DNA of 50,357 bases from Candidatus Marispirochaeta associata (GTDB lineage Bacteria > Spirochaetota > Spirochaetia > JC444 > Marispirochaetaceae): NCBI GenBank assembly GCA_001749745.1, contig JWTM01000043.1:1-50357 (forward strand). Direction: 5' to 3'. Positions 1 through 50,357 of this stretch are shown here, piece by piece (the first letter of the stretch is position 1; each line of letters opens with the position of its first letter). Position numbers and translations under genes: made by a program. A model generated the notes under the pieces. It was not told where the DNA came from, made no database searches, and saw only the letters and a list, made by a program, of their open reading frames with translations.

Positions 1-18
1 TGAGCCTTTTCCGCAGGC
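1..18 (+). repeat. Left terminal inverted repeat of the IS
   Basis: TGAGCCTTTTCCGCAGGC is the exact reverse complement of bases 1701-1718. Similarity stops at base 19, so the repeat is 18 bp unless it extends outside the window. Confidence 0.9.
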
Positions 19-184
19 TGTAACTTCTTGTGAATGAAGAAAAACAGTCGGGAGAGGAAAACAGTTTCCCCCAGGAAAGGGTTGTTTTCATGAGTAAATT
101 TCACTGAATGTCTGTTTTCTGGTAGAATTGCCCCCAGCTTGAACTGGGAGGATAAAAAAAGAGTGCTTCGGGTTAGCGGCCCAT

Positions 185-1525
185 ATGAAGCACTCTTCTA
201 AAAACTGCATGGCAATACTACCATATCAACAACTTTTTGTCTGGTCCGATATCGAAGAATTGGGCGATCTTGAACGCCTTCGTCTGGTGTTGGATGTTCT
301 CCCGGATGAAAACCTTATGCAAGCTCTCGAGTTAAAACGCGGACGGTCTGGAGTAGATAAGTACCCGATTCGTGCCGTCTGGAACTCGATAGTTGCCGGA
401 ATTGTCTTCCAGCATCCGACAATCGAGAGTCTCCGACGGGAGTTGAAGAGAAACCCGCTTTTGAGGCGGATATGCGGGTTTAATCTTGCTTTCGGTATCC
501 GTTCCGTTCCTGGAGCAAGCTGCTACAGCCGGTTCTTCAAACGATTGGGCGAGCATAGCGAAGAGTTGAAAGATATCTTCCAGTCGCTTGTCAGCATCTG
601 CTATCAGGAACTTGATGGGTTCGGCGAAACCCTCGCCATTGATGGAAAGGCCATTTCCAGTTATGCCAGGCGCTCTGGTAACCGTCCGAATGACCGGAGA
701 GGCGATCATGAAGCCAAGTGGGGCAAGCATGTAACCAGAAGCGAGACTAGCGCGGGCACTATTGCCGAGAGCGTAAAAACCTGGTTCGGCTTCACCCTCC
801 ACTTGATTGTCGATACCCGCTATGAACTTCCGGTTGAGTTCACCGTGCTCCCCGCCTCAGACAACGAGATGCCGGTGGCTCATAAGCTGATTGATCGTAT
901 AGCGGATGAGCATCCTGAGCGTCTGAAGCGGTGCGACTATCTGTGCGGTGACCGCGGATATGACGATGGCAAACTCCACCGGAAGCTCTGGGACCAGCAT
1001 AGGATCAAGCCGATTATTGATATTCGGCGCAGCTGGCGTGATGGTGAGCCTACGCGAGCTTACGATGCTGTCCCCGGCGTAGTCTACAATAACAAGGGAG
1101 AGGTTTATTGCGTTGCTCCCTACTCAAATATCCAGAAGAAAATGGCCTATCGAGGTTTCGAGAAGGACCGGAACAGTCTGAAATACAGCTGTCCTGCTCA
1201 CCATTACGGGATTTCGTGTCCTCAGCAGCAGTTCTGCACCCTGCCGACTCAGGTCCGGATTCCATTGGAAGTCGACCGGCGGATCTTCTCGCCGGTTGCT
1301 CGGGACAGCAATAAGTGGCCGCGAATCTACAACCAGCGGTCAGCAGTCGAGAGAGTAAACAGTCGCATCGATACCATGTTCAGTTTTGAGAATCATACGA
1401 TTCGCGGGCAGGAAAAGATGTCATTGCGAATGACTCTGGCATTGATTGTAATGAGCTCATTTGCAGTAGGAAAGGTTCGCAGCGAACAGTCGCCTGATCT
1501 TCGAAGATTTCTATCAGCAAGCTGA
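185..1525 (+). CDS. DDE transposase, IS1182/IS5-like
   Basis: A 446-residue transposase that would cut and join the ends of the surrounding IS. Residues 1-130 look like the InsH/DUF772-type N-terminal domain. The DDE catalytic core follows: first Asp at 153 (AIDGKAI), second Asp at 256 (CGDRGYDD) and Glu at 389 (SAVERVNSRID). A Cys/His-containing insert at about 335-351 (CPAHHYGISC) sits before the last catalytic residue, as in IS1182-type enzymes. The frame is uninterrupted, so the enzyme may be active. The gene is the only one between the two 18-bp inverted repeats. The exact IS family is less certain than the transposase call. Confidence 0.9.
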   Translation: MKHSSKNCMAILPYQQLFVWSDIEELGDLERLRLVLDVLPDENLMQALELKRGRSGVDKYPIRAVWNSIVAGIVFQHPTIESLRRELKRNPLLRRICGFNLAFGIRSVPGASCYSRFFKRLGEHSEELKDIFQSLVSICYQELDGFGETLAIDGKAISSYARRSGNRPNDRRGDHEAKWGKHVTRSETSAGTIAESVKTWFGFTLHLIVDTRYELPVEFTVLPASDNEMPVAHKLIDRIADEHPERLKRCDYLCGDRGYDDGKLHRKLWDQHRIKPIIDIRRSWRDGEPTRAYDAVPGVVYNNKGEVYCVAPYSNIQKKMAYRGFEKDRNSLKYSCPAHHYGISCPQQQFCTLPTQVRIPLEVDRRIFSPVARDSNKWPRIYNQRSAVERVNSRIDTMFSFENHTIRGQEKMSLRMTLALIVMSSFAVGKVRSEQSPDLRRFLSAS

Positions 1526-1700
1526 TGATTCCTCTCACTCGCCTCATTCTGATGGGGTGAGGTAGGTCCAAAGCAGGATGTGGAGGGGAAAAATTGTGAT
1601 ATATGCAGTATTTTGCCAGGTTAAAAGAGTGAGGTGTTGACTGAGGGAGGCTTCGAACCAGATTTGCCCACCGGCATACTGTTCATCCTCAAAAAGGGCG

Positions 1701-1718
1701 GCCTGCGGAAAAGGCTCA
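1701..1718 (-). repeat. Right terminal inverted repeat of the IS
   Basis: Exact reverse complement of bases 1-18. It ends 13 bp before the -35 box of the promoter driving the nucleotidyltransferase module. Confidence 0.9.
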
Positions 1719-1731
1719 AACTTTTCAGCAG

Positions 1732-1760
1732 TTGAGATACCCACATCTTTCTGGTATCAT
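1732..1760 (+). promoter_or_regulatory. Sigma-70-type promoter, possibly giving a leaderless mRNA
   Basis: TTGAGA (1732-1737), a 17-bp spacer and TATCAT (1755-1760) match the sigma-70 layout. The ATG of the next gene is at 1766, which is where transcription would be expected to start, so the transcript may have no 5' leader. No Shine-Dalgarno sequence precedes that ATG. Confidence 0.6.
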
Positions 1761-1765
1761 AGACT

Positions 1766-1954
1766 ATGAACATTGATCGGAGACAACTTTCGATTGTCGA
1801 TCTTCACGACAAGGAGGAAGATCGCAACTATTGGCTCACTAAAACACCTAGTGAACGTTTACGAGCCGTTCAGATCAATCGTGAGGCAGCCTATGGAAGA
1901 GGAGCTTCTTCCCAGGGACTTCAAAGAGTTCTTGAAATTACTGAACGAAGCTGA
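1766..1954 (+). CDS. Small partner protein of a nucleotidyltransferase module
   Basis: A 62-residue protein, rich in charge, without a signal peptide or membrane segment. Its middle (YWLTKTPSERLRAV) and end (LQRVLEIT) resemble small proteins often encoded just ahead of MNT-type nucleotidyltransferases, sometimes regarded as antitoxin-like or accessory subunits. The gene overlaps the following nucleotidyltransferase by 62 nt in another frame, so translation of the two is probably coupled. It starts 5 nt after a predicted -10 box and lacks a ribosome-binding site. The function is inferred from pairing only. Confidence 0.6.
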   Translation: MNIDRRQLSIVDLHDKEEDRNYWLTKTPSERLRAVQINREAAYGRGASSQGLQRVLEITERS

Positions 1955-2366
1955 CGTACAGTATCTACTAATCGGCGGTTATGCGGTGGGTTATTACGGA
2001 TATCCACGATCAACCGCCGATATGGATATTTGGATAGCAATATCCCCTGATAATGCTGAAAAGATGCTAGGGGTATTCAGAAAGTTCGGCATGAATGATC
2101 CTTCCTTAACAACTGAGATTCTCCAATACCCTGGAAAGATAATCCGTATGGGAGTTCCTCCTATTCGTATTGAGGTGCTCACCAAAATCGATGGTGTCGA
2201 TTTTACGGATTGCGATAAGGCCTGCGTGACTACTACAATTGATGGAGTGCCGGTTCGCTTGATATCACGAGATCATCTGCTCCAGAACAAGAGAGCATCC
2301 GGTCGCTACAAGGATCTGGATGATATTGAGCATCTAATGATTGCCCAAGCTGAAGAAGAGGAATAG
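1893..2366 (+). CDS. MNT-superfamily nucleotidyltransferase
   Basis: A 157-residue nucleotidyltransferase-fold protein. The sequence LLIGGYAVGYYGYPRSTADMD contains the GG/GS-like turn and the D-x-D pair (DMD) that bind metal and NTP in this fold. The frame is open from 1773, but ATG at 1893 is preferred because homologues begin near the DFKEFLKLLNEA segment and the upstream part overlaps another gene. It belongs to a family related to AbiEii and MNT toxins that may nucleotidylate a protein or RNA. Together with the overlapping small gene upstream it forms a two-gene module that resembles a toxin-antitoxin or defence pair. The target is unknown. Confidence 0.75.
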   Translation: MEEELLPRDFKEFLKLLNEADVQYLLIGGYAVGYYGYPRSTADMDIWIAISPDNAEKMLGVFRKFGMNDPSLTTEILQYPGKIIRMGVPPIRIEVLTKIDGVDFTDCDKACVTTTIDGVPVRLISRDHLLQNKRASGRYKDLDDIEHLMIAQAEEEE

Positions 2367-2446
2367 TACCAGCTGCTTAACTAAGAGGATCCCGGACGAG
2401 ATTCCCGTCGACTTCGATCTTATTTAACGGATTCATACAATCCTCC

Positions 2447-2521
2447 TGATGAGTTATAGATAGTTTTTCCGGCGCCGCGTACTGATGTTTAGCGCCGGAA
2501 GGTGAGAGTTGCTTATAGGGA
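2447..2521. repeat. Hairpin repeat, copy A
   Basis: A 75-bp sequence related to bases 4736-4813. Its core is CCGGCGC (2469-2475) and GCGCCGG (2492-2498), able to form a 7-bp stem with a 16-nt loop. It lies 81 bp downstream of the minus-strand delta-60 lipoprotein gene. No T-run follows the stem on either strand in terminator orientation. The 236-bp gap 2367-2602 holds nothing else recognised. Confidence 0.65.
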
Positions 2522-2602
2522 GAAGCGAAAATCTTCTTAGAAACTGGGAAAGCGAACTCATAGTAATCGGGTGTCGATAAAACTGAATGCGACCAATACT
2601 AT

Positions 2603-3904
2603 CTATTCAGTTGAATAGACCTGGAAAAAGCTGCTATTCCCCTTGAGGATCATAAGTTCGTCTTTGCCATCGAAATTATAGTTTCCACCGATGTAAAGGG
2701 TATTCTCGGCACTGTTCATTATCATAGCACCAGCAGAGTCACTTCTTTTACTTTCAGAAAAAGCATAAAAAAAGGCGCCGATATCATAGGGATCGAGCTC
2801 TTTACCCTGCTTGGTAATTTTCCATACTGTAAACAGACTCACTTCATCTGATATTCGAGCTGAACCTGATACGAAAACGCCCTCGCGAAATACGCAAACA
2901 TCTTCCGCTGTACCTCGAATAGGGACGAGTATTGGCTCAGTAGATTCTATCTTTTCTTCTTGTTTACTCAGGATAATCATTAGGGATTTTGGCCTGCTCG
3001 CTTCTGCAGCCGAAGCGGTTTCTCTGGCTATGAGGTATACCTTCTCCCCATCAGCATGTACAGAAACTACCCTGGGAGAAGCTAGAATCTCTTGATTAAG
3101 AGATACCGTTCCCTCGTTTCCAAAATCATGATCAATGCTAAAATCAGACGATAAACGGAGTATATTGATCTCGGAGGAATCAGGGCTCTCCTTCCTTGCG
3201 ACCAGATAAAACTCATCGTCCTCGAGTAATCTGCAGGCATAGTCTATACGTATTTCACCTTCTGATTTAATATCACTGTTTACGATCTTCGATTCGATAC
3301 CCGTAGATGAGGCCGTAATAATTCTTAAAGCTATTCCTTTACCGCTGTTCTTCTGCACGCTGAAAAGAAGGACTTTATCATCAAGCATAATCGAAGCCCG
3401 TGCCTGAATAGGCCCGTTGCTTGTATTGAACTCTCGAGAAACCAATAATTGACCGCTCGCATCGAGACAAACCAGGAACAAAGAAGAATCTTCAACCGAT
3501 TGCCTTTCACCAAAGCAGTAAATAGTACCCTTTGAATCAACATATACCTTCCTGCCCACAGCGCTCTGAAGAGTTGATTCATGGGGCATATGTATGTATC
3601 TACCTCGATCACCAAAGTATGGATCAATCACTCCCTTATCGTCGATTTTCCAGACCGCCAAGCTTCGGTTGCTTTCAATATCAGCCACCGCTCCCGACAA
3701 GATATAGGAGCCTGAATTTCGATATTCAAACATATCATCCACAGCAAGATGATGGACAGAACTTGTATCTTCAGAATTGACTACTAAATCAATACCTGAT
3801 TGGCGAAGTAAGTACCAATATCCAGGTAGGCTTGTAACACAAGCGACCAAAGTCGTAAGCCCGACTAAGGTCGCAATCATGCATAAATGAAATCTAATCC
3901 GCAT
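2603..3904 (-). CDS. Putative lipoprotein with delta-60-type repeats
   Basis: A 433-residue exported protein. The N terminus has a hydrophobic stretch ending in LVAC, a lipobox placing the lipidated Cys at residue 22. The mature part contains beta-rich segments that resemble delta-60 repeats: LAVWKIDDKGVIDPYFGDRG early and INILRLSSDFSIDHDFGNEG in the middle, typical of blades in a propeller-like fold. Function is unknown; such proteins are usually surface or periplasmic. Its start codon overlaps the stop codon of the upstream lipoprotein gene by one base (TAATG), so the two are probably translated together. Base composition is AT-richer than the core genes further on, suggesting accessory DNA. 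Confidence 0.7.
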   Translation of the reverse strand: MRIRFHLCMIATLVGLTTLVACVTSLPGYWYLLRQSGIDLVVNSEDTSSVHHLAVDDMFEYRNSGSYILSGAVADIESNRSLAVWKIDDKGVIDPYFGDRGRYIHMPHESTLQSAVGRKVYVDSKGTIYCFGERQSVEDSSLFLVCLDASGQLLVSREFNTSNGPIQARASIMLDDKVLLFSVQKNSGKGIALRIITASSTGIESKIVNSDIKSEGEIRIDYACRLLEDDEFYLVARKESPDSSEINILRLSSDFSIDHDFGNEGTVSLNQEILASPRVVSVHADGEKVYLIARETASAAEASRPKSLMIILSKQEEKIESTEPILVPIRGTAEDVCVFREGVFVSGSARISDEVSLFTVWKITKQGKELDPYDIGAFFYAFSESKRSDSAGAMIMNSAENTLYIGGNYNFDGKDELMILKGNSSFFQVYSTE

Positions 3905-4467
3905 TACTGATCGAAACCGACCGCCTCTATTCTATAGCTGTTCCAGACCGAGTCAGGAGCAATCTGGTCAATATAAGGGCGTACACTGCTCTGCATATCT
4001 CTTAGTTGTAGGTCCTTTTCAAAGTTCCAGCTTGATTCCCTTTCTTTCTCTTGCTCTTTATCGGGCGCCATATATACCATTCGCCAGTGGCCAATATATG
4101 CAACCGATTGTGCCGGAACAGAAAACTCATAACCTATATTTGCCCCGAAAGTGTAGATAACCCCGGCACGTTCAAGATCTGACTTAATATAAAGAAGGGC
4201 ATACTCATGCTCAGCTTGACCCAGGAAATGAAAGAAGCCTTGATTTGTTTTCGCATCAAACTCTTTCCCCGTCTCTAAATCACGAATCCTAACCCATATA
4301 TTGTTCTCAACTAAACGCGGCGCAAGATTGAAAAAACCATCTACAAAATCCATAGTAAAATTTCCAACAACCAGAGAATCGGTTTCATTCAAGGGTTCCG
4401 GAACAGTAGCGCAACCACTAATAATGAAGAGAACAATAAAAACTGTTGCAATTTGTTCCAGATTCAT
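3904..4467 (-). CDS. Putative lipoprotein, unknown function
   Basis: A 187-residue protein beginning with a hydrophobic signal and the lipobox ISGC (Cys19), so it is predicted to be lipidated and exported. The mature region is a beta-rich domain (for example WVRIRDLETGKEF) with no family I recognise. GGAG lies 7 nt before the ATG. It is the first gene of a two-gene unit with the delta-60 protein, joined by a one-base stop/start overlap. Both may form a single envelope complex, but this is only inferred from the coupling. Confidence 0.6.
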   Translation of the reverse strand: MNLEQIATVFIVLFIISGCATVPEPLNETDSLVVGNFTMDFVDGFFNLAPRLVENNIWVRIRDLETGKEFDAKTNQGFFHFLGQAEHEYALLYIKSDLERAGVIYTFGANIGYEFSVPAQSVAYIGHWRMVYMAPDKEQEKERESSWNFEKDLQLRDMQSSVRPYIDQIAPDSVWNSYRIEAVGFDQ

Positions 4468-4818
4468 AATAACTCCAAATTAGTTAATATACTTGGTCGA
4501 TAGTTTAGTCTATGAAGTGGCTGTTTACAAGTAAATTTTTTAATATCCTTGAACAGGGAAGAGAGAAGGCCACATGATACTCAAAGCTTCAGAAAAAGAG
4601 AATACAACTATACAGCATACGACATGCCGAGATTCATTGCCCAACGGAAAACTACAGCGATTAAGAGCTAGAATATCCAATAGGGAGGCTCAAGCAGTCG
4701 AAATATATCGTGTCCGACGGATCCAACAACCATGTTGATTAGTTATAATTGTTACCGGCGCTACATAATGATGTATAGCGCCGGAAAGAGAGGTTTGCTT
4801 CTATGCAGAGGGACAAAT
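4468..4818. other. Intergenic region with hairpin repeat copy B
   Basis: This 351-bp gap holds the promoter region of the lipoprotein pair near 4470-4520 and the hairpin repeat at 4736-4813. Nothing recognisable lies between about 4520 and 4735. Confidence 0.5.
4736..4813. repeat. Hairpin repeat, copy B
   Basis: A 78-bp relative of bases 2447-2521. CCGGCGCTA (4755-4763) and TAGCGCCGG (4776-4784) form a perfect 9-bp stem with a 12-nt loop, and flanking blocks AGTTATA and TTGCTT are also shared. It begins 5 bp after the stop codon of the minus-strand lipoprotein at 4819-5412. Confidence 0.65.
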
Positions 4819-5412
4819 TTACATATCTTTATCGATTTCGAAGTATTCGAAATCAAAGCTGTAGAGCTTGAAATCAAAAATCGAGGAGAGGATCGGAACC
4901 TTAACGGTGAACTCTCCATACTTGGCGAGGGTGGAGTAATACAGCAGGAATCCTCTCTTCAATCCATCCTTCGGAATGCGTATTTTTCTGTCAAAAATAA
5001 AATTATCGATCTGCCGGTTCATTACCGAACGATCGCTGGAACTCACATCAAACGGTTCCCAGAATTGCTTTAATTGAAAAGCATTCTTGGGATAGAAATC
5101 ACCCGTACGGGTTTGCAGTTCAATATCATTCAGGTTGATAACCATTGCATTCTGGGTCTTGTTCTTAATTATGAATTCAAGAACGATAAACTCCCGGGAA
5201 TCCAGGGTATTATCGGGAACAATAAAGGGGCTCATATAGCGACCCGCCCTATCTTCAAGCTCCTCCCGCGGGATGTAGCGCATCTGAAGGTTCACATACT
5301 CGTCGGTCTGATTCTGCAGGGGTTCCTTGAACTGCTTCTGCGTATAAGTTACACAACCACTGATAAGTAGCAGAAACAGCCCGGCAATTATCAATTTTGA
5401 AAAATTATTCAC
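4819..5412 (-). CDS. Putative lipoprotein, unknown function
   Basis: A 197-residue protein with a signal sequence and lipobox ISGC (Cys20). The mature domain is beta-rich and resembles the general DUF4352-like immunoglobulin fold layout (FIVLEFIIKNKTQNAMVINL followed by a statement-like series of strands), but I cannot assign a family. It is monocistronic: the porin terminator lies upstream and a hairpin repeat directly downstream. Its size and lipobox resemble the lipoprotein at 3904-4467, but the mature sequences are not obviously related. Confidence 0.6.
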   Translation of the reverse strand: MNNFSKLIIAGLFLLLISGCVTYTQKQFKEPLQNQTDEYVNLQMRYIPREELEDRAGRYMSPFIVPDNTLDSREFIVLEFIIKNKTQNAMVINLNDIELQTRTGDFYPKNAFQLKQFWEPFDVSSSDRSVMNRQIDNFIFDRKIRIPKDGLKRGFLLYYSTLAKYGEFTVKVPILSSIFDFKLYSFDFEYFEIDKDM

Positions 5413-5470
5413 CTACCATACCTCCGGTTTCAGCTGTAGCCTACAGAGCCCTCAGCAGGTTGTCAACCGG

Positions 5471-5499
5471 AAAAAAAGGACCGTCCCAATGGACGGCCC
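5471..5499 (-). terminator. Rho-independent terminator of the porin gene
   Basis: Read on the minus strand, GGGCCGTCC-ATTG-GGACGGTCC forms a 9-bp stem (one G-U pair) followed by seven T residues. It lies 27 bp after the porin stop codon. Confidence 0.9.
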
Positions 5500-5525
5500 T
5501 CGTATTCAAGATTTTGAACAATCTC

Positions 5526-6626
5526 TTAGAGATCGCACTCTACCTTCATGTACATACCGCCGTTAACAGGCATGGATGCACGATTGTTGTTGGCCCAGCC
5601 AAAACTGGTTACAGCGTAGCCAAGGCGGAACTTCGCAGCGCCAACCTTGTAGAAACCGGAAAGGTCAACACCCAGCAGGTCGCCGTCGGCATTGACGCCG
5701 TCTTCATCAACATCAGCAGTAGCAGCAACAGCATACTGGAAGTCTACATCGGCACCGTACATATCGGTGTAGGCGCTCGCACCACCGCCGAGTACGCGGA
5801 AAGACTCATCGTCGTCGCCAGCAAAGGAGACGGAGAAGTCAGCGGTCATATCATCGGATACCATGTAGTCGACCTGAAGACCAGCACCAAGTGCCTGCTC
5901 AGTTCCGGCAACAGATGCTTCGCTGTCAGTTCCGAACTCGCCACCAACGGTAACGGTCAGAGCGTCCATGCTGTAAACATACTTCGCCTGAAGGTCGATG
6001 ATCGAAGCTTCGGCGCCTGCGCCATCATCTGCAGTATGATAGTTGAACTCAACCCATAGACCGGGAACCAGGGTCTCTGCAGAGTATACAGAGATGAAAT
6101 AGTTCTTGTCGGTGTCATTTCCATCATTCTCAGCACCAGTTACGTCCCAGTTGGACGCTACATCAATACCGATCATACCGGCATCGATTGAAAGCTCAGT
6201 CATGATGTCTTTGAAGGTTCCACCGGCATAGTCAGAGTACTGGTTGCCAACGTTACCGAAGTCGGCGTATTCCTGGTCGCCGGCATCGAAATAACCATTG
6301 TACCAGGTAACCCCTACGGGGAGACCGAAGTAAGCACCCAGGTCAGTGGTCAGCTTCAGGCTGTCAAAGAATACAGACTGAAGGTAGTTTCCACTACCAG
6401 CAACATTTTCTTCTGCACCAGTCTCAATCTGAGTAGAAACAGTGTTGAACTCATCAACCTCAACGGTCACGGCCAGCTCAGCCTCGTTGATTTTCTCATT
6501 GTAGACAGAACCAACAGCGTCTTCACCCATGGTCCAACCAAAATCGGTGTCCCAAGAGAAGCTGACATCAGCGAATGCAGCTGTCGCTACACAGAGAGCT
6601 ACCAAAAGGACGATAAATTTTTTCAT
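5526..6626 (-). CDS. Outer-membrane porin-like beta-barrel protein
   Basis: A 366-residue exported protein. MKKFIVLLVALCVATAAFA is a clear signal peptide ending in an A-F-A cleavage site. The mature part is rich in Gly, Asp and alternating aromatic/hydrophobic residues in strand-like repeats, as expected for a transmembrane barrel. The open frame extends 15 codons further upstream, but ATG at 6626 is preferred because GGAGGAAGGA lies just before it. A strong promoter (6703-6731), a leader of about 70 nt and a perfect terminator suggest a highly expressed, single-gene unit, typical of major spirochaete outer-membrane proteins. Pore activity is inferred, not shown by a recognised motif. Confidence 0.75.
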   Translation of the reverse strand: MKKFIVLLVALCVATAAFADVSFSWDTDFGWTMGEDAVGSVYNEKINEAELAVTVEVDEFNTVSTQIETGAEENVAGSGNYLQSVFFDSLKLTTDLGAYFGLPVGVTWYNGYFDAGDQEYADFGNVGNQYSDYAGGTFKDIMTELSIDAGMIGIDVASNWDVTGAENDGNDTDKNYFISVYSAETLVPGLWVEFNYHTADDGAGAEASIIDLQAKYVYSMDALTVTVGGEFGTDSEASVAGTEQALGAGLQVDYMVSDDMTADFSVSFAGDDDESFRVLGGGASAYTDMYGADVDFQYAVAATADVDEDGVNADGDLLGVDLSGFYKVGAAKFRLGYAVTSFGWANNNRASMPVNGGMYMKVECDL

Positions 6627-6702
6627 GTGTCCTTCCTCCATCGTTTTTAGGGGAATCATGCAACACGGCACAATTTTGTCCCCTTATTTATTTATTGGAG
6701 TC

Positions 6703-6731
6703 AGTATAGCAACCGCCATATGGGCTGTCAA
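6703..6731 (-). promoter_or_regulatory. Strong sigma-70 promoter of the porin gene
   Basis: On the minus strand, TTGACA (6731-6726), a 17-bp spacer and TATACT (6708-6703). The predicted start near 6697 leaves a leader of about 70 nt. Confidence 0.85.
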
Positions 6732-7018
6732 GAAAAATTGGGCGTCTGTAAATAATATTCGGAAAAAAAAAGGTTACATAAATATATGGCTAACAAGCAG
6801 TTATTTTATGCTGATCAAGTTTTAACACAAGGTACTGATCTTTTTCTCGGCCGAAAACTGAGATAATTTTCCGTTCCGATGTTTATTAATTAGATAAAAA
6901 TGATGTATTGGCCATGTTTTTTGCGGTCTATTCCTCACTTCTACCCCCCTAATTCTTCTATATATAGGAGATTTTTCAGATTGCTTTATTAGCCCGGCTT
7001 GTATAGAGTTAGGTTTGA
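6732..7018. other. AT-rich intergenic region
   Basis: The AT-rich space between the divergent porin promoter and the gene at 7019. No gene, strong promoter or structured RNA was recognised. Confidence 0.5.
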
Positions 7019-7993
7019 ATGGACGGACAGGAAACGGAAAAATATTTAAGCGGAAACTGGCGGGAATTAATTGAGGCCGCGGTGGATCTCTATGAGCTGC
7101 AGGATTTTCTGGCCTTTAAAGCCGATTTTTTAAAGGCTCAATTGGGCGAACTGCAGGCCGACGTCGAGAACGGTGTGGTGGAGTTCAAACGTTCCTTTTT
7201 GCATAGCACCTTCGACTTTATCGAGAACCTCAAGTTCGACACCCGCGGTTTCAACTCTATGGGGCGGACGGCCGACCTGCTGCGCTACGGCACCTATATG
7301 GCCCTGATCCAGAAGATGATCGCTTCGGGCAAGATCAAGATTCGGCGGCCGAAGAGCGGCGGCGAAATGGAAGCGCAGGAGACTGCGACAAAGCCGGTGG
7401 ATTCACCGACAAGCGAGTTAATAGAGTTAAAAGAGATAATTGCCGCCATCTCGGAAAAGGTACAAAAGCAACCCCAGCTGAAAACGAATAGCTTCGTGAA
7501 ACAGATCCTTTTGCAGGTCAATCTATATAAGAAGGAGCTGGCCGATTTCCAGCGCCTGGCCGCATCTGTTCCCAAGGAGAAGAGCGCAGGGTTGGCGGTG
7601 AACTTCAAGAAGCGGGTGGCCGAGATCACCGAGAGCGCCAACGAGAACTATCATAAGCTGATGGATGAACTCGAGCCTAAGCCCCAGGCGCCGGCCGTGG
7701 GGTTAATTTCCTACGATTTGAAGAAGCTGATTCCCCTCTACGAGAGTCAGGCCAAGGCCTTCTACGGCCTGGCCGGACGGCTGATGCTGGTCGAGAAGCA
7801 GCGCTCCGGCTATCGGGAGATCCTGCTGCCCCTGCTGCCAAAGCGGGAGGCTTACTTGGGGCTAATCAACAAGGAGCTCGAGGCCTTTACCCTGCTGGAA
7901 CCCTTCGAGGGGGGGCAGCGTAAGGCGACTATGGAGTTTACCCGGGAAATAATACGAATCTTACAGCGCGAGGCGGACGAGGCCTTCCGCTAA
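7019..7993 (+). CDS. Hypothetical helical cytoplasmic protein
   Basis: A 324-residue protein without a signal peptide or membrane segments. It is predominantly charged and helical, with a Lys/Pro-rich linker around residues 110-135 (IKIRRPKSGG) separating an N-terminal helical domain from a long helical, probably coiled-coil region (about 140-320). I do not recognise the family. It starts at ATG 7019 after only a weak AGG-like ribosome-binding site. It is convergent with the manC gene, with 7 bp between the stop codons. Confidence 0.6.
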   Translation: MDGQETEKYLSGNWRELIEAAVDLYELQDFLAFKADFLKAQLGELQADVENGVVEFKRSFLHSTFDFIENLKFDTRGFNSMGRTADLLRYGTYMALIQKMIASGKIKIRRPKSGGEMEAQETATKPVDSPTSELIELKEIIAAISEKVQKQPQLKTNSFVKQILLQVNLYKKELADFQRLAASVPKEKSAGLAVNFKKRVAEITESANENYHKLMDELEPKPQAPAVGLISYDLKKLIPLYESQAKAFYGLAGRLMLVEKQRSGYREILLPLLPKREAYLGLINKELEAFTLLEPFEGGQRKATMEFTREIIRILQREADEAFR

Positions 7994-8000
7994 GGATTCC

Positions 8001-9134
8001 CTAGCGATACTCCTCGGGAAGCTCCTCTAACGCCTCTTTGACGCCTTGAGCCTGGCCCTTACGGCTGATCAACACCCGACCGTTCTTCACCACCACGATC
8101 AGATCCTCCACCCCGACCAGGGCTACCGGCAGATCGGAGAGGACGAAGTTGCCCTCGGACTCGACTCCCGCGACCGCCGGAGCGTCTCCGGGGAAGACCC
8201 GGGCGTACTCGTCCCAGCTGCCGATATCGTTCCATTGGAACGAGGCCGCCAGCACCGCCGCCCGGCGAGTCTGCTCCATGACTGCATAGTCGATGGAGAT
8301 CTTGGGGGCTTTATCGTAAATCATGGCCGTCGTCTCGTCGGTAAAGAGGCGCTTGATCGGCCCCTCGGTCGGCTTGGCCCCCAGGGCGGAGAGGGCGCGG
8401 TAGAGGTGGGCGATCTGCGGGGCGTGCTCCTCCAGCTCTGAAGCAAATATGGAGAGGGAGAAGAGAAACATCCCGGAGTTCCAGGTGAAATTTCCGGCCT
8501 GCAGGAAGTCCTCGGCGGTCTCACTATCCGGTTTCTCCCGGAAACGGGCCACTAGGTTCCCCCGGGCGCCGCTCCCGGAGATGGACTCCCCCGCTTCGAT
8601 GTAGCCGTAACCGGTCTCGGGACGGGACGGGCGGATGCCGAAGGTAACGATGTAGCCCTCCCGGGCCAGCACCGCCCCGGCGGCTACATCCTCGGCAAAG
8701 GCGCTCAGCGGTTCGATCAGGTGATCCGCCGGCAGCACCAGGGCGGTCTCGTGGGAGTCGCCGCGCCCGCTTAAAGATGCCAGCGCTGCGGCCCCGGCGG
8801 CGATGGCGGCGGCGGTGTTCCTGGCCGAGGGCTCGGGCAGAATAAAGAGCTCCGGCGTCTCCACGCCCTGCTGAGTCTGATCCGAAACTAAGCCTTTGAG
8901 CTCCGCCTCGGTCTGATCAGCCTGACTCGCCAGAGTAATAATTATGATGCGTTTGGGCCGCAAAGAAGCCGCCCGCTCGATGGTGAGCCGGATCAGGGAC
9001 TTTCCGTCCCGCACCGTCATAAACTGCTTCGGAAGATCCTTAATCGAGGCCGGCCAGAGCCGGGTTCCCGAGCCTCCGGCGAGGATCATGATGGTGTCGA
9101 CTAGCGGGTGGGTTTTCGATACTGATTCACTCAT
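8001..9134 (-). CDS. manC: Mannose-1-phosphate guanylyltransferase
   Basis: This enzyme makes GDP-mannose from mannose 1-phosphate and GTP for polysaccharide or glycolipid synthesis. The nucleotide-binding signature GGSGTRLWP is at residues 20-28, followed by PKQF at 35-38, the LPADHLI loop, WNSGMFLF, the SIDYAVME block and WNDIGSW. At 377 residues it is the single-domain form, without the C-terminal phosphomannose isomerase domain of longer ManC/AlgA proteins. An AGGATG ribosome-binding site precedes ATG 9134. It follows the barrel-protein gene on the same strand by 56 bp, so they could be cotranscribed. Confidence 0.92.
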   Translation of the reverse strand: MSESVSKTHPLVDTIMILAGGSGTRLWPASIKDLPKQFMTVRDGKSLIRLTIERAASLRPKRIIIITLASQADQTEAELKGLVSDQTQQGVETPELFILPEPSARNTAAAIAAGAAALASLSGRGDSHETALVLPADHLIEPLSAFAEDVAAGAVLAREGYIVTFGIRPSRPETGYGYIEAGESISGSGARGNLVARFREKPDSETAEDFLQAGNFTWNSGMFLFSLSIFASELEEHAPQIAHLYRALSALGAKPTEGPIKRLFTDETTAMIYDKAPKISIDYAVMEQTRRAAVLAASFQWNDIGSWDEYARVFPGDAPAVAGVESEGNFVLSDLPVALVGVEDLIVVVKNGRVLISRKGQAQGVKEALEELPEEYR

Positions 9135-9190
9135 ATCTTCATCCTACTCCGGAGGCCTATGGCAGACAATAGCCTATCGATATGGAGCTA

Positions 9191-10432
9191 TCAGAGACTA
9201 AGCCCCGCACCGATCGATAGTTGCATGATCGAAAGGTCTTGGGATTCGGCAAAAAAATCTTGGCTAGTTAGCTTGCTTACATGGGTGTAGGTAATCCTCG
9301 GAGATATGCAGAAGTACTTAAAAATAACGTCGGCACCCGCCTCAATACAGAATCCGGTCCCACTCTCAGATTTCCCATCCATATCAAAAAACGACCAATA
9401 CTCCTCTAAGGTAATCGTCGTACTAGTCAATCCGGCACCCGCATATACTGCGAACGCATCCGCCAAGGGGAAAAGACCGCCCATGGTAAGACGTAGATCA
9501 GTAACCGAAAAATCATCTACAGTATAGTCTCCTTCCTCCCATTCAAACTCCTGAGTTAGAAGTCCTACACCGAAGCCCAAATAGAGATGATTCCTGAAAT
9601 CAATGAGAAGATGAAAATCGATTCCACTGCCGTTAAGAGCAAAGGTTTCATCTCCAAAGTCAGCATCATGAAAGTCTTCGATAATATCCGCCGCACTGCC
9701 TTTAAAGGTCGGTAAAACAGTGCTTACAATAAGGTGGGAAAAGTGCTTTGTATGAGATTTCCGCTTCACTCGGGTGGGTCTTTCAATCAAAGGTTCTTGA
9801 TACTTCTTGACTGAGCTAAGAGGAGTTGCGAGAGATTGGCTCCATATAAACGCTGAGGAACTGATTTGGTCCCCTATTTCCCGGGCCATATCTGAGAGGA
9901 CAAGCACATTCCCCTTTTTTTTTATTTGCTCTTCAGTCAGAAGCTCTCCAGTCCGGGAATCATAGACTGTGGCCTCTAGGACGAACTCATCATTTTTATT
10001 CTCGAGAATTAATACACACAGCAAACCTATAGCCTCTGCCTCAGCCTTAACATGCTCTTCCCTATTGTTGACTGTAGCCAGCTCATACAGCAAATCAGGA
10101 CGCTCCATATTGCCAGGAGGCACGGCTTGTAGGAAAGGACTATACTCCAGCTGTTCCGCGACTATTTCCGCAATCGAAGAACCAAGATTACGATACTCCT
10201 CGGATAGAACATAGGTGTTGGGGACGGAAATCATATATTCTTGAATCGGATTAGCATCTAAGTTCGGGAAGAGGGGCACATCCGGAATGATCGGTGAGAT
10301 AGGCGAATTTCCATCAAGGTACTTCTCTATATCCCGCATGAGCCTATCCATTTCTTCCCTATCTTCTCGGTCAGCAAATGAAAAAAGTGAAAAAAGTAAC
10401 AGAAGAGGGAGAATTAAAAGCAGCTTTTTCAT
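9191..10432 (-). CDS. Exported protein with TolB-N-like domain and outer-membrane barrel
   Basis: A 413-residue protein with a signal peptide (MKKLLLILPLLLLFSLFSFA). Residues about 70-205 resemble the TolB N-terminal or CsgG/GNA1162-type alpha/beta fold (DLLYELATVN, LLCVLILENK, VYDSRTGELL). Residues about 230-413 consist of alternating strands ending in GAGLSL, typical of a small outer-membrane beta-barrel whose last strand carries the insertion signal. It may therefore link a periplasmic domain to a barrel. The function is unknown. GAGGT lies 7 nt before the ATG. Confidence 0.6.
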   Translation of the reverse strand: MKKLLLILPLLLLFSLFSFADREDREEMDRLMRDIEKYLDGNSPISPIIPDVPLFPNLDANPIQEYMISVPNTYVLSEEYRNLGSSIAEIVAEQLEYSPFLQAVPPGNMERPDLLYELATVNNREEHVKAEAEAIGLLCVLILENKNDEFVLEATVYDSRTGELLTEEQIKKKGNVLVLSDMAREIGDQISSSAFIWSQSLATPLSSVKKYQEPLIERPTRVKRKSHTKHFSHLIVSTVLPTFKGSAADIIEDFHDADFGDETFALNGSGIDFHLLIDFRNHLYLGFGVGLLTQEFEWEEGDYTVDDFSVTDLRLTMGGLFPLADAFAVYAGAGLTSTTITLEEYWSFFDMDGKSESGTGFCIEAGADVIFKYFCISPRITYTHVSKLTSQDFFAESQDLSIMQLSIGAGLSL

Positions 10433-10510
10433 TGAATACCTCTTTTTGAATGCACAATATTAACACGAGTATAGGCTTGCTTTGAGCAGTTTACAAGGAA
10501 GAAATCTTCT

Positions 10511-10801
10511 CTATAAGGCGGTCTCTTTCAATTTGCCCGTCAGATACTTATGCAGCACCATGGAGACCAGGGTTTGATAAGGGATCCCCTCCTCCAAGGC
10601 GCGAATCTTTAAATTCTTCAAATCTCTTTCGGATATTCGAATATTCATTCTTTTATCCTTCTTGAGTGTGGATATAGCCCTTTGAACGGCATCATCGATT
10701 GCATCCTCTTTATCTGGGACCGACTCGAACTCCCCCTTCTCGACCGATTCCATCAGCTCTTTTTCTTCGCTATCCAATGGTTCGAAGGCCTTGTTTTGCA
10801 T
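10511..10801 (-). CDS. Solitary CopG/ribbon-helix-helix antitoxin
   Basis: A 96-residue protein whose C-terminal half (MNIRISERDLKNLKIRALEEG, then PYQTLVSMVLHKYLTG) matches the ribbon-helix-helix antitoxin family that usually partners BrnT- or RelE-like toxins. The N-terminal half is acidic and probably disordered until it binds a toxin. An in-frame GTG lies three codons upstream, but ATG 10801 is chosen because AGGAGG ends 8 nt before it. No matching toxin gene is adjacent; the next gene upstream is the unrelated vapC. It may be an orphan left after toxin loss. Confidence 0.75.
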   Translation of the reverse strand: MQNKAFEPLDSEEKELMESVEKGEFESVPDKEDAIDDAVQRAISTLKKDKRMNIRISERDLKNLKIRALEEGIPYQTLVSMVLHKYLTGKLKETAL

Positions 10802-10850
10802 ATCAATCACCTCCTAAGAAGGTATTTCCTCGACATATAGTCCTCGAGGA

Positions 10851-11264
10851 TTAAAGCAAGTTAGAGTCTACCCAATTCTCAATCCGAAGCCCTTCAATAC
10901 GTTCGAACTCCTTTATATTATTGGTGACTAAGATCATATCCCTATTGAGAGCAATCGCCCCGATCAATATATCCATATTGCCGATGATTCGGCCCGTCTG
11001 CTCTAATTGAGAACGTATCGCGCCGTAGGTATAGGCATCGGATTGAGTAAAATCAACTATCTCGAAGGGGAGGAGAAATTCCATCAAAGCCATGCGGTTC
11101 TCTGCTTGTCTGCTGCTTTTTTCGATTCCATATGCTAATTCCGCTATGGTCATGGATGCTATACCGATTTGATCGAGTCCGGTCTCTTCGATACGATCGA
11201 AAATTGCGGAATATCTCCGGTTCAAGATGTAGATACAAATATTAGTATCGAAAATGTATCTCAT
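10851..11264 (-). CDS. vapC: VapC toxin, PIN-domain ribonuclease
   Basis: A 137-residue PIN-domain endoribonuclease, the toxin of a type II toxin-antitoxin pair. The acidic metal-binding residues are visible: Asp6 (FDTN), Glu42 (TIAEL) and Asp97 (GNMDILIGA), followed by VTNN near 112-115. Known VapC proteins cut tRNA or rRNA and inhibit translation. The start codon overlaps the stop codon of vapB by 4 nt (ATGA), which couples synthesis of antitoxin and toxin. Confidence 0.93.
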
Positions 11265-11491
11265 GAAAGAAATTCGCGCGACTGCGGCTTCTCGGTATCT
11301 CGAGTAAAGATCAGGTCGTCTGAGAATTTCTCAATCGATTCTCGAAAGACCTTCCAAACCTTATCCTTGGGGATCAGCATGACCACATCATCAAGCTTCT
11401 TAATATAGACATCGTCCCCGGCAAAGCGATACTCCTTCGGTAATCGTACCGCCTGGCTCCGGCCGTTCTCGAATAGTTTTGCAGTATCCAT
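11261..11491 (-). CDS. vapB: VapB antitoxin, AbrB-type
   Basis: A 76-residue antitoxin that should neutralise the VapC encoded next to it and repress the operon. The N terminus ([20 protein letters not shown]) is the classic SpoVT/AbrB swapped-hairpin DNA-binding domain; the C terminus is the toxin-binding tail. GGAGG lies 8 nt before the ATG. An inverted repeat at 11504-11525 just upstream is a probable operator. Confidence 0.92.
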
Positions 11492-11503
11492 CGTGATACC
11501 TCC

Positions 11504-11525
11504 ATATTGGTATATACTGCAATAT
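11504..11525 (-). promoter_or_regulatory. Probable VapB/VapBC operator
   Basis: ATATTG (11504-11509) and CAATAT (11520-11525) form a perfect inverted repeat with a 10-bp spacer that itself contains the palindrome GTATATAC. It lies 12 bp upstream of the vapB start codon, a position suited to autorepression. Confidence 0.6.
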
Positions 11526-11594
11526 AGATCACCCGTAAGGATTTATCAACTTCCATTTAACCATTACTTACCCAACTTCAAAAATACTTAATCA

Positions 11595-11623
11595 TTGACC
11601 AAGCCTCCCGGCCCGGGTATCAT
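11595..11623 (+). promoter_or_regulatory. Sigma-70 promoter of ilvE
   Basis: TTGACC (11595-11600), a 17-bp spacer and TATCAT (11618-11623). The predicted leader of about 43 nt is too short for a T-box or leader-peptide attenuator. Confidence 0.75.
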
Positions 11624-11672
11624 GAAGGACTACGTTACGTACTGATTTTTCATTAACCGCGGAGGTTCGTCG

Positions 11673-12755
11673 ATGGCTTTCACCCTGTCCGTTTATCCCT
11701 GGTCCTACCTAGCGAAATACGAGGACGGCGCCTGGTCCGAGAAGTACCAGGAGAAGGCCCACAAGACGCCCGCCGAAGAGGCGGCCTTGAGCGATGCGGA
11801 GCGGACCGAACTTCTGGGACAGCGGAACTCCTTCCCCGAGCTGCCCCTGGTAAACTATACCACCCAGTACGGGATGGGCTGTTTCGAGGGCCTCAAGGCC
11901 TTCCCCCAGAAGGACGGATCCTTGAAGATCTTCCGGCCCGACGAGAACGCTAAGCGCTTCCGCCGCTCCATGGAGGGGCTGAAGATGCCCGGCTTCCCGG
12001 AGGAGTCCTTCGTGAAGGCCGCCTTAGAGACGGTAAAGCGCAATCGGGACCTGGGTTTCGCCCCCGCCTACGACGCCGCCTGGGAGAAGGGCGACTTCGC
12101 CGAGGGGCACGCGGTCTATATTCGACCCTTTAGCTACTCCGAGCCCGCGATCGGACTGGGTTTGAGCAGTCACCCCTGGGTGATCATGATCACCACCCCG
12201 GTGGGCTCCTACTTCCGCCCGGGAAACACCAAGGCGGTGACAACCGACAAGGTGCGGGCCTTCCCCGGCGGCACCGGCTGGATCAAGTGCGACGCCAACT
12301 ACGTGGTCCCCACGCTGACCAAGAAGGAGGCCGAAGCCGAGGGCTATATGGAGGCGATCTTCCTGGACGCGACCGAGAAGCGCTACCTGGAGGAGGGCTC
12401 ATCGTGCAACATCTTCTTCATCCTCGAGAACGGCAAGCTGGTCACCCCGGAACTGGGAGACACGATCTTGCCGGGTATCACCCGGGCGAGCATTATCCAG
12501 ATCGCCAAGGATAAAGGCATAAGGGTGGAAGAGCGCAAGCTTACCATCGATGAGGTGATGGATACCGCTACCGAATGCTTCGTCACCGGCACCGCCGCGG
12601 GCGTCGGCTATATCGAGTCGATCACCCACCACGGGAAGACCAAGGTCTTTAACGAGACAAAAATCGGTGAGACGACCCACGAGCTGCAGATCACCTTAAA
12701 AGGGATTCAGTACGGTTCGGTGGAAGACACCCACGGCTGGATGTTCGAGGTATAG
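11673..12755 (+). CDS. ilvE: Branched-chain amino acid aminotransferase
   Basis: This class IV PLP enzyme interconverts leucine, isoleucine and valine with their 2-oxo acids. The PLP lysine is Lys205 in GGTGWIKCDANYV. Other family blocks include YGMGCFEGLKAF, VYIRPFSY, LEEGSSCNIFF and PGITRASI. The 360-residue length fits the long (BCAT1-like) subfamily. GGAGG precedes the ATG at 11673. It is monocistronic and convergent with the large TPR gene, with 10 bp between the stops. Confidence 0.95.
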   Translation: MAFTLSVYPWSYLAKYEDGAWSEKYQEKAHKTPAEEAALSDAERTELLGQRNSFPELPLVNYTTQYGMGCFEGLKAFPQKDGSLKIFRPDENAKRFRRSMEGLKMPGFPEESFVKAALETVKRNRDLGFAPAYDAAWEKGDFAEGHAVYIRPFSYSEPAIGLGLSSHPWVIMITTPVGSYFRPGNTKAVTTDKVRAFPGGTGWIKCDANYVVPTLTKKEAEAEGYMEAIFLDATEKRYLEEGSSCNIFFILENGKLVTPELGDTILPGITRASIIQIAKDKGIRVEERKLTIDEVMDTATECFVTGTAAGVGYIESITHHGKTKVFNETKIGETTHELQITLKGIQYGSVEDTHGWMFEV

Positions 12756-12765
12756 AGAAGGGTAA

Positions 12766-15700
12766 CTACTCTAGCCAGAGGGTCTCCAGATCCAAGGGCA
12801 AATCGCCGTAGATCTGGAGCTCATAATTCTCCACCGGATAGAGCATAGCCCGCTGATTCAGGTATCCCAGGTTAACCGCGCTGGTGCGCTCCATGGTCTC
12901 CGGATTCCGCGAGAGGAGATCGAAATACTCGGTCGAATCGGTCAGGTGCACCAGGGCCCGGGAGAACTTCTGCCTGTCCCCCGAAGCGAGGCTCAGGCGC
13001 TGCATGGTTACCCCTAAATTGTTATTGACCCGAATCATGCGGTCGATCAGCGAGCGGTCCTCGGGCCGTTCCTGAGGCAGGAGGACGCTGATATTGCGCC
13101 GCTGCTGCTCGAGCTCGTCCAAAAGCTGGGTATAGTAGCCCTGGGCCGCGAAGAAGTCCGAACGCTGAAAGAGGGCGTTCCCGGTGGCGTAGAGCAGATT
13201 CTCGTTCCCGGAATAGCCCTGGGAGGCCAGGTAGAACTCGGCCAGGGCGTCCCGATAACGCTCGTTGTTGTAGTGGATATAGCCCTTCTTGTAATTCAGA
13301 TCGATACTGGTATAGCCGTTCGCCTCGGCCGTCTCGAACATGCCGAATGCCTGGTCGAACTCGGCGGCCACATAGTAGTAGAGATTCCCTAAATTACGGT
13401 AGATGCGGCCGTACCGGGCCTCGGGCTCGAGGATGCGCCGGTTTCTGGCGTCCTCGTAGCTCTCCTTGGCCTGCAGATAGTACTCCTCGGCCGTCAGGTA
13501 CTCGCCGTCCTCGTAATCGACCTCCCCCTGGCGGTTGTAGGTGTCGATCAGGGTGCCTAAACGCCGCCGACCGAGGGGGCGGGACTCTTCCAAGTAGTAC
13601 TCGGCAAAATCGAGGGCCTTGCGCTCCTCCGCCTCGTTCTCGACCCGGCGGAAGTAGCGCGCCATGTGGTAGTGAGCCTCCGGCACCGTCTCGTCCTGGT
13701 CCATGGCTCGGGTCAGGATACCCTTCACGTCGTCCAGGTCGTTCTGATCGATTAGATAGCCGCCCAGCTCGGCGTAAGCGTCGGGCTCCACATTGAGCCC
13801 CGGATCAGCCTCGAACTGCTCCTTTAGGCGCACCACCTCGGCGTAGTTGTCGACCCGGATAAAGTAGCGCAGCATCCGGAAGAGGAGCTCGTACTTGCTG
13901 CCGTAGTACTGCATAAGGGTGGCGTAGGAGCGCCGGGCCTGTTCGTAGCGATCGAACTCGTACTCTCCCCAGGCCAGGTAGTTATCCCCCGCCGAGAGGA
14001 GGGCGTCGTAGTCCCGCTTATCCTGATTCAGCAGCACCGCCAAAATCTCTTCGGCGTGCTCGAAGTTCTCGAGCTTATCCCGCTCCATGGCCGCATAGTC
14101 GAGCAGGGCTCGCCGTTCGGCTCCCCGGATGCGCCGTATTTGGGGCTGCTTCATAAGCCGCCCGTCCTCCTCAGAGATACCAACGACGGTGGAGACAAGC
14201 TGCTCATACTTCTCCGCCGCCAGGCCGTATTGGCGCTTCTGCTGAAAGCCCTCGGCGTAGCGGAAGTACTGTTTCTTGTAGCGCCACTCGTTAACCGCTC
14301 GATTGAAGTAGAGATTCGCCTCCCGGAAGGAGTCCTCCTCCAGCTGCTCGTAGCCGGCGTTATAGAGAATCAAGGCGTGGATCGGCCGGTAGACGAAGGT
14401 CAGGGTGAGATAGGTGAGCAGACCGAGGATGATAACCCCCGCCGCCATTACCCGCAGGATCGGCAGAACGCTCTCCCGGAAGGCGTAGGCAAAGGTGCCC
14501 TTCTCCGCCTCGAAGGCGGCGCCGCTGCTCTTCTCGTAGCGGCTCGGAATCTTGATCTTCTTGCCGGTGATAGCGCCGACGATGCCGGCCAGCTCCTTCG
14601 GACTCGCCCCGTCGATCAAAGCCTGCACCAGCTTCTGCAGGTGAGCGCCGGCCAGGTTCTTCTCGCCGATCAGCTCCTCGATAGCGATGCGCAGATTCAA
14701 CGGCTGCCGGTTGAGGGTCTCCTGCAAGGCGTGGAAATCATCATCGTCCAGCTCCAGCTCGTCGGTCCCGGCGGGAATCTCCTCGCTGACGGCCAGGGCC
14801 GGATTGAGGGCCTCCTCCGTGCCGACCTCGGGACCCTCTTCGATCTCGCCGAACTGCTCGCCCAGGTCGCCCAGGCTGAACTCGTCGACCTCGAAGTTTG
14901 TCTCGTCGATATCCTCGATATCCCCGGCGGTGGGAATATCAAAATCTCCGCCGAAGGAGGCGAAATCCTCGTCCCCCGCCTCTACATCGGGGAGGGAGAA
15001 ATCCTCCTCGGGAGGAGCCGCTGACGACGCAGCCTCGCCCTCGGGCTCCTCGAAAGGAAAACCCTCGGGCATCGAGAAATCGGCGGTCTCGGTATCGTCG
15101 AAGAAGGAGAGCTCCTCGCTCTCTTCGGCGGCCGGTGCCTCGGGAGTCTCTTCCACCGCGGCTTCGCCGGCGGGCGGCTCTTCGTCGAAGCTGAGATCCT
15201 CCTCGGCAAACTCCTCCGGCAGGGAGAAATCTTCTTCAACAAACGCCTCTTCAGCAGCCGGGGCCTCCTCTTCGAAGGAGAACTCCTCGGGCAGGGAGAA
15301 GTCCTCTTCTGCGGCCGGCTCGTCTGCGAAAGGGGCCTCTTCAGCCGGCGCTTCCCCGAGCTCCTCCTCGCCTTCCGCACTCTCCTCAGAAAGAGAGAGC
15401 ATATCCGCGGCGGCGGCGAACTCCTCGGGAATCTCGAAGGACTCCTCCTCGCCTTCCTCATCGGGTAGCTCGAAGTCGCCGGGCTCCTCTCCTGGCTCCT
15501 CAGGCAACTCGAAGTCTATGGACTCATCCGCTTCCCCGGTCTCCTCGGGCAGCTCGAAGTCGCCGGGCTCCTCTCCTGGCTCCTCAGGCAACTCGAAGTC
15601 TATGGACTCGTCGGTCTCTTCGGGAAAGGCGAACTCGTCAAACTCATCCCCGGCGGCGTCGACAGTCTCTTCGGCGGATGCCTCGGCTTCTTGCGGCTCC

Positions 15701-16227
15701 TCGAATTCTTCCGGCAGGTCAAACTCGCCCAGATCCTCTTCGACCGGCTCTTCGGGCAGCTCGAAATCGTCGAACTCCTCACCGGACGTTTCCGAGGCTT
15801 CAGAATCTTCAGGCTCGAGATCGGGAAAAGAGAAATCATCTTCACCAATGTCTTCAATTTCGGTGGGCGCGGGTTCGGCGGACGCCTCCTCCGGCTGATC
15901 CTCCTCTTCCAGATCGAATCCGGCCAAGAGGTCCTCGGGGATGGAGAAATCGTCCTCTTCGCCGGCCACCGGCGGCATCTCGTCCTCGCCGCTGTCGATG
16001 CCGAAGAAATCTGCATCCTCGTCTATCGAATCGACAGGACCCCCCTCCTGCATGTTCTCGGCCTCCTCTTCGGAGACGTTCAGGAGTGCATCCAGGTCGG
16101 CGTCCAGGCCTTGATCGGGCGCGGAGATATCCTCCAGCCGCTCCCCCCGCTCCGCGAGAATAGAGGGTTCGTGACCGAGGGAGTTGAGTTCAGACTTAAA
16201 TTGTTCGATCTCCTCAATCTTGGGCAC
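12766..16227 (-). CDS. flcA: Large TPR membrane protein, probable flagellar collar protein FlcA
   Basis: A 1153-residue protein in three parts. Residues about 40-500 are extremely acidic and low-complexity, with 15 copies of a short motif of the form D/E-F-x-hydrophobic-Pro (DFSLP, DFELP and similar). A single transmembrane helix (about 588-611) follows, and then a long array of TPR-like helices (about 624-1130). This arrangement and the opening PKIEEIEQFKSELNSLGHE resemble the spirochaete collar protein FlcA (BB0236 of Borrelia), a periplasmic TPR protein of the flagellar motor; that identity is from memory of the family. GTG 16227 is chosen as start because AAAGGA ends 6 nt before it; a TTG 11 codons earlier has no such site. 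Confidence 0.65.
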   Translation of the reverse strand: MPKIEEIEQFKSELNSLGHEPSILAERGERLEDISAPDQGLDADLDALLNVSEEEAENMQEGGPVDSIDEDADFFGIDSGEDEMPPVAGEEDDFSIPEDLLAGFDLEEEDQPEEASAEPAPTEIEDIGEDDFSFPDLEPEDSEASETSGEEFDDFELPEEPVEEDLGEFDLPEEFEEPQEAEASAEETVDAAGDEFDEFAFPEETDESIDFELPEEPGEEPGDFELPEETGEADESIDFELPEEPGEEPGDFELPDEEGEEESFEIPEEFAAAADMLSLSEESAEGEEELGEAPAEEAPFADEPAAEEDFSLPEEFSFEEEAPAAEEAFVEEDFSLPEEFAEEDLSFDEEPPAGEAAVEETPEAPAAEESEELSFFDDTETADFSMPEGFPFEEPEGEAASSAAPPEEDFSLPDVEAGDEDFASFGGDFDIPTAGDIEDIDETNFEVDEFSLGDLGEQFGEIEEGPEVGTEEALNPALAVSEEIPAGTDELELDDDDFHALQETLNRQPLNLRIAIEELIGEKNLAGAHLQKLVQALIDGASPKELAGIVGAITGKKIKIPSRYEKSSGAAFEAEKGTFAYAFRESVLPILRVMAAGVIILGLLTYLTLTFVYRPIHALILYNAGYEQLEEDSFREANLYFNRAVNEWRYKKQYFRYAEGFQQKRQYGLAAEKYEQLVSTVVGISEEDGRLMKQPQIRRIRGAERRALLDYAAMERDKLENFEHAEEILAVLLNQDKRDYDALLSAGDNYLAWGEYEFDRYEQARRSYATLMQYYGSKYELLFRMLRYFIRVDNYAEVVRLKEQFEADPGLNVEPDAYAELGGYLIDQNDLDDVKGILTRAMDQDETVPEAHYHMARYFRRVENEAEERKALDFAEYYLEESRPLGRRRLGTLIDTYNRQGEVDYEDGEYLTAEEYYLQAKESYEDARNRRILEPEARYGRIYRNLGNLYYYVAAEFDQAFGMFETAEANGYTSIDLNYKKGYIHYNNERYRDALAEFYLASQGYSGNENLLYATGNALFQRSDFFAAQGYYTQLLDELEQQRRNISVLLPQERPEDRSLIDRMIRVNNNLGVTMQRLSLASGDRQKFSRALVHLTDSTEYFDLLSRNPETMERTSAVNLGYLNQRAMLYPVENYELQIYGDLPLDLETLWLE
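15467..15609 (-). repeat. 84-bp tandem repeat inside the TPR protein gene
   Basis: Bases 15467-15525 and 15551-15609 are identical over 59 bp, giving an 84-bp (28-codon) period. The repeat is in frame and doubles two of the acidic motifs. It probably arose by slippage or unequal exchange. Confidence 0.9.
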
Positions 16228-16329
16228 AGATATTCCTTTCTGTTTCTGAGTTTCGGCCAAATATCTCTTCTGTTCAAGTGGGAATTCATGAGATTAAGAG
16301 ATTCCCTTCTAAAGCCGAGAATTGTAGTA

Positions 16330-17088
16330 ATGAAGCACTCGTTCCTCTTGCGCACCGTGCTGTTGCTATCTCTCCTCCTCTTGCCCCTGGTCAGCCTTAC
16401 CGCACAGGAGGCGAATGACCCTCGACTGCAGACCTATCTGCATACCCTGCAGAACGGGGACATTCCGCGGATTATCGAGGATCATCTGGTTTTGACCTAT
16501 GTCAGCCGAATACCGGTACGCTACGTGGCGGCGGCTTTCGCCCACGAGAGCTTCGGGGAACTTCACCTCTACCGGAAGAATCAGAACGGGATCTTCGTGC
16601 TCGCCTATCCCCTGAAGGGCTTGCCCGCCGGCTTAAGGGATGAGCTCCGTTATCGGATCGTCGTCGACGGACTCTGGATGCAGGATCCCCTCAACCCGGA
16701 TCAGCAGCAGGACTCCCGGGGGATTCCCCTCTCCCGCAAGGTGCTGCCCACCCGTCCTCAAACCCTTTTAGACACACCGATTGCGAATCCCGACGGCACC
16801 TACAGCTTCATCTACACTGGCGATTCGGGAATGGACGTCCGTTTAGCCGGGGACTTTAATCGCTGGAGCCCCTTCAGCCATCCCCTGCGGGAGGTCTCTC
16901 CCGGGGAGTACGAGCTCAAACTGCGCCTCTACGAGGGGCTTCACCGCTACCGCTTCATTGTAAACGGAGAGGAGCGATTCGACGAACGCAATCCTCGAAC
17001 CGGCTACGACCAGTACGGCCGGCGGATATCCCTGATTACCGTACCGCCCGCTAACAGCGAGGGCGCTCTCTTAGCAGAACGGCGCTGA
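16330..17088 (+). CDS. Exported protein with glycogen-binding (CBM48/AMPK-type) domain
   Basis: A 252-residue protein starting with a signal peptide (MKHSFLLRTVLLLSLLLLPL and a short polar end). The N-terminal half is unassigned. Residues about 150-235 form an E-set carbohydrate-binding module with the signature LAGDFNRWSP, YELKLRLYEG and HRYRFIVNGE, related to AMPK/glycogen-branching-enzyme modules. The protein may recognise alpha-glucan in the periplasm or serve as a structural Ig-like domain. The frame is open further upstream, but the signal peptide supports ATG 16330. It is divergent from the flcA-like gene and ends 2 bp before the methyltransferase gene. Confidence 0.7.
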   Translation: MKHSFLLRTVLLLSLLLLPLVSLTAQEANDPRLQTYLHTLQNGDIPRIIEDHLVLTYVSRIPVRYVAAAFAHESFGELHLYRKNQNGIFVLAYPLKGLPAGLRDELRYRIVVDGLWMQDPLNPDQQQDSRGIPLSRKVLPTRPQTLLDTPIANPDGTYSFIYTGDSGMDVRLAGDFNRWSPFSHPLREVSPGEYELKLRLYEGLHRYRFIVNGEERFDERNPRTGYDQYGRRISLITVPPANSEGALLAERR

Positions 17089-17090
17089 CG

Positions 17091-17822
17091 ATGGAGTTCT
17101 ACGAGCAGCTGGCCCTGGCTTACGATCTGCTCTTCCCTCCCTCCCGGGAACAACGGGCATGGGCGCTCGATTTCGCCGACGGCGGTCCCATCCTGGATGC
17201 CGGCTGCGCCACTGGGGAGCTCCTGCTTTCTCTCGCCCGGGCCGGGATACGCACCTTCGGCTTCGATCCGGATGAGCTGATGATCAGCCTCGCCAGGGAG
17301 AAGGCCGCCCCCCTCGCCGACCCGCCCGAGTTTAGAATCGGCGATCTCGAGGGCGCTGCCGAGATGTATCAGAAAGGCTTCTTCCGACGCTTGATCTGCC
17401 TGGGAAACACCCTGGCTCATCTCGAGGATCGGGAATCGGTGCAAGAGGTCTGTTTCGACCTCGCCTCGCTGCTCGGCCCTGGTGCTCGCATAGCAGTGCA
17501 GCTCCTGAACTACGACCGTATCATGCGCCTGAAACCGACGGAACTCCCCCCACTTAGCTATGCCGACGGCACCCGGGAGATAAGCTTTAACCGAGAATAC
17601 CGCTACGACGATAAGGGCATCCGTTTTATCGGGACCCTGATCGATGAAGAGGGAGAGAACCGGTCCGAGACACGGTTACAACCGATAGGGAGAAATCAGT
17701 TGGAGACGGTACTCAATGGGGCCGGCTTCACAGAGGTCGCGGTCTGGAGCGATTACGAGGAAACCCCTGCCGACGACGACTCGCCGGTGCTGCTCTTCAC
17801 GGCCGAGACGCCTAGACCATAA
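17091..17822 (+). CDS. Class I SAM-dependent methyltransferase
   Basis: A 243-residue Rossmann-fold methyltransferase. Motif I is ILDAGCATGELLL (residues 34-46), followed by the acidic FGFDPDELMI strand end, the GDLEG region and LICLGNTLAHL. The substrate cannot be inferred. It starts 2 bp after the carbohydrate-binding gene and is probably cotranscribed with it. Its last 11 bp overlap the 3' end of the convergent transporter fusion gene. Confidence 0.85.
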   Translation: MEFYEQLALAYDLLFPPSREQRAWALDFADGGPILDAGCATGELLLSLARAGIRTFGFDPDELMISLAREKAAPLADPPEFRIGDLEGAAEMYQKGFFRRLICLGNTLAHLEDRESVQEVCFDLASLLGPGARIAVQLLNYDRIMRLKPTELPPLSYADGTREISFNREYRYDDKGIRFIGTLIDEEGENRSETRLQPIGRNQLETVLNGAGFTEVAVWSDYEETPADDDSPVLLFTAETPRP

Positions 17823-19590
17823 CCGCAGCAATCGCCCCGACGACCAGCACTCCCATGAGCATCCACTCCCATGGCCTGAAGAGGGCCGCCGGAACCCGGG
17901 AGCGATACTCCCCATAGAGCTCGGGAATCTCCTTCTCTAGCTGCCGCTCCTCGAATCGGACTTGAACCTGTTGGATTAGCAAGAACAGCAGCGCAACGGC
18001 ATAGCCCCAAAGAGAGAAGAGCCCCAAGGACCACCCGGCGACCGAGAGAATCATCCCGGCGTAGAAGGGGTGGCGTCGCCGGGCGTAGGGACCGTGCTGA
18101 TGCAGCCGTAAAGCTCTATCGGCATGTCGGGAGCGGCGCATCCGCTGTGCGGCGCGCCTTTTAAGCCTTTGCCCCAGGAGAAAGAGCAGCGCTCCGGCCG
18201 CGGGGAATTCCCACCAGAGTGATGGTTCAAAGGGAGTTCCCCGGAGGTGCGCGAGATACCGCGGCCGAAACAGGAACAGATCCGGCAGGAACTGCAGCAG
18301 CCACTCGCTCGCCGTAACCAGGATTCCGAAGAGCAGAACGCCCCAAAGGAGGCGCAGCAGAGCAAGGCCGAGCTTCAGCTGCGTGGGCCGCTTCGGATCC
18401 GAGCGCAGACGAAGCCGTTCCAGGGCCTTCCGGCCGGATGCGCTCAAGCCGAAGGGCTGGGTCTCGAACTCTCCTGCACTCACGAGTTCCTCCAGGATCC
18501 CGTCCACCAGCGCGGGAGCCTCCTCCCGGGACTCCAGACCGAGGGCCGTGAGCTCCTCCAGCTCCTCGAAATCGAGGGCCTCCAGGGCCGCCCGGCGCAG
18601 ATCGGCCAGACTCTCCGGCCGATCCCGCTGAACAAGGTAGAGAAGAAAACCTTTGAGCTGATTCCGGCGAAAGCGACGGTAGGCGGAGAAGCCGTAGCGC
18701 TCGCTGATCGTCTCCTCGTCGGCCCCTTGAATAATCTCGATCAGGAGCGAACCGGCGCCCTGCAGGATTATTCCGGCCACAACCGCACCGACGGCCAGGT
18801 CCAGCCAGGCAATCCGGAAATGGGCGCTTACCAGGGCCGCGGCGACGCTTACGGCCACCAGCACATGGTTCCGGGAGTCGACGGACTGAGCGATCAGCGC
18901 CAGGTTGGCATGACGTAAGCCGCTAAAGCGCTGATAGAACCAGAGCAGCCCGCAGAGGAGGGCCGAGACCCCTAGAGCGAGAAAGGCCAGTGGATCGGCC
19001 TGGGGCGTATGCCCCTGCACAAGACCCCGGATTACCGCGGCGGCCGACACCCCGCCGGTAACAAACATCGCTCCGCAGAGAACGGCGTTGGCGACCGTCT
19101 CCTTTCGGAAGTGAATCCCCCAGTAGACCACCAGGCTCGAGAGGGCGTCGAGCAGGGTATCGAGGGCGTCGTTCAGGAGTCCGACGCTCCCCGAGAGCAG
19201 CGCAGCGGGAAGCTTTACCGCCCCCAGGAGAAAATGCACCGCCAGGGTCGTCAGGGAGACGCTCCGCGGCCGGGTCGCCCGGGAGAGGAGCTCGCCGTTC
19301 CTGCGCATCTCGGCCATCATGGTCTCCGCCTCCCGGCGGCCGGTATCGGTCAAGCGAAAGAGGCCCTCCTCCTCGAGAGCCCAGCCGCGCCCGACCAGGC
19401 CTGCGAGTTCCGCGCTCCAATAGGCATCCGTGTCGCGGTGCCGTTCAAGAAGCTCGGGCACAAAGCCGAAACGGCGGATCATCTTCTTAAGGTGCTCGCG
19501 GATCTCCTCGCTGGTCCGGGGCCCCCGCAGCAGGGCGGCGGCCATCATCCAGGCCTGGCCGTATTCGTGGTTCGGTCGTCTTCGGGACAT
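17812..19590 (-). CDS. Winged-helix / CDF transporter / winged-helix / ICMT-like fusion
   Basis: A 592-residue protein with four recognisable parts. Residues 9-95 resemble a PadR-like winged helix (wing near EEEGLFRLTDTGRREAE). Residues 112-300 are a cation diffusion facilitator core with D144-x3-D148 in helix 2; the matching site in helix 5 reads D238-x3-H242 rather than the usual H-x3-D. Residues 301-395 resemble a second winged helix (ILEELV...LSASGRKALERL). Residues 405-592 are an isoprenylcysteine-methyltransferase-like membrane domain with GPYARRRHPFYAG and the late E-x3-E...Y-x2-Y pattern. ATG directly follows the lipA stop codon, and its ribosome-binding site is inside lipA. Possible role: metal export with lipid or thiol methylation, unproven. 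Confidence 0.75.
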   Translation of the reverse strand: MSRRRPNHEYGQAWMMAAALLRGPRTSEEIREHLKKMIRRFGFVPELLERHRDTDAYWSAELAGLVGRGWALEEEGLFRLTDTGRREAETMMAEMRRNGELLSRATRPRSVSLTTLAVHFLLGAVKLPAALLSGSVGLLNDALDTLLDALSSLVVYWGIHFRKETVANAVLCGAMFVTGGVSAAAVIRGLVQGHTPQADPLAFLALGVSALLCGLLWFYQRFSGLRHANLALIAQSVDSRNHVLVAVSVAAALVSAHFRIAWLDLAVGAVVAGIILQGAGSLLIEIIQGADEETISERYGFSAYRRFRRNQLKGFLLYLVQRDRPESLADLRRAALEALDFEELEELTALGLESREEAPALVDGILEELVSAGEFETQPFGLSASGRKALERLRLRSDPKRPTQLKLGLALLRLLWGVLLFGILVTASEWLLQFLPDLFLFRPRYLAHLRGTPFEPSLWWEFPAAGALLFLLGQRLKRRAAQRMRRSRHADRALRLHQHGPYARRRHPFYAGMILSVAGWSLGLFSLWGYAVALLFLLIQQVQVRFEERQLEKEIPELYGEYRSRVPAALFRPWEWMLMGVLVVGAIAAVMV

Positions 19591-20454
19591 TTACCTCTCT
19601 TCCGATTGCAGGGCCTCGGCCGCCTTGTAGGAGGAGCGCACAAAGGGAGCGGAGGCGACGAAGCGGAAGCCCTTCTTCAGAGCCTCACGGCGATACTCCT
19701 CGAAAACTTCCGGCTTTACGTATTCGACCACCGGATAATGGGCCTTCGACGGCGCCAGATACTGCCCGATGGTGAGAAAGTCGCAGCCCGCCCGGATGAG
19801 ATCGTCGAAGAGGGCCAGGACCTCCTCCCGCTCTTCGCCCAGTCCGACCATCAGCCCGGTTTTCGCGGCGATACCGCTCCCCGAGGAGGCGACCCTTCGC
19901 AGGAGCTCCAGGGACTGGGCGTAATTAGCCTGGGGACGCACCTCATCGTAAAGGCGCGGGACGGTCTCCACATTGTGATTGATGATATCCGGCCCGGCCT
20001 TAATAACCGTCTTTAGGGCATCAGAGTCGCCTTGAAAATCGGGGATCAGCACCTCTACGGTCGCCTCGGGAACACTCTTGCGCAGTTCGCCGATGACCGC
20101 CGCGAAGTGTCCCGCCCCGCCGTCGGCCAGATCGTCCCGGGTAACCGAGGTAACCACCACGTGGCGCAGGCCCAGCTCCTTGGCCGCCTCGGCCAGCCGC
20201 GCCGGCTCTTCGGGATCGACCGGCTCGGCCTGACCGGGGGTGACGTTGCAGAAGCGGCAGTTCCGGGTACAGACGCTGCCGAGGATCATGAAGGTCGCCG
20301 TGCGGGAGGAGAAGCACTCCATCCGATTGGGACAGTTGGCCTCCACACAGACGGTATTCAGATGCAGCCGGGTAAGAGTCCGCTTGACCTGATTCAGATC
20401 CCTGCCGCTGCGTACGGGGATCCTGAGCCAGTCGGGTTTCGGTCCTACGCCCAT
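19591..20454 (-). CDS. lipA: Lipoyl synthase
   Basis: Radical-SAM enzyme that inserts two sulfur atoms into protein-bound octanoate to give lipoate. Both iron-sulfur cluster motifs are present: Cys36, Cys41 and Cys47 ([12 protein letters not shown]) for the auxiliary cluster, and Cys62, Cys66 and Cys69 (CTRNCRFC) for the SAM cluster. The end has the RSSY signature. The frame is open upstream, but ATG 20454 is right by homology; it overlaps the end of lipB by 10 bp. The downstream fusion gene starts immediately after the stop codon. Confidence 0.96.
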
Positions 20455-21107
20455 GGGAGCTCCTCCTTGACGGTATAGCCGTATATGTCGGCGAAGCCTT
20501 GCACGTAATCCTTGCGGGCCTGCTCCATCTCGGTCTCGTAGCCCTTCAGGGCCTTGATCGAGGTTACCCCCCGATCGGTGATTCCGCAGGGGACGATCCA
20601 CTGGTAGGGCGTCAAATCGCAATTAATATTGAGGGCGAAACCGTGCATGGTCACCCCGTGACTGATACTGATCCCGAGAGCGGCGATCTTCTCGTCTCCC
20701 ACCCAGACGCCCACATGCTCATCGCTCAGCCCGGCGCTTATGCCGTGCCGGTCGCCCAGATAGCGGATCAGACTCTCCTCCAGGCGTTGCACGAAGAGCT
20801 TCAACTTGCGCTGATGATTGTAGAGATTGACGATCACGTAGCCGACGAGCTGGCCGGGTCCGTGATAGGTTACCTGTCCCCCCCGGTCGATCTCGGCGAT
20901 ATCGACCCCCTTGGACCGCAGCAGATCCCGGGGAATCCGCAGATCCGAGTCACGCCCCCGCTTGCCGAGGGTCACCACCGGAGGATGCTCCAACAAGAGC
21001 AGGGTGTCGGGAATCTCCTCGCTCTGCCGACGCCGGCGAAGCTCGATTTGTCTCTCTAAGGCTTCGGTATAGGGAATAGTGGGGGCATAGATAACGCGAA
21101 GATCCAC
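20445..21107 (-). CDS. lipB: Octanoyltransferase
   Basis: Transfers octanoate from acyl carrier protein to lipoyl domains, the step before LipA. The active-site region [16 protein letters not shown] is at residues 75-90, the catalytic Lys140 is in EKIAALGI and Cys174 is in IVPCGI. The start is GTG at 21107 with AAAGGAG 8 nt upstream. It heads the lipB-lipA-fusion operon, which implies lipoate-dependent dehydrogenases or a glycine cleavage system elsewhere in the genome. Confidence 0.96.
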
Positions 21108-21152
21108 TGTAGCTGCTCCTTTCGGGTGGTCATACTACCCTCTCTTACCATC

Positions 21153-21168
21153 CTCCCGCAAGCGGGAG
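21153..21168 (-). terminator. Hairpin after the FAD oxidoreductase gene
   Basis: CTCCCGC-AA-GCGGGAG is a perfect 7-bp stem 3 bp downstream of the stop codon at 21172. There is no T-run, so it may block read-through weakly or stabilise the mRNA end. Confidence 0.4.
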
Positions 21169-21171
21169 CGC

Positions 21172-22320
21172 CTAGTCGGCGCAGTCGTCGCCCTCGTCCC
21201 GCTCCCCGGATACCTGATAGGTCTCCATGAATCGCCGGTCGATGCGGTCCTTGAAGGCAAAGGCGATGGGGCCGCCGAATTGCAGGCCGTTGCGGTGCCA
21301 GATCCCGGTGCGGTCGCCCATATTCAGAATAAGGAGGTATTTACCCTGGGGATTGAAGGAGCGGAGAGGCTCCCCGGCGAGGGAGGCAAAAAGGTTGTCC
21401 CTGAGGATCGGATTCTCCCGTACCGCATAGACGCCGACCTTGGGCAGATCTCGGGATGCAAAATCGACGCAATCACCGCCGCCGAAGAGTCGGGGGTGCT
21501 GAGGATTCTTCAACTCCCGGTCGATAAGAAGTCCGCCGTGGGGGCCGACGGATACGCTTGAATCACGGAAGAGATCGGGCGGCCTGGTGCCTGTTGCCGC
21601 CACCGCATGGCGGAAGGAGAGGGTCGTTCCGTCGGCCAAAAGCAGCTCGTCGGCGGTATTCCCCTGCACGGGGGAGTCTTCGTGGACGATCACCTTGAGC
21701 TGGCTCAGCTTGCGTAGCGCTTTGCGGCGCACCCGTTCACTGAAAGCGCCGAGTAGCCTCCCCCGGGTTATCAGCCGCACCTCGGCCGACGGGGCGTTTC
21801 GGGTCAGCCGGGCCAGGTTGGCCGCCACCTCGACGCCGGCGGCCCCGCCGCCGACGACCGCCAGCGGATAGGCCTCATTGCCGATGGCCTCGAGCTCCTT
21901 CTCAATTTTGCAGCGGAGCACATAGAGGTTGCGTACCGGTTTGACCGCGACCACCGAGGAAAAACTGGTATCCATCTTCCCGGCGTCGATCACGCTCCCT
22001 ACGTTGAAGGAGACCGCATCGTAGGGAAGCTCCCGCCCGCCGGCGGTGCGAATCAGACGCTCCTCGGGCAGGATCTTGACCGCCCGGTCCTCGATAAAAT
22101 CCGCTCCCCGATCGCGGCTCATGGCGCCTACGTTAAAGCGTACGATATGGGGGGCGTAGTAGCCGGAAAGCAGACCGGGACCCATGCCGGAGTAGTACTG
22201 ATACTGATCCGGATTGATAACGGTCACCCGGACGCCTGCTTCGAGAAAGCGGGGTATGGCCAGGAGTGTTTCCAGGTGGGCGTGGCCGGCGCCGACCAGG
22301 ATTAGGTTTTTCTGTTCCAT
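21172..22320 (-). CDS. FAD/NAD(P)-dependent oxidoreductase, NDH-2/SelD-N type
   Basis: A 382-residue flavoprotein with two dinucleotide-binding Rossmann folds: VGAGHAHLETL near the start binds FAD and VVGGGAAGVEVA (about 155-166) binds NAD(P)H. The late block LFGGGDCVDF contacts FAD. The GHAHLE variant is typical of the family found fused to the N terminus of selenophosphate synthase in some organisms, and of type II NADH dehydrogenases. No selD or selenocysteine gene is nearby. Electron acceptor and membrane association are unknown. Confidence 0.85.
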   Translation of the reverse strand: MEQKNLILVGAGHAHLETLLAIPRFLEAGVRVTVINPDQYQYYSGMGPGLLSGYYAPHIVRFNVGAMSRDRGADFIEDRAVKILPEERLIRTAGGRELPYDAVSFNVGSVIDAGKMDTSFSSVVAVKPVRNLYVLRCKIEKELEAIGNEAYPLAVVGGGAAGVEVAANLARLTRNAPSAEVRLITRGRLLGAFSERVRRKALRKLSQLKVIVHEDSPVQGNTADELLLADGTTLSFRHAVAATGTRPPDLFRDSSVSVGPHGGLLIDRELKNPQHPRLFGGGDCVDFASRDLPKVGVYAVRENPILRDNLFASLAGEPLRSFNPQGKYLLILNMGDRTGIWHRNGLQFGGPIAFAFKDRIDRRFMETYQVSGERDEGDDCAD

Positions 22321-22410
22321 TTCATTAAAAACATACTGAAATACGCGCCCCGCGCAAAGGCGTCGGTCCGGACTTATCTTTTATTTTATTCTGCGATAGA
22401 GTCGATTGCT

Positions 22411-23769
22411 GTGACCAAAAGCAATCCGGTACAACTCAGAACCATACTCGCCATCGCCCTGCCGATGATTATCTCCCAGGCCTCGGAGACGGTGATGCTC
22501 TTCGTGGACAGGCTCTTCCTGAGCCGCCTGGGCGAGGCCTATATAGCCGGCGCCATGAGCGGCGGACTCTCCTCCTTCACGATGGTCTCCCTCTTCGCCT
22601 CGACCGTGGGCTACGTAAACGCCATCGCGGCCCAGTACTACGGCGCGGGAAAGCCCGACCGCTGCGCCCAGACGGCGGTGCAGGGCTTTTACGCCTCGCT
22701 GATCTTCTTTCCGATCATTCTCCCCTTCCTGCCGCTGATGCGCCTTTTCTTTATCGCCGTGGGGCACTCGGAGATTCAAGTGCTGCTGGAGTACAGCTAC
22801 TTCCGAATCCTAATGTACGGCTCGCTCCTGATTCTGCTGAGGCAGGTCTTTACCGGCTTCTTTTTAGGACTGGGAAAGAGCCGCATCGTGATGATCGCCA
22901 ATATCGCAGGAATGCTGATCAACATTCCCGCCAACTATATCCTGATCTTCGGCGGCTTCGGGATTCCGAGCCTGGGGATCCAGGGGGCGGCCATCGGTAC
23001 CCTGATCGGCAGCGCCACGATCGTCGTCGTTTTTCTCCTCTTCTACTTCGGGCCCCGGATCCGGCAACAGTACCACACCCACCGCCACTGGTCGTTTCAG
23101 CGGGATCTCTTCTGGCGGTTGATCCGTTTCGGCATTCCTTCGGGCATCGAGACCTTCCTGAACGTGATGGCCTTCAACTTCTTCCTGCAGCTGATGCTCT
23201 CCTACGGAACCGATGTGGCCGCGGCGGTTACGATCACCATGAACTATGACATGGTCGCCTTCGTACCGATGATCGGCTTGAGTTTTGCGGCCACCGCCAT
23301 CATCGGCCAGCGGGTAGGCGCTAAGGATTACGCCGGCGCCGAGGCGAGCACCTATCTGACCCTGAAGCTTGCTTATCTTTATGCGGGGGTAATGATGTGC
23401 CTCTTCCTCTTTGCCACCCGGCCGCTTATCTCGGTCTTCACCGCCGAACTGGCCGCTGCGGAGGAGCGCATCGTTCCGCTGGCGATGGTACTCCTGCGGC
23501 TGGCCGCCCTCTACACCCTGGCCGATGCGACCCAGCTGGTTTTCGCCGGGGCCTTGCGGGGCGCCGGAGATACCCGCTTTGTGATGCTCCTCTCGGTTAT
23601 CATGCACTGGATCTTCACCATGGCCAGCTTTTACCTGATCAAGATCGCCGAGGCCTCGCCGGTTCAGGTCTGGTTCTTCTTCATCGCCTTCGTGCTGACC
23701 ATCGGGGGTGCGATGTTTCTCCGCTTCCGGGGCGGACGCTGGCGCAGCATTCGACTGATAGAAACTTAA
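22411..23769 (+). CDS. MATE-family multidrug efflux protein
   Basis: A 452-residue inner-membrane protein with about 12 hydrophobic helices in two related halves. The first helix motif is LPMIISQASETVMLFVDRLF, and the middle repeats it as IPSGIETFLNVMAFNFFL. MATE proteins export drugs or metabolites in exchange for Na+ or H+. The start appears to be GTG 22411, with a poor ribosome-binding site; homology supports a start near this point. It diverges from the FAD oxidoreductase gene. The next operon begins 60 bp downstream. Confidence 0.92.
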   Translation: MTKSNPVQLRTILAIALPMIISQASETVMLFVDRLFLSRLGEAYIAGAMSGGLSSFTMVSLFASTVGYVNAIAAQYYGAGKPDRCAQTAVQGFYASLIFFPIILPFLPLMRLFFIAVGHSEIQVLLEYSYFRILMYGSLLILLRQVFTGFFLGLGKSRIVMIANIAGMLINIPANYILIFGGFGIPSLGIQGAAIGTLIGSATIVVVFLLFYFGPRIRQQYHTHRHWSFQRDLFWRLIRFGIPSGIETFLNVMAFNFFLQLMLSYGTDVAAAVTITMNYDMVAFVPMIGLSFAATAIIGQRVGAKDYAGAEASTYLTLKLAYLYAGVMMCLFLFATRPLISVFTAELAAAEERIVPLAMVLLRLAALYTLADATQLVFAGALRGAGDTRFVMLLSVIMHWIFTMASFYLIKIAEASPVQVWFFFIAFVLTIGGAMFLRFRGGRWRSIRLIET

Positions 23770-23829
23770 ATTGATCCCTTGCGCCCGGCGTTCTGATCTC
23801 TAATACTTGTAGCTAGACAAGGAGCAAGC

Positions 23830-24198
23830 ATGAGCCGCGTTTTAGTGGTGGACGATTCATGGGTCGTCCGTCATCATCTAGCGAAGTATCTGGAGCCCGA
23901 CGGACATACCATCGAGACCGCCGAGTCCGGCGAAGAGGCCCTGGAGAGGCTTGGAAGCGAAGAATTCGATATCCTGCTTCTCGATCTACTGATGCCAGGC
24001 ATCAGCGGCATCGAGGTGCTGGAGATCCTCCAAGAGCAGAATGACCAGACCCCGGTTATTGTTCTCAGCGCCGATATCCAGGAAAGCACTAGAAATAGAG
24101 TCACAGACTTAGGAGCCAAACTCTTCCTCTCGAAGCCTCCTCTGGCGGATGACGTGCGGGATGCGGTCCGCAGGTTTTCCGGGGGTGAAGATGCGTGA
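23830..24198 (+). CDS. Single-domain response regulator (CheY-like)
   Basis: A 122-residue receiver domain with the acidic pair Asp8-Asp9, the phosphoacceptor Asp52 (LLLDLLMPG), Ser80 and Lys102. No output domain is attached, so it acts by protein contacts, as CheY does. AAGGAG precedes the ATG. Its last 8 bp overlap the next gene, a CheC-type phosphatase that probably dephosphorylates it, and a histidine kinase follows. Confidence 0.93.
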   Translation: MSRVLVVDDSWVVRHHLAKYLEPDGHTIETAESGEEALERLGSEEFDILLLDLLMPGISGIEVLEILQEQNDQTPVIVLSADIQESTRNRVTDLGAKLFLSKPPLADDVRDAVRRFSGGEDA

Positions 24199-24796
24199 GA
24201 TCAAGCCCGGCGAGGAGGCGCAGGTCCAAGAGCTGATCAGCCGCGGACTAGCCAAGGGCGGCCAGGTCCTCAGCACCATGCTCAATACCTCGATCGAGTT
24301 AAAGGATCCGGCCCTGCAGCTGGTCGATCTCTCCGAGCTGAAGGCCCGGCTTCAACAGGACTACCCCGAAACTCTGGCCGGGGTTCGAATGGGCTATCTG
24401 GGAACCTTGAACGGGGAGGTTGAACTGATCCTGACCACCGATGACGCCACGCGCCTGGCCGAGGTCATCACCGACGGCCTCTACGCCGGCGATGATCTGG
24501 ACGCCCTCCGATCGGCCACTATCAGCGAGATCGGCAACGTAGTCATCAATGCAATCATCGGTACGATCAGTAACCGGCTCTCCCTAAACCTGAAGTTTAC
24601 CGTCCCCCAGTACATGGAAGGGCAGCTGAATGAGATGCTCAAACGAATTGAGTCGGTGGACAGCTCCATGGTTATCCTGGCGAAGACCGCCTTTCTCATT
24701 CAGGAGCTCGATATCCAGGGACATATCCTGCTCCTCTTCAGTCTGAACGAGTTCGATGCCTTTCGCCGGGCCTTAGCGGAGGCTGGGGAGGCATAG
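24191..24796 (+). CDS. CheC-family phosphatase
   Basis: A 201-residue CheC/CheX-fold protein. CheC proteins remove phosphate from CheY-like regulators using E-x2-N motifs. One such motif is intact (ISEIGNVVINAI, Glu113 and Asn116). The matching site in the first half (LAKGGQVLSTML) lacks the Glu and Asn, so a single active site is expected. ATG 24191 overlaps the response-regulator stop codon by 8 bp. The frame is open upstream within that gene. Its likely substrate is the regulator encoded directly before it. Confidence 0.85.
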   Translation: MREIKPGEEAQVQELISRGLAKGGQVLSTMLNTSIELKDPALQLVDLSELKARLQQDYPETLAGVRMGYLGTLNGEVELILTTDDATRLAEVITDGLYAGDDLDALRSATISEIGNVVINAIIGTISNRLSLNLKFTVPQYMEGQLNEMLKRIESVDSSMVILAKTAFLIQELDIQGHILLLFSLNEFDAFRRALAEAGEA

Positions 24797-24800
24797 GAGC

Positions 24801-25865
24801 ATGGACTTCACGATCTTCGAATCGGTACCGGTCGGCATCTGCCTGATCGATAGCGACTACCGCATCCAATACTGGAACATCTGCCTCCAGGACTGGACGG
24901 GATTGAGCCGGAAAGCGGCGGAGAATCGGGATCTGCGGGAGATCTATCCCCATCTGCGTAAGGAGATCTACCGCTCCAGGCTGAACCTGATCTTCGACGG
25001 CGGTCCGCCGGCAATCTTCTCGCCCCAGCTGCACCGCGGACTCTTCGAGGCGCTTCACCCGGATCTGCCGCAGTTGAGCCTGCGCATTACCGTCAGTTCG
25101 GTTCGGGATGAGGAACAACGTCCTTTGGCGCTCTTTGCGGTGCAGGATCTCAGCGCGGAAATCAAGCGCTCCGAGGAGCTTCGGCGATTGAACCGCGTCG
25201 CCGCCGAGGAGATTGAACAGCGGCGGCTGGCCGAGGAGCGTCTCCAGAAAGCCCTGGAGGAGAACACCATCCTGCTGCGGGAACACCATCACCGCACCAA
25301 GAACAATTTCGGGATGCTCTTAAGTCTTCTGGAGCTGCAAAAGGAGACCCTCTTCGATCCCCGGGACGAGGAGATCATCGAGATGCTCACCAATCGGATA
25401 TTCTCGATTCAACGGGTGCATGAACACCTCTCGCTGAATACCGACTCGGCCGAAATCGACCTCGAGGAGTATGTGCGGGATATGGCCCTCGACCTGCTGG
25501 GGGCAACAGGATACGGCGAAGCGCGGATCTCCATAAAGAGCGATCCGATCCGCCTGAATCTGACTCAGGCTATTCCGGTAGGTATGATCCTGGCCGAACT
25601 CATGACCAACTCTCTGAAACACGCCTTCCCCGGCGGCGACGGGCTGGTAAGCGTCGAGGCTCGTCTCGGCGACGAGAATCTGATCCGTATCCGCTATTGG
25701 GACTCCGGTCCCGGACGGCCGGATCAACATCCGAACGATCTCGGTCTGGGAGTGCGCCTCAACGAGGCCTTTGCCCAGCAGCTGGAAGGGACCTATCGCC
25801 AGGATCCCGGTCCCGGAGCCCCGACGCTGATCGAATTTCCCCTCCCTTTGCCGCCCACGACTTGA
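24801..25865 (+). CDS. Cytosolic PAS histidine kinase, HisKA_2 family
   Basis: A 354-residue kinase with a PAS-like sensor domain (residues 1-115), a coiled linker (120-155), a HisKA_2 dimerisation domain with the EHHHRTKNN box (phosphoacceptor probably His163) and an HATPase_c domain with the ELMTNSLKHAFP N-box and a G-box near DLGLGVRL. No membrane helix is seen, so the signal is probably intracellular. It starts 4 bp after the CheC gene. Kinase, regulator and phosphatase form a compact three-gene signalling unit. Confidence 0.92.
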   Translation: MDFTIFESVPVGICLIDSDYRIQYWNICLQDWTGLSRKAAENRDLREIYPHLRKEIYRSRLNLIFDGGPPAIFSPQLHRGLFEALHPDLPQLSLRITVSSVRDEEQRPLALFAVQDLSAEIKRSEELRRLNRVAAEEIEQRRLAEERLQKALEENTILLREHHHRTKNNFGMLLSLLELQKETLFDPRDEEIIEMLTNRIFSIQRVHEHLSLNTDSAEIDLEEYVRDMALDLLGATGYGEARISIKSDPIRLNLTQAIPVGMILAELMTNSLKHAFPGGDGLVSVEARLGDENLIRIRYWDSGPGRPDQHPNDLGLGVRLNEAFAQQLEGTYRQDPGPGAPTLIEFPLPLPPTT

Positions 25866-25918
25866 CAGAGAGGAGCTCCATAAGCAAAATGACGATATTG
25901 GAATTGTAAGCGCTTACA
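25862..25918 (+). promoter_or_regulatory. lacI-type promoter with LacI-family operator
   Basis: TTGACA (25862-25867), a 17-bp spacer and a weak CAAAAT -10 (25885-25890) are followed by the perfect 14-bp palindrome TGTAAGCGCTTACA at 25905-25918. This is the central sequence typical of LacI/GalR-family sites and lies just after the expected transcription start, suited to autorepression. Confidence 0.8.
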
Positions 25919-25954
25919 CAATTACTACTGGCGCCGATTCCGGGGTACAAGCCG

Positions 25955-26956
25955 ATGAATATCTACGACATCGCCAAGGAGGCCGGCGTCTCCATCGCCA
26001 CCGTCTCCCGGGTTCTCAACGGGAGCAGCAAGGTCAAGGAGTCGACCCGCACCCGGATAGAGGAGATCCTGCAACGAAACCGCTACGCCCCCAGCGTCTT
26101 CGCCCGGGGGATGGTCTCGGGCAGCATGCGCTCGGTGGGGGTACTGACCATCGATGTGCGGGATATCTACTACGGCACCGTTACCTACGCCGTCGAACAC
26201 GCCTTCTTAGAAGAGGGCTACAACACCGTGCTCTGCAATACCGGCGGACTGCCGGAGCGGCAACTGCATTACCTCTCCCTCTTGACTGCCAAACAGGTAG
26301 ACGGGATTATCCTGGTCGGATCCGCCTTCAAAGACCAGGGCCTCGAGTCGGCCCTGCGGGAGGTCTCAACGGACATTCCGGTGGTAATGCTCAACCGCAA
26401 ACTCGAAGGCGAGAACATCCGCTCGGTGATCTGCGACGAGAAACAGGGCACCGCCGACTGCGTGGCTCACTTAGCGGCGGCGGGACACAGCGGCATCCGC
26501 TATGTGCAGGATACGAATACCTACAGCGCGATCCGCAAACTGGAAGGCTTCAAGGCCGGCATGGCCGCCGCCGGTTTAGAACTGGAACCGCACTCGATTA
26601 TCGAAACGGTCAAGGGCTTCGCCGGCGGCGTGAGCGCTGCGGAATCCCTGGGCGGGGCCGATTTTACCGCCCTCATGACCGGGGACGATCTGACCGCGGC
26701 GGGGGTCTGCAAAGGCCTGCGCCGGATCGGGCGGGTTCCCGGCGGCGATACGGCGGTAACCGGCTTCAACGACTCGATTATCGCCCTCAGTACCGACCCC
26801 GAACTGACCTCAGTAGACAACCGAGCCGAAGAGATGGGAAAAACCGCCGCCGCCCTCCTCTGCCGCCTCCTCTCCGGCGGAGACGTGCCGGAAGTCACTA
26901 TCCTCGAACCGAAATTGACGATCCGGGCCAGCACCCGACTCGTACAAGATAGATAA
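25955..26956 (+). CDS. LacI-family transcriptional regulator
   Basis: A 333-residue repressor. Residues 1-55 are the LacI helix-turn-helix (IYDIAKEAGVSIATVSRVLN) with the hinge helix region; the remainder is a periplasmic-binding-like sugar sensor domain. It probably controls the uxaB-uxaA genes directly downstream (12-bp gap) and its own promoter through the palindrome at 25905-25918. The effector is likely a hexuronate or altronate-related compound. Confidence 0.93.
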   Translation: MNIYDIAKEAGVSIATVSRVLNGSSKVKESTRTRIEEILQRNRYAPSVFARGMVSGSMRSVGVLTIDVRDIYYGTVTYAVEHAFLEEGYNTVLCNTGGLPERQLHYLSLLTAKQVDGIILVGSAFKDQGLESALREVSTDIPVVMLNRKLEGENIRSVICDEKQGTADCVAHLAAAGHSGIRYVQDTNTYSAIRKLEGFKAGMAAAGLELEPHSIIETVKGFAGGVSAAESLGGADFTALMTGDDLTAAGVCKGLRRIGRVPGGDTAVTGFNDSIIALSTDPELTSVDNRAEEMGKTAAALLCRLLSGGDVPEVTILEPKLTIRASTRLVQDR

Positions 26957-26968
26957 GGAGCAGCAATC

Positions 26969-28501
26969 ATGCATGCATTGAACAAGGACTTCGCCTCTAC
27001 TCATCAGTTTCCCGAAGAGCTCGTCCCGCCGCGGATAAACAACCATCCTATAAAAATCCTGCAGTTCGGCGAGGGGAACTTCCTGCGGGGCTTCGTCGAC
27101 TGGATGGTCGATCGTATGAATCGCAAGAACCTCTTTCAGGGTCGGGTAAAGGTAATCCAGCCCATTGATCGAGGTCTGGTAGACCTTATCAACGATCAGG
27201 ACGGCCTCTACACCCTCTATCTGCGGGGGCTGGAGCAGGGGGAGACTCGGGAAGAGAAGGAGGTCATCGCCTCCCTCGCAGGCGGTCTCAATCCCTACGC
27301 CGATTTCGAGGCCTTCCTGGCGGAGGCGGATAATCCGGATCTGCGCTTTGTCGTCTCCAACACCACCGAGGCCGGCATCGCCTACAGCGCCGACGACGGA
27401 GCTGAAGACGCGCCTCCCGCCTCCTTTCCGGCCAAGGTGCTGCGTCTGCTGCGCCGGCGCTACGAGAGCTTCTCCGGGGATGCGGGAAAGGGACTGGTCT
27501 TCCTTCCCTGCGAACTGATCGACCGCAACGGCGACAACCTGAAGCGCATCGTGCTGCGCCTGGCCGGGGAGTGGGGTTTCGACGCCGCCTTCCGCCGCTG
27601 GATCGAGGAGGAGAATATCTTCTGCAATACCCTGGTCGACCGGATCGTTACCGGCTACCCCTTCGACAAGATCGACGAGTACATGGCCGAGCTCGGCTAT
27701 GCCGACAAGCTGGTCGACACCGGGGAGCTCTTCCACCTCTGGGTCATCGAAGGGCCTAAGGAGCTGCGGGAGGAGCTGCCGCTGACCGAAGCCGGCCTGA
27801 ATGTGGTCTGGACCGACGACATGACCCCCTACCGAACCCGCAAGGTTCGGATCCTGAACGGCGCCCACACCATGACCGTTATGGCCGCCTACCTGGCGGG
27901 CCTGGATACCGTGGATGAGTGTCTGAAGGATGCGACCATGGCCGCATACCTCCGCATCGGAATATTCGAAGAGATCATCCCCACCATGGATATGGAGAGG
28001 GAGGAGCTGGTCTCCTTCGCCGAAGCGGTGCTGGAGCGTTTTGCCAACCCCTTCATCAAGCACTATCTCTTGAGCATCTCCCTCAACTCGGTCTCCAAGT
28101 TCAAGGCCCGGGTACTCCCCACCTTGAAGGATTCCATCGAACGCACCGGTGAGGTTCCGGCGGTCCTGAGCTTCGCCCTGGCCTCCTTGATCAGCTTCTA
28201 CCGGGGGACCGGCATCCACAACGGAGCCTTGATCGGCACCCGCAACGGCGAAACCTACAAGATCATCGACAATGCCGATGTTCTCGAATTCTTCCATGCA
28301 ACCTGGGGCGCGTACGACGGCAGCGACGAAGCGGCCGAGAAACTTGTCCGCGCGGTACTCGGCAACGAACAGCTCTGGGGGGAGGATTTGAACAGTCAGA
28401 AGGGACTCACCGAAGCCGTCCTTACCCATCTTGCGGCGATCCGCAGCCGGGGCATGGCGGCGGCCGTCGGCAGTCTCTGCGGCCAGGAGGTCGCCTCCTA
28501 A
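26969..28501 (+). CDS. uxaB: Tagaturonate reductase (altronate oxidoreductase)
   Basis: A 510-residue enzyme of the mannitol dehydrogenase family that reduces tagaturonate to altronate with NADH. The nucleotide-binding segment is ILQFGEGNFLRGF (30-42). Further blocks include VVSNTTEAGI, LPCELIDRNG and VRILNGAHTM. AAGGAG precedes the ATG. The stop codon overlaps the uxaA start codon (TAATG). The length matches UxaB rather than the shorter mannitol enzymes. Confidence 0.92.
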   Translation: MHALNKDFASTHQFPEELVPPRINNHPIKILQFGEGNFLRGFVDWMVDRMNRKNLFQGRVKVIQPIDRGLVDLINDQDGLYTLYLRGLEQGETREEKEVIASLAGGLNPYADFEAFLAEADNPDLRFVVSNTTEAGIAYSADDGAEDAPPASFPAKVLRLLRRRYESFSGDAGKGLVFLPCELIDRNGDNLKRIVLRLAGEWGFDAAFRRWIEEENIFCNTLVDRIVTGYPFDKIDEYMAELGYADKLVDTGELFHLWVIEGPKELREELPLTEAGLNVVWTDDMTPYRTRKVRILNGAHTMTVMAAYLAGLDTVDECLKDATMAAYLRIGIFEEIIPTMDMEREELVSFAEAVLERFANPFIKHYLLSISLNSVSKFKARVLPTLKDSIERTGEVPAVLSFALASLISFYRGTGIHNGALIGTRNGETYKIIDNADVLEFFHATWGAYDGSDEAAEKLVRAVLGNEQLWGEDLNSQKGLTEAVLTHLAAIRSRGMAAAVGSLCGQEVAS

Positions 28502-29991
28502 TGCGGGCGATCCGGATTCATCCCCGGGACGGCGTGGCCGTGGCTATCGTCGATCTGCAGCCCCAGGAGTCGATTTCCGTAGGGGGCGAGACGCTTATCC
28601 TCAGGGAGGCCGTCCCTCGGGGGCACAAGTTCGCCCTCAAGGATTTCAGCCCCGGGGACGAGGTGCTCAAGTACGGCTACTCCATCGGCCGGGCGCTAGA
28701 GCCGATCAGCGCCGGTGAGCGAGTTCATGTTCACAACCTGAAAACGGGCTTGAGCGGGCTCTCCGAGTATGAATACCGGCCCAATGCGCGGGCGATCGAA
28801 TCGGAGCCGACCCGCAGCTTCCAGGGCTACCGCCGCAAAGGGGGCCGGGCGGGGGTGCGCAACGAGGTATGGATTCTTCCTATCTCGGGCTGCGTCAACC
28901 GGACCGCCGAAACCCTGGCCCGGAAGGCCGTCGATCTCCCCTCCGGCCTTGACGGGGTACACGCCTTTCCCCACCCCTACGGCTGCTCCCAGTTGGGAGA
29001 CGATCACGAGTACACCCGGAGCATCCTGGCCGCCCTGGCGGACCACCCCAACGCCGGGGCGGTGCTCTTGATCGGATTAGGTTGCGAGAACAACCAGATG
29101 TCGGCCTTCAAGGAGCTCCTGCGCGAGAAGGGAAGCTACGACGAGGAGCGGATGCGCTTCCTGGTAACCCAGGATGTGGAAGACGAGCTCGTCGCCGGCG
29201 AAGAGCTCCTGAAGGAGTGCATCGCCTACGCCGCAGGCTTTACCCGGGTGGAGATTCCCGCCGACGAACTGATCGTCGGCCTCAAGTGCGGCGGTTCCGA
29301 CGGCTTCTCGGGACTGACCGCCAATCCCCTCTTGGGGGCCTTCTCGGACAAGTTGGTGGCCCAGGGGGGCAGCACGATCTTGACCGAGGTGCCCGAGATG
29401 TTCGGCGCCGAGACGATTCTGATGAACCGCGCCCGGGACGAAGTTGTCTTTGGGAAGATTGTGGATCTGATAAACGATTTCAAGCGCTATTTTATCAAAC
29501 ACGACCAAACGGTCTACGAGAATCCCAGTCCCGGCAACAAGGACGGGGGCATCTCGACCCTGGAGGACAAGTCCCTTGGTTGCACTCAGAAGGGGGGCGA
29601 CGCGCCGGTGGCCGACGTGATCGCCTACGGGGAGCAGGTCTCCACCCCGGGTCTCAATCTGCTGCAGGGGCCGGGAAACGACATCGTCTCCCTGACCGCC
29701 TTAGCCGCCGCCGGGGCCCAGATCGTGCTCTTTACCACCGGCCGGGGGAATCCCCTGGGCGGTCCCGTGCCCACTATAAAGGTGGCCAGTAACGGCGAGC
29801 TCGCCGCCCGGAAGCCCCACTGGATCGACTTCAACGCCGGGGACCTGGTGGAGAAGGAGGCCTGCAGCCTCGACTCGTTAGCCGAAGAGCTGATGGAAAG
29901 GGTGCTGTCCTGCGCCGCGGGTACGCCGGCCCGGAACGAGGAGCACGGCTATCGGGAGATCGCTATCTTCAAGGACGGGGTTATCCTCTAA
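28501..29991 (+). CDS. uxaA: Altronate dehydratase
   Basis: A 496-residue dehydratase that converts altronate to 2-keto-3-deoxygluconate. The N terminus (1-95) is the SAF domain, and the rest is the UxaA core with CVNRTAETLARK, CSQLGDDHEYT, LGCENNQMS and LKCGGSDGFSG, whose cysteines bind the metal centre. The coupled start with uxaB and the upstream LacI gene make an altronate branch operon. Uronate isomerase (uxaC), kdgK and kdgA are not in the window. Confidence 0.94.
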   Translation: MRAIRIHPRDGVAVAIVDLQPQESISVGGETLILREAVPRGHKFALKDFSPGDEVLKYGYSIGRALEPISAGERVHVHNLKTGLSGLSEYEYRPNARAIESEPTRSFQGYRRKGGRAGVRNEVWILPISGCVNRTAETLARKAVDLPSGLDGVHAFPHPYGCSQLGDDHEYTRSILAALADHPNAGAVLLIGLGCENNQMSAFKELLREKGSYDEERMRFLVTQDVEDELVAGEELLKECIAYAAGFTRVEIPADELIVGLKCGGSDGFSGLTANPLLGAFSDKLVAQGGSTILTEVPEMFGAETILMNRARDEVVFGKIVDLINDFKRYFIKHDQTVYENPSPGNKDGGISTLEDKSLGCTQKGGDAPVADVIAYGEQVSTPGLNLLQGPGNDIVSLTALAAAGAQIVLFTTGRGNPLGGPVPTIKVASNGELAARKPHWIDFNAGDLVEKEACSLDSLAEELMERVLSCAAGTPARNEEHGYREIAIFKDGVIL

Positions 29992-32900
29992 AAAGCCCAG
30001 GCGGCGGGGGCCTCTCCGCCGCCGGCCCGCTCCCCGTTGTCCCGGCCGCCGAGGAAGGCATAGGCGGCCGCCAGCTCCGGATTCTCGGCCCGGGCCCGGT
30101 CGTAGTAGCCCCGCGCCTCGTCCGTCCTGCTCAGGGCGTGGTAACAGCGGGCCAGGGTCAGCAGCACCAGCGGCGTCGGCTTATCATCCCCCGCCGCCAA
30201 GAGCAGATCCCGGGCCGCCTCGGGCCTCTCCCGCAGCAGGAGCACATTGGCCAGATTAATCCGTCCCGGGAGATACTCGGGATGCCGCTCTACCAACTCA
30301 GTAAAGATTCCCTCCGCCAGGCCCAACTCCCCGAAGCGACCGTAAAGGGCGCCGATTCGGTTCTGCCGGCTGATCAGCGCCGTTCCGTCGGCTCCGACAT
30401 AGCGCTCCTCCCAGTAGCGGACACCGCTCTGCAGCAGCTCCTCCCGCAGGCGGCTCAGCTCGCTCCAGGAGTCGGTTCCGGCGGGCGGCAGCTGCTCAAA
30501 GAGGGTCGCCGGCAGCGGGAGGGGCGGATAGCGGCGCCAGGCCTCGGCCGTGGGGAGAAGCTCCGATCCTCCGGCGGCTACCAGCCGGGAGGCGTACTCC
30601 CAGGAGGCGAGGAACCCTTGGGAGAGGGTGGTCGACTCCAGAGGCAACCAGAGGCCGCCCCGATGCAGCACGACCCGTCTCTCCTCGGTCTCGTAGAGCC
30701 AGCGATTTTCCGGCGGATCGTCGAGTCGGACGGCCAAAAAGACATGTCCCGGGGAGGTCATGATCGCCGTCGATATCCCCACCGCTTCGAGGAGCGAGGC
30801 GGTTAGCGCGGTGGTATCGTCGCAGTCGCCGCTCCTCACCCGCAGGGTACTCCGGGGGAAGCGGACCGTATCGACCACGGCGGCTGATCCGAGGACATCG
30901 GTGATAGGCGAATCGGGATCCTCCACATAGAGAATCTCCTCCTTCCCCAAACCGCTCACCACCGCCGCCGCGCGCCCCAAGGCCGTGGAGAGCCCGGGCA
31001 CCTCCCGGTAGCCTCTCACCAGCCCGGCGGCATAACGCTCGATCGTCGCCTCCCGGGGGGTAATAAAGGCGGCCAGCTTGGCCGTCTCGTCCCAGGTCAG
31101 AGCCGATCGGCGATGGAGGACCAGCTCCGTCCCGCTGCTGATCTCCACTGGGTCGCCGCCGGCGCTCCGTCCCCGGATCGTCAGCCGAGCGCTGAGGGGT
31201 AGATCCTCCTCGAGCTCGAAGATCCGCTGATTCAAGCCGACGAAAAGCGGCAATTCAAGCTCCTCTCCCGGAGCCAAACTCGCGACTACCGCCCCGGAGC
31301 GGGGAAAATCCATGTACTGTTTCAGCATCAGCTCGGCTTCGATATCGAAGAGCGTCTCTTCTCCGCGATTGAGAATTCGTACTCGGCCGACGGGATCCTC
31401 TCGATAGCGTCCCAACAGGCCCGGAAAGAGATTCTCCACCTCGGCCGATACCACCAGAAGGGGCGCATCCGGTCCCGGACCGCCGCCCTCCCGGCGCTGA
31501 AAAAGCTCTTTCAGCTCCGTCAGTTCGGCCGATGCGCTGGGGTGGGCCGGCGCCAGGGCGACGAGCCGTTCATAGAGCTGTACCGCCTGACTGTAAGCGG
31601 CCCGGGCCGACTCAGGTCCCAAGCGCTCCAGGAGTTCCAGCACCTGCTCCCGCTGCTCCCGGGCGCTGCGATAGAGGGCGGCGGCTTCCAGCTCTTCGCT
31701 GCGCCGCAGGGCCAGGGAATCCCGGGGATCCAGGTCGAGGATCCGCTCCCAGGCCGCCCGGGCCAATTCGAAAGCCCCCTCATCCTCAAGGATCTGCGCC
31801 TGCTCCCTCCAGGGAGCGCTTGCCTGCGGGTTCCGTCGCCGTTCCGATACGTTCTCTTTCAAAAGCAAGTTCAAGCCATCGTCTGCAGGGAGATCTGGAT
31901 CCAGCAGCAGATAAACCCGCTTTCCCAGCTGATCGGTAAGAAAGATCCTTCCCGATGCCGGTGCAACGGCCACCGATGGATTGAGCGGCAGGGAGCCGTC
32001 CTCGGCGCCGTTGAGCCTGCTGCTTCGCCAAAGGGGAAATCCCCGGCGATCGAACTTCCAAAGGTTGCCGTTCTCCGCGGCGATCCAGCTCCCGTCGGGG
32101 AGCACGGCCAGAGAGGCGGGGGCAAAGCTCTCCTCCGGAGAGACCGCCGGTGCAATCGAACCGATCAGAATCCCGTCGGGATCATAGATGCGCACCCGCC
32201 GTTCCAGGGGATCGTAAATCCAGAGATTACCCTCCGGCCCCGCCGCGGCCGCCTGTATGTAGCCGTAGGGACCGCCGAATATATCCAGGTTCTCCGCGCC
32301 GTCGAGGCTCAGCTTCACCGCCCGGCGGCTGGTAATATCGGTGACCACCACCCCGCCGTCGCCCAGGGCGACGAAGGGACCGGTCGTGGTAATAGGCGAC
32401 CGGAGCCGCCGGGGACGCGTCTCTCCGGGCGCGATGCGGTAGATCTCCTTGCCGGCCCCGGGACGCAAGTAGAGGGTTCCTCCGGGACTGACCGAGGCCC
32501 CGTAGGCGGCACTGTAGTTCCCTTCCCGGTAGAGTTCTAGTCCCGGAAACCCGCCCAGCCGCAGGGTATCGTCGAGCCGGGCGGCAAAGGAACCGAAGGT
32601 AAGGATCAGCTCACCCCCGGGTGCGGAGGCAAGCGAGAAGGGCATGAATCCCGCGGACCCCGGACCGACGCCGGCGCTAATATGGGTCGTGTCGAGCTCG
32701 GCGACCGTCACCGGTCCCTCCCCGACCATCTCGGAGAAGTAGTCATCGAGAGAGGCGAAGCTGAGGAAAAGCAGATCCTTGTAGTAGCTGCTGTTCTCCT
32801 TCTCTTCGTAGAGCTGGGCGGTCTTTGAGAAAAGCGACTCACCCCCGGGGGAGCTCAGTTCAGCCGTCACGACAAGGTAATCGTCGTCGGGAAAGCCCCG

Positions 32901-33122
32901 AAGCAGCAGGGTATAGTCGGCGTCGGAGAGATTCTCGCCGGCCTGAAAATCATCGCCATAGATCGCTTCCGCGAGAGCGACGCCCCGGGCGAGATCATCG
33001 GCTTCCGGGAAGCCCTGTTCAGTCCGGATACCAATACGCGGGGTCGCGGAAACTGGAAAAAGAGAGGCGAGAAATAGAAGCAGCAGCAAGGGAGGCAATC
33101 GTCTCTTCACATTCATAAGCAT
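29988..33122 (-). CDS. Secreted NHL / TPR / transglutaminase-like protein
   Basis: A 1044-residue exported protein with a signal peptide (residues 1-27). Residues about 160-410 are propeller-like NHL strands, 440-540 TPR-like helices, 575-670 a beta-sandwich domain and 690-835 a transglutaminase-like cysteine-peptidase fold with Cys767 (SGDCDDTTAL), His793 (SPGHVFLAV) and Glu829 (WLPLES) as a possible triad. TPR units close the protein (about 915-1030). The multi-domain arrangement resembles a spirochaete family including an NHL-repeat protein of Treponema. It may act on envelope proteins. Its stop overlaps uxaA by 4 bp, convergent. Confidence 0.7.
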   Translation of the reverse strand: MLMNVKRRLPPLLLLLFLASLFPVSATPRIGIRTEQGFPEADDLARGVALAEAIYGDDFQAGENLSDADYTLLLRGFPDDDYLVVTAELSSPGGESLFSKTAQLYEEKENSSYYKDLLFLSFASLDDYFSEMVGEGPVTVAELDTTHISAGVGPGSAGFMPFSLASAPGGELILTFGSFAARLDDTLRLGGFPGLELYREGNYSAAYGASVSPGGTLYLRPGAGKEIYRIAPGETRPRRLRSPITTTGPFVALGDGGVVVTDITSRRAVKLSLDGAENLDIFGGPYGYIQAAAAGPEGNLWIYDPLERRVRIYDPDGILIGSIAPAVSPEESFAPASLAVLPDGSWIAAENGNLWKFDRRGFPLWRSSRLNGAEDGSLPLNPSVAVAPASGRIFLTDQLGKRVYLLLDPDLPADDGLNLLLKENVSERRRNPQASAPWREQAQILEDEGAFELARAAWERILDLDPRDSLALRRSEELEAAALYRSAREQREQVLELLERLGPESARAAYSQAVQLYERLVALAPAHPSASAELTELKELFQRREGGGPGPDAPLLVVSAEVENLFPGLLGRYREDPVGRVRILNRGEETLFDIEAELMLKQYMDFPRSGAVVASLAPGEELELPLFVGLNQRIFELEEDLPLSARLTIRGRSAGGDPVEISSGTELVLHRRSALTWDETAKLAAFITPREATIERYAAGLVRGYREVPGLSTALGRAAAVVSGLGKEEILYVEDPDSPITDVLGSAAVVDTVRFPRSTLRVRSGDCDDTTALTASLLEAVGISTAIMTSPGHVFLAVRLDDPPENRWLYETEERRVVLHRGGLWLPLESTTLSQGFLASWEYASRLVAAGGSELLPTAEAWRRYPPLPLPATLFEQLPPAGTDSWSELSRLREELLQSGVRYWEERYVGADGTALISRQNRIGALYGRFGELGLAEGIFTELVERHPEYLPGRINLANVLLLRERPEAARDLLLAAGDDKPTPLVLLTLARCYHALSRTDEARGYYDRARAENPELAAAYAFLGGRDNGERAGGGEAPAAWAF

Positions 33123-33149
33123 AGCCCGCTTAGATGAGAGTATCTATAT

Positions 33150-34103
33150 CTACAGCTCGTCGGCGCTCTCTTGTTCCTGGTCGCCGATAATCGACTCGGA
33201 GAGCCCGTAGCGCTCGACGTGTTCCCCGGCTCCGCAAGGCTCTACATGAACGATCACATCGTAGACGTCATTCAGCTTCCGCTTGATAGACTCCTCGACC
33301 GCTCCCGCAATGGCGTGCCCCCGGGAGACGCTCAAGGAACCCTCGACCTCGATATCGAGATCCACGACCTGCAGCCGCCCGATGCGCCGGATACGGGTAC
33401 GATGCGGATTCGAGGCCCCGTCCACGCTCTCTACCGCTTCGAAGATTCTACGGTAGACCTCTTGATCCGCCTGGCCGTCCATCAGCTCTGTGGAGGTCTC
33501 GAAGAAGATGCCGAAGGCGACCCGGAGGATCCAGAAACTTATCAGAAGCGCCACGATCGGATCGAGCAGGGGCATATTGAAGAAACGTCCGCCCACGAGA
33601 CCAATGAGTACCGTGACCGAGATCAGAATATCATTGCGCATATTCTGGGCGTCCGCAATCAGCATAGAGCTCTGAGTCTTGCGGCCGATACGGAACTTAT
33701 AGATAGCCAGGAAGAGTTTAACCAGGATCGACGCCAGGGTGACGCCGATAGCGGCCGTACCGGGGATCGGCAGCGTCTCCCGATCGATCAGATGGCGCAA
33801 CGAGGCCAGCGCCAGCTGGGCTCCGGCGAAGAAGATAATGAAGCTGAGCAGCTTGGTAGCGATGGTCTCCGCCCGGGTATGACCGTAGGGATGCCTCGCA
33901 TCCGGCGGTTTCTCGCTGATATTGATGGTCACCAGGGTGATGACCGAGGTGAGAATATCGGTGGCCGAGTCGATTCCGTCGCTGATTACGGCGTAGGACC
34001 GGACGATGAGCCCTACACCTATCTTGGCCGCGGCAACTAGACCGTTGGCGACAATACCGACAATGGAGGCTTGGGCGATAAGACGAGCACGCTTCTGGGG
34101 CAT
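33150..34103 (-). CDS. Cation diffusion facilitator transporter
   Basis: A 317-residue CDF-family metal exporter with six hydrophobic helices and a C-terminal cytoplasmic metal-sensing domain (about 205-300, VDLDIEVEGSLSVSRGHAI). Helix 2 carries ISDGIDSATD, giving D-x3-D; helix 5 has ADAQNMRNDILISV. Substrates for this family are Zn2+, Fe2+ or Mn2+. ATG 34103 is used; a TTG six codons upstream is in frame but has no ribosome-binding site. It is the second CDF-type protein in the window and, unlike the fusion at 17812-19590, has the standard layout. Confidence 0.9.
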   Translation of the reverse strand: MPQKRARLIAQASIVGIVANGLVAAAKIGVGLIVRSYAVISDGIDSATDILTSVITLVTINISEKPPDARHPYGHTRAETIATKLLSFIIFFAGAQLALASLRHLIDRETLPIPGTAAIGVTLASILVKLFLAIYKFRIGRKTQSSMLIADAQNMRNDILISVTVLIGLVGGRFFNMPLLDPIVALLISFWILRVAFGIFFETSTELMDGQADQEVYRRIFEAVESVDGASNPHRTRIRRIGRLQVVDLDIEVEGSLSVSRGHAIAGAVEESIKRKLNDVYDVIVHVEPCGAGEHVERYGLSESIIGDQEQESADEL

Positions 34104-34215
34104 CCCGATAAGCCTATGCAATTAGAATTAAATTCTCAAGGGTCAGGTAAAAAAAGATTGCTTTTCGATGCTCCCCTCGCTACCCTTTAGCCAGAAACTT
34201 AATTCGGAGGCAAGT

Positions 34216-34587
34216 ATGAAAAAACTGATTCTAGTGTCGCTCCTACTGGTAGCGGCCGGGTTCCTCTTTGCCGAGGGCATCGATGTGGGTGATTTCCCCA
34301 CCGGGAAATGGCTCGACGAGAATTACGATGCAGTCTGGGAGTTCTCGGTAGACAACATCAGGATCCTCGATCCGTCGGGCATGGTCTATTACGACTTTTC
34401 CGAGGCGACGGTGGAGGATTTTGAGGTCAACGCCGGGACCGGCGGACTGGTGCTCTCGTTCTCCTGCGTTGAAACCGGGAAGAGCTACAAGTTCACCAAA
34501 CCGGTCTCCATGGGAAGCGAGATCGTTCTCGAGATCGATCCTCCCTGGGATGAGGACTACAAAGTCGAGATGCCCTTCCAGCGTTAG
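34216..34587 (+). CDS. Small secreted protein, unknown function
   Basis: A 123-residue protein with a signal peptide (MKKLILVSLLLVAAGFLFAEG). The mature domain of about 100 residues is beta-rich (FPTGKWLDENYDAVWEFSVD) and acidic, and I recognise no family; the opening resembles spirochaete lipocalin-like or DUF domains. GGAGG lies 5 nt before the ATG, although the frame opens earlier. It diverges from the CDF gene and converges on the GntR pair. Confidence 0.65.
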   Translation: MKKLILVSLLLVAAGFLFAEGIDVGDFPTGKWLDENYDAVWEFSVDNIRILDPSGMVYYDFSEATVEDFEVNAGTGGLVLSFSCVETGKSYKFTKPVSMGSEIVLEIDPPWDEDYKVEMPFQR

Positions 34588-34623
34588 AACAATCTAAGGC
34601 GTGAGGCCGTCTGTTCGGGCGGC

Positions 34624-35271
34624 CTATCGCCACCCCATATCGACATGATCCGGAATAATCTTCATGGTATTGATAAGGTGGTTCGTCATCGCCAACTGAG
34701 CCGCTTCGCCGTCGCCCTTCCGTATCGCATCGATAATCTGCTGATGCTCGTCCAGGGTCTCCTCGGGCGAACGCAATAATCCCTTCTGGTAACTGCGCAT
34801 CATATAGGCGTAGGTATCATTTATCTGGCTCATGAAGGTGTTACCGCAGCGCGAGAGGAGTCCGGTATGGAACTCCTTATCTGCCAAATAGTAGGCATGG
34901 GCCTCTTTATCGCTCAGCGGGTGGGTAAAGCCGTCGAAGAGCTCCAATACATGGTTTAGCTCTCCCCTGTGTTCGGCGGCGCAGATCCGGGCGGCGATGC
35001 CTTCCAGACCGGCCCGGACCGCAAAGATCTCCCGCAGATCGTCGGCTGTATATTCGCGCACGAAGAACCCCTGGCCGCCTCGCAGCTCCAGGTAGCCCTC
35101 GCCGGCCAAGCGGTTTAGCGCATCATTTACCGGGGTCAGGCTGACACCGATCATGGCGGCTAAATCGCCCTTCTGAAGCTTCTCCCCGGGACCGAGTTCC
35201 CCTTCGAGAACCAGACTCTTCAGCCGGTCATAGACCGCATCGCTTAAGACCGTGCGCCGGATTTTACTCAT
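34624..35271 (-). CDS. GntR/FCD-family regulator with degenerate recognition helix
   Basis: A 215-residue FadR-subfamily protein: a winged helix (residues 8-75) and an FCD ligand-binding domain (85-210) with His residues expected for metal binding (DKEFHTG and TNHLINT). The recognition helix reads GVSLTPVNDAL, whereas typical family members have SRTPVREAL; both arginines that contact DNA are missing. It overlaps the other GntR gene by 8 bp and is last in the tct-transketolase operon. It may act only as a partner of its neighbour. Confidence 0.85.
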   Translation of the reverse strand: MSKIRRTVLSDAVYDRLKSLVLEGELGPGEKLQKGDLAAMIGVSLTPVNDALNRLAGEGYLELRGGQGFFVREYTADDLREIFAVRAGLEGIAARICAAEHRGELNHVLELFDGFTHPLSDKEAHAYYLADKEFHTGLLSRCGNTFMSQINDTYAYMMRSYQKGLLRSPEETLDEHQQIIDAIRKGDGEAAQLAMTNHLINTMKIIPDHVDMGWR

Positions 35272-35911
35272 TCCTCTCCTCCGCCTCTTCCAACAGCTCC
35301 CGGGATGTCAGCAGATGCGCATGCATATGCCGTTCGGCCTGCTCCGCTTCGCCGGCGGCGATAGCCTCGAAGACCGCAACATGATCCTTATAGGAGATAA
35401 CCGGATCCCGCATGAAGCGGGTTATATTACTCAAGACGACCAGGCTGTAGGAGCTGATCATCCTGTAGAGCAGGTCGTTGCCGCTCAGGCGATGAATGGT
35501 CATATGGTAACGGTAATCAAGCTCGTAAATCGCCTTCTTGTCGTCGGCTTCGGCTACCTCGTGAAAGGATTCGAGGAGGGTCTTGAGCTCAGCCACGCCC
35601 TCGGGATCGGTCCGGAGCGCGGCATTATATGCACCCAGGGGTTCGAGACGAATACGGATATCGTAGATATCCTTCAATTGATCCAGACTGAGTTTCCGAA
35701 CGAAGGCTCCGCGCCGGGGAATAATCTCCACCAAAAGCTCTTTTTCGAGCTTTGTCAAAGCGGAGAGGATCGGCGTGCGCGAGACCCCGAGCCGCTCGGC
35801 GAGATCTTCCTGTACCAGTTTTTGTCCTGCCTCAAAGTCGCCCCGCAGGATCATCTCTTTGATGACGCTGTATACCTTTTCGGGAAGATCTTTATATTCA
35901 AGCTCAGTCAT
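35264..35911 (-). CDS. GntR/FCD-family regulator
   Basis: A 215-residue FadR-subfamily repressor with a winged helix (6-75; recognition helix LGVSRTPILSAL keeps the first Arg) and an FCD domain (85-210). It is 63 bp downstream of a TIM-barrel gene on the same strand and likely belongs to the operon, though this gap could hold its own promoter. The 22-bp palindrome upstream of tctC has the TTGTATACAA core typical of FCD-type operators and is the likely target. The ligand may be the transported acid or a catabolic intermediate. Confidence 0.9.
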   Translation of the reverse strand: MTELEYKDLPEKVYSVIKEMILRGDFEAGQKLVQEDLAERLGVSRTPILSALTKLEKELLVEIIPRRGAFVRKLSLDQLKDIYDIRIRLEPLGAYNAALRTDPEGVAELKTLLESFHEVAEADDKKAIYELDYRYHMTIHRLSGNDLLYRMISSYSLVVLSNITRFMRDPVISYKDHVAVFEAIAAGEAEQAERHMHAHLLTSRELLEEAEERNE

Positions 35912-35933
35912 TTCCCCGTACTATAATGGGGAA
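35912..35933 (-). promoter_or_regulatory. Inverted repeat abutting the upstream GntR start codon
   Basis: TTCCCC and GGGGAA with a 10-nt loop stand directly against the ATG at 35911. In RNA the hairpin would occlude the start region; in DNA it could bind a repressor. The ribosome-binding purines are part of the stem. Confidence 0.45.
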
Positions 35934-35973
35934 GAAAGCCCAGGTCAATTCCGGACCTCTTCCCCTCCTTATT

Positions 35974-36948
35974 CTATTTTAGAGAGAGGATCTCCTCTTC
36001 GATAAACCGCCAGGTCTTGAGATAGTCCCCGCCGGTGATAAGTCCTTCGAACTGCTTCAGATCGACTCGGTCGAGCAGGGCCCAGATCTTGTTGGTTACC
36101 CGGGCGTTCATCTCGAAAACACCCTGAATATCCCAACGTGTGGGCGAGGTATCCGAGGTAAGATAGTCGCTGTAGTTGAACTTCTTCAGGTAATAGAGGA
36201 ACTCCACATAGCCCAGCAGGTTCTGAGTTCCGACCATGTAGTCCCAGTCCCAGCGACCGTCGTTATCATTGATGTGGATATAGTAGGGTTTCCCGCTCTC
36301 CGCCAGCAGGGATACCGCCTCGGCGGGATTCTCATTTCCATAGGTGGAGTGACCGAAGTCGAGGGTAATACCGAGGTTCTCGGCCTTGATGTCGTTCAGT
36401 AGACAGAGGGCCTTGGAGCTGGTGTCGACGAAACAACGTCCCCGGGTCTCGGAGGGCTTGTACTCGATGAAGAGGGGCATCGCCGTATTGTGCGAGGCCG
36501 CCTCGCCGAAGGTCTCCACCAGATAGCGCCACATCTGTCCGTAGTCGCACTGAAAGTTGAACTCGTAGCCGTCGCCCAAAGGACAGCAGGTTACCTTATC
36601 CGCACCCACCTCGGCCGCATAGTCCTTGGCTTCCTTGATCAGTTTAACCGCTTTGGCCCGCACGCCGGCGTCGGTGGAGGTGAGCCCGCCGTTCCGGAAC
36701 TCCGGTTCGGCCTTCACATTGACGTTGATTGCGGCCACCGAGAGATTGTACTTCTGCAGAAGCTCTTTGAGCTCCGCCGCCGAAGGGACCTCGTAGGGAT
36801 AGACGACCTCGACGCCGTCGGTATCGGGCATGGATGCGATCATGGCGAACTTCTCGTCCAGACTGATCTTCTTATTGTACTCGTGAAAACGGTCCTTGGT
36901 TTGACTCAGAAACCCCGTAATGATTGCGCTTTTAACCTTGTTGGCCAT
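35974..36948 (-). CDS. TIM-barrel sugar isomerase/epimerase
   Basis: A 324-residue AP_endonuc_2/xylose-isomerase-like TIM barrel. Metal-binding residues are visible in PLFIEYKPSE, ITLDFGHSTYG and IHINDNDGRWDWD. Such proteins isomerise or epimerise sugars and keto-sugars, and the WDWD segment is typical of a rhamnose/sugar-isomerase-like branch. AAGGAG precedes the ATG. It lies 15 bp after the transketolase C subunit gene. The substrate is unknown; the operon suggests it works alongside transketolase and the other TIM barrel. Confidence 0.8.
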   Translation of the reverse strand: MANKVKSAIITGFLSQTKDRFHEYNKKISLDEKFAMIASMPDTDGVEVVYPYEVPSAAELKELLQKYNLSVAAINVNVKAEPEFRNGGLTSTDAGVRAKAVKLIKEAKDYAAEVGADKVTCCPLGDGYEFNFQCDYGQMWRYLVETFGEAASHNTAMPLFIEYKPSETRGRCFVDTSSKALCLLNDIKAENLGITLDFGHSTYGNENPAEAVSLLAESGKPYYIHINDNDGRWDWDYMVGTQNLLGYVEFLYYLKKFNYSDYLTSDTSPTRWDIQGVFEMNARVTNKIWALLDRVDLKQFEGLITGGDYLKTWRFIEEEILSLK

Positions 36949-36963
36949 AGGTACTCCTTTCTA

Positions 36964-37926
36964 TTAAGCCTTTTTCGCGACCAGCTTTTCCGCCGCGGGT
37001 ACAATTTGATTTACCGAAATGCCGTATTTATCGATAACCTTGAGATAGTTTCCCGATTCGCCGAAGGTGTCGGGAATGCCGAGGTTATCGAAGGGTACGG
37101 GCATGTTTTTCAGGAAATGAATCCCCATATCGTATCCCAGACCGTTCCGGGCCTGGTGATTCTCGGCGACCAAAAGGGCGCCGGTCTTCTTTACAGAAGC
37201 GGTAATTCCCTCAACGTCCCAGGGTTTGATCGAGTAGGCGTCGATAACCTCCGCCTCGATCCCCGCCGCGGCGAGCCGATCGGCCGCTTCCAGGGCCTGG
37301 AAGACGATATCCCCGTAGGAGACGATGGTAACGTCCTTTCCTGCCCGCAAGACCTTGCTGCCCCCTAAGGGGAAGCTCTCGTTCGGCTTGTAGAGCTCGA
37401 AGAGGGGGTCCCGCATCAGCCGAGTAAAGAAGGGGCCGGGGGTTTCCAGAGCCAAGTCCAACATCCCCGCCGCCGAGACCGGATCCGAGGGACAGACGAC
37501 CTTCATATTGGGGAGGGTCGACATAAAGGCGATATCCTCGGTGGCCTGGTGGGTCGCCCCGTCGATGGCCGCGGTCAGTCCGCCGTGGGAGGAGAGGAAC
37601 TTCACGTTCAGCTTCGGGTAACAGATGAAGGAACGAATCGCCTCCACCGCCCGCATGGTGATGAAGACGCCGTAACCGCAAACGATTACGCTGCGCCCTT
37701 CCATCGCGAAGCCCGCCGCCGAGGCGACCGTGTTGGATTCAGCGATTCCCATGTTGAAGTAGCGGTCGGGATAGGCGTCGCCGAACATGTATGAGTAGGT
37801 CGAGTAGCCGATATCCGACTCGAAGACCACGAAATCTTTATCTTTCTCGCCGTAGGCAACCATCCGGTCCGAGAAAGCTCGCCGGGTAGGTACCTTGGCC
37901 TTTTGCAGTTCTGCCGTCAGGGTCAT
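36964..37926 (-). CDS. Transketolase, C-terminal subunit
   Basis: A 320-residue subunit holding the pyrimidine-binding and C-terminal domains of a split transketolase. FNMGIAESNTVASAAGFAME carries the Glu that activates thiamine diphosphate, and ATHQATEDIAFM matches the family. The start overlaps the end of the N-terminal subunit gene by 4 bp (ATGA). It needs the neighbouring N subunit for activity and should transfer a two-carbon unit between sugars. Confidence 0.93.
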   Translation of the reverse strand: MTLTAELQKAKVPTRRAFSDRMVAYGEKDKDFVVFESDIGYSTYSYMFGDAYPDRYFNMGIAESNTVASAAGFAMEGRSVIVCGYGVFITMRAVEAIRSFICYPKLNVKFLSSHGGLTAAIDGATHQATEDIAFMSTLPNMKVVCPSDPVSAAGMLDLALETPGPFFTRLMRDPLFELYKPNESFPLGGSKVLRAGKDVTIVSYGDIVFQALEAADRLAAAGIEAEVIDAYSIKPWDVEGITASVKKTGALLVAENHQARNGLGYDMGIHFLKNMPVPFDNLGIPDTFGESGNYLKVIDKYGISVNQIVPAAEKLVAKKA

Positions 37927-38780
37927 TTAGCGCTCCCTCCCATTACTTCTTTCACAGCCTGAGCATACTGCTCGTCGTTCGGCGGCTTACCGTGCCAGGC
38001 CCGGTCGAGCTCCATGAAGCTGACGCCTTTGCCCTTCTTGGTATCCGCAATGATGCAGAAGGGCTTGCCTTTAAAATCCCGGGCCTCTTCGAGGGCCGCT
38101 ACGACCTGAGCCATGTCATGACCGTCGATCCGTTTCGTTTCCCAGCCGAAAGCCTGGAAGCGGGCTTCCACGTTCTCTACCGGCATAACATCCCTGGTGA
38201 AGCCGTCGTTCTGAACCTGGTTGTTGTCGACGATGGCCACCAGATTATCGAGCTTGAACTTGCTCGCCGCTTCGGCCGCCTCGTAAACCTGTCCTTCCTG
38301 AATCTCCCCGTCCCCGAGCATGGTATAGACGGTATACTCCTGCTTCAGGAATTTCCCTTCCAGTGCCATCCCGACGGCCATACTGATACCCTGCCCCAGG
38401 GAGCCGGTGGTCGCCTCGATTCCGGGAGCCTTGTCCTTGACCGGGTGTCCCTGCAGGCGGGATTCAAACTGCCTGAGGGTCTTGAGCTCCTCCACCGGAA
38501 AGTAGCCTCTGAGCGCCAGCGCTCCGTAGAGCACCGGACAGGCGTGTCCCTTGGAGAGGACGAAGCGGTCCCGTTCCTTCCAGCGCGGTTCTTCAGGCCG
38601 AATCCGCATAATGTCAAAATAGAGAGCGGTTACCATATCCGCCGCTGAGAGCGATCCTCCGGGATGACCCGACTGCACATGATGTATCATGGTCAGAATC
38701 TGGTATCGAAGCTCTCGGGCCTTCTCTTTTAGGCTTTCAACTCGTGCCGCGTCTACCGCGGTAGCTGTCGCCGTAGCCAT
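37923..38780 (-). CDS. Transketolase, N-terminal subunit
   Basis: A 285-residue subunit with the thiamine-diphosphate-binding domain. HHVQSGHPGGSLSAADMV, the GDGEIQEGQVYEAAEAA signature and DNNQ are standard. It is paired with the C subunit gene and the two together equal one full transketolase. Split forms of this kind serve specialised catabolic pathways, such as apulose 4-phosphate or sulfosugar cleavage, as well as the pentose phosphate route. Three bases separate it from the TIM-barrel gene upstream. Confidence 0.93.
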   Translation of the reverse strand: MATATATAVDAARVESLKEKARELRYQILTMIHHVQSGHPGGSLSAADMVTALYFDIMRIRPEEPRWKERDRFVLSKGHACPVLYGALALRGYFPVEELKTLRQFESRLQGHPVKDKAPGIEATTGSLGQGISMAVGMALEGKFLKQEYTVYTMLGDGEIQEGQVYEAAEAASKFKLDNLVAIVDNNQVQNDGFTRDVMPVENVEARFQAFGWETKRIDGHDMAQVVAALEEARDFKGKPFCIIADTKKGKGVSFMELDRAWHGKPPNDEQYAQAVKEVMGGSAK

Positions 38781-38783
38781 TCT

Positions 38784-39635
38784 TTACACTCCTTCCGTAT
38801 TCACACTCCGCATCTCCCTCGTCAGGGCGATACAGCTATTCAACGCGTTCCGGTAGACCTTTTCAGTTTCGTCCGGTTCGCAAATGATTTCCAAATCCCA
38901 CGCACCCCGATACGAACTCGCATCGAGGGCGGAAAAAACCTCGGACCACGCTATCGTCCCTTCCCCGGGAGGATGAGAACCGTTGGTGATGCCGTCGTTA
39001 TCGCAGATATGAGTAGCGAAGATCCGGTGGTTCCGGATCAGCCTCGGGAGATCGAATCCCGCCGCATGGAAATGGCCTGTGTCCAGGTTGAGTCCCGCAT
39101 CGGCGAACTCATCCGTACCCAGGAGCCATTCCAACGCTTCAGGACTGCCGCCCATGCTTCCGGGCAGTACCTCGATCGCTATCTGCAGATCCCTCACCGT
39201 GAAGGGCGTCGCTATACGCTTCCATTGTCGAAGAAACGCCTTCCGGGAGGAATCCTCCTCCGGCTCGCCCGCAAAGGGCGGCAAGGGAATCGAGACGGTC
39301 TTCACCGCGGGAAATTCTTCCGTAATCGCGGCGATCCGCTCCGCCGACTCAGCCCAGCTTGCATCCGCACAGACCTCGACCGATGCGAGGCCATGCAGCA
39401 GGCAGTGGGCGACGAAAACCTCCGCCGAGAGGGAAGAGCCGCGCAATGTCCTCCGCAGAGAGGAGGCGCTTACCGCTTCCCATAGATCAATCTTACGTGT
39501 CTCGAAGATCTCCAGCTGGAGGCTCTCGAAACCGGCCGCTTCGATGCGGGGAATCTCCCGCTCGATCTCGGCCGGCCCGAAGCCGCCGCCGTAGCGGGAG
39601 ATCATCCAGGCCGGCGAAACGCCCCAGCGAATCAT
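38784..39635 (-). CDS. TIM-barrel sugar isomerase/epimerase
   Basis: A 283-residue xylose-isomerase-like TIM barrel. Metal-site blocks are QIAIEVLPGS, LNLDTGHFH, ATHICDNDG and DLEIICE, with Glu, Asp, His and Glu as expected. It is only distantly related to the other TIM-barrel protein of the operon. ATG 39635 is 4 bp after the tctA stop codon; the frame extends upstream into tctA, but MIRWGVSPAWM is the natural start of the fold. The substrate is unknown, perhaps the first intermediate after import. Confidence 0.85.
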   Translation of the reverse strand: MIRWGVSPAWMISRYGGGFGPAEIEREIPRIEAAGFESLQLEIFETRKIDLWEAVSASSLRRTLRGSSLSAEVFVAHCLLHGLASVEVCADASWAESAERIAAITEEFPAVKTVSIPLPPFAGEPEEDSSRKAFLRQWKRIATPFTVRDLQIAIEVLPGSMGGSPEALEWLLGTDEFADAGLNLDTGHFHAAGFDLPRLIRNHRIFATHICDNDGITNGSHPPGEGTIAWSEVFSALDASSYRGAWDLEIICEPDETEKVYRNALNSCIALTREMRSVNTEGV

Positions 39636-39639
39636 CGAC

Positions 39640-41193
39640 CTAGTCCTGACTCTTTCCGGCCTTCTTCCGCCGGCTAAAGAGGGTCGCCACAACCCGGTTC
39701 TGAAGAGCCTTTACCGCCGGTATCTGGCTGATCATCATGTAGGCGATGACCAGGAAGAGGATTAACGCCACCGGACGGGTAAAGACCGGCAGGAAGCTTC
39801 CCTTGGATACCATCAGCGCCCGGCGCAGGTTGGTATCGCACATCTCGCCCAGGATCACACCGATTACCAGGGGGGCGATCGGGTACTTCATCTCGGTCAG
39901 GAAGTAGGCCATGAAGCCTACCGGCAGCATCAGGAACAGGTTGAAGACGTTGGTTCCCAAGGCGTACGAACCGATCACGCAGAGGACGCCGATTACCGGC
40001 ATAAAGATGCTGATCGGTATCTTCAAGACCTTGATCACCTGCTTGGCCAGAAAGATTCCGCAGATCCACATGGTGAACGAGGCTAAAAGCAGGATCGCGG
40101 TAATCTGCAGGTAGAATCCGGGATGGTCGATGTTGAGCATCGGACCGGGATTGAAGCCGTGCAGGAGCAGCGCGCCTAAGAGCATCGCCGCCGGAGGGCT
40201 TCCCGGAACACCGAGGCTCAAGAGCGGAATCATCGCCCCGCCGATACAGGCGTTGTTGGCCGTCTCGGTGGCTACTACAGCCTCCTCGACGCCGGTTCCG
40301 AAGAGTTCCGGATGCTTGCTCGAGTTTTTCGCCGTACCGTAGGAGACCCAGCCGGCGATATCCTCGCCGATACCGGGGACCGCCCCGATGCCGACGCCTA
40401 TCAGGGCCGAACGGACAATATTCTTGAAGTTCTTACCGATAGTACGCCATTCGGGCACGATGCGGTTTACCTCGGCCATCTCGCCGTACTTCATGTTATC
40501 CCTGAGGGTCTGCATGATCTGGGGGATACCGAAAGCGCCGATCAGCACCGGCACCAGGTCGAGGCCCGAATCGAGTTCGGAGTACCCAAAGGTAAAGCGC
40601 GGGTAGTTCTGCAGGCCGTCACGGCCGATGGTCGCCATCCAGAGGCCGATGAAGCCGGCGATCCAGCCCTTGATCACCAGATCGTGACTGGTCAAGGTGC
40701 CGGAGATCACGATCCCGAAGAGGGCCAGGAGGAAGAACTCGAAGGAGGTAAACTCCAGGGCCAGGGCCGAGATAATCGGTGAGAAGGCGACCACGAAGAT
40801 CATGCCGATGAAGGTACCGATGGCCGACGCGGTTGTCGTTAAACCAAGGGCTCGGCCGGCGTAGCCCTTTTTAGCCAGGGGGTAGCCGTCCATGGCGGTA
40901 GCCGCGGCGGCCGCGGTGCCGGGAATATTGACCAGGATGGCGGTATAGGATCCGCCGTAGACCCCGCCCACATAGATGCCCATCAGGGCCACCATGGCGG
41001 TCGCCGGGGACATCCCGTAGGTGAGGGTCGTCAACAGGGCTACTCCCAGGGTGGCCGTCAGGCCGGGGGTAGCGCCGAAGATAATTCCCATTATGACCGA
41101 TCCGAAGAGGAGTAGTATCGCTACCGGATCTACGATTAAGTGTCCTATCTCTACCGCAAACTGCTGCAGAGCTGCAAAGGCTAAATCAAGCAT
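39640..41193 (-). CDS. tctA: Tripartite tricarboxylate transporter, large permease TctA
   Basis: A 517-residue membrane protein with about 11-12 helices and the TctA signature GATPGLTATLGVALL near residue 40. It is the main translocation subunit of a secondary uptake system driven by ion gradients, working with TctB and the TctC binding protein. Known substrates are citrate, other carboxylates and, in some relatives, sulfonates or sugar acids. The gene is 9 bp after tctB. Confidence 0.93.
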   Translation of the reverse strand: MLDLAFAALQQFAVEIGHLIVDPVAILLLFGSVIMGIIFGATPGLTATLGVALLTTLTYGMSPATAMVALMGIYVGGVYGGSYTAILVNIPGTAAAAATAMDGYPLAKKGYAGRALGLTTTASAIGTFIGMIFVVAFSPIISALALEFTSFEFFLLALFGIVISGTLTSHDLVIKGWIAGFIGLWMATIGRDGLQNYPRFTFGYSELDSGLDLVPVLIGAFGIPQIMQTLRDNMKYGEMAEVNRIVPEWRTIGKNFKNIVRSALIGVGIGAVPGIGEDIAGWVSYGTAKNSSKHPELFGTGVEEAVVATETANNACIGGAMIPLLSLGVPGSPPAAMLLGALLLHGFNPGPMLNIDHPGFYLQITAILLLASFTMWICGIFLAKQVIKVLKIPISIFMPVIGVLCVIGSYALGTNVFNLFLMLPVGFMAYFLTEMKYPIAPLVIGVILGEMCDTNLRRALMVSKGSFLPVFTRPVALILFLVIAYMMISQIPAVKALQNRVVATLFSRRKKAGKSQD

Positions 41194-41202
41194 TACGTTC
41201 CC

Positions 41203-41952
41203 CTAATATTTGATCGCGTAGTAGATCATGTTCATCGGGCTTAAGATCAGCCCCTCATTGGGCAGCGGCACCAGCAGGAAGTAGCGGAATACCGGACAGA
41301 GAAAGAGGGGCGTGACGATAGATACGATCAAGACCGTACGTACCTTCTTGAGCTGCAGTCCTTCCGCCTTGGCCAGGCGCCGGGCGTAGATCACCATACC
41401 GACGAATGCTAAAAGGAAGATCACGTCGCTGACGGCTATATAACCTTGGTTGACTACATTCAGGAGTCCCGTGGCCGCCATCAGGATCAGTACGGCGCAT
41501 TCAATCGCAAAGTAGAGGGTCAACTTCCGCATCAGCGCGTCGTTCTCCATGTAGAAGACGGTGCTGATGAAGAAGAGGAAGGTCATGATCGCGATAAAAA
41601 AATCCACAAAGGGGATGAACAGATATATGAACGCCAACAGCGCCAGGGCGATAACCAGTACGCGCTGATTTTTTTCACTAATTTTTTGAGAAAAGAATTC
41701 TCCCGCGGAACCCGAGAGCGCCTTGAGGGCCCCCGCTTTTATGGCCACGCCCATCAGGGCGACGGAGAGCAGGATAATCGCCGCGCCGACGATCAGCGGA
41801 AAGAGGGCGGGAGCTACATACCAGTGGGTCTGCACGCCGCCGTAGGCCGCTTCCATGGGCATACCGAAGGCCCGCATTACGATAAAGAGGCCGAAGGCAA
41901 GCAGAATAACGCTGGTGATAAAATCAGATTGTCTCTGATTGGACTGTTCCAT
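41203..41952 (-). CDS. tctB: Tripartite tricarboxylate transporter, small permease TctB
   Basis: A 249-residue membrane protein with N-terminal SDFITSVILLAFGLFIV and several further helices. It is longer than many TctB proteins, which usually have four helices in about 150-200 residues; here an extra C-terminal helix pair is present. It forms the membrane complex with TctA. A strong hairpin separates it from tctC upstream. Confidence 0.85.
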   Translation of the reverse strand: MEQSNQRQSDFITSVILLAFGLFIVMRAFGMPMEAAYGGVQTHWYVAPALFPLIVGAAIILLSVALMGVAIKAGALKALSGSAGEFFSQKISEKNQRVLVIALALLAFIYLFIPFVDFFIAIMTFLFFISTVFYMENDALMRKLTLYFAIECAVLILMAATGLLNVVNQGYIAVSDVIFLLAFVGMVIYARRLAKAEGLQLKKVRTVLIVSIVTPLFLCPVFRYFLLVPLPNEGLILSPMNMIYYAIKY

Positions 41953-41977
41953 TTCGAAAAAACCTCATCTTTTAAGC

Positions 41978-42002
41978 GGGCATCGGCTTAATGCCGATGC
42001 CC
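41978..42002 (-). promoter_or_regulatory. Intercistronic hairpin between tctC and tctB
   Basis: GGGCATCGGC and GCCGATGCCC form a perfect 10-bp stem with a 5-nt loop, 42 bp after the tctC stop. No T-run follows. Such hairpins commonly protect the mRNA of highly expressed binding proteins and reduce expression of the genes behind. Confidence 0.8.
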
Positions 42003-42043
42003 TTGAATCTTCAGCTTTCTCCCTAACAAAAAGGGGGATTCCT

Positions 42044-43066
42044 CTACGGTTTCGGGATGTTCAGGTCTGCAGGATTTACGTCGGCTGCGCCGAGCTCCCA
42101 CAGGGTCCATGCAAAGTTGGATTCGAGCTGAGCGAATACCTCATTAGCCTCGGGACCGCGCTTGCCGGAGAGAACGTAGAACTTCTCTTGGCCGAACTTT
42201 TTAACTGCATCGGAAGCCATGGCCTCGTCGAATGCCGCGTAGAGCACCTCTTTCTTCTCCTGAGCGACGTCGGCGGGTACCGCAAAGCCGATGGACTGTG
42301 CCAGGGGCAGGTACTCGGAGAGATCGGGGTAGGAGTCGAAGGCGGAGGGGATCTCCATTCCGTCGAGGGTGAAGCTGTCGGGAGTCAGCATGCCCAAGGG
42401 GCGCAGCTTTCCGCCGCGGATCAGCTCGGCCTGTTCGGCGACGGAGGTAACGATAACCGAGATCTCACCGGTCATGGCTGCATTCTGCGAAGGAGCGGAA
42501 CCGTCGTAGGGGATGAAGTTGAACTTCGCACCGGAACCGTTCTCGAGAGCAAGCAGGTTCAGGTGGTGGATCGATCCGGAACCGGAAGCGCCGGCGCGGA
42601 TGGTGCCCTTGTCGGCCTTAGCGGCTTCGAGCAGATCCTCGATGGTCTCGTAGGGGGAGTCGGGATTGACCGAAACAACGTCCGGGGAACCGCCGATAAT
42701 GAAGGTATCCCATACATTGAAGCGGTTGCTCCAGGCGCCCTTAACACCGGCGGTTACATTCGACTCGGAAAGACCGGTCAGGGTGTAGCCGTCGTGGGCG
42801 GCGCTGTAGCCGTAGGTCATACCGACGGAACCGGCGGCACCACCGGTCTTGTTGATGACGTTGACATTGACGCCCAGAGCCTTGGACATCTCTGCCATGA
42901 CGACGCGGTTACAGACGTCGGTACCGCCGCCGGCACCCCATACAACTACGGTGGTGATGTCGCGAGCGGGATAATCGATATCCGCACCGGCGGTTTCAGC
43001 TTCGCCGCCGGCGAAGGCCAGACCGCCAACCATCAATACAAGAGCGAGCACGAAAAGTTTCCTCAT
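42044..43066 (-). CDS. tctC: TctC/Bug-family substrate-binding protein
   Basis: A 340-residue periplasmic receptor with a signal peptide of about 20-24 residues (MRKLFVLALVLMVGGLAFAG). The mature part has the two-lobed Bug fold signature (ITTVVVWGAGGGTDVCNRVV and FIPYDGSAPSQNAAMTGEI). It captures the organic anion for the TctAB permease. TAAGGAGG lies 6 nt before the ATG, and a 22-bp palindrome overlaps the promoter, so it is the first gene of the regulated operon. Confidence 0.93.
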   Translation of the reverse strand: MRKLFVLALVLMVGGLAFAGGEAETAGADIDYPARDITTVVVWGAGGGTDVCNRVVMAEMSKALGVNVNVINKTGGAAGSVGMTYGYSAAHDGYTLTGLSESNVTAGVKGAWSNRFNVWDTFIIGGSPDVVSVNPDSPYETIEDLLEAAKADKGTIRAGASGSGSIHHLNLLALENGSGAKFNFIPYDGSAPSQNAAMTGEISVIVTSVAEQAELIRGGKLRPLGMLTPDSFTLDGMEIPSAFDSYPDLSEYLPLAQSIGFAVPADVAQEKKEVLYAAFDEAMASDAVKKFGQEKFYVLSGKRGPEANEVFAQLESNFAWTLWELGAADVNPADLNIPKP

Positions 43067-43091
43067 ACATTTCCTCCTTAGGATTGGTATG

Positions 43092-43136
43092 AAAATATTG
43101 TATACAATATTTTAGCATGCATCTGGGAGCTGTCAA
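43092..43136 (-). promoter_or_regulatory. Promoter and GntR-type operator of the tct-transketolase operon
   Basis: On the minus strand, TTGACA (43136-43131), a 16-bp spacer and TAAAAT (43114-43109) form the promoter. A perfect 22-bp palindrome with core ATTGTATACAAT occupies 43092-43113, covering the -10 box and start site. It has the TTGTATACAA pattern bound by FCD-type GntR proteins, two of which are encoded at the end of the operon. Confidence 0.85.
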
Positions 43137-43191
43137 GAAAAAGTTTCAATTTTTTTTCTTATCCGGCGCGCTTTCGATTTCACCTCGGCCA

Positions 43192-43200
43192 TGCTATAAT
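43192..43200 (+). promoter_or_regulatory. Extended -10 promoter
   Basis: TGCTATAAT is a perfect extended -10 element 28 bp before the ATG at 43229. The -35 region is weak. GGAAGGA follows as ribosome-binding site. Confidence 0.65.
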
Positions 43201-43228
43201 GCCGCACTACATCGCGGAAGGATAGAGT

Positions 43229-43447
43229 ATGGGAGAGTGTGAATTCATCGAGAAATGCCCATTCTTCAACGGGGCGCTGAAAGGCGACGAAGCGAAGATC
43301 GAGGCGATGAAAGATAAATATTGCCGCAGCAACAACCTTAACTGCGCCCGCTATATGGTAGCCAATGCCATCGGCAAGGAGAAGATGCCTCCGGATCTCT
43401 TTCCGGACGAGAAAGAGCGGGCCTACCAACGCATCGCCGAGGATTAA
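43229..43447 (+). CDS. Four-cysteine miniprotein
   Basis: A 72-residue cytoplasmic protein with Cys4, Cys10, Cys32 and Cys39 arranged C-x5-C-x21-C-x6-C (CEFIEKCPFF, KYCRSNNLNCARYM). This resembles a small cysteine motif found alone or next to signalling proteins in several phyla, and suggests a bound zinc or iron-sulfur cluster. The rest is helical and ends with PDLFPDEKERAYQRIAED. It has its own promoter and ribosome-binding site and converges on a histidine kinase gene. The function is unknown. Confidence 0.7.
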   Translation: MGECEFIEKCPFFNGALKGDEAKIEAMKDKYCRSNNLNCARYMVANAIGKEKMPPDLFPDEKERAYQRIAED

Positions 43448-43459
43448 TTCAGATATAGA

Positions 43460-44584
43460 TTACCCAGGGAGTTTAAAGGAGAGGGCGAAACAGACCGGAT
43501 CATAGCTTTCAACCGCAAGGTGAGCCCCCAGCTCCCGGGAAAAGCTTGAAATCATCCGTACTCCCAAGGACTCGCTGCTGCCGAAATCGAACTCCCGCGG
43601 TAGTGGATGACCGCTGTTGCAGACCTTCAAGAAATAGTTTTCTCCTTCCACCCGCCCCTCCAGACGAATCGCTCCCCCGGATCTTCGCGTTTCATCCGAG
43701 AACCCGTGCTTGACCGCATTGGTCACCAGTTCGGTAACGATGATCCCCAAGCTTACCGCCTGTTCGATCTGCATCGAGTGCGATTCGACCTGGGTATAGA
43801 GCTGGATCCGCGGACCGCCCAGGTCCGATACAACCACCTGTGCCAACTTCTCCAGGTAGGCGTTGATATCGAGGGTCTCCAAGCTAGAGCTTCGGTAGAG
43901 ATGCTCATGAATCATCCCCACTGCCAGGATCTTCTCCTTTAGTTCGCTCATCATCTCCCGGGCTTCCTGATCCTGCAGCTCGTACTCCTTGAGCTCGATG
44001 ATGCCGCTGATCATTCCCAGATTGTTCTTTAAGCGGTGGTGAATCTCCCGCAGCATCAGCACCAGCCGCTCGTTGGCCTTGTTGAGTCTAGCCTGGGAGG
44101 AGTAGCGAGAGTATTCCATCAGAAAGGAGATGGCGCCGACCAAAAGGAAGGCGATAAAGAAGCGGAGTTTATAGGCTTCGCTGTAGCTGAACAAGGCGGT
44201 CGTATTCGGCAGCCAAGAGAAGTAGCTGAGAAATACCAGGTAGAAACCGAGGGTTATCGACCCCAAACGATGGCCGAGCAGAACATAGGTAAAAAGGGGA
44301 ATCAGAAGTTGCCAGTAGAAGGAATCCGGCCCGAGTCCGGGGGAGAGGATATTCCGCAGCAGGTGAATATAGACAAAGAGTACCGAGGCCAGATAGACCG
44401 ACAACGAGAAGGCCGGACGGAGAAGAATGATCACGGCCATGACCGCCAGCAGCCCGGCGATCAGAAACTGCTCCGCCTCCCAATGCAGGAAGCCGAAGAA
44501 GAGGAAGGTCGGGATCGACAGACCTACAAAGAGAAGATAGAGCCGGCGTATGCGGGTCTCCTCGACCCGGTCCCACTCGAACAT
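43460..44584 (-). CDS. Membrane histidine kinase, HisKA_2 family
   Basis: A 374-residue kinase. About six hydrophobic helices (residues 15-155) form a membrane sensor with no large periplasmic domain. A HisKA_2 domain follows with REIHHRLKNNLGMI (phosphoacceptor His182) and an HATPase_c domain with ELVTNAVKHGFS and SLGVRMISS. No response regulator is encoded nearby, so the partner is elsewhere, perhaps the free receiver at 23830. An AAAGGT-like site precedes ATG 44584. Confidence 0.9.
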   Translation of the reverse strand: MFEWDRVEETRIRRLYLLFVGLSIPTFLFFGFLHWEAEQFLIAGLLAVMAVIILLRPAFSLSVYLASVLFVYIHLLRNILSPGLGPDSFYWQLLIPLFTYVLLGHRLGSITLGFYLVFLSYFSWLPNTTALFSYSEAYKLRFFIAFLLVGAISFLMEYSRYSSQARLNKANERLVLMLREIHHRLKNNLGMISGIIELKEYELQDQEAREMMSELKEKILAVGMIHEHLYRSSSLETLDINAYLEKLAQVVVSDLGGPRIQLYTQVESHSMQIEQAVSLGIIVTELVTNAVKHGFSDETRRSGGAIRLEGRVEGENYFLKVCNSGHPLPREFDFGSSESLGVRMISSFSRELGAHLAVESYDPVCFALSFKLPG

Positions 44585-44623
44585 ACCTTTCTGAGGGTAA
44601 TCGTCCGCCTGGAAAAATGCAAC

Positions 44624-46450
44624 TCACTCGGTATCGCGGGGACGCTCCCCCATCAAGAGCAGATCCCGCAGCTGTTCCGGCCCGGTCGCTCCGCGCCAGG
44701 CCTCTCGAAAACCGTCGGTCAGCACCAACCGCGCCAGGGTCGAGAGGACCTGCAGATGCAGGGTACGCCGGTCTTCGCTGCCGCAGAGAAAGAAGATCGC
44801 CTCCACCTTCTCCCGCTCGGCACTGAATCTGACCCCTGAACGACTCCTGACCAGGGCCAGCTGAAAGCGCTCCCGACCGGGAACGACCACATGGGGAACC
44901 GCCACGAACTCATCCAGTACGGTGGAGGAGGATTCTTCCCTCTCAATCAACGCGGAATTCAGCGCAGCGGTCTCCATTCCCAGGGAGGGAGCGAGAGTCT
45001 CGGCGACTCTTTGAAAGAGAAGATCATACTCATCCACCCGGTCGAGGTCGAGAACCAGCGCCTCCCGCAGCAATCGGTCGAAATCGTCATCCACGATTCC
45101 GTCCCGCCGGCGGACAATCTCCCGCAGCTCCTCCTCCAGGCCATGTCCGGTAAAGCGCTTATTGATAATCCGCTCGATCCAGTGCAGCAGGGCGTATTCC
45201 CGCTTGGCCGCCTTTCGTCCGTAGAAGAGATACAACGCCAGACTGACCAACACGAATCCGGCGCTCGCCTCAATCGAGACCCAGCCGAGATCGACGATCA
45301 GCCCCAGGAAGATCAGGATAGAGATAATCTGCAGAACCGGATAGAACGGCGCCCGGAAGCTGGGTCGATAATTGAGCACCCTCCCGCTGCGCAGCACCAG
45401 AACCGAAAGGTTGGTCAGGATGTAGGTCGTAAGAATGACCGCCGAGGCGGACTTGACCAGCAAGTCCAGGGGCAGGAAGACCGCCCCGGCCATCAATGCG
45501 CCGGTCAAGAGCAGCGCGGGGACCGGAACCGTCCTCCTGGTACGGCCCAGAATGCCCGGTAAGAGGCGGTCTGAGCTCAAAGCGAGGGGATAGCGGGCGG
45601 CGGAGAGGATGCCCGCATTGGCGGTGGTTACAAACGCCAGCACCGCGGCGACACTCAGGGCCGCAAAGCCGTAGCGGCCGGCAAGCAGGCGCCCCGTATC
45701 CGCCAGGGGGGTCAAGGAGCTCTCGAGCTCCGTGGCCGGCAAAACACCCACCGTAACATAGAGCACCGCCCCGTAGACCAGGGTGATGGTGCCGACGGAG
45801 ATAAGAATCCCCATAGGAATATTTCGGCGAGGGTTTTCTACCTCCTCGGCAATGCTGGCCACATTAATCAATCCTCCGAAGGAGACGAACACGAAGGCGA
45901 TGGTCGAGACGAAACCCTGGGCGCCGCGACTGAAGAATGGGTTATAGGCTTCGGGATCGACCTGCTTCCATCCGAGCACGGCATAGGCCGCCAGCAGACC
46001 CAAAAGAAGCGCCACCAGACCTACCTCGAGCTTGCTGGCAAAATCGACGCCGACTAGATTGATCAGAACGAAGAGCAGCGTGAATCCCAAGGCCAGCAAC
46101 TCCGGCGAAATCCCCGACACCTGCCCGGCAATCTCGCTTAAACCGACCACCGCGAAGGCGCTCTTCAGGGTTAAGGCGAACCAGGTAAGCATCCCGGCCA
46201 CGGTACCTACCAAGGAGCCGAGACTGCGGTGGATAATGAAGTAGTCGCCCCCCGATTTTGGCATGGCGGTAACCAGCTCCACCAGACTCAGGATGCCCGC
46301 CATAGCCACAAAGCCGGCCACTACATAGGCGGCGATTACCGAGGGGCCGGAACGTTCGAATGCGAGTCCGGGGAGGATGAATATGCCAGAACTGATCATC
46401 ACTCCCGATGCAATGGCGAAGACATGGATAAAGCCGAGGCTCTTCTGCAT
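44624..46450 (-). CDS. APC-family amino acid permease fused to an EIIA-like domain
   Basis: A 608-residue protein. Residues about 1-420 are the 12-helix APC core with IASGVMISSGIFILPG (substrate-binding first helix). Residues about 440-608 form a cytoplasmic domain like fructose-type PTS EIIA; FVAVPHVVVPG places the His that EIIA proteins phosphorylate. This suggests that sugar phosphotransferase state regulates amino acid uptake. ATG 46450 is chosen because AGGAGGTG precedes it; TTG at 46468 would also be in frame. Confidence 0.85.
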   Translation of the reverse strand: MQKSLGFIHVFAIASGVMISSGIFILPGLAFERSGPSVIAAYVVAGFVAMAGILSLVELVTAMPKSGGDYFIIHRSLGSLVGTVAGMLTWFALTLKSAFAVVGLSEIAGQVSGISPELLALGFTLLFVLINLVGVDFASKLEVGLVALLLGLLAAYAVLGWKQVDPEAYNPFFSRGAQGFVSTIAFVFVSFGGLINVASIAEEVENPRRNIPMGILISVGTITLVYGAVLYVTVGVLPATELESSLTPLADTGRLLAGRYGFAALSVAAVLAFVTTANAGILSAARYPLALSSDRLLPGILGRTRRTVPVPALLLTGALMAGAVFLPLDLLVKSASAVILTTYILTNLSVLVLRSGRVLNYRPSFRAPFYPVLQIISILIFLGLIVDLGWVSIEASAGFVLVSLALYLFYGRKAAKREYALLHWIERIINKRFTGHGLEEELREIVRRRDGIVDDDFDRLLREALVLDLDRVDEYDLLFQRVAETLAPSLGMETAALNSALIEREESSSTVLDEFVAVPHVVVPGRERFQLALVRSRSGVRFSAEREKVEAIFFLCGSEDRRTLHLQVLSTLARLVLTDGFREAWRGATGPEQLRDLLLMGERPRDTE

Positions 46451-46523
46451 TCCCACCTCCTCTCTCAATTCAGCGGCGTGGATAAGATACAGAATATTCG
46501 AGCGGAGAAGAATGAAAAAATGA

Positions 46524-46904
46524 CTATTCCAGGAGTTTCAGCACCGGGATATCGGCCTCCGCCAGGTCGTAGTCGGAGAGTTCACTCCTAATTACCCAGG
46601 ATAATTCGCTGTGTTCCCGGGCGGCGGGCTCGCCATGGAGGATACGCACCCGATAGACGGCCAGGTCGATGCTGATATCCTCGTAGTCGTGGGAGACCAG
46701 ACCGAGATACTCACCGACCTCGGTTTCGATCCCCAACTCCTCGGCGAGCTCCCGGCAGAGGGATTCCCGGTCGCTCTCTCCGTCCTCGAGCTTGCCTCCC
46801 GGGAACTCCCACTTCAATGGGCGACTCATCTCGGCCGAGCGCCGGGCCAAGAGTACCCGGTCTCCGTCCGCTATCACCGCTGCGCTGACACGAATCCGTT
46901 TCAT
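46524..46904 (-). CDS. Nudix hydrolase, MutT-like
   Basis: A 126-residue Nudix enzyme with the complete box G-x5-E-x7-REUXEEXGU (GGKLEDGESDRESLCRELAEELG). Length and the early VSAAVIADGDRVLLARR resemble 8-oxo-dGTP diphosphatase MutT, which removes oxidised nucleotides. The ATG at 46904 starts the fold; an upstream in-frame ATG adds six residues. It diverges from the transporter gene at 46988. Confidence 0.9.
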   Translation of the reverse strand: MKRIRVSAAVIADGDRVLLARRSAEMSRPLKWEFPGGKLEDGESDRESLCRELAEELGIETEVGEYLGLVSHDYEDISIDLAVYRVRILHGEPAAREHSELSWVIRSELSDYDLAEADIPVLKLLE

Positions 46905-46987
46905 TCCGGGTGAGTATAGCAATATTTGCCAGAAAGGGAAAACTCAGGTATCTTGTACACAAAATTTATTCGATTCCGGGGTATTTC

Positions 46988-47962
46988 ATGCAGAAGCTGC
47001 TCTTTTCCCTTACCATAATCGCCGCAGGCCTCGGCCTGGGCTATATCATCCAGCGCCTGGTCAAAGCGGGGCGCATCACAGCCGACCCCTCCCTGGCCAA
47101 GACCAGGCGGCTCCTGCAGCGCATCGCCCTCCTCGGGCTCAATCCGCTGGCGGCCCTCGGGGCGATCTGGATCTTCGAGCTCAACAACATCCGCATCGCC
47201 TGGCTGCCGGTCCTGGGCGTACTCACCCTCGCCACCGGCGGCGCGGCGGGCCTGATTATCGGCCGATTGCTGAAGCTGGAGAAACCCCAGGCGGGAGCAT
47301 TCTTCACCTCCAGCGGAATGTTCAACATCGGCTCCATCGGCGCACTGGTGGTCTTTATCTTCCTGGGGGAACCGGGATTCGCTCTGGTACCCCTCTTCCG
47401 GCTCTTTGAGGAGTTTACCTACTACGCCCTCTGCTTTCCCATCGCCAAGAGCTTCTCTCCCCGGTTCGCGGAAAAAGAGGAAGGCTCCCGGCTGAAGCGG
47501 CTGTTGGCAGATCCCTTTATCCTGATGGCCGTGGGGAGCATCAGCCTCGGATTCCTCTTAAACTTAAGCGGAATACCCAGACCCCAGTTCTTCGCGCCCC
47601 TCAACTCGATCATAATCCCCGTCGCCAGTCTGCTGCTCCTGATCTCTATCGGAATGGCCATGCGCTTCTCCAGCATAAAGGGCTACTTTCGGGAGGCGAG
47701 CTTCGTGGCGGGGATCAAGTTTCTTATCGTGCCTGCGGTGGTTACCGGGACGGCCTATCTGGCGGGTCTCGGCGGTTTCGACGCCGGTCTGCCCCTCAAG
47801 GTAGTGCTGATCCTCTCGTCGGTTCCGGTGGGCTTTATCGCTATGGTGCCGCCCTCGATCTACGAACTCGATGTCGATCTGGCCAACGCCAGCTGGCTCA
47901 TGACCACGGCCCTGTTAGCGCTGGTCATTCCCGTCCAAATGGCGGTTATCAATCTGATTTAA
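46988..47962 (+). CDS. AEC-family permease
   Basis: A 324-residue inner-membrane protein with about ten helices, of the auxin efflux carrier type. Two related halves can be seen, with FFTSSGMFNIGSIGALVVFI in the first and LILSSVPVGFIAMVPPSIYE in the second. AEC proteins transport malate, other organic acids or amino acids. The start at ATG 46988 excludes an unlikely hydrophilic extension. The stop overlaps that of the convergent UroD-like gene by 4 bp. Confidence 0.85.
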   Translation: MQKLLFSLTIIAAGLGLGYIIQRLVKAGRITADPSLAKTRRLLQRIALLGLNPLAALGAIWIFELNNIRIAWLPVLGVLTLATGGAAGLIIGRLLKLEKPQAGAFFTSSGMFNIGSIGALVVFIFLGEPGFALVPLFRLFEEFTYYALCFPIAKSFSPRFAEKEEGSRLKRLLADPFILMAVGSISLGFLLNLSGIPRPQFFAPLNSIIIPVASLLLLISIGMAMRFSSIKGYFREASFVAGIKFLIVPAVVTGTAYLAGLGGFDAGLPLKVVLILSSVPVGFIAMVPPSIYELDVDLANASWLMTTALLALVIPVQMAVINLI

Positions 47963-48966
47963 CGGCGAGCGTCGAGCATGGCGCGAAAGTTTTCCGGGGC
48001 GACCGACGAGGTAATCGTATTGCCCGAGGAGAGGATATAGCCGCCTCCGGGCGCAAGTGATCGGACGAGGCTCTTCGCCGTTTCCGAAACCTCAGCGGCG
48101 CTTCCTCGGGAAAGCAGATCCACGTCGACGTTTCCGACAAGGGCGACCTTGTCGCCCCACTCTTTTTTAAGCTCGACGAGATCGTTACCGGCCGCCGGTT
48201 CCAGCGGGCCCAGCCCGTCGATTCCGGTCCCGACCAGAAGATCGACAATATCCGCGATCTTTCCGTCGGTATGCTTGACGCAGAGCCCGCCCGCTTCGTG
48301 GACCGCCGCAACCCCGTTTTCGAGCCAGGGCAGGATAAAGCGTGCAAACCGCTCCCGCCCCATAAGCGTACCCGATTTATAGGCGTAGTCGTCGGTCAGG
48401 AATACCACGTCGACGCCAGCCTCGACGGCGAGCTCGAAAAGGCGGGCATAGTATGCGCTCACCATCTCAAAGAGGCGATCCACCAGTTCCGGTTCCTCCA
48501 GGAAACTGACGAGAAGTACATCCAGGCCGCAGAGAAACCAGGCGGCGGCAAAATCGTTACGGCTGACCATTACAATCGCCCGGTCGGGCATGCGCCGACG
48601 CACATAGCGGATAGCTCTTAACAGCGGGCTTTGCGCCGGGTCCGGGGGGCGAAATGCGGCGAGGGTCGACAAATCCGCAAGAGGATGGCCCACCGGAACC
48701 GGCAGAAGCTCTCCTGCCAGCAGACTGCGCACGCCCCACTCGTCGGTATAATAACGCAGAAAGGGAAGCACAAAGCGTCGCCAGCCAAGGACGTAGAGCA
48801 TCTGATTGACCGAGACCGCATCCAGGTCGAGTCCTTCGATCATCTCCAGATACCCCTTGTAGCCGAGGCCGCGCATTACCGTCCAATCGATGGCCATCTC
48901 CAGAACGGGGACCCGGTCGACCTCTTCACGTCTCAGTGCACCTAGCACTCGCTCCCGGGGAGTCAT
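47959..48966 (-). CDS. Uroporphyrinogen decarboxylase-like protein
   Basis: A 335-residue protein with the UroD/MtaA-type TIM barrel: RERVLGALRREEVDRVPV at the start, VEAGVDVVFLTDDYAYKSGT in the middle and KHTDGKIADIVDLL near the end. The Cys of the H-x-C-x zinc motif in corrinoid methyltransferases is an Asp here (HTDG), so it is not a typical methyltransferase of that class. No haem genes are nearby, so haem synthesis is also unlikely. Such paralogues are often found in anaerobes next to transporters. The reaction is unknown. Confidence 0.8.
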   Translation of the reverse strand: MTPRERVLGALRREEVDRVPVLEMAIDWTVMRGLGYKGYLEMIEGLDLDAVSVNQMLYVLGWRRFVLPFLRYYTDEWGVRSLLAGELLPVPVGHPLADLSTLAAFRPPDPAQSPLLRAIRYVRRRMPDRAIVMVSRNDFAAAWFLCGLDVLLVSFLEEPELVDRLFEMVSAYYARLFELAVEAGVDVVFLTDDYAYKSGTLMGRERFARFILPWLENGVAAVHEAGGLCVKHTDGKIADIVDLLVGTGIDGLGPLEPAAGNDLVELKKEWGDKVALVGNVDVDLLSRGSAAEVSETAKSLVRSLAPGGGYILSSGNTITSSVAPENFRAMLDARR

Positions 48967-49013
48967 AGGAACTCCTATAAAAAGTCAACCGTGAGCCGTA
49001 AGACTCACACTGT

Positions 49014-50117
49014 CTAAGCGGCATTGAATGCTGCCGCACGCATTTCCCGCGCCTTGCGGCGCATCTCTGAATCAGTCATCCGAAGCGGATCAAACGGTTC
49101 GCTTTTGGTCAGCATATGCCAGATGATCTCACTCAAAAGCCGAGCGGTCGCGATGATGCTCCGTCCTGATCCTTTCTCTCGCTTCATCCGGTCATACCTG
49201 GTCATGATGCGCCAGGTCCCTGTCACCCGTTTCAACCTCACCATACCCAGCACCGCCTGTACCAGCGCCGTTCTCAACTCTGAAGGTCCCCGTTTTGTTA
49301 TCCGGCCGTAGCGTACCGTCTCGTTCGAGGACTGTACCCACGGGACTATTCCCGCATACGCGGCCAGCTGTTGGGGACGATCGAATCGTCCAATATCGTC
49401 TATCCAGGCTCGCAATGTTGCCGCCGTCACGAACCCTACTCCGGGGATCGTTTTCAACAGCTTGACCGTCGCATCATCACTGGTCAGCTCTTCGATGACC
49501 TTCTCAATCTTCTTGACTTGGTCGCTTAACTGATCTATCGTTTCAAATAGCGGTTCTACCGCTGCGCCGGCGAGAGTATGTGCTGCGAGCACGTTTTGTA
49601 CCCGTCGGCGCTCTTTTTTGCTTTGCAACTGTCCTCGAATCGACTCTATCCCGACATCCAACAGCAGCGCGTGGAGCTGATTCTTGATGACTACAATCGA
49701 CTCTACCAGTCGCTTCCGCACCTTCAACAGTCGCCTCAGTTTTTCGCTTTCTTCGCTGCACAGTACGGCTTCGGGCAACATATCCTTCTCCAGGAACTCC
49801 GCAAGCGTCGAGGCGTCCCGCCGGTCGGTCTTGTTCACCGACTGGGTTATCACCTTGAACTTCAAGGAGTTCACGACCACCACCCGCGCTCCGAGCCGCT
49901 GCATTCGCGCCCGGAAATACCGGGCGTTTCCCGTCGTCTCGACAGCCATGGCGACATCGATACCCTGACTAATCGCAGATAACACCTGGTGTTCGAAGGC
50001 CCCGTACCCGGCTTCGGTTGTCGAAAAACGGGCGAATTTCCCTTCGCTCGATTTCTCCGGCTTCCAGTACACCGTGAACTGACTCTTATGCAGATCCACA
50101 CCGATACTCAGTCTCAT
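49014..50117 (-). CDS. IS110-family DEDD transposase
   Basis: A 367-residue RNA-guided recombinase of the IS110 family. The N-terminal RuvC-like domain has Asp8 (GVDLHK), Glu60 (AVETTGN), and Asp98 with Asp101 (KTDRRDA). The C-terminal Transposase_20 domain holds IPGVGFVTAATLRAW (224-238) and the serine block WVQSSNETVRYG (260-271), where the nucleophilic Ser is probably 263 or 264. The 5' non-coding region of over 200 bp matches the subgroup that encodes its guide RNA upstream of the gene. The frame is intact. Confidence 0.95.
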   Translation of the reverse strand: MRLSIGVDLHKSQFTVYWKPEKSSEGKFARFSTTEAGYGAFEHQVLSAISQGIDVAMAVETTGNARYFRARMQRLGARVVVVNSLKFKVITQSVNKTDRRDASTLAEFLEKDMLPEAVLCSEESEKLRRLLKVRKRLVESIVVIKNQLHALLLDVGIESIRGQLQSKKERRRVQNVLAAHTLAGAAVEPLFETIDQLSDQVKKIEKVIEELTSDDATVKLLKTIPGVGFVTAATLRAWIDDIGRFDRPQQLAAYAGIVPWVQSSNETVRYGRITKRGPSELRTALVQAVLGMVRLKRVTGTWRIMTRYDRMKREKGSGRSIIATARLLSEIIWHMLTKSEPFDPLRMTDSEMRRKAREMRAAAFNAA

Positions 50118-50149
50118 CCCTGTTCTCTCCTCTCGATTGGTATCGTTGA

Positions 50150-50330
50150 GTCTTCAGGACAGGTCCCTGTACGGTAGGTTCTCTCCAGTCTCCTATCCGA
50201 CCTCGCAGGTCAGTGAATGCTGCGGCTACGGCTCCTCATTCTCCTTAACGGCCTCGCAGGCCAAATTCTATGACGAACGGTAGCCTCTCCTGTCCGAGAA
50301 TCCTCACGGACAAGATATCAAACCCACCAG
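50150..50330 (-). ncRNA. Candidate bridge (seek) RNA of the IS110 element
   Basis: The non-coding end before the transposase start contains four local hairpins: ACAG/CTGT (50159-50170), GACCT-CGC-AGGTC (50199-50211), GGCCT-CGC-AGGCC (50250-50262) and TGTCCG/CGGACA (50291-50312). The two middle ones have identical loops 51 bp apart. IS110 elements are known to encode a bridge RNA in this position, with loops pairing to target and donor DNA. Boundaries are estimates; loop pairing was not computed. Confidence 0.45.
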
Positions 50331-50357
50331 CTCACGGTTAGTTTTTATCATTCCTCC

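What the first reader, a model, noticed from the sequence alone, without database searches (positions are those of the whole stretch)
34624..43136. Kinase-less operon: tripartite transporter, two TIM-barrel isomerases and split transketolase
Eleven kilobases of one strand encode tctCBA, TIM-barrel isomerase, transketolase N and C, a second TIM-barrel isomerase and two GntR regulators under one palindrome-controlled promoter. Known dedicated split transketolases act on apulose 4-phosphate (which needs a kinase) or, in the sulfo-transketolase pathway, on 6-deoxy-6-sulfofructose, where two isomerisation steps alternate with transketolase and no kinase is needed. Here the import system handles anions, two isomerases are present and no kinase is encoded. 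An acidic or sulfonated sugar cleaved by transketolase without phosphorylation is a reasonable, untested hypothesis. A previously undescribed variant is possible.
Basis: partly seen in the sequence, partly recalled or inferred. Interest (0 to 1): 0.8.

Follow-up and report, generated by a model that had tools for sequence, protein, structure and literature searches.

The report
Kinase-less transketolase operon for acidic sugars
This stretch of a spirochaete genome encodes a transporter of the organic-acid type, two isomerase-like proteins, a two-part transketolase and two regulators, and together they are predicted to break down an unidentified acidic sugar without first adding a phosphate to it.

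Summary
The operon is real: tctC-tctB-tctA-TIM1-transketolase N-transketolase C-TIM2-GntR-GntR, minus strand, 34624-43066, with a promoter-like site whose -10 overlaps a 22-bp palindrome. TIM2 is the hub. Among 87 related loci it lies near acid-type importers (Tct 51, TRAP 6, MFS 11, none seen 19) and alternative modules: split transketolase (47), DUF1537 kinase (28; 20 with a PanB-like gene), DhaKL/RpiB (7). A glyoxylate/hydroxypyruvate-reductase-like gene is in 29 of 47 transketolase loci and 0 of 40 others. TIM2 has the xylose-isomerase metal/lysine set; its nearest solved relative is 3ktc, whose group also supplies an apiose operon. Lys79 (90 of 90) stands where sisters have an aromatic (10 of 12) or Arg (2). 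The transketolase lies outside the SqwGH-like and AptAB clades and lacks the sulfo-transketolase RAFDR motif; the same genome bin has separate apiose-type and SqwGH-like loci. Best reading: a carboxylate counterpart of those pathways. Import, isomerisation, C2 transfer to glyceraldehyde-3-phosphate and reduction of the released oxo acid are inferred; the substrate is unknown.

The parts
43109..43136 (-). sigma-70-like promoter TTGACA-16-TAAAAT, 11 of 12 matches
   Evidence: consensus match only; number of such sites in the region is not above shuffles
43092..43113 (.). 22-bp perfect palindrome AAAATATTGTATACAATATTTT overlapping the -10; probable GntR/FCD operator
   Evidence: exact core found 28 times in 87 loci, 27 of them near the start of a labelled gene
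42044..43066 (-). tctC, periplasmic binding protein of a tripartite tricarboxylate transporter
41203..41952 (-). tctB, small membrane subunit
39640..41193 (-). tctA, large membrane subunit
38784..39635 (-). TIM1, AP_endonuc_2 TIM barrel, 3-epimerase-like by fold; start placed at the internal ATG by alignment
37923..38780 (-). transketolase N subunit (thiamine diphosphate domain)
36964..37926 (-). transketolase C subunit, keeps R-S-F-H-R
35974..36948 (-). TIM2, xylose-isomerase-type isomerase with Lys79 at the position aligned with an active-site Phe
35264..35911 (-). GntR/FCD regulator 1
34624..35271 (-). GntR/FCD regulator 2
35920..35948 (-). weaker promoter-like site before the GntR genes, 10 of 12 matches
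   Evidence: not above shuffles by count

Best explanation
The operon likely runs a catabolic route in which an acidic aldose is imported by TctABC, would be isomerised to a ketose acid by TIM2, and would then be cleaved directly by the split transketolase, its carboxylate standing in for the phosphate that a kinase would otherwise add. Inferred steps: TIM2 does a xylose-isomerase-type hydride shift; the transketolase moves the two-carbon unit HOCH2-CO- to glyceraldehyde-3-phosphate, giving xylulose-5-phosphate and a short oxo acid, glyoxylate or hydroxypyruvate; in sister operons a linked 2-hydroxyacid dehydrogenase then reduces that acid, while here an unlinked enzyme would have to. TIM1 probably epimerises or isomerises a related stereoisomer or the transketolase product. 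The two GntR/FCD proteins probably repress through the palindrome. For the carbon skeleton I favour, weakly, a branched apiose-like acid (product 3-oxo-isoapionate, released acid hydroxypyruvate) over a linear uronate, because TIM2 is nearest to the group that holds an apiose-operon isomerase and because the alternative modules (DUF1537 kinase with PanB; DhaKL with RpiB) fit a hydroxymethyl-branched five-carbon keto acid. Shown: gene content, conserved residues, phylogeny, gene linkage and the shared operator-like motif. Not shown: any activity, substrate or repression.
Against: No substrate or activity data. The window operon lacks the reductase, and the genome's best match to the L048 reductase is 37% identical. 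Kinases occur in homologous loci (28 DUF1537, 7 Dha), 8 and 1 of them with transketolase. An FGGY kinase lies near the operon in L098, L103 and L110; the L098 one is nearest to the xylulokinase model, 242 bits under a 380 cut-off. In 10 transketolase rows the last Arg of the head-group set aligns with Ser, and L034, L093, L094 differ more; the 39 TIM2-linked rows are not one clade. The same bin has another Tct next to a split transketolase of a different branch, with no TIM2 labelled there (L163). Apiuronate is in no paper found. FBA (9 of 87) and transaldolase-like genes (3 of 87) fit a linear skeleton better. The RpiB in the Dha module scores above cut-off for ribose-5-phosphate isomerase B (158 over 135) and below it for D-erythrulose-4-phosphate isomerase (153 under 240). 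L117 has an ABC importer instead of Tct. TIM1 members share 27-35% identity with the window's.
Confidence: 0.48

Rival explanations
1. Linear uronate version: a hexuronate other than the common ones is isomerised to a hexulosonate, and transketolase cuts it twice as in sulfo-transketolase, with TIM1 or TIM2 isomerising the four-carbon intermediate; the end product is glyoxylate, reduced to glycolate.
For: Exact carboxylate analogue of the sulfo-transketolase scheme (PMC12890257 and PMC11659671, passages). The reductase is glyoxylate-reductase-like. Class II aldolase (9 of 87) and transaldolase-like genes (3 of 87) occur near TIM2 and need a linear chain. A transketolase accepts galacturonate and glucuronate.
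Against: UxaC is present in 9 of 12 TIM2 genomes tested, the window's included, and the window itself has tagaturonate-reductase-like and galactarate-dehydratase-family genes, so common hexuronates look already served. PanB paralogues and DhaKL/RpiB are hard to place.
Confidence: 0.27
2. Sulfosugar version: the operon is a sulfo-transketolase variant acting on a sulfonated sugar.
For: Split transketolase, two isomerase-like proteins, acid importer; sulfo-transketolase occurs in Spirochaetes (PMC12890257, passage).
Against: Window transketolase has R-S-F-H-R, not R-A-F-D-R, and the Sqw rows form a separate clade. No RpiB-type SqwI in the operon, no DUF4867 match in the genome, separate RAFDR locus on C101. 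The linked reductase in sisters is of the glyoxylate type.
Confidence: 0.05
3. Apulose pathway with an unlinked kinase: TIM2 is simply an apiose isomerase and the transketolase needs a phosphorylated ketose made by a kinase elsewhere.
For: TIM2 is nearest to the 3ktc group, which holds an apiose-operon isomerase. FGGY kinases exist in the genome.
Against: A separate apiose-type operon (ABC importer, AptA 54%, AptB 51%, kinase 35%) is on C185 of the same bin. The transketolase is not in the Apt clade and keeps His where the three Apt rows have Asn or Ser. Importers are acid-type and Lys79 is invariant.
Confidence: 0.08
4. The transketolase is an ordinary pentose-phosphate enzyme co-regulated to help pentose recycling, and the TIM barrels do an unrelated job on the imported acid.
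For: It keeps the classical head-group residues; its best PDB match is the C. hydrogenoformans split transketolase.
Against: The genome has a full-length transketolase on C422 (455 bits, 664-residue frame). The window's clade is TIM2-linked across several phyla, and other modules take its place beside TIM2.
Confidence: 0.12

Closest known systems
Sulfo-transketolase pathway (SqwGH, SqwI)
   Same: Kinase-less use of a split transketolase on a ketose that carries its own negative group; two isomerase steps possible; reported in anaerobes including spirochaetes
   Different: Different transketolase clade and head-group residues (RSFHR against RAFDR), TIM barrels instead of DUF4867 and RpiB-type isomerases, Tct importer, glyoxylate/hydroxypyruvate-type reductase in sister operons
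D-apiose pathway with ApsI, kinase and apulose-4-phosphate transketolase AptAB
   Same: Isomerase of the 3ktc group followed by a split transketolase
   Different: No kinase in the operon, Tct importer instead of ABC, transketolase outside the Apt clade, Lys79 in the isomerase
Acid-sugar pathways with DUF1537 kinases (OtnI, OtnK, OtnC)
   Same: Acid sugar and a TIM-barrel isomerase; a DUF1537 protein is the alternative module in 28 of 87 loci
   Different: Here transketolase takes the place of the kinase; the DUF1537 protein tested scores far below the curated cut-offs (66 against 450 and 45 against 350 bits). Family roles of OtnI/OtnK are recalled, with passages in PMC12540250
Xylose isomerase
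   Same: Fold and metal/lysine constellation
   Different: Shorter, about 20% identity, Lys79 where the Thermus enzyme has Phe

Membership tests
Sulfo-transketolase (SqwGH) pathway | R-A-F-D-R head-group motif in the transketolase | tested here: not met
   7 of 7 reference rows (6 beside DUF4867, 1 beside RpiB; inferred SqwGH) have it, the window has R-S-F-H-R; motif from PMC11659671 (passage)
Sulfo-transketolase (SqwGH) pathway | transketolase subunits in the Sqw clade | tested here: not met
   both subunits; Sqw 7 rows 100/100
Sulfo-transketolase (SqwGH) pathway | RpiB-type SqwI and SQ isomerase beside it | tested here: not met
   no such gene in the operon; no DUF4867 match in the genome; that the SQ isomerase is DUF4867 is recalled
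Apulose-4-phosphate transketolase pathway | sugar kinase in the cluster | tested here: not met
Apulose-4-phosphate transketolase pathway | subunits in the AptAB clade | tested here: not met
   Apt 3 rows 100/99
Apulose-4-phosphate transketolase pathway | apiose isomerase of the 3ktc group | tested here: inconclusive
   3ktc is the nearest solved relative, but the core's mean identity to the L045 sister is 28%; that 3ktc is ApsI is recalled
Tripartite tricarboxylate transporter | TctA, TctB and TctC together | tested here: met
Xylose-isomerase-type aldose-ketose isomerases | two-metal and lysine residue set | tested here: met
   conserved in 89-90 of 90, but one aligned ligand reads His225 where the Thermus enzyme has Asp; which residues bind metal is recalled
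Xylose-isomerase-type aldose-ketose isomerases | isomerase activity | not testable with these tools
   needs enzyme assay
Transketolases | thiamine diphosphate, pyrimidine and C-terminal domains over two chains | tested here: met
GntR/FCD regulators | GntR and FCD domains | tested here: met
GntR/FCD regulators | binding to the palindrome | not testable with these tools
   motif placement only

The most novel reading that the evidence does not exclude
A third dedicated transketolase pathway: sulfate reducers and spirochaetes take up a branched apiose-type uronic acid, a nutrient not yet described, isomerise it with a Lys79 version of apiose isomerase to 3-oxo-isoapionate, and let transketolase cut it to xylulose-5-phosphate and hydroxypyruvate, with interchangeable kinase/PanB and DhaKL/RpiB modules serving the same intermediate in other hosts.
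Probability: 0.22. Interest if true: 0.82.

Novelty: new variant of a known kind. Interest (0 to 1): 0.62.

Why it matters
If right, the carboxylate of an acid sugar replaces the phosphate normally added by a kinase, so transketolase becomes the entry enzyme for a class of acidic sugars, as it is for sulfosugars. The hub isomerase is common: 1992 proteins matched, and the 120 listed are all at 68% identity or more. Many of the 80 named loci carry Desulfo-type, Spirochaete or Planctomycetota titles; that such organisms are mostly sediment anaerobes is general knowledge, and would point to an abundant organic acid. The invariant Lys79 and the exchange of downstream modules give direct, cheap tests of which acid it is.

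Tried and rejected
Sulfosugar reading: rejected on motif, clade and gene content. Apiose reading with unlinked kinase: weakened because the bin has its own apiose-type operon. Common hexuronates: weakened by UxaC in 9 of 12 genomes and by the uronate genes in the window. Neighbouring large genes as a hint to the acid: of 10 tested in L100, L105, L107 and L061, 5 had a Pfam match at 1e-8 and none a clear sugar-releasing one; L061 has an alginate-export-type protein; the GH4 gene in L127 is of the alpha-galactosidase type. A wider look in Spirochaetota gave 8 of 392 genomes with TIM2 at E 1e-60, the window's genome among those listed; four of the five regions then fetched have the contig lengths of loci already held and were not counted, the fifth (L182) has a 38% TIM2 beside Tct genes and was not counted either. 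TIM1 gave no PDB match by single sequence and weak 3-epimerase-like matches by profile. The L051 DUF1537 protein has no solved relative at 1e-5. Literature: searches returned no paper; in the listings I saw none on this operon, though most of those lists were capped. Carter 2018 (PMC6435334) and Zhang 2016 (PMC4961189) are not held; what I say of the apionate pathways and their enzyme names is recalled, apart from passages in PMC6302742, PMC13001218, PMC10580937 and PMC12540250.

Limits of the counts: the 87 are the window, 9 loci from relatives and 80, less L113, L119 and L121 (duplicates or near-copies). The tool kept 80 of 92 confirmed loci, and the scan favours close relatives of TIM2. Genes were counted within 9 kb of TIM2 on either strand, many contigs are short, and related loci are not independent, so the test values are not probabilities. 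Four rows were dropped before the trees. Alignment A1 held 41 of 85 TIM2 and 10 of 12 sister ORFs then listed, A2 23 of 27 TIM1 ORFs; one search repeated the residue check on 90 and 12. The first choice of ORFs picked wrong-strand frames over TIM2 in about a dozen loci; one search replaced it. Of 12 DUF4867 regions fetched, 6 showed a transketolase pair.


Full report
What is there. Minus strand, 43066 down to 34624: tctC, tctB, tctA, TIM1, transketolase N, transketolase C, TIM2, two GntR/FCD regulators. Spacing is tight: 91, 9, 4, 3, overlap, 15, 62, overlap bp. A TTGACA-16-TAAAAT site (43136-43109) overlaps a 22-bp perfect palindrome (43113-43092); by count alone such sites are no commoner than in shuffles (2 against 4.4). 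The palindrome core TTGTATACAA occurs 28 times in the 87 related loci, 27 times between 150 bp inside and 250 bp before the start of a labelled gene; five simulated sets had 0, 2, 1, 0 and 0 sites (the simulation tests the number of sites, not their placing). In L101 it precedes both the transketolase operon and the oppositely placed tctC; in L030 it precedes tctC and lies at a GntR gene start. That supports one regulon for importer and enzymes. The genome belongs with Spirochaetia: two relatives called 'same class' have contigs whose lengths match named Spirochaetia/Spirochaetales records (G006:C25 with L113, G051:C196 with L119).

TIM2 is the hub. One genome scan confirmed 92 loci and kept 80; titles include many Desulfobacterales, Spirochaete and Planctomycetota assemblies. 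With the window and 9 loci from relatives, minus 3 duplicates, 87 were labelled with profiles built here. Importers within 9 kb: Tct 51, TRAP 6, MFS 11 (nearest TIGR00893, below its cut-off), none seen 19, many on short contigs; L117 has an ABC importer. Modules: transketolase alone 38, transketolase with DUF1537 8, DUF1537 alone 20, DhaK alone 6, transketolase with DhaK 1, none 14. PanB-like 20, all in DUF1537 loci (20 of 28 against 0 of 59). 2-hydroxyacid dehydrogenase 29, all in transketolase loci (29 of 47 against 0 of 40). TIM1 25, 20 of them with transketolase. These are counts of loci, not of independent events. All 7 genomes tested with the PanB-like gene have two PanB-family genes, so it looks like a paralogue; the L051 copy aligns over residues 11-265 with a solved ketopantoate hydroxymethyltransferase (1oy0, 202 bits).

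Transketolase. Trees of both subunits (54 rows each, 4 dropped first): Sqw 7 rows 100/100 and Apt 3 rows 100/99 are each one side of a branch; the window sits in a starred set of 9 TIM2-linked rows (N, 100/93) and 20 (C, 100/100). The 39 TIM2-linked rows are not one clade: L034, L093 and L094 fall elsewhere, the 36-row N group has 93/82 support, below the starred level, and in the C tree the others split into groups of 15 (84/79) and 21 (85/80). Long branches among Apt, L034 and L036 make deep joins unsure. The Sqw rows are inferred: 6 of 12 fetched DUF4867 regions have a transketolase pair, and 1 more row is the bin's own C101 locus. Head-group residues: window R-S-F-H-R; 7 of 7 Sqw rows R-A-F-D-R; the 3 Apt rows N, N and S at the His; 10 rows, most of delta-proteobacterial title, have Ser at the last Arg. 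The bin also holds a full-length transketolase, an apiose-type operon on C185 and the RAFDR locus on C101. Tetranucleotide correlation with the window: C185 0.967, C101 0.952, C271 0.926 and 0.973, C422 0.892-0.969, C529 0.704. The bin is listed at 11% contamination, so membership is likely, not certain.

What the released acid may be. The best solved relatives of the L029 dehydrogenase are glyoxylate reductases (332 bits); hydroxypyruvate- and glycerate-type enzymes follow lower in the list. The L114 member's best NCBIfam match is PRK06487, a 2-hydroxyacid dehydrogenase, 337 bits under a 448 cut-off. This fits an oxo acid left after removal of a two-carbon unit. Glyoxylate would come from a four-carbon 3-oxo acid, hydroxypyruvate from a branched five-carbon one. 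PanB with a DUF1537 kinase, and DhaKL with RpiB, fit the branched acid: the RpiB scores 153 bits on the D-erythrulose-4-phosphate isomerase model (cut-off 240) but 158 on ribose-5-phosphate isomerase B (cut-off 135), so the erythrulose link is open. Class II aldolase (9 of 87) and transaldolase-like genes (3 of 87) fit a linear acid. I put the branched skeleton slightly ahead, with low confidence.

Known or new. The principle, a split transketolase acting on a ketose with a built-in anion and no kinase, is known from sulfo-transketolase. The isomerase type, transketolase clade, importer and reductase differ. Searches of the open-access library showed no description in the listings seen; subscription papers are mostly not covered. 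I call it a new variant of a known kind.

Noticed in passing
window 25955-29991 (+): LacI-type regulator, tagaturonate-reductase-like gene (654 bits over a 359 cut-off) and galactarate-dehydratase-family gene (244 bits under a 731 cut-off), a likely uronate locus about 5 kb from the operon.
   Followed up: partly
window 44624-46468 (-): Amino-acid permease with a C-terminal PTS EIIA-2 domain.
   Followed up: no
window 17812-19590 (-): Protein with a Cation_efflux match followed by a PEMT-type methyltransferase match.
   Followed up: no
window 12766-16260 (-): 1164-residue ORF without any Pfam match at 1e-5.
   Followed up: no
window 34168-34587 (+): 139-residue ORF convergent with the operon, no Pfam or NCBIfam match at 1e-3.
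   Followed up: no
L034 (G000:C271): Second TIM2 operon in the same bin: TIM1, TIM2, TctC, TctB, TctA and AKR on one strand, a cupin and a DUF1537-like gene on the other, with a transketolase pair and BKACE nearby.
   Followed up: partly
L164 (G000:C101): RAFDR-type split transketolase with RpiB-type isomerase, SqwGH-SqwI-like, but no DUF4867 match in the genome.
   Followed up: partly
L163 (G000:C422:376000-390000): Another Tct transporter beside a split transketolase pair of a different branch.
   Followed up: no
L102, L107, L108 and other Planctomycetota loci: Minimal TIM2 clusters with an MFS transporter, a lyxose-isomerase-like cupin and at times a BKACE gene.
   Followed up: no
L048, L050, L055, L058, L080, L085, L089: Gene of the tartrate-dehydrogenase family near TIM2 operons; the L048 copy scores 559 bits over a 470 cut-off.
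   Followed up: no
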